This document shows, in pieces, positions 1 through 20,064 of a stretch of DNA of 20,064 nt. The notes under the pieces are model-generated. The model saw nothing but the letters and a program-made list of their open reading frames with translations, was not told the DNA's origin and ran no database searches. This DNA is from a virus. Each line of letters starts with the position of its first letter. Position 1 is the stretch's first letter. A program made the translations under genes and the position numbers. The DNA lies in the IMG/VR virus record IMGVR_UViG_3300021233_000303, positions 1-20,064 of that record; one strand, given 5' to 3'.

Positions 1-20
1 GCGGAGAGCGCGGCGAACAG

Positions 21-116
21 CCCGCGATCCCGCTAATGCGGGAGAGTGGGTGAGCCGAGCGGGCGCGAGCGCCGTAACGGATGCGTAGCAACGGCCGGGC
101 CAGCCATCAAATAAGC
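21..116. repeat. Mosaic intergenic repeat, copy 1
   Basis: Non-coding sequence downstream of the leftmost tail gene. It starts with a perfect 6-bp hairpin, TCCCGC-taat-GCGGGA (28-43), whose stem recurs with different loops at 12556-12571 and 12726-12741. It continues into a block (57-116) that matches 5535-5594 over 60 nt with two mismatches by eye, ending in CATCAAATAAGC. The block can fold locally (GGCGCGAGCGCC and CCGTAACGG). It therefore fuses a module seen near 12.55 kb to one seen near 5.5 kb. Function unknown; it may be a small non-autonomous element or a structured RNA segment. Confidence 0.8.
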
Positions 117-126
117 AGAGAGAAAA

Positions 127-1584
127 TCACTCAGGAATCGGAATCCTCGGGTACATCGGATCAGCACCTCTCAGGTTGTTGATCGTGTAGAGCCCAGTGC
201 CCTCGGCCATGCCTGTTGCAATTTGCCCGGAGAGTGACTTGATGGCCACGGGGTAGTTGTCATCACCGAAGCTTGCGGATCGCCAGATCATGTATGTGCC
301 GTAGTACGGGTAAACATTGCCGCCGAGGTAGCAACTCTCCTTGCTGAACGTGACGGTCTTCTCAGTGATCCCATCATCTTTATTCCAGCAAAAGATTGTA
401 GCCGACCCAATGTTTGAAGGTATATCAGCCACAAGCCCGTCACCGCTGACTGTTCCACAAGTCAATCGCCAGTGAGAATCCGTATCGCCGTCCTGAAAGG
501 TTACACCTTGAACACCGCTTAACGCTGCCGTGCCGGTAGCCGGTTCCCCGACTCTGGAGATCACAAAATCCCCGCAGTCTGTGGCATCGAACCAGCGGTA
601 GTCATAAGATACCCCGGTTTGCTCCCATGTATCGGGATCGAATATCGGCATCCCCCATAATCCGGGAGGGCTAGTTGCTTTCCATGATTCAAAGTCAAAG
701 GGCGTCGATAGCGTGATCGTGAAGGCGTGACTCTCGTCCCGTGTCCAGGTGCGGCTTGTGGCAGTCTGGGCCGTGAGCCGAAAGCCAGGAGGACGGACGT
801 AAGGATCGATTCCGTCTCCCACGTTGTATCCATCTGCCGTGCTATCTGTGATGCTCGCAGCGGTATACCAATCGCCACCAGATAGGTAATCACTGATTCC
901 TTTTTTGGTGATGGATACCCCACCTAAAATCCCAAGGTAGTTGCTGTTCCCATAGGTAATGAACCCATTCGGGTATTGCTTCCAGTTTGAATTGTTGACG
1001 TCACCACTAGATGCCGCGATGGCTGAAACGGAGGCATCTGAAAGGTCGGTGTAGAACGGACCTGCAGATGTCGTCCAAGGCCCATTTAGATCAATGGCAG
1101 GATACTCGTTGCTGTAGTCCCAATACTCACCAGGCGCGTAGTAAGTCCATCCACCTTCCCATTCATGCCCCTCCATGGAAAGGACGACATTGCTTTTCCA
1201 TGTCCGCAACCAAGGGGGAGGAGTTCCAATTACCCAAGGTGTAGGTATTTCACTCCAAGTCAGGCCAGCTAGGGAAATGCTAATTGGCCCAATTTTTGAA
1301 AGTCCAACACCGTTGTCTCCTACGTATTCATTGCCTCCCATATAAGGAAGTGCATCCCAATATCCATTCGGGTACTGATAAAGAGTTGCTCCTGCGGTCA
1401 TGTGAGGATTAGTGACCCGATAGTGCCAAAGCTCAATCGTGCTTCCCGCCGGAAATGTCGGAGTTGACCCGTCGGGTGGTCCTTTGACCAAAAGAGAGCA
1501 GTCTATCGGGTATCCCGGCTCGTAGGGACGAGGTGCTTTGTCTTCTACAAAGACCTCAAGGGGCCGTGGGTAGTGATGGAACAT
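127..1584 (-). CDS. Putative tail tip/fibre-associated structural protein (485 aa)
   Basis: I do not recognise a named family. The protein is rich in Gly, Trp, Tyr, Ser and Thr, has many short beta-type stretches and no coiled coil, signal peptide or membrane segment. That composition and its place as the third gene after the tape measure gene suggest an extracellular beta-rich tail component such as a fibre, tip or receptor-contact protein. The ATG follows the stop of the upstream gene (1588) by 3 nt, so it is almost certainly co-transcribed with it. No Shine-Dalgarno is evident. Base composition looks less GC-rich than the head genes, consistent with mosaic exchange of tail-end genes. The next feature downstream is repeat copy 1. 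The ORF is secure; the role is inferred from position only. Confidence 0.75.
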   Translation of the reverse strand: MFHHYPRPLEVFVEDKAPRPYEPGYPIDCSLLVKGPPDGSTPTFPAGSTIELWHYRVTNPHMTAGATLYQYPNGYWDALPYMGGNEYVGDNGVGLSKIGPISISLAGLTWSEIPTPWVIGTPPPWLRTWKSNVVLSMEGHEWEGGWTYYAPGEYWDYSNEYPAIDLNGPWTTSAGPFYTDLSDASVSAIAASSGDVNNSNWKQYPNGFITYGNSNYLGILGGVSITKKGISDYLSGGDWYTAASITDSTADGYNVGDGIDPYVRPPGFRLTAQTATSRTWTRDESHAFTITLSTPFDFESWKATSPPGLWGMPIFDPDTWEQTGVSYDYRWFDATDCGDFVISRVGEPATGTAALSGVQGVTFQDGDTDSHWRLTCGTVSGDGLVADIPSNIGSATIFCWNKDDGITEKTVTFSKESCYLGGNVYPYYGTYMIWRSASFGDDNYPVAIKSLSGQIATGMAEGTGLYTINNLRGADPMYPRIPIPE

Positions 1585-1587
1585 GAC

Positions 1588-2220
1588 TCACGGGGCGAAT
1601 GTGAACGTATGCCCGAAAGGCTGGTCACTCTGCAGCCCAAAGACCAACTGGTAGGCCATCGGCCCGTAAGTCCCCTGCACCACACTCCCATCGGGTCGGA
1701 TATAGCCGAGCAGGACATAGGCAAACTCGACGGTGTTGGCTGGCACCGGAGGAGTCGCATCACTGAGCCCCGTCTCGCACACTGCACCCACCACGGTACC
1801 CGCCACGCAGCGCACCTTCAGCCAGACATTCCTGACCTTGCCTGTCTCCGGCAGCGTGTAGGCCATGCGTGGATACTCAAGGAACCCGCCCGCGCCATCT
1901 GACGGCATCGCCCATAGGAACTGCCCATCAACATTTGGAAACACGCCGCCGACCGTGCCGGGGTAGAGCGAGAGGTAGTTAGTGGTCGTCCCGCTGGCCG
2001 TCACCGAGGAAAGGATGATCTGAAGAGGCTTGATCGGTGCGCTTGACTCTTCGCCTCCACCTCGAGCCCATAGCTGGGTACCCATCGGAGTCCTGGCAAA
2101 GGCCCCGCCGACGAAGCTTGTGACTAGCGAGGAGCGGACGTAATCGACAAGGGTATTCCAATGCCCAAGAGGAATCAGGCCTTGGCTCTTGAGCTTGAGC
2201 TTGTCGATGTCGTAGGCCAT
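1588..2220 (-). CDS. Putative tail-associated protein (210 aa)
   Basis: Protein of unknown family, beginning MAYDIDKLKLKSQGLIPLGH, with a Gly/Ser/Thr-rich, probably beta-rich body and no membrane segment. The N-terminal helix-like stretch followed by a beta-rich domain would suit a small tail-tip or fibre-attachment protein, but this is inference from its place two genes after the tape measure gene. It lies 6 nt after the stop of the upstream gene and 3 nt before the next start, so the three genes are tightly packed in one operon. A GGAGGAG string lies about 11 nt upstream of the ATG, inside the end of the preceding gene; this is long for a Shine-Dalgarno but is one of the few candidates among the structural genes. 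Confidence 0.7.
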   Translation of the reverse strand: MAYDIDKLKLKSQGLIPLGHWNTLVDYVRSSLVTSFVGGAFARTPMGTQLWARGGGEESSAPIKPLQIILSSVTASGTTTNYLSLYPGTVGGVFPNVDGQFLWAMPSDGAGGFLEYPRMAYTLPETGKVRNVWLKVRCVAGTVVGAVCETGLSDATPPVPANTVEFAYVLLGYIRPDGSVVQGTYGPMAYQLVFGLQSDQPFGHTFTFAP

Positions 2221-2226
2221 AACTGA

Positions 2227-2919
2227 CTACGCTCCTCCGTGCGGGTAAATAGCAGATGGCCACGGGTTTGCCGACCAGATCCGGGTGATGGATCGCGTCC
2301 AGTAGGGATATCGCCTTTGGATGCTCCCCGAGATGATCAACCAATTAGGCTCAAGATCATCCGTGTACCCAATCAGCGTCGAGACACTCTCCGGCTTGGT
2401 CCAAAAATACTTGGTGTAGGTCTCGGTGACCGATGCTACTTTGTAGGTCGAAATCCCTGCATACTCGCTCCAGGTCGCCCAACCATCAAATTTCCCTTTC
2501 TCATTAAAAAGCGCACCGTTTTCAACAGTCCCAAAAGGAGGGTTGTCGTTGTAGGTTTTTGAAAAATTAGGGTGCGCCTCGATAGGGGCCTCCACCGCAT
2601 TGGCGCTCTCACTGTACTCGTCTGGAGGCAATGGCTGATCCGTTGCAGGGGGATCGTTATTTGCAGGGGTCTCATAGGTCAACGTGACATCCACCAGCAT
2701 CGGGATGCTGGAAGCCTGCGCACTCCTCTGAACCAGTGTGGCATTTGCCATGTCGGGGTGAGCCGATCCACGCTGAGGGCATCCAGCGATCCATCCATCC
2801 TCAAATGCGCGGAATGTGCGCTCGATCACCAGCTGGCCGTTGCGTCCCTCGCTATACTTGTTTTTGGCCTGAAGGATACCACTCCCAAAGGAGGTTCCGA
2901 CGATGCGAGCGATAGTCAT
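2227..2919 (-). CDS. Putative tail protein downstream of the tape measure (230 aa)
   Basis: Unknown family. The N-terminus (MTIARIVGTSFGSGILQAKN) is followed by a mixed region with a Pro/Asp-rich linker around residues 85-110 and a Trp/Tyr-rich C-terminal third. No membrane or signal segment is seen. In siphoviruses the first gene after the tape measure gene often encodes a distal tail protein or another baseplate component, so that is a reasonable but unproven role. The gene has a pyrimidine-rich leader carrying a 12-nt word (GAAGGCTAAAAG on the plus strand, 2935-2946) that occurs at the same distance before the start at 6086. No Shine-Dalgarno is seen. Confidence 0.7.
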   Translation of the reverse strand: MTIARIVGTSFGSGILQAKNKYSEGRNGQLVIERTFRAFEDGWIAGCPQRGSAHPDMANATLVQRSAQASSIPMLVDVTLTYETPANNDPPATDQPLPPDEYSESANAVEAPIEAHPNFSKTYNDNPPFGTVENGALFNEKGKFDGWATWSEYAGISTYKVASVTETYTKYFWTKPESVSTLIGYTDDLEPNWLIISGSIQRRYPYWTRSITRIWSANPWPSAIYPHGGA

Positions 2920-2994
2920 GGATTGGGAAAGGCTGAAGGCTAAAAGCTAAAGGATGAAACTGGGGAAGGTTTAAGAGGTGATGAGTGTCAATGG

Positions 2995-4488
2995 TTAGGA
3001 GGCGTCGGGTATCTCAAGGGTGTATTCTTTCTCAGCAATGATCTTCATGTAGTTGCGCATCTCCTCCTGGAGTTTGATTCCCTTTTCGGCCTCGGCATTG
3101 ATTACCGAGTAGTCCACTCCGGCCAGACGCTGGCCGCTTCTGCTATCTCCGACCTCCTTGATGCCGGAAACAAATCCAAGGTCACGCTCCCTCTCGCGGA
3201 AGTCATCCATCTTTTTGCGCTCGGCAAGCTTTTCGTTTCGCTCCGATATCTTGGCAAGATTATCACGCTCTTTAGAATCAACTTCTGCTTTTTTCTTGAG
3301 AGCCTTGTCGTATTCTTCGGCCTCTTTGTTAAGTTGCTTTAACTGTTCCTCACCGGCCTTCTCTTGGATTTTGGCAATTTCGTCCTGCGTCGATAGCTGC
3401 GCCTGCTCGTTTTTTACGATCTGGTCACTGAGTTCTTTGCGCCGATCCACTGAGTCTGCCGAGGTGTTTGCGAGCTCCTCCTCAAGGGCCTTTCGCTGCT
3501 CCACCAGGTGCGCCAGCCTTGTCTCGGCTTCCAAGGCCTTTTCCGCATGATCAGCCCTAATCTGCGCAATCCGCTCCTCGAGGGCTGCACGATCTTCGGC
3601 GGCGGCATTCTGCGCTTCGGCTGCATCAATGGCTGCCTGCTGGTCCGGTGATTGCGGTGCTTCACCTTCACCAAAGATTATTTTTTTCAGCTCATTGCCA
3701 TACTCAATAACATTGTTTTTGGCGTTCTCAATCATTGCCCCAAGGCTCCCCCAAGCACCTTGCAAATCTCCTTTTAGGAGGCTTGCAAATGCTTGGTTCA
3801 TATCAGAGGCACCGTCCACGATTATCTTGAACAATCGGGCAAACTTTTCTTCGTCTATTTCACGAATCTTATCGTTAAGATTAAGAGTTTCTGCGGAAAA
3901 CACGATAGCCGCATTTTTTGCTGCTGTAAGTCTGTCACCAGCCTCATCAAGTTTTTTTACAGCTTCATCACTGGCAACTGCCGTTTTCTGAAAAAACTTC
4001 TCCATCTCTTCCGTCCCGCCAAGCAGCATCGGAAACAGGACTTTGGCTTTTGAACCCATTGACTCAAATGCCAAGGTGATGCGCTCCTGGGGGTCGGGAA
4101 TCTTCTCCAAGGCTGCGGCAAGCATGATCATCTGCTCATCCATGTTTGCTTTGGAAAACTCCTTGGCATCAATCCCGAGCTTCTCCAGACCACTGCTGTC
4201 AGCCCGCAGCTTGCCAAGCACTTTGGCGACATTGTCGATAGTCATGCCAAACTGCTGCGCATACTGATCGACCCTCTGCACGGCCTCTGCCGTTGTGCCA
4301 AAGGTCTCGGCCATGTCCTGAATCTTTCCAAAGTGCTCGAGTATCTGCTCAACCGAGATGCCTGCAAAGATCCCCATCAGGAGATGATGAACCTCATCCT
4401 TGAAGTGCATGACCTGCCCCTTTGCTGCGTCCAGCCCTGTCTTGAGGGCTGAGTTATTGGTTCCCAGCGTGAGTTCGATGGCGCTCAT
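2995..4488 (-). CDS. Tail tape measure-like protein (497 aa)
   Basis: Likely the tape measure (tail length) protein, around which the tail tube polymerises. The N-terminus shows the common pattern of these proteins, a short strand followed by NNSALKTGLDAAKGQV, then helical segments rich in Ala, Lys and Glu. Residues about 281-440 form a long charged coiled coil of Glu/Lys/Arg/Gln/Ala heptads. Hydrophobic segments are short (near 34-50 and 188-200), so a full membrane-spanning region is not clear. It is small for a tape measure protein; on the usual rule of roughly 1.5 angstrom per residue it would specify a tail of about 75 nm. It starts 5 nt after the stop of the probable chaperone gene. No Shine-Dalgarno is seen. 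Confidence 0.8.
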   Translation of the reverse strand: MSAIELTLGTNNSALKTGLDAAKGQVMHFKDEVHHLLMGIFAGISVEQILEHFGKIQDMAETFGTTAEAVQRVDQYAQQFGMTIDNVAKVLGKLRADSSGLEKLGIDAKEFSKANMDEQMIMLAAALEKIPDPQERITLAFESMGSKAKVLFPMLLGGTEEMEKFFQKTAVASDEAVKKLDEAGDRLTAAKNAAIVFSAETLNLNDKIREIDEEKFARLFKIIVDGASDMNQAFASLLKGDLQGAWGSLGAMIENAKNNVIEYGNELKKIIFGEGEAPQSPDQQAAIDAAEAQNAAAEDRAALEERIAQIRADHAEKALEAETRLAHLVEQRKALEEELANTSADSVDRRKELSDQIVKNEQAQLSTQDEIAKIQEKAGEEQLKQLNKEAEEYDKALKKKAEVDSKERDNLAKISERNEKLAERKKMDDFRERERDLGFVSGIKEVGDSRSGQRLAGVDYSVINAEAEKGIKLQEEMRNYMKIIAEKEYTLEIPDAS

Positions 4489-4493
4489 GGTCG

Positions 4494-5039
4494 TTAAAGT
4501 GTGTATCCGGCAGCTTTCAGAGCCTCTTCTTCAGCCGCTGTCATCAGCGGGATCTCGTTTCCTCCCGCCTCGGCCAATGCCAGGACAAGGTGCCGCGCAT
4601 ACCCGAAGGGAGTTGCCCAGGCTTCCTCATGGCCCATCCGGCCGCAGCGCATGAGCACCGCCGCCATGTAGAGGCAGATCGGGCTCTTGACGGGTTTTCC
4701 AGATCCGCTCTCCCAGCAGCGCGGGGTGGCAATGTGGTCGGCAAGGTAGCTCTGGAATGCCAGCGAGGTCTCCCTGATCCCGGCTTTCTCGATCGATGCA
4801 ATCAGGTGCGGGTCACAGACAAACTCGGCAGGCCCGCAGGTCGCCGGGCTCTCGGCAGGGCGGGAGCAGATCAGCAGAGCAAGTGCCAGATCCGCTGCCG
4901 TCCCGTCACCGCTTACACCTACATAGGGGCTTCGGACGAACTCCAGGAGCCAGACATGCCAGAGACTGAGGGGCTGCAACGCAACCCCGCAGATCTCATG
5001 GCGAAGATTGAAGACGCACTCCGCGAGGGTTGCGGACAT
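4494..5039 (-). CDS. Putative tail assembly chaperone (181 aa)
   Basis: Unknown by sequence; proposed as the tail assembly chaperone because it is the single gene directly upstream of the tape measure gene, the place of lambda G/GT-type chaperones. The protein is mostly helical and Ala/Leu-rich, with no signal peptide. The C-terminal half, containing EAWATPFGYARHLVLALAEA, looks the most conserved in style. Many such loci use a -1 frameshift to add a second domain, but here only 5 nt separate the stop from the tape measure ATG, so there is no room for a separate downstream chaperone reading frame. It starts 24 nt after the previous gene ends. No Shine-Dalgarno is seen. Confidence 0.65.
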   Translation of the reverse strand: MSATLAECVFNLRHEICGVALQPLSLWHVWLLEFVRSPYVGVSGDGTAADLALALLICSRPAESPATCGPAEFVCDPHLIASIEKAGIRETSLAFQSYLADHIATPRCWESGSGKPVKSPICLYMAAVLMRCGRMGHEEAWATPFGYARHLVLALAEAGGNEIPLMTAAEEEALKAAGYTL

Positions 5040-5063
5040 GGCCGTAACGTGGACGGCTGGTCC

Positions 5064-5420
5064 TTAGACCACCACGGTCGGCGTGAAGCCGGTATGGTAG
5101 GCGAGAGAGACGGTCTGCTTCAGAGGCTTGCCACCAAAATTCTGGAGGTCGGCCTCGATGACCACGAAGGCACGCTCGTCTCCATCGATCTCCTCGAGGA
5201 CATCACCCTTGTTGAGGGCGACTCCGGTGCTCTTGATCACCAGATCGCAGGAGACATCGACGCCGGGCCTCCAGAAGGAGTAGTTGGCCACAAGCCCGTC
5301 GCCGCCATCGGTGCGCTCGTGCATGGTGGAGTCTTTCTCCTTCCACGTGCCGTCAACGACGACATGGTTGGCGAAGAGGGGGGCGCTTTTGCGAAGGAGG
5401 ACGGTGCCAAGCTGGGACAT
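5064..5420 (-). CDS. Small tail protein, possible tail tube subunit (118 aa)
   Basis: A short beta-rich protein with no recognised family. It occupies the slot of the major tail tube protein, between the tail terminator-like gene and the putative chaperone, but at 118 aa it is shorter than most tube proteins, so the assignment is tentative. No signal peptide, membrane segment or coiled coil is seen. The ATG follows a pyrimidine-rich leader (complement of 5421-5440, 16 of 20 C or T) and no Shine-Dalgarno. A TTTGACA string on the minus strand (5464-5470) lies 44 nt upstream, at the edge of repeat copy 2, and could be a -35 box, although no good -10 box follows. Confidence 0.65.
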   Translation of the reverse strand: MSQLGTVLLRKSAPLFANHVVVDGTWKEKDSTMHERTDGGDGLVANYSFWRPGVDVSCDLVIKSTGVALNKGDVLEEIDGDERAFVVIEADLQNFGGKPLKQTVSLAYHTGFTPTVVV

Positions 5421-5464
5421 GGGAAAGGTAGGGTTGGAGTTTGGGTGTTCCCTTTCCCCGCTGT

Positions 5465-5594
5465 GTCAAATCGTGGCGTGGTGACCCGGCCGGTTAGACT
5501 GGGAGCGCAGCGACCAGCCCCGAAGGGGTTAGCTGAGCGGGCGCGAGCGCCGTAACGGATGCGTAGCAACGGCAGAGCCAGCCATCAAATAAGC
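5465..5594. repeat. Mosaic intergenic repeat, copy 2 (longest)
   Basis: This copy fills most of the 210-nt gap between two tail genes. Its left part (5491-5528) matches 12637-12674 over 38 nt with one mismatch and includes a CCCCGAAGGGG mini-hairpin. Its right part (5535-5594) matches 57-116 over 60 nt with two mismatches. It is thus the only copy that carries both modules in full. All copies have the same orientation relative to the operon. Inside one operon such a repeat would be transcribed with the tail genes. No open reading frame or promoter is clear within it. Confidence 0.85.
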
Positions 5595-5630
5595 CCTCAG
5601 GGCGACACCGATCGACGGGAGTCGTGTGAC

Positions 5631-6086
5631 TTAATCCATCAGACCGCAGTAGGCCCGGTAGCTGAGTACCACACCATGGAGTTTTCGCTCCTGATTCATC
5701 CCCTCTTTGTGGCCCGTGTACTCGATCCCACTGAAGGCCACACCGGCATCCTCGCCGGCAAGGTGCCCCTCAATGGTCTCCTGGGCGCTCTCCTGCAAGG
5801 CCCCCCGCACCGTGTCAGCAAGCCTGGCAAGATGCTCCAGGGGATCCCCGGCAGCCTCACGCTCACCGGCCTCGCCACTGCCAATGAGCAGCTGGATCTC
5901 CACCTCAAGCTGATCCACACCGGCACCCTGCACCAGATCCCCTCCCCCGGACATGACTGTGACGATCACCCTGGGAAGCGGACCCTGCTCCTCGTTGCGG
6001 TGTCCCTCGAGCAGGGTGACACCGGGAAGCGAATCGGTGAGGTAGCTGACCAGGGATTTCTCAAGACGGATGGCTAGGAGGGACAT
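5631..6086 (-). CDS. Putative tail terminator / minor tail protein (151 aa)
   Basis: The overall pattern fits small tail-terminator or tail-completion proteins: an N-terminal helix (MSLLAIRLEKSLVSYLTDSL), a central strand pair around PRVIVTV and VEIQLLIG, a long acidic helix, and a final strand VVLSYRAYCGL. Such proteins cap the tail tube and join it to the head. Its position after the gp10-like gene and before the tail genes agrees. No family signature is certain. The start has no Shine-Dalgarno but a pyrimidine-rich leader with the 12-nt word also found before the gene starting at 2919, at identical spacing (6102-6113 here). It ends 37 nt before repeat copy 2. Confidence 0.65.
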   Translation of the reverse strand: MSLLAIRLEKSLVSYLTDSLPGVTLLEGHRNEEQGPLPRVIVTVMSGGGDLVQGAGVDQLEVEIQLLIGSGEAGEREAAGDPLEHLARLADTVRGALQESAQETIEGHLAGEDAGVAFSGIEYTGHKEGMNQERKLHGVVLSYRAYCGLMD

Positions 6087-6127
6087 GGGATGGAAAAAGC
6101 GGAAGGCTAAAAGTTGAATGGTTTTGC

Positions 6128-6910
6128 TTAGGCGGCGCGGACTTTGACCAGGTTGGGATAGGCACGCTCGACGTTCTTCATGCTGTCGAAAACCCCTTTC
6201 TCAAGGTTTTTTTTAAAATACTGCTGACGGCCTTGGACGGTTCTTTGCAGGATCCCCTCGGCATCCTTGCGCATCGAAGCAATGGAGGAGTTGGTCATGG
6301 TCAGGCTGTAGCTCGACTCCGTTTGCTTGATCTTTGCTTTACCAAGCTCGGATGGCATTCGGTTGCGAATCTTTGAGTTTAGCACGGCGGCTGAGGCACG
6401 TAGATTTTCGCCAAACTCTTGAGCAATCGCATGCCATGTAAATTTAGGGATGCCACGACGCGACAACAGTTCGGTGACGCGATTTTTTAACGATGAAAGG
6501 CGCTGACGGTTGAGATCCAGATAGGTGTCCCAGACCGAATCCGGCAGGTAGTTCTTGTTTGCCAAATACCAAACGCCTCCACCCCTCCGGCCACGGGTGC
6601 GCGAGAAGGCACCTGTTCTTGGCCTGGGCATTCCAAGCCAGACTCGACCGTTTTTTGAGCAGACGCTTATTTTGGGGAAGCTGCCTACCGATTCAACCCC
6701 CCAACGATTGAGCGCATCATACTGATTGAACTTGGTTGCGGTAACTTGCCTGATCTTTTCGGCCGGGGTCAGCTTGGTCCGATCCAGGCATGTCTGCAGA
6801 ATCGATTTGGCTTCCGACAAGGTCACCTCGCGCATCGGGCGCATGGTCATCAGCGAGATCTGCCGCAGCACGGTCTCCATGCCACTCACATCGATGCTAG
6901 TCGTGATCAT
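6128..6910 (-). CDS. Putative head-tail completion protein, HK97 gp10-like by position (260 aa)
   Basis: A basic, largely helical protein with an Arg/Gly-rich patch near residues 98-112 (RPRTGAFSRTRGRRGGG) and many Lys/Arg-rich helices after it. No membrane segment. The ATG overlaps the stop of the upstream gene (ATGA, 4 nt), implying coupled translation. It stands between the head-tail connector-like gene and the tail terminator-like gene, where HK97 gp10-type or minor tail completion proteins are usual, though it is longer than most gp10 proteins. Sequence alone does not prove the family. Confidence 0.65.
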   Translation of the reverse strand: MITTSIDVSGMETVLRQISLMTMRPMREVTLSEAKSILQTCLDRTKLTPAEKIRQVTATKFNQYDALNRWGVESVGSFPKISVCSKNGRVWLGMPRPRTGAFSRTRGRRGGGVWYLANKNYLPDSVWDTYLDLNRQRLSSLKNRVTELLSRRGIPKFTWHAIAQEFGENLRASAAVLNSKIRNRMPSELGKAKIKQTESSYSLTMTNSSIASMRKDAEGILQRTVQGRQQYFKKNLEKGVFDSMKNVERAYPNLVKVRAA

Positions 6911-7224
6911 CCGATGCTATGAAGGGAAAGCACCCATTCCGGAAGCGGTTGGGTGACATCCTTGACCTCGACGATCCGATACTCCCGACCGGCCACCTTG
7001 ATGATGCTTTCGGAGACGGGAGTCTCACTGATGGCGCTCTTAAGGAATCTGATGCTGGTATCGGCCTCTGCCGTGAATCCTCCTTCCCGCAGCGTCCTGG
7101 CATCGCGGGTCGGGGGCTTGGTGGCCATAAAGGCGACCCCGTGATACTCGCAAGGCTCCCCATAGGTTTTTAGTCTCTGGGCCGCTCCCCGGCGGGCAAG
7201 GTCTCGGATGGCGTCGGGATTCAT
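6907..7224 (-). CDS. Putative head-tail connector protein (105 aa)
   Basis: A short protein with an N-terminal helix (PDAIRDLARRGAAQRLKTYG) followed by a strand-rich domain ending EYRIVEVKDVTQPLPEWVLS. That plan resembles small head-tail joining proteins such as the lambda FII or HK97 gp7/stopper type, which seal the head and dock the tail. The stop overlaps the next start by 4 nt. The leader is strongly pyrimidine-rich (complement of 7225-7245) with no Shine-Dalgarno. A long hairpin (7247-7283) lies just upstream. The role rests on position and general shape. Confidence 0.65.
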   Translation of the reverse strand: MNPDAIRDLARRGAAQRLKTYGEPCEYHGVAFMATKPPTRDARTLREGGFTAEADTSIRFLKSAISETPVSESIIKVAGREYRIVEVKDVTQPLPEWVLSLHSIG

Positions 7225-7246
7225 TGGGGAAGGGAGAAAAAGTGAA

Positions 7247-7283
7247 GGGCCATCCGACGGGTTACATGTCCGTTGGATGGCCC
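7247..7283. terminator. Long hairpin between head and connector genes
   Basis: GGGCCATCC (7247-7255) pairs perfectly with GGATGGCCC (7275-7283), and the stem continues inward with one G-T pair and ACGG/CCGT, giving about 14 bp around a 9-nt loop. In the direction of transcription (minus) it is followed by TTCACTTTTT, so the T-run begins a few bases too late for a classic terminator. It could be a weak terminator or an RNA-processing/stability element that separates capsid from tail gene expression. Confidence 0.6.
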
Positions 7284-7314
7284 CGGGCTGTGGCGGAGGG
7301 CAGCCGATGAAGTC

Positions 7315-7647
7315 TTAGGCAGCTCCGGGGGATTCCGGAGCGGCGGGAGCCGAGGAGGACTCTTCCTCAGGGGAGGCGGAAGTTTCTTCACCATCTTCCT
7401 CATCAGCAGGGCGGGTCTGAGCTTCGATCGGGAGGAGAGCCTCCTTGTTGAAGACTCCTTTCGGCTCGGAGGGACGGGCCTTTTTGATCAGTCCGCCAGC
7501 GCTGGACCAGATCTGGACTTCGTCGAGATCCGAGTACTTGCGGCCTTTGATCGCGGAGAGTTGCTCCCGGATGGCCACTTCCGGCCCCGCAAGGAGCCGG
7601 AAGGTCTTGTCGCTCTTTTTCCTGCCGAGCGTGATGGCGGTTCTCAT
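7315..7647 (-). CDS. Small protein following the major capsid gene (110 aa)
   Basis: Not recognised. The first two thirds are mixed charge with a short conserved-looking core (residues about 30-60), and the last 30 residues are a low-complexity acidic, Ser/Pro/Ala tail (DEEDGEETSASPEEESSS). It starts 19 nt after the capsid gene stop and ends just before the hairpin at 7247-7283, so it belongs to the capsid transcript. Lambda has gpFI, another small acidic-type accessory of packaging, at the same place, but no homology can be claimed. The ATG has no Shine-Dalgarno. Confidence 0.65.
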   Translation of the reverse strand: MRTAITLGRKKSDKTFRLLAGPEVAIREQLSAIKGRKYSDLDEVQIWSSAGGLIKKARPSEPKGVFNKEALLPIEAQTRPADEEDGEETSASPEEESSSAPAAPESPGAA

Positions 7648-7666
7648 CGTCGTCGCGGCCTAGGGA

Positions 7667-8743
7667 TTAGGCGCTGGTGATGATCTTGAGCGCCTGCTGG
7701 TTGCCGACGGCAAACCCGTAGTTGCACTCGATGACGGCCTTGTCGGCGTCACCGTTGGGATCGCCCCAGGCACGGTACTCCAGGGTCAGGCCGCTCTCCT
7801 CGTCGGTCACCTTGCGGTAGTCGGCGAGGTGCTTCATGACGTTGGGTCCGGGCTGGATCGGCGAGAAGGCCGTCAGGATCGCGCTCTGGTGGACCGCCAT
7901 GCCGACGATGTTCTCCTCGTTGTCGGGGAGGAACGGGGTGCCGACGTAGTCGTCGAAGCCAGCAAACTGGCGGACGATGCCGGTGCGGAGTTGCTCGCCC
8001 TGGTCGCCGGAGGCATAGGCGTAGAGGAGCGCGTTGTCCTTGAAGAGCGCGTTGTCGTAATCCGCGTTCATGATCAGGCCGCGCCCCATCATCGGCCACT
8101 GGGCCTTGGTGAGGTAGTTCTTGATGTCGGCGACGACATCCACGTCGAACGAGCTGACGGGGCCGGTGTAGATCGGAGCCCCGAAGTTGTCAGTGTTCAC
8201 CACGGAGAGGATGTCGCTCAGGACATCGGCCGCGAGGCGGCGGCCCTTCTGCTGGCCGATCTTCTCGGGGTTGAGCTTGGGCTGGCGGGCGAGCTCCTTG
8301 GAGGTGAAGCTCATGCTCTGGTACTTGCGCTTGTTGATCGTGACATCGCGGGCCTCGGTCTCGCTGCCGTCGAAGATATACTCGCCGTCGTAATCACGGC
8401 TGGCGGAGCCGGAGAGCGGGTAGAAGGGAACGGCCACCTTGTCGGCGCCATTGAGGACCACGTCGCTGAAGACGGTCGAGAAGGCACGCAGCGGAAGGAT
8501 CACCGTCTTGAAGGCCTCTAGGGCGGAATCAAGGATGGTGTCGAGCTGCAGATCGCTGTCGACCGTGTTGGCCATGCCAAGCGTGCCGAAACGGGCACCC
8601 TGGAGGATGTTCATGCCGGCGGCGGCAATCCCCATGGTGAAGGCGGCGCCGGCAAGGGCGCCATGGGTGAAGGTGGCAACGATGCCGGCGACAAAGGCGA
8701 CGGCGGTCATGAGCAGGGCGAGGAAGCGGGTGGAGACTTTCAT
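7667..8743 (-). CDS. Major capsid protein (probable, 358 aa)
   Basis: Probable major capsid protein, the shell-forming subunit. Supporting features are its size, its place after protease and scaffold genes, and a body typical of HK97-fold capsid proteins: a helix (LDTILDSALEAFKTVILPLRAF), an extended strand region (ADKVAVPFYPLSGSASRDYDG), then an alternating alpha/beta body with GRGLIMNADYDNALFKD near residues 221-237. The N-terminus is odd: residues 7-45 are strongly hydrophobic, preceded by Lys and Arg, and look like a signal or membrane segment. An internal ATG at 8573-8575 (MANTVD) would give a 302-residue protein without it. Neither start has a Shine-Dalgarno, so the start is unresolved. 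Confidence 0.8.
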   Translation of the reverse strand: MKVSTRFLALLMTAVAFVAGIVATFTHGALAGAAFTMGIAAAGMNILQGARFGTLGMANTVDSDLQLDTILDSALEAFKTVILPLRAFSTVFSDVVLNGADKVAVPFYPLSGSASRDYDGEYIFDGSETEARDVTINKRKYQSMSFTSKELARQPKLNPEKIGQQKGRRLAADVLSDILSVVNTDNFGAPIYTGPVSSFDVDVVADIKNYLTKAQWPMMGRGLIMNADYDNALFKDNALLYAYASGDQGEQLRTGIVRQFAGFDDYVGTPFLPDNEENIVGMAVHQSAILTAFSPIQPGPNVMKHLADYRKVTDEESGLTLEYRAWGDPNGDADKAVIECNYGFAVGNQQALKIITSA

Positions 8744-8814
8744 GTCAGTGGGTGGGTGTGTGGATTGCTTGGGTGTGGGGTTTTTGCTGGAAAGCGGGTG
8801 TCAAATCGCGGGGA

Positions 8815-9471
8815 TCACTTTTTCTTTTGGGCCTTGGCGGCGCGGGTGATGGCCGCCTTGTTGGCGCGGTAGTAGGCGGTCTTGGCACTGCCCTTGAGCC
8901 CGGCGTATTTGCCGAGGTGCTCGGCATCGCTCGCGGCAACGTCCTGTGACTCGTCGGAGACGGGAGGCAGGTTTCCGGCAGGCACTCCCTGGCCGGCCAC
9001 GATGTCGGCGGCGGCTTCGGCGGTGGTCTTCTGCTCTTTCTCCAGGCGGGCGACGCTCTGCTCGAGCGCGGCCTTGCCGTCGCGGAGTTCCTTCAGCTCG
9101 GTGGCCTGAGTCGCCACGGTCTTGTTGGCGGTCTCGAGCTCGCCACGGAGGCGGGCGATCTCGCCCTCATGGCCGGAGATTTTCTTGAGCAGTTCCCCGC
9201 GGGCAGCGAGGTAATCACCGGCTTTGGCAAAGATGCCTTTCTTCGCGGAGGCATCGGGCTTGCCTTCTCCTTCAGCGGGAGCAGCGGCAGGCTCGGAGGT
9301 GGTGCCACCCTGCTCGCCACCCTCAGCGGGAGCGGCATTGGGATCAGCGGCAGGAGCGGGATTAGCGGGATTAGCGGGATCAGCGGGCTCGGCAGGAGCG
9401 CCAGTACCGGCGCCGTTGTCGGCAGCAAGGAGGAGGTAGGAGCGGAGGCGATGGATATTCACGCCCTCCAC
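8815..9471 (-). CDS. Putative capsid scaffold protein (218 aa)
   Basis: Probably the scaffolding protein on which the procapsid forms. Residues about 20-75 are Ala/Pro-rich low complexity, encoded partly by a 9-bp tandem repeat; residues about 85-150 form a charged coiled coil (ISGHEGEIARLRGELETANK region); the C-terminus is short, helical and very basic (ITRAAKAQKKK). A central coiled coil with a basic C-terminal capsid-binding tail is typical of scaffolds, and the gene lies between protease and capsid. The start is GTG at 9471, with another GTG at 9462 preceded by GGAGG that is too close to act as a normal Shine-Dalgarno. A decoration protein is the alternative. Confidence 0.7.
   Translation of the reverse strand: MEGVNIHRLRSYLLLAADNGAGTGAPAEPADPANPANPAPAADPNAAPAEGGEQGGTTSEPAAAPAEGEGKPDASAKKGIFAKAGDYLAARGELLKKISGHEGEIARLRGELETANKTVATQATELKELRDGKAALEQSVARLEKEQKTTAEAAADIVAGQGVPAGNLPPVSDESQDVAASDAEHLGKYAGLKGSAKTAYYRANKAAITRAAKAQKKK
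9355..9390. repeat. 9-bp tandem repeat in the scaffold gene
   Basis: Four head-to-tail copies of AGCGGGATT with changes in the third and fourth units (GGATC, GGCTC). In frame they encode repeated Ala/Pro/Asn/Asp residues in the flexible N-terminal region of the putative scaffold protein. The length is a multiple of three, so slippage would alter linker length without breaking the frame. Confidence 0.8.
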
Positions 9472-9718
9472 GGGATGTCAAAAGGCCGCTGGGAAGCGGG
9501 CTTAGTCATTCACGGCGAGGAGCCGTGAAGTCCCGAGGTCAGCAGACCGAGGGGTGCCTGGTCGGGGACGACCGGCAGACAAACAAGTGGCCGGGAGGCG
9601 ACTGCCGTCAAAACCGCTTGCCCGCCGGAAAAAGTACCCGGTTTTTCCGTCACCCCATGAGCTCCGCAGCACGTGCACCGACCATTTTCGTGACGCCGCG
9701 AACATGGTTGCTCAAACG
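9472..9718. other. Non-coding, hairpin-rich gap between protease and scaffold genes
   Basis: No convincing gene is seen. The segment holds several local inverted repeats: 9509-9529 (TTCACGGC/GCCGTGAA, 8 bp, 5-nt loop), 9556-9576 (GCC-t-GGTCG/CGACC-GGC), and 9626-9649 (CGGAAAAA/TTTTTCCG, 8 bp, 8-nt loop). It also has a 25-nt stretch at 9590-9614 that matches 12592-12616 with two mismatches. Because terminator-like hairpins lie at its upstream edge, a new promoter for the scaffold and capsid genes would be expected here. TTGACG (minus, around 9605-9610) is a candidate -35 box but has no good -10 box. Confidence 0.6.
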
Positions 9719-9749
9719 AAAAACCCCCCGCTGCACGTGCAGCGAGGGG
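9719..9749 (-). terminator. Rho-independent terminator, second of a pair
   Basis: A perfect 14-nt palindrome GCTGCACGTGCAGC (9730-9743) is extended by C-rich and G-rich arms (9724-9729 and 9744-9749, one mismatch). On the minus strand the stem is followed directly by five T residues (complement of 9719-9723). This is a convincing terminator for transcription leaving the protease gene. Confidence 0.8.
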
Positions 9750-9762
9750 TCCAACCGTGACC

Positions 9763-9797
9763 AAAAACCTGTCGCCACACGTGTGGCGGCACTTTTT
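9763..9797. terminator. Bidirectional terminator-like palindrome after the protease gene
   Basis: GCCACACGTGTGGC (9774-9787) is a perfect palindrome, extended to about 10 bp per arm over 9771-9790. Five A residues (9763-9767) and five T residues (9793-9797) flank it, so either strand ends in a T-run. On the minus strand it begins only a few bases after the protease stop. It forms a tandem pair with the hairpin at 9719-9749. Confidence 0.75.
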
Positions 9798-10648
9798 CAG
9801 GAGAGCATTCCGGAGGCCATCGCGGCCGTCACCACGTTCTGAAGCTCGGGCGAGGTGTCGTCGACAAGCCCCAGGCTCACGGCCTGCTCTCCGTCGAACC
9901 ATTGGCCTTGAAGCGTGGAGTCGGCGACTCCCGCACGCCGCTCGCGCACGAAGCCTTTGAAGGCTTTGCTGTTGCGGTCGACCATGGCCTGGAGGAATGC
10001 GTCCTCTTCGGGGGTCCATTCCTTGCCCTCAATTCCGATCCCCTTGAGAGCCCCATCGCGGAAGAGCTTGAGCTTGAAGCCCTCTTGCTCCCAAGCGCGG
10101 GAGGCGTCGATTGCGGCGATGTACACTCCGATCGATCCCACGATGGCACTCGGGGCGGCGTAGAACTCGTTGCAGGCGCTCGCAAGCCAGTAGGCGGCCG
10201 AGCAGCATTGGGTCGACGTGTAGGCGATGGTCGTCTTGCTCTCTCCGAGTGCCTTGATCTTGTCGGCCATTTCACGCACTCCGATGGTCGTTCCTCCCGG
10301 GCTGTCGAAGTCGAGGATCACCGTGTGGATGTTGCTATCCTCGGACGCCGCATCAAGATCGCGGCTCAGGGTATCGAGATCGTAGCCGCCGCAGAGCATC
10401 TCCATCAGTCCGAGGTGCTTTCCGATGATCCCATGCACCGGGATGACCATCACTCCCATGGAGCTCTGGGGCAGGGAGCGGTCCTCCTCTTCCTCCTCCT
10501 CGCAGTCGTTGCCCAGATCGAGGTCGGCACGGGAGCCCGGGAGTTTCGCCAGGTGATCCTGAAGCTGGCGGCCCAGCATCCGGTGGACGTCGAGCCTGAT
10601 GGCCCATGCCTGAAAGTAGAAGGCGGTGAGGAGGCGTGCGTATTTCAT
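9797..10648 (-). CDS. Head maturation protease, peptidase S49 (SppA/lambda C-type)
   Basis: Clear S49 serine peptidase, the procapsid protease of lambda-like phages that also cuts scaffold and portal. Residues 116-120 are the SPGGT motif; CCSAAYWLAS places the probable nucleophile at Ser150; GSIGVYIAAID (about 171-181) follows as in SppA-like proteins, with a nearby Lys-containing segment (FKLKLFRDGALKGIG) likely to supply the general base. An unusual poly-Glu run lies at residues 50-55, before the catalytic domain. The length of 283 aa suits a protease without a fused scaffold domain, which agrees with a separate scaffold gene next door. It starts 6 nt after the portal gene stop; two terminator-like hairpins follow. 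No Shine-Dalgarno is seen. Confidence 0.9.
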   Translation of the reverse strand: MKYARLLTAFYFQAWAIRLDVHRMLGRQLQDHLAKLPGSRADLDLGNDCEEEEEEDRSLPQSSMGVMVIPVHGIIGKHLGLMEMLCGGYDLDTLSRDLDAASEDSNIHTVILDFDSPGGTTIGVREMADKIKALGESKTTIAYTSTQCCSAAYWLASACNEFYAAPSAIVGSIGVYIAAIDASRAWEQEGFKLKLFRDGALKGIGIEGKEWTPEEDAFLQAMVDRNSKAFKGFVRERRAGVADSTLQGQWFDGEQAVSLGLVDDTSPELQNVVTAAMASGMLS

Positions 10649-10654
10649 GGAGGG

Positions 10655-12217
10655 TTAGTCGTTGGGTTGGTCTTCGGGGGGAAGTGGTGCTGCGCTTGCG
10701 GGGTCTTCCGCTGCGTCGGATCCGGCGGCTGAGGGATCGCCTTTCACGCTCAGCTGAGTGGCCCCGAGGAGCGCCTGGACCTCGGCAAGGCTTTCGAAGT
10801 TGCGCTTTTTCAGTCCGTCGCGGATGTAGGCCAGCTCGTCCATCCACTGGTCTGTGGGAGGCTTCCAGTCTTCGCTGAACTGCTCGTCGTAGTAGCGGCT
10901 GAGCGTGATCATTCCGGCTTTGCGAAGATCGATGCTGAGCTTCCCATCCTTGGCGCGGTCTACGGTCAGGCGGGTCTGGGGAATGAATCCCACCTTCCAC
11001 CACTCGGGGTCCTCGCACTGGCGGAGGCGGCCGGCCTTCATCTCGCAGGCGATGTGATAGACCCAGTACCGGCGGCAGAAGGTATCCGCCAGGCGCTGCT
11101 GCTTTTGCTCGACCCATTTCACGGCATCGGCCAGGAGGAAGCGGTTGGAAGTCCCGTTGATCTTGCCGACAAACCAGAGCACCTCCGGCGAGACTCCGAA
11201 TCCCCAGCTCATGTCGCGCACCAAGTCGTCGAGGAAGCTCATCTGGTTGGGGTGCGGACGCGTGTCCTGCAGCGTCTTGATCTCCTCTCCCTCGAAGAGG
11301 TCGGTCACTTTTCCGCCGCGGAAGACGTCCTCGAGCGCGACTCTGGCCTGTGGCTCGGTCGGATTAGGCACCTCCAGCCGGCGCCCGGCACCCATGCGGC
11401 GGCTGGCGGCACTGGAGGAGGTCTTTTGCCCGGGACGGGTCCGGTAGAAGCCCATCTGGTTGGTGACCTTGATGCCGAGCTTCATGTCCCGGCGAACTTC
11501 GGTGATGTCGTGGAGGTGGTTGATCGCGTGCGCGAATCCCGTGATCCCGCGCGGCTGATTGAGCCTCTCAAAATCGCCGTAGTAGATGGCGTCCCGCGCC
11601 GAGATGTCGAAGTGGCCGCTCCCGTTCAGGATCCGGTAGCCCTGATGCTTCCCGTACCGGTCGATCTGGATGCCGTTTGTCCAGATGTTCTGATCGGTCG
11701 TGGAGCTATTTCCAATCTGATGACTCTCGTATCCGAGGAAGGCCGCCCCGCCGTTGGCCGTCTTGGTCAGGGCCGTGAGGATGTCACCATCCTTGAGGTC
11801 GTTCCTGGAAAGCGCGATCTGGTAGCTGTAGAAGTTGTGCTTGCCCGCAAGGTCGCAGATCTGGGCACTGCCGGCGCGGTTCTCGAAGTTGCGCATCGCC
11901 AGGTCGTTCCAGGCGGCATCGGTCGTCAGCGGGCGCGGGGTGAGGTAGCCGATCATCCCGGCAAGTCCGTTCACGCAGCGGCGTGCGAATCCGGAATTGG
12001 CATAGAACCAGCGGGCCCTCTTCACCAGCTCCCAGTGGCTGTAGCTGTCGAGCTCGCGGGCCGTGTCCAGCGTCGGAACGTAGAACCAGCCTCGGTAGGA
12101 GGAGCGGTTGGCCCCGTCGAACATGCTGTACCCCTTGGGCTTGAGGACTCCGCTTCCGGAACTGGAGCGGCGCGCCGGCGTGCGGGCGGCGGTTTTCTTG
12201 GTGGTCGAGCGGGCCAT
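10655..12217 (-). CDS. Portal protein, lambda gpB family
   Basis: Portal protein forming the DNA channel at one capsid vertex and docking terminase. The sequence fits the lambda-type portal family: an early RSSYRGWFYVPTLDTARELD segment, the ARWFYANSGFARRCVNGLAGMIG helix-turn region, NDLKDGDILTALTK, and a long helical C-terminal part containing RDMSWGFGVSPEVLWFVGKI and NRFLLADAVKWVEQKQQRLA. The 520-aa length is normal. The N-terminal 20 residues are basic and the C-terminal 30 are an Asp/Pro/Ala-rich tail. It starts 3 nt after the gpW-like gene and is followed 6 nt later by the protease, the conserved lambda order. The ATG lacks a Shine-Dalgarno. Confidence 0.92.
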   Translation of the reverse strand: MARSTTKKTAARTPARRSSSGSGVLKPKGYSMFDGANRSSYRGWFYVPTLDTARELDSYSHWELVKRARWFYANSGFARRCVNGLAGMIGYLTPRPLTTDAAWNDLAMRNFENRAGSAQICDLAGKHNFYSYQIALSRNDLKDGDILTALTKTANGGAAFLGYESHQIGNSSTTDQNIWTNGIQIDRYGKHQGYRILNGSGHFDISARDAIYYGDFERLNQPRGITGFAHAINHLHDITEVRRDMKLGIKVTNQMGFYRTRPGQKTSSSAASRRMGAGRRLEVPNPTEPQARVALEDVFRGGKVTDLFEGEEIKTLQDTRPHPNQMSFLDDLVRDMSWGFGVSPEVLWFVGKINGTSNRFLLADAVKWVEQKQQRLADTFCRRYWVYHIACEMKAGRLRQCEDPEWWKVGFIPQTRLTVDRAKDGKLSIDLRKAGMITLSRYYDEQFSEDWKPPTDQWMDELAYIRDGLKKRNFESLAEVQALLGATQLSVKGDPSAAGSDAAEDPASAAPLPPEDQPND

Positions 12218-12220
12218 GGC

Positions 12221-12508
12221 TTAGGTTCCAAGGCGGACTTGGCTGAAGTCCCAGTGCTCGGTGTTTCGATCGTCGGCGTCACCCGTCCCTGAACCGTCCT
12301 CATCGATGCGGTCGAGGCAGTCGTTGAGGATTGCGATCAGAGTCTGGGTATCGATGTTGGAGGTGCCGGTTGTCCCTCCTCCCTCGTAGTTCACCGCGGT
12401 GACGGTGACCCCGCTTGCAAGGTTCTTGAGCGCAGTGCGGAGCATTCCCTCCAGTTCCTCGCGCTCAAACAGTCTGAGGTATGCTTTTACGGTGTCGTCG
12501 TAGGCCAC
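12221..12508 (-). CDS. gpW-like head-tail joining protein (95 aa)
   Basis: Short protein whose core, an N-terminal amphipathic helix (EELEGMLRTALKNLASG), a beta hairpin (TVTAVNYEGGG) and a second helix (NIDTQTLIAILNDCLDRI), matches the plan of lambda gpW, which joins the filled head to the tail. It has about 25 extra acidic residues at the C-terminus. The place directly before the portal gene supports the call. It starts with GTG and no Shine-Dalgarno; TTTGACA on the minus strand is only 13 nt upstream, too near to be its -35 box. In lambda gpW is next to the terminase large subunit; here a plus-strand cassette and repeats intervene. Confidence 0.8.
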   Translation of the reverse strand: MAYDDTVKAYLRLFEREELEGMLRTALKNLASGVTVTAVNYEGGGTTGTSNIDTQTLIAILNDCLDRIDEDGSGTGDADDRNTEHWDFSQVRLGT

Positions 12509-12549
12509 GTTCCGCGCGGCGTGTCAAACAAGGGCATGGGAATGCCCGC

Positions 12550-12616
12550 GTTGGATCCCGCGGCTGCGGGACCCGAAGGGCGGCACTGCTCGCCGGGAGG
12601 AGAGTGCCGTCAAAAC
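12550..12616. repeat. Hairpin-bearing intergenic repeat, copy B1
   Basis: Contains the hairpin TCCCGC-ggct-GCGGGA (12556-12571), then a 22-nt block (12579-12600) that matches 12752-12773 with two mismatches. Its end (12592-12616) matches 9590-9614 over 25 nt with two mismatches. It lies in the gap between the gpW-like gene and the accessory cassette and abuts repeat copy 3. Confidence 0.8.
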
Positions 12617-12707
12617 GTGGCCGGTGGTGACCGGCCCGGTTAGACTGGGAGCGAAGCGACCAGCCCCGAAGGGGTGAGCCGAGCGGGCGCGAGCGAATCA
12701 AACAAGG
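12609..12707. repeat. Mosaic intergenic repeat, copy 3 (truncated)
   Basis: Shares GTCAAA and the 38-nt block 12637-12674 with copy 2 (one mismatch) and GTGAGCCGAGCGGGCGCGAG with copy 1. It then stops matching after GCGAGCG and jumps to ATCAAACAAGG, missing the CCGTAACGG module present in copies 1 and 2. It is flanked on both sides by the B-type repeats, giving the order B1 - copy 3 - B2. Confidence 0.8.
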
Positions 12708-12712
12708 CCGCC

Positions 12713-12790
12713 GAGTTGGATCCTGTCCCGCGCTGGCGGGAGGAACCGCATGGCGGAACTGCTCGCAGGGAGGCCAGGGACCTCAAAAAA
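12713..12790. repeat. Hairpin-bearing intergenic repeat, copy B2
   Basis: Begins with GTTGGATCC as B1 does, carries the hairpin TCCCGC-gctg-GCGGGA (12726-12741) and the 22-nt block 12752-12773 shared with B1, and ends in CCTCAAAAAA where B1 has CCGTCAAAAC. The conserved stem with a changed loop suggests that RNA or DNA structure is what is kept. It lies just upstream of the cassette promoter. Confidence 0.8.
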
Positions 12791-12816
12791 TTTTTCCGTA
12801 GGGCAATAATAATGTG

Positions 12817-12845
12817 TTGACAAAATAGGGAAACTGGGCGAAGAT
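12817..12845 (+). promoter_or_regulatory. Candidate promoter of the accessory cassette
   Basis: A perfect -35 hexamer TTGACA (12817-12822) is followed after 17 nt by GAAGAT (12840-12845), a weak -10 match (3 of 6). The flanking DNA is locally AT-rich (12785-12815). The start codon at 12912 lies about 60 nt downstream of a predicted start of transcription. A weak -10 overlapped by an inverted repeat would suit a repressed or activated promoter. Confidence 0.5.
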
Positions 12846-12885
12846 GTCCCCAGAAAGTAAATCTACTCTCTTCCGCCGGGGGACA
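12845..12885. promoter_or_regulatory. Inverted repeat next to the cassette promoter, operator candidate
   Basis: TGTCCCC (12845-12851) and GGGGACA (12879-12885) form a perfect 7-bp inverted repeat separated by 27 nt. The left arm touches the -10 position of the candidate promoter. Ribbon-helix-helix proteins often bind inverted repeats in their own promoters, and the last cassette gene encodes such a protein, so autoregulation is a plausible inference. It could also form an mRNA leader stem. Confidence 0.4.
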
Positions 12886-12911
12886 CCCGGAACAACGAAC
12901 ACAACGAGACA

Positions 12912-13610
12912 ATGAGCACGACAGAAAACACCACCAGCAGCAAGGACCTCACCCTTTCAGAGGCCACGAACAACGACCGGAAAGTCTTCGTCAAATGGAC
13001 CGAACAAAGAGGGTACGGAATCCACACGGTTTCCGAGGAAATAAAGACGGTTTCTGACCTCTTGAAATTGATGGAAGCCGCTCTCACCGATGGGTCAAGG
13101 GAAGGGCTCGAAAGAATCCGTGAGGCCAGAACAGGCATTCCGTGGAATGAAGACTGGAACAGCGCTCCAAAAGAGGCTGAAGAAACTCTCGGCGATCTCA
13201 TCGAAGCCCTCAACGGCGGAGACGATACCATCCGCATTTTCGACATTCCTGAGTTCGCGGAACTTCTTGAACAGTTCCAAGCTGAAGAATTTAACGCCAA
13301 TTCGTTCCCGACCGCCGAGCAGGTTTCGGAAATCCTCTGCGACCTTTGGAAGAGGGAGGACAAAACTACCCTTGAAGGTGAAACTGTTTACGGAGCGCTC
13401 CATAGCTGGGATCTCCGCGAGGAACTCCCCGAGGGGAAAGAATGGAAAGAACGCTTTCTGAAAGAGGTTGGTTTCGACAGCTTTTACAAGCCCGCGAGCA
13501 TGTATTGGGGAGGAAACGGTGATCTCGTCTGGTTCCTCAAAAAGTCCGACAAAGAAATTTCAACCCTCTTTGAGACTCTCCGGGAGTATGCCGAGGAGGA
13601 CCAGCAGTGA
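12912..13610 (+). CDS. Accessory cassette protein 1, unknown function (232 aa)
   Basis: Not recognised. An acidic, soluble-looking protein with a Ser/Thr/Asn-rich N-terminal 20 residues, several amphipathic helices rich in Glu, Leu and Lys, and an aromatic segment near the C-terminus (FYKPASMYWGGNGDLVWFLK, about residues 193-212). No signal peptide, membrane segment or nucleotide-binding motif is visible. It is the first gene of a plus-strand operon set against the minus-strand head genes and is visibly less GC-rich than terL or portal, which points to separate acquisition. The ATG is preceded by an A/C-rich leader and no Shine-Dalgarno. Candidates by context are an anti-defence, superinfection-exclusion or toxin-type protein; none is shown by sequence. 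Confidence 0.75.
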   Translation: MSTTENTTSSKDLTLSEATNNDRKVFVKWTEQRGYGIHTVSEEIKTVSDLLKLMEAALTDGSREGLERIREARTGIPWNEDWNSAPKEAEETLGDLIEALNGGDDTIRIFDIPEFAELLEQFQAEEFNANSFPTAEQVSEILCDLWKREDKTTLEGETVYGALHSWDLREELPEGKEWKERFLKEVGFDSFYKPASMYWGGNGDLVWFLKKSDKEISTLFETLREYAEEDQQ

Positions 13611-13933
13611 GCAAAAATTGGCTCCCTAACGCGGATGCCTTCATCGACGCCGTTCTCACGGCGTTCGATGAGGCAGGAGCGCCGAACCTCGTACGGTTGA
13701 CCCGTTACGAGACGCAACACGACTACGAGCTCCTGAGACCGGAAGACCAGCCGGCGCAGAAATCAGATCACGACGACATGATTGAATACATCGCTGAAGA
13801 ACTCCATTTCGAGGGGGTCCCGGTGCAAGTCGTGGTTCTAGACGCCGCCGCCTACTTGCGGTGGCTAGCCGCTGAAAACCTGAAGAACACCCCAGAAAAT
13901 CGAGCGTCATGGACAAGCTTTCAAAACCTGTGA
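13607..13933 (+). CDS. Accessory cassette protein 2, unknown function (108 aa)
   Basis: Not recognised. Acidic small protein with a helical N-terminus (WLPNADAFIDAVLTAFDEAG), a charged middle and a strand-helix end (VPVQVVVLDAAAYLRWLAAE). It begins with GTG overlapping the previous stop by 4 nt (GTGA), and GAGGAGG lies 7 nt before it, so translation is coupled. Its 3' end overlaps the next gene by 25 nt. Together with the DNA-binding-type protein that follows, it could be half of a two-component unit such as a toxin-antitoxin pair, but no toxin motif is visible. Confidence 0.7.
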   Translation: MSKNWLPNADAFIDAVLTAFDEAGAPNLVRLTRYETQHDYELLRPEDQPAQKSDHDDMIEYIAEELHFEGVPVQVVVLDAAAYLRWLAAENLKNTPENRASWTSFQNL

Positions 13934-14109
13934 CCCCCAAACCCGGACGCCCCCCGAAGTCGGGGGGCGATCTCGCCTCATCGCATCTCCACATGCGGGT
14001 GAGGAGGGATCAGAAGGCGTCTTACGTCCGCGCCGCTGTCGCGGAAAAGAAAAAGCTCAGCGAGTGGGTGACGGAGACCCTCGACAAGGCGGCGGATCTC
14101 AAGGATTAG
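13909..14109 (+). CDS. Ribbon-helix-helix (Arc/CopG-like) protein (66 aa)
   Basis: After a basic Pro/Lys-rich arm (residues 1-20) comes a short strand, SHLHMRVRRDQK, then helix ASYVRAAVAEKK and helix LSEWVTETLDKAAD, the order and length of a ribbon-helix-helix fold. The SEW and TLDKAA residues resemble the second helix of small DNA-binding antitoxins and plasmid regulators. The likely role is to bind operator DNA as a dimer, perhaps the inverted repeat at 12845-12885. The gene overlaps the preceding one by 25 nt in another frame, and its stop abuts the terL stop on the other strand. A strong hairpin (13948-13969) sits early in its coding sequence. Confidence 0.7.
   Translation: MDKLSKPVTPKPGRPPKSGGDLASSHLHMRVRRDQKASYVRAAVAEKKKLSEWVTETLDKAADLKD
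13948..13969. other. GC-rich hairpin inside the ribbon-helix-helix gene
   Basis: CGCCCCCC and GGGGGGCG form a perfect 8-bp stem around GAAGTC, 15 nt after the stop of cassette gene 2 and 39 nt into the last gene. No T-run follows, so it is not a classic terminator. It could pause transcription or slow ribosomes entering the regulator gene. Confidence 0.55.
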
Positions 14110-15987
14110 TTAGGCCTTCACCTCAGCTGCCGCCTCCTCCGGAGGCGGCGCAAGCTGAGGCCCCATCCAGTACCAGATCACCAGGAGATTTTTGAGCGCG
14201 TCTCCAAAGTCATTGGGGATGGAAGGGTTCTTTTTCCATGTCTCGCGCGGGTATCCGAGTCGGTCCTGTTCGACGGAAAGCTTTTCGCTGGTGAGTTCGT
14301 CCACGAGTTCGGCATCGAGCTCCCAGGGGAGGTGCAGGCGAGGCGTCTTTGACTTCCCGGTGAGGATCTTGTCGAATTCCTTGATCCGGGCGATGTAGAG
14401 CATTTTCTTAAACTGATCGTCGGAAAAATGGTATGTGATCAGCGGCTCTCCATCGATCTCGCCTTCCGATTCCTCGACCAGTGTCCGGATCTGGATCCCA
14501 CCGCGGCCTTTGGACGGGACGAAGAGGCCGTCGCTCCGCAGGACAAATCGCCGGACGCTTTCCATGAGGTGCCCCTCATCGATGATTCCCTGGTCGACGG
14601 TGACTGTCTCCCCATCCCAGGGGATGGAGCGGTTCCAGTTGTTGAACTCGACTCCCACGGGGACCGGTTCGCGGGCTTCGTCGAGGAGTTCGTCAAAGCT
14701 GAGGGTGTAGCCCCAATCCACAATGTAGAGTTCCCCTTGGGCGGTGAACCCTCCTTTGATCCATTTTTTGACATCTCCCTGGACGTCCGCCCCCATGCAA
14801 TAGAGCGCCGGCCGCACCGGGATGGTCCCGCGATGGTAGGCGCTGCGGAGTCGGGTCACGTCTTCGCTTTTGAGCTCGCTGGAGCGCAAGCGCTCGGGCT
14901 TCCCAAGCCTCTCTTGCCGGTAGCGGGTCATGGCGGCGACGCTTTTCAGCGCGGCGCAGTATTCGCTTGCCAGCACCCCCCATGTGGCCGTCGGGAACTG
15001 ACTGTAGAGATCGCTGATGTGGAGGCTGAGTTTGTTGGGCTTAGGGTTAGGATTGGTCTGGCGGTATTTCCGACGCAGGAGCATGTCCCGTTTGTGCTTC
15101 TCGTAGATCGGCTGGTGACAGAAGTCGCACTCGTACCAGGTTTCTTTCAACACGCGTTGGAGGTCGTATTCCCCGGCGAGGTCTTTGCAATGGTCAAAGC
15201 GGAGGTTCTCATTTTTGAGCTCCTGGTAGTAGTCGCAGTGAGGGCAGGGAACATCGATGACATGACAGGTTCCGGTCTTGTGCTCACGGGCTGTGAGGTC
15301 GGCTTCCGTCTTCGGTCGCGAGATGGAACAGATCTTGGCATCGCTGACGGCTTTCAATCGGGAGCGGAGTTCGTCGAGGTTGTTCAGCTTCCCGGCCGTG
15401 GGAACGGGATGGTGATCGGCCTCGTCGAGGACCGCCAGCGTGGCGCTTTTGTTCTGGAAGGATCCGCCGCTCCCGCCTCCGAGGAGGTAGACGACTAGGC
15501 CGATGAGGTAGAGCGTCATGTCGTTGAAGCCATGGCCGCCGTCCTGAATCTTGGCGGCGGCCGGCGGGCAGTTGCGAATCAGCGGCTGCAGTCGGGCGCT
15601 GGAGATGCGCTTGGCTTCTTTTTCACTGTCGATCGAGTAGATGACGTTCTTTCCGACCTCGGCAATCCACCAGACGATCGCAAGGAGGACGGCCAGCGTG
15701 ACGCCGACTTGGGAGCTTTTCATGACGATAAGCTCGCGCCAGACGGTATCGCGCGGCGTGCCGGGAAGAAACTCGACATTGTCCGAAAAGCGTCCAGAAA
15801 AGAACTCCATCACGAAGGTATTCTGAGGAGCCAGCGTGTGATCGTAAAATCCGGCGTAGTCCTGGGACTCCGTTGCCTCGAGGTAGGTCTTGTGGACTTC
15901 ATGCCACTCCCAGGGCATGAGTTCGCTCCGAGGCTGGTAGAATCCCTGCAGCGCAAGGATCAGCACGTCACGGATCGCGGCGCTCAT
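14110..15987 (-). CDS. Terminase large subunit, GpA family
   Basis: The packaging motor and nuclease of the GpA (lambda gpA-like) family. Counting from the ATG at 15987: Walker A-type MKSSQVGVT at 89-97, Walker B LAVLDEAD at 184-191, a zinc-ribbon pair CPHC (248-251) and CDFC (287-290), and an RNase H-like nuclease start CMGADVQGD further on. I chose the ATG at 15987 (MSAAIRDV), which overlaps the small subunit gene by 20 nt; an earlier in-frame ATG at 16044 would add 19 residues unlike the family and a larger overlap. The Pro/Glu/Ala-rich C-terminus, about 17 residues, is encoded by a strong hairpin. Its stop touches that of the convergent cassette. Confidence 0.93.
   Translation of the reverse strand: MSAAIRDVLILALQGFYQPRSELMPWEWHEVHKTYLEATESQDYAGFYDHTLAPQNTFVMEFFSGRFSDNVEFLPGTPRDTVWRELIVMKSSQVGVTLAVLLAIVWWIAEVGKNVIYSIDSEKEAKRISSARLQPLIRNCPPAAAKIQDGGHGFNDMTLYLIGLVVYLLGGGSGGSFQNKSATLAVLDEADHHPVPTAGKLNNLDELRSRLKAVSDAKICSISRPKTEADLTAREHKTGTCHVIDVPCPHCDYYQELKNENLRFDHCKDLAGEYDLQRVLKETWYECDFCHQPIYEKHKRDMLLRRKYRQTNPNPKPNKLSLHISDLYSQFPTATWGVLASEYCAALKSVAAMTRYRQERLGKPERLRSSELKSEDVTRLRSAYHRGTIPVRPALYCMGADVQGDVKKWIKGGFTAQGELYIVDWGYTLSFDELLDEAREPVPVGVEFNNWNRSIPWDGETVTVDQGIIDEGHLMESVRRFVLRSDGLFVPSKGRGGIQIRTLVEESEGEIDGEPLITYHFSDDQFKKMLYIARIKEFDKILTGKSKTPRLHLPWELDAELVDELTSEKLSVEQDRLGYPRETWKKNPSIPNDFGDALKNLLVIWYWMGPQLAPPPEEAAAEVKA
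14121..14160. terminator. Strong hairpin at the convergent 3' ends of terL and the cassette
   Basis: An outer 8-bp stem (CCTCAGCT, 14121-14128, with AGCTGAGG, 14153-14160) encloses a 9-bp stem (GCCGCCTCC, 14129-14137, with GGAGGCGGC, 14141-14149) and a 3-nt loop; only GCA is bulged. It lies inside the last codons of terL, 12 nt past the cassette stop. No T-run follows on either strand, so it may act as a mutual 3'-end roadblock or mRNA-stabilising stem rather than a standard terminator. Confidence 0.6.
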
Positions 15988-16744
15988 TGCCCGAAAAGCG
16001 GCTCTCGACGAGCTTGCCGAAAAGCACGTTGCACTCATCCTCAAAGGCCCTGTCCCGCTCGACGCTCCACGGGATCCCCTCTTTCATGGCAAACTTCCTA
16101 CCCAGCGAGCGGACCCCTTTCACAATCTCACCGTGCAGGGGAGCAAGCTCCCGGATGACCTCCACCCGAAGCCACATTTCTCCTGATTTTTGCAAGATCT
16201 CCGGAGCGGCTTTCTCCAACTGGCGCAAGTGATCGGCGAGATCCGCCCAGGTCTTTTGAGCAACGCGGATTTTTCCCTCGTTCGGCGGCTCCTCGGAAAT
16301 GGCAGCCGTGTACCGCCGGTGTGCCTTGGCCTCTTCCTCGCGCGTGCGAAGCAACGATGCCAGGAAGCCAGTGGAAAGATCGGAGGAGGGCGAAGCAGGA
16401 AGATCGCGCGGCGGATCAGAGGAGATTCCCTGAGGTTCCCCAAGAGTCGGGGGCGCTGGATCAGGATCCTCCGGAGCAAATTTGGCAGCGGCCGCGTAAA
16501 GCTTGTCCGGGACCCGATGGACCATGTGCTTACCCCACCACGCAACCAGATCAACGGGGTTTTCCAGAGGGGGGAGCTCCCCGACCGAACGGCCGTGATT
16601 GATCCAGTTATTCACCGACCTACTGGAGACACCGTAGATCCCGGCAAAATGAGATGGAGGCTTGGAATAGAAGTCACGACTCCGGAGCCGACCTTCAGAA
16701 GAGACCGGCGCCGGGAGCAATTCTTGCGGAATCTCGGCACTCAT
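15968..16744 (-). CDS. Terminase small subunit, Nu1-like (258 aa)
   Basis: Probable DNA-recognition subunit of terminase. Residues about 31-70 form a helix-turn-helix region (FAGIYGVSSRSVNNWINHGR) followed by the LENPVDLVAWW stretch seen in Nu1-type and related small terminases. A Pro/Ser-rich linker (about 88-120) leads to a helical C-terminal half with charged heptads that would bind the large subunit. It is directly upstream of, and overlaps, the GpA-type gene. It starts at ATG 16744 with only a weak purine stretch upstream. A 400-bp non-coding region with repeated motifs precedes it, as expected of a cos-type recognition region. Confidence 0.82.
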   Translation of the reverse strand: MSAEIPQELLPAPVSSEGRLRSRDFYSKPPSHFAGIYGVSSRSVNNWINHGRSVGELPPLENPVDLVAWWGKHMVHRVPDKLYAAAAKFAPEDPDPAPPTLGEPQGISSDPPRDLPASPSSDLSTGFLASLLRTREEEAKAHRRYTAAISEEPPNEGKIRVAQKTWADLADHLRQLEKAAPEILQKSGEMWLRVEVIRELAPLHGEIVKGVRSLGRKFAMKEGIPWSVERDRAFEDECNVLFGKLVESRFSGNERRDP

Positions 16745-17335
16745 CCCTTATCCACGTCAATCTGTTGGGCGAAGCCCCCTGAAAAAGACATCCCCACATC
16801 CTTCAGCTCGGAGCCTGATCCGGTCCCTGCACTATCCCAGTGACCCCCGAGATCACCAAGGAAGGGCGGTAGGCAGGCGCGGCGGGTAATCCTGGACTGG
16901 CAACGGGCTCTCATCAGAGAAGGAACCCTGTCAAATGAAGAAAAACTTTTTCAATCCACCCACATAAAGAAGGTTCGCTCCCTTTAAACTGATAGTATGA
17001 CGAACATGGAAAGAGATCCCTTGCCCCGGGGGGTCTGAGGGAAAGAGAGGAAGTGGTTTCGGAAGAAGCGGAGCGGAAGGAACCCGTTTCCTTCCCTCTT
17101 TACCCTCTATTTCTCTCCCACTTTCCCAGTGGGACTCTTAAATGATTGGAGATCAATAAATAAGAGAGTGGGAAAGTTTGTGGGATAGTGAAAGAAAATG
17201 GGATAGTGGGAAGAGGTCCGGAGGCGGTGCGGCCGCTCGAGCGCGGGGTGCGGGGCAGTGGATGGGATATTGAGGCGATCCGATCAGGCCCTCAGTGGGA
17301 TAGTCACTGGGAATGTGCAGGGAGGACTTCCCCTG
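16745..17335. other. Non-coding region upstream of the terminase genes
   Basis: No supported gene. It contains repeated TGGGATAGTG-like motifs (described separately), a strand-asymmetric tract with purines at 17036-17082 and pyrimidines at 17083-17128, an 8-bp hairpin GGAAGGAA/TTCCTTCC (17075-17095), a 6-bp hairpin CCCACT/AGTGGG (17118-17134) and GGGC-gaa-GCCC near the terS start. A minus-strand TTTGACA at 16929-16935 lies 185 nt before terS but has no good -10 box. By analogy with lambda, where cos lies just upstream of the small terminase gene, this is the best place in the window for a packaging site. Confidence 0.55.
17169..17305. repeat. Direct repeats of TGGGATAGTG (possible terminase or regulator binding sites)
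   Basis: Exact copies at 17181-17190 and 17199-17208, near copies at 17296-17305 (TGGGATAGTC), 17263-17272 (TGGGATATTG) and 17169-17178 (TGGGAAAGTT). Inverted relatives occur at 16830-16839 (CACTATCCCA) and 17119-17128 (CACTTTCCCA). The two exact copies are 18 bp apart. No gene covers them. Binding of a phage protein is inferred from repetition alone. Confidence 0.65.
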
Positions 17336-17620
17336 TCAGCGATGCGGCCGTGTCAGGGCCTTCCGGATCGCGTAGGACTGCAGGTGGCGCAGCCGTAGCT
17401 GCTGTTCACCAGGAGGGACGACACGTGTGGCGAACATGGGGAGGGGCTCTCGCTTAGGGTGGGCCATATGGAGCGGCCGCGCCTTGAGATATTGCCACCC
17501 CATCGGTGAGGCCGGCGTGTAGGCCGCAAGGATGGCGTCACGGTGCTTGAGGCTCTCCCTGGCACACCCGACAAGTTGAAGTGAGATGACAGCAGCAAGA
17601 AATAGAAAGGCCCTGTGCAT
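17336..17620 (-). CDS. Small lipoprotein, possible outer spanin (94 aa)
   Basis: The N-terminus MHRAFLFLAAVISLQLVGC is a lipoprotein signal peptide: a basic start, a hydrophobic core and a lipobox LVGC with the lipid-bearing Cys at 19. The mature part, about 76 residues, is basic with several Pro, Arg and His. Phage lipoproteins of this size are often outer spanins (Rz1-like) or surface-exclusion proteins; no inner-spanin partner is visible here. A GTG at 17635 is an alternative start that would spoil the short signal. The ATG lies in the arm of an 11-bp hairpin, which may limit its translation. Real gene likely, function uncertain. Confidence 0.6.
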   Translation of the reverse strand: MHRAFLFLAAVISLQLVGCARESLKHRDAILAAYTPASPMGWQYLKARPLHMAHPKREPLPMFATRVVPPGEQQLRLRHLQSYAIRKALTRPHR

Positions 17621-17641
17621 GGGTGAAACTTGCACAGGGCC
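17609..17641. promoter_or_regulatory. Hairpin covering the lipoprotein start codon
   Basis: GGCCCTGTGCA (17609-17619) and TGCACAGGGCC (17631-17641) form a perfect 11-bp stem with an 11-nt loop. On the minus strand the start ATG (17618-17620) sits at the loop-stem junction, so the fold could hide it from ribosomes. The stem is followed by TTTCTATTTCTT, so it may equally serve as a weak terminator for the gene upstream. Confidence 0.6.
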
Positions 17642-17667
17642 GAGACCGCCGCCACCGGAGATAAAGA

Positions 17668-17925
17668 TTACAAATCAGCTATCGGATAAAGTTCTACTGA
17701 AAGATGATCACCAGTATCTGTGATCTCAATGTGGCCACCCTTTCCACTCACAACAGAATAAGCAGTGATTAAAAATTTTCCATCTACTGATTTGAACACC
17801 AGATCCGATCCCCGCTCTACACTATCACAGACGAGATAAAACGGATTTGGCATTTCATAACCTCTAAAGAATGTTTTTTCAGGAGCATTAGGAAACTTCT
17901 TTTTTATGTCATCATTAGAATTCAT
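17668..17925 (-). CDS. Small AT-rich gene of unknown function (85 aa)
   Basis: Not recognised. A soluble protein with a charged N-terminus (MNSNDDIKKKFPNAPEKTF) followed by alternating strands (DLVFKSVDGKFLITAYSVVS, GGHIEITDTGDHLSVELYP), probably a small all-beta domain. The DNA is much more AT-rich than every neighbour, including the 36-nt spacer before it, which suggests recent acquisition. It has its own possible promoter and no Shine-Dalgarno. It lies between the replication ATPase and the lipoprotein, a spot where phages often carry small morons. Confidence 0.65.
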   Translation of the reverse strand: MNSNDDIKKKFPNAPEKTFFRGYEMPNPFYLVCDSVERGSDLVFKSVDGKFLITAYSVVSGKGGHIEITDTGDHLSVELYPIADL

Positions 17926-17936
17926 ATAATCAGCAA

Positions 17937-17965
17937 TTTGTATTTTATTTAAAATTATTAATCAA
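17937..17965 (-). promoter_or_regulatory. Candidate promoter for the 85-aa gene
   Basis: On the minus strand TTGATT (17960-17965) and TACAAA (17937-17942) are separated by 17 nt; each matches the sigma-70 consensus at 4 of 6 positions. The spacer is almost pure A/T. The start codon lies about 11 nt beyond the -10 box, so a message from it would be almost leaderless. Confidence 0.35.
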
Positions 17966-19713
17966 TCCTCCACCAGGTCGACGAAGAAGGAGCGCCAGTT
18001 CTTGCTCCCTCTCCTTCCGAAGCGCACCTTTCCCACTGAAGGAACCACCCATTTCTTCCCCGATTCCTTCTGAAAGAGTTTCCCCAGCTGGATGCGGCTG
18101 GAGCGGGTCAGCTCGAAGGTCTCCTCCTTCGAGTCCTTGTCGACCTTCAGCTTCCCATCGATCCGCTTCACGAAGAGATCGTGGGCCCGGCAGAGATCGA
18201 TGATGTCGTCGAACTCGAACTCCATGCTCCGCAGCTCCTCCTCATCCAGGGCGGCCGGTGCAGGCTTCCCGCTCTCGGCAGCCTCCTCCGCGGCTTCCTC
18301 GGCCGCACGGCGCTCCTCCTCGATCTTGGTGACGAGTTTGTCGGCCAGCATGGCGACGAGCGTCTTGAGATCCTTGGTGTCGGTGTCACCGGCCACGATC
18401 GTCTCGGCCTTCTCAAGCGGATCACCGAAGCCCGCCGCCACCACGATCCCTCCGACGATCTCGCTCCAGCGCTCGAAACTCCCCAGTAGCGTGGGCCCCT
18501 TCGGACGCCCCTGCTTGTCCCAGTGGACGACCATGCTCCAGAGGGCTGAGAGCATGTCCGTCCGGACATCGTGGCGGACCAGGTAGTCGTCATCGATGAG
18601 CATGTCGAACTTCCTGCCCGAGATATCGGCATCCTCCAGAAAGAGCTCGCAAAAGAGCGCCCTGCGGGTCGAGTCCTTGTCCGTTTCGGCATGGTTTGAG
18701 GAAATGTAGACGACGCCCTGTTTGTCGGCCTCGAAGGCGACCTGACCACCCATCCGGCGCCCCTTCCAGGACGTCTGGGTGAGCCATTGGTCGAGCAGAG
18801 CGCTTGAGAGCGTCCGCTTCACGTTGTCCCAGAAGATGAAGGGAGAATTCGCCAGCGCCTCCGTGTCGAGCAGCTTGCGAAGCTCCTCCTCATCCTTGCC
18901 GAAGGGCAGTGCCGAGGCCGATCCGAAGGACGCATAGAGCCCCATCTTGCAGAGCAGCGACTTCCCGGAGCCCTGCATGTTCGAGGAATAGATGAACATG
19001 GGAATGAGGGCCTTCCGTGGCAGCATGGCCATCACAAAGGGGGTCAGCATCGCGGCCATGTGGACCGCCAGCGAGCGGGAGAGCCCCGTCTCCTTGTTCC
19101 GATCCGCGAAGGCGAAATCCTTTGTCAGATTCAGGAAAAACGTCCGCACCTCCTCCACCGGCATCACCCGATACTCGAAGGGGGGATGATTCGGCATCGT
19201 GAGGATCTCGCTCTCATAGTCGAACCCCTCCCGCAGCAGCTCCAGCCGGCCATCGGCGCGAAGCACGGGAGCGGGGACCGGATTCACACGCCAGGCCTGC
19301 CGCTGCTGATCGAGGAAATCGAAGGATGAGAGCACATCCCCGGCGATGTCCTTAGGCATCGGATACTTCACCTCGATCCACTCCTCACCGCTCTTCTCGG
19401 GCTTGTAGAGGAAGGCATGGTTCTCGGCATAGGATCGGAAGGCCTTTGCGGAGAGCTCCTTCAGCCGGGAGCGCTTCTTGTCCAGGACGACCGGCACATC
19501 CCCGCGGAGAAAGACCCCATTCGTGCACATCACGGCCCCCAGCTGGCGGGCGAATTGATTCAGCCCCACATTCCGGCCGACATGGCGGATCTTGGGCAGC
19601 TCGGGCGGCGCCTCCTCGGACGTGGCAGCGGGGGATTGCTTTGCTGGATCCTCGGCAGGGAGGATTCCCTTCTCACGCAGCAAGGCATTTGTCAGATCAC
19701 TTTGCTCACTCAC
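17962..19713 (-). CDS. Phage replication ATPase, probable SF3/D5-like helicase (583 aa)
   Basis: Probable replicative helicase. An AAA+-type core is visible: Walker A NMQGSGKS (245-252), Walker B-like PFIFWDN (291-297), sensor-1-like VVYISSN (334-340) and an arginine pair in DSTRRALFCELFLED (345-361). That order fits P4/D5-related phage helicases and DUF927-like ATPases. The first 240 residues lack an obvious primase motif; residues 475-505 are an Ala/Glu-rich coil; the C-terminus (residues about 525-583) is basic and may bind DNA. The GTG start overlaps the upstream stop (GTGA) and has GGAG at good spacing, unlike the structural genes. Confidence 0.8.
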   Translation of the reverse strand: MSEQSDLTNALLREKGILPAEDPAKQSPAATSEEAPPELPKIRHVGRNVGLNQFARQLGAVMCTNGVFLRGDVPVVLDKKRSRLKELSAKAFRSYAENHAFLYKPEKSGEEWIEVKYPMPKDIAGDVLSSFDFLDQQRQAWRVNPVPAPVLRADGRLELLREGFDYESEILTMPNHPPFEYRVMPVEEVRTFFLNLTKDFAFADRNKETGLSRSLAVHMAAMLTPFVMAMLPRKALIPMFIYSSNMQGSGKSLLCKMGLYASFGSASALPFGKDEEELRKLLDTEALANSPFIFWDNVKRTLSSALLDQWLTQTSWKGRRMGGQVAFEADKQGVVYISSNHAETDKDSTRRALFCELFLEDADISGRKFDMLIDDDYLVRHDVRTDMLSALWSMVVHWDKQGRPKGPTLLGSFERWSEIVGGIVVAAGFGDPLEKAETIVAGDTDTKDLKTLVAMLADKLVTKIEEERRAAEEAAEEAAESGKPAPAALDEEELRSMEFEFDDIIDLCRAHDLFVKRIDGKLKVDKDSKEETFELTRSSRIQLGKLFQKESGKKWVVPSVGKVRFGRRGSKNWRSFFVDLVED

Positions 19714-20018
19714 AGGACATCTCCTTCATTCTCAGAAATTTTTGAACCCTTCTGTTGGAAGCAGAACTTCCCCCTCTGACGGGTCACAATCAGAGGGCAA
19801 GACACACCCCAATTCAGGATCCTCATCCCCCAGGACTGAAGCACCCATTCGCGGTAGAAATCCCAGACCCACTTTGGAAGGGGATGGATCGGGACATCGA
19901 TGTCAATACGGGCAAAATCAAGCGCGAGGGCGGGATCACGCTGCACGACGGCCGTGATCCGACCGAACGACGGCACGTCCAGGACATGCGTCTCACTGAC
20001 AGCAGTTCGGAGGCTCAT
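19710..20018 (-). CDS. Small protein upstream of the replication ATPase (102 aa)
   Basis: Not recognised. A Trp- and Arg-containing protein with strands near FGRITAVVQRD and LDFARIDIDVPI and an aromatic stretch PKWVWDFYREWVLQSWG. No signal or membrane segment. It overlaps the genes on both sides by 4 nt (ATGA upstream, GTGA downstream), so it is part of a translationally coupled replication operon. A GGGGAGG Shine-Dalgarno precedes the ATG at 20018. The reading frame stays open to the window edge, so a start further upstream cannot be excluded, but the overlap with a convincing upstream gene end favours this ATG. Confidence 0.65.
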   Translation of the reverse strand: MSLRTAVSETHVLDVPSFGRITAVVQRDPALALDFARIDIDVPIHPLPKWVWDFYREWVLQSWGMRILNWGVSCPLIVTRQRGKFCFQQKGSKISENEGDVL

Positions 20019-20064
20019 GAGGCGACCACCTCCCCGCCGGAAACAAATTCCGTTCGTACTTCCA
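20015..20064 (-). CDS. 3' end of an upstream gene (partial)
   Basis: The last 15 codons of a reading frame enter from the right edge and end at TGA (20015-20017), reading EVRTEFVSGGEVVAS. The stop overlaps the next ATG as ATGA, the usual arrangement in this operon, which supports a real gene. Too little is present to name it. Confidence 0.5.
   Translation of the reverse strand, partial: EVRTEFVSGGEVVAS

What the first reader, a model, noticed from the sequence alone, without database searches (positions are those of the whole stretch)
21..12790. Modular dispersed repeat family confined to gaps between phage genes
Copies at 21-116, 5465-5594 and 12609-12707 share interchangeable blocks: copies 1 and 2 share a 60-nt right block, copies 2 and 3 a 38-nt left block, and copy 1 carries a hairpin module otherwise seen near 12.55 and 12.73 kb. 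Long mosaic repeats are rare in compact phage operons and could drive recombination between modules, act as boundaries, or be small mobile or RNA elements.
Basis: seen in the sequence. Interest (0 to 1): 0.72.

Follow-up and report, generated by a model that had tools for sequence, protein, structure and literature searches.

The report
Small jumping hairpin repeats in phage
The repeats between these phage genes belong to a large, mostly undescribed family of tiny mobile DNA hairpins, found over 100 times in some bacterial genomes and related to known E. coli tRNA-locus repeats; they insert cleanly after a short AA-ending site, but no enzyme that moves them has been found.

Summary
The repeats are real and not chance. 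The window (a siphovirus contig) holds six units (one cut by the contig start) and two remnants of one superfamily of ~85-120 nt elements, all on the + strand, antisense to the late genes. Each unit is a hairpin followed by three hairpins, mostly ending in TCAA; units abut one another, which makes the 'interchangeable blocks'. Covariance models built from phage and host copies find the family across Verrucomicrobiota: 19 of 388 genomes at E<=1e-5, at least 116 and 96 copies in two 2.2-2.4 Mb genomes. Pairing is supported by strong covariation. Insertions are precise: empty sites show gain after (G/C)AA with no target duplication, in Verrucomicrobiota and at an E. coli ERIC (78 bp). A related phage carries the same families, shuffled among the same gaps. 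E. coli RtT repeats (Rfam RF00391) share the architecture. A guide-like GAC/GCC motif covaries with the end (T/G)CAA, as guide and cleavage sites pair in IS608, so single-strand (HUH-like) transposition is the best mechanism. But the richest genomes contain no recognisable Y1/RAYT transposase, so the enzyme is unknown, and an RNA route is not excluded. Shown: family, fold, precise insertion. Inferred: single-strand mechanism.

The parts
1..110 (+). Unit c1 (A-like with an enlarged last hairpin, ends CATCAA); its 5' part is cut off by the contig start
   Evidence: 69 nt, 94% identical to c2; third hairpin CCCGC-GA-TCCCGC-TAAT-GCGGGA-GA-GTGGG read and folded
5470..5588 (+). Unit c2 (A-like; left flank GTGTCAA, ends CATCAA)
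   Evidence: R1 41.1 bits E 1.9e-8; R2 43 bits E 8.7e-8, but c2 is among R2's training rows
5589..5635 (+). Remnant of a B-type unit abutting c2 (third and fourth hairpins)
   Evidence: R3 24.7 bits E 1.6e-5 for 5557-5635; read
9482..9583 (+). Unit C (left flank ATGTCAA): hairpin plus three hairpins closed by GTC/GAC, ends GACAAA
   Evidence: R3 19.4 bits E 5e-4; two homologues in the related phage, alignment A5; fold
9584..9611 (+). B-type tail remnant (CGGGAGGCGACTGCCGTCAA) directly after C
   Evidence: 25-nt repeat D5, 92% to 12592-12616
12528..12613 (+). Unit B (left flank GTGTCAA, ends GTCAA)
   Evidence: R3 98.1 bits (a training sequence); close homologues in the related phage and in host genomes G425 and G461
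12614..12701 (+). Unit A (begins exactly at B's TCAA, ends GAATCAA)
   Evidence: R1 62.6 bits E 1.8e-13 (a training sequence); host homologue by BLAST E 6e-10
12702..12786 (+). Unit B' (begins exactly at A's TCAA, ends CTCAA)
   Evidence: R3 42.2 bits (a training sequence)

Best explanation
The repeats are copies of a family of short non-autonomous mobile elements (about 70-120 nt). Shown: one strand folds into hairpin 1, a short linker with GAC or GCC, then hairpins 2-4, and the element usually ends in (T/G)CAA; the linker base covaries with the T/G of that end; new copies sit precisely behind (G/C)AA without target duplication; they insert next to, inside and after one another, giving the mosaics; the phage copies belong to families that also live in Verrucomicrobiota chromosomes. 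Inferred: the folded single strand is the substrate of a nuclease that cuts behind the AA, as IS200/IS605-type and REP-type single-strand transposition does, with the linker acting as guide for the right cleavage site; the phage gained copies in a host that supplies the enzyme in trans, on one strand because that strand is single-stranded during replication. The enzyme is not identified.
For: Family and fold: 47 copies, 21 of 23 pairs with compensatory changes, 205 double-change cells vs 55.8 +/- 6.3 shuffled; also on a plain MAFFT alignment of 8, 12 pairs vs 5.2; B family 19 of 25 pairs, 113 cells vs 32.4 +/- 4.2. Guide-end covariation outside the model's pairs: 0.89 paired vs 0.57 shuffled, none of 2000 shuffles as high. 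Copy number: at least 116 and 96; 19/388 genomes; B family at least 11 in G425 and 3 in G461. Empty sites: RAYT paralogue L047, 92% identical and ungapped over 321 nt, lacks the 88 bp; L142 vs L157; E. coli yeiS-preT ERIC with and without 78 bp, flanks otherwise identical but for one base. Ends: (T/G)CAA in 100/109, left flank CAA, GAA or CGA in 94/109. Phages: the related phage has families A, B, C in the same gaps in other combinations. Strand: all 13 units counted in the two phages lie on the strand opposite the late genes. IS608 uses CR TCAA and GR GAAT 5' of the hairpin (PMC5934647).
Against: The richest genomes (G104, G203) and G167, G150, G283, G378, G425 have no Y1_Tnp (PF01797) match, although the same searches ring in other carriers. 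No left-end guide was established; the left-flank association is confounded by subfamily. In host chromosomes no antisense bias was seen (29 sense, 17 antisense). The 13 phage units come from only two related phages and include tandem copies, so they are not independent. GGGA (GNRA) loops and a stable RNA fold also fit an RNA.
Confidence: 0.55

Rival explanations
1. RNA-mediated spread: the element is a cloverleaf-like RNA with an AA tail that is copied into DNA by a reverse transcriptase, a bacterial SINE-like retroposon.
For: GNRA-type GGGA loops in families B and C, tandem G:A mismatches, four-way-junction fold of C; the E. coli relative RttR is an annotated small RNA; insertion next to AA ends; no Y1 transposase in the richest genomes.
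Against: In both phages the folded strand is antisense to the late transcripts; no poly(A) or variable 3' tail; the matches are not preferentially 5'-truncated, though the model search favours whole copies; no dedicated RT was identified or looked for.
Confidence: 0.2
2. REP/BIME elements moved by a RAYT (TnpA-REP).
For: Dispersed, mostly intergenic, high copy, mosaic; one copy lies inside a RAYT gene; many carriers have RAYTs.
Against: No PF01797 protein in the carriers with most copies; RAYT genes examined have their own unrelated flanking repeats; four hairpins instead of one and no GTRG tag.
Confidence: 0.07
3. A phage function: structures kept in the gaps by selection (packaging, transcription or mRNA processing), with host copies derived from phages.
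For: Same gaps occupied in two phages that share about 74% TerL identity, constant orientation, TGTCAA (TTGACA on the gene strand) at most left edges.
Against: Different families occupy the same gap; MCP relatives L192-L196 have no R2 match; the family is far commoner in chromosomes and also inside host genes.
Confidence: 0.12
4. Chance similarity or assembly artefact.
For: The contig begins inside a unit.
Against: Scores far above shuffled windows; a second assembly has the same copies; hundreds of copies elsewhere.
Confidence: 0.01

Closest known systems
RtT / RttR repeats of the E. coli tyrT locus (Rfam RF00391)
   Same: Same order of parts: GA-GC-GNA-GC-GA hairpin, AGA/GAAC linker, hairpin 2, CCCGAAGGG hairpin, GAG, last hairpin, GA(A/G)TAA at a tRNA T-arm; R2 finds the K-12 locus (best copy 22.0 bits, E 1.8e-4) and RtT finds a Verrucomicrobiota copy beside a tRNA gene (39.8 bits).
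   Different: The window has no RtT match and the Verrucomicrobiota match is below the gathering score of 45; K-12 copies are tandem repeats with tRNA 3' ends and end in TAA, not CAA.
Insertions inside ERIC repeats of E. coli
   Same: A 78-bp element with the same fold (R2 31.9 bits, E 2.5e-6) inside an ERIC, polymorphic among strains. I recall that insertions of about 70 bp in ERICs have been described (Wilson and Sharp 2006); I did not read that paper here.
   Different: ERIC itself is a terminal-repeat element with TA target duplication (PMC2759123); the element is not.
IS200/IS605 (IS608) ends and their non-autonomous derivatives
   Same: Insertion 3' of a short fixed sequence without duplication; end tetranucleotide TCAA; a guide 5' of the hairpin foot pairs with it (PMC5934647, PMC6006769).
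   Different: No tnpA in the element, no Y1 protein in the richest genomes; three hairpins between guide and end; left guide not shown.
REP / REPIN / BIME
   Same: High copy, mostly intergenic, palindromic, mosaic.
   Different: No GTAG/GTRG tag, not a single hairpin, not tied to RAYT.
Rickettsia palindromic elements (CGTC-type repeats)
   Same: Some copies are in frame inside open reading frames.
   Different: No CGTC tag; different fold; target rule (G/C)AA.
AaHKsRNA22 (Rfam RF02902)
   Same: Consensus shows the same four-hairpin order.
   Different: Weak match (28.6 bits, cut-off 39.8); a lead only.

Membership tests
REP / REPIN / BIME | GTAG/GTRG tetranucleotide 5' of a single short hairpin | tested here: not met
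   Linker is GAC/GCC and there are four hairpins in the alignments
REP / REPIN / BIME | A RAYT in the carrier genome | tested here: not met
   No PF01797 match in G104, G203, G167, G150, G283, G378, G425; present in other carriers
REP / REPIN / BIME | RAYT gene flanked by the repeats | tested here: not met
   No element in the RAYT flanks examined; the one association is an insertion inside a RAYT
REP / REPIN / BIME | High-copy, mostly intergenic, mosaic | tested here: met
   At least 116 and 96 copies; 13 of 109 inside ORFs of 150 aa or more; nested and tandem copies
IS200/IS605-type non-autonomous element | Insertion 3' of a short fixed sequence, no target duplication | tested here: met
   Empty sites; flank counts
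IS200/IS605-type non-autonomous element | Guide 5' of the hairpin foot pairs with the right end tetranucleotide | tested here: met
   Covariation 0.89 vs 0.57 shuffled; sequence evidence only
IS200/IS605-type non-autonomous element | Guide at the left end pairs with the target | tested here: inconclusive
   Association confounded by subfamily
IS200/IS605-type non-autonomous element | Y1 transposase available in the genome | tested here: not met
   a diverged or foreign HUH protein is not excluded
RtT RNA (RF00391) | Reaches the Rfam gathering score | tested here: not met
   Window none; L061 39.8 of 45
RtT RNA (RF00391) | Same order of hairpins and junction motifs | tested here: met
   Alignments; K-12 sequence
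MITE | Terminal inverted repeats and target-site duplication | tested here: not met
   No duplication beyond the ambiguous AA at three empty sites; the ends are not inverted repeats
Rickettsia palindromic element | CGTC-tagged palindrome | tested here: not met
   No conserved CGTC tag in the aligned copies
Integron attC | R''/R' boxes recognised by IntI on a folded strand | not tested
   GTTAGAC in units A and c2 fits the R' consensus from memory, but it is not conserved in the family

The most novel reading that the evidence does not exclude
A superfamily spanning at least Verrucomicrobiota and Gammaproteobacteria, and their phages, of ~70-120 nt cloverleaf-like elements that transpose precisely behind (G/C)AA through a guide-end pairing but with an enzyme other than any known Y1 transposase; E. 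coli RtT repeats and ERIC insertions are its known tips, and phages carry it between hosts.
Probability: 0.5. Interest if true: 0.9.

Novelty: new variant of a known kind. Interest (0 to 1): 0.76.

Why it matters
It links isolated curiosities (tyrT RtT repeats, an ERIC insertion, phage gap repeats) into one mobile family with a clear insertion rule and a conserved fold, present at about 100 or more copies in small genomes. The missing enzyme becomes a testable question: E. coli strains differ in occupancy at a single locus (638 of 5426 genomes hold a close match to that copy), so movement can be followed in a standard organism. Phages that gather such elements would be a route for their spread.

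Tried and rejected
RAYT as the mobiliser: first favoured because one copy lies inside a RAYT gene; rejected as a general answer after PF01797 searches of the richest genomes. Splicing RNA, suggested by insertions inside conserved genes: rejected because the G411 group II intron RT copies are antisense to the gene. attC sites: the GTTAGAC motif is not conserved. Plasmid and phage BLAST with the window or L190 copies gave nothing. TerL and primase searches of virus contigs gave no further relatives. An empty site of the G411 intron copies was not found in the genomes searched. Left-guide covariation was confounded. The Rfam scan of the window gave only matches far below the gathering scores.

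Full report
What the window is. The record is a 20-kb virus contig. Its late genes are on the minus strand: tape measure 2995-4488, major capsid protein 7667-8743, protease 9797-10648, portal 10655-12217, large terminase 14110-16044. The window holds no tRNA gene and no Rfam family near its gathering score.

The observation. The repeats are real and longer than reported. A near-identical contig from another assembly has the same copies. Reading the gaps shows why blocks look interchangeable: the unit boundary is TCAA. The 12.5-12.8 kb gap is three complete units in tandem, B (12528-12613), A (12614-12701) and B' (12702-12786), each starting right after the TCAA of the one before. The 5.4-5.6 kb gap is c2 plus a B remnant, the 9.5-9.6 kb gap is C plus a B tail, and the contig begins inside c1. 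C itself ends in GACAAA, not TCAA.

From phage to host. One strict pattern scanned over the genome collection (one genome for each of 84,980 species) gave one hit, in a Verrucomicrobia assembly, where an 88-bp copy splits a RAYT gene between the codons for MRMYE and FSGC. Aligning host and phage copies gave a shared architecture: hairpin 1, linker (A/G)GAC, hairpin 2 with GNA loop and often tandem G:A mismatches, hairpin 3 CCCC-GNA-GGGG, TGA, hairpin 4, GA(A/G)TCAA. The covariance model R1 found the family in 19 of 388 genomes of the phylum; the second model R2 found at least 116 and 96 copies in two 2.2-2.4 Mb genomes, lower bounds because only 150 candidates per genome were scored. The B family of the phage occurs in two further genomes, at least 11 copies in G425, which are the best hint to the phage's host lineage.

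Structure. Covariation is far beyond shuffled controls on a plain alignment and on model-fitted ones (the latter lean towards the structure by construction). A pairing that was not in the models appeared afterwards: the linker base A or C goes with T or G in the end tetranucleotide, A-T 68, C-G 28, other 13 of 109. So the three last hairpins are closed by GAC/GTC or GCC/GGC, and the AA follows. Family C of the phage folds in the same way, GTC-three hairpins-GAC-AAA.

Insertion. Three empty sites are precise. In G001 a RAYT paralogue 92% identical reads TATGAGAA/TTTTTCC where the occupied gene reads TATGAGAA-88 bp-CTTTTCC. A repeat in G203 (L157) reads gcgcaa/gcactgg where G104 (L142) has gcgcaa-84 nt-gcattgg. 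In E. coli the yeiS-preT gap exists in a short form (248 nt of match), with ERIC (373 nt) and with ERIC plus 78 bp (451 nt); the empty site reads GAGCGAA/CGCAG. I read the short form as lacking the ERIC; I did not inspect its sequence. None shows target duplication beyond the ambiguous AA. Left flanks are GAA or CAA in most copies. Other copies interrupt a tyrosine integrase gene (three paralogues, same codon) and a group II intron RT, and some lie in frame inside Rhs-repeat ORFs. Gene names here are read from the translated motifs except Y1_Tnp, which is a profile match.

Related phages. Contigs L187, L189, L191 and L197-L199 overlap with essentially identical sequence and so are pieces of one phage, with TerL 74% and portal 72% identical to the window's. 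Its gaps between the same genes hold B, C and a shortened A unit, four B, two C and one A in all, in combinations that differ from the window. Every unit counted in both phages (13) lies on the strand opposite the late genes. The figure is a description, not a strong test: two phages, tandem copies.

Known relatives. The E. coli RtT repeats have the same order of parts, found in both directions: Rfam's RtT matches a Verrucomicrobiota copy that sits beside a tRNA gene (39.8 bits, below the 45 cut-off), and R2 matches the K-12 tyrT locus (best copy 22.0 bits, E 1.8e-4). R2 also finds the ERIC insertion (31.9 bits, E 2.5e-6), of which 638 of 5426 E. coli genomes hold a close match. So the kind is partly known, as scattered local descriptions; I found no description of the family in Verrucomicrobiota or in phages, within an open-access library and nine searches.

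Mechanism. Cutting behind AA, insertion without duplication, a guide that pairs with the end, and TCAA itself are the logic of IS608 (CR TCAA, GR GAAT; PMC5934647). That makes single-strand transposition the best account. But the genomes richest in copies have no Y1 protein, RAYT flanks do not carry the element, and the left guide is not shown. The enzyme may be a diverged HUH protein, one carried by plasmids or phages, or something else; an RNA route remains possible.

Limits. Completeness of the assemblies is not known, so absence of a transposase is weaker for any single genome than for the seven together. Host copy numbers are lower bounds. Only PF01797 was tested as enzyme. Family membership across phyla rests on fold and motif similarity with moderate scores.

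Noticed in passing
window 2917-2951 and 6084-6118: A second repeat kind (GGCTGAAGGCTAAAAGC-like, 80% identical) upstream of two late genes; not part of this family.
   Followed up: no
window 9722-9750 and 9764-9797: Strong palindromes, probably transcription terminators, in the gap next to unit C.
   Followed up: no
window 9348-9386: Nine-nucleotide coding repeats in the scaffold-like gene 8815-9471.
   Followed up: no
L056 and L063 (G411): Two group II intron RT copies in a one-contig genome both carry the same element at the same place, antisense.
   Followed up: partly
L064, L069, L074 (G023): Three tyrosine integrase paralogues interrupted at the same codon, RYVQE/MLGHER, by slightly different copies.
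   Followed up: partly
L148 3142-3228, L105 1501-1587: Copies of 87 nt in frame inside Rhs-repeat ORFs, which stay open.
   Followed up: no
L215 and L217, E. coli yeiS-preT gap: Three length states at one locus among E. coli strains: short, ERIC, ERIC plus 78-bp element.
   Followed up: partly
L188 11146-11226 and L190 12320-12393: Single A-type units in two unrelated virus contigs, L190 with a Mu-like portal gene, hinting at proteobacterial hosts.
   Followed up: partly
L029, L049, L054 flanks: RAYT genes of these genomes are flanked by GGGGTCAGTCC-like repeats of their own.
   Followed up: no
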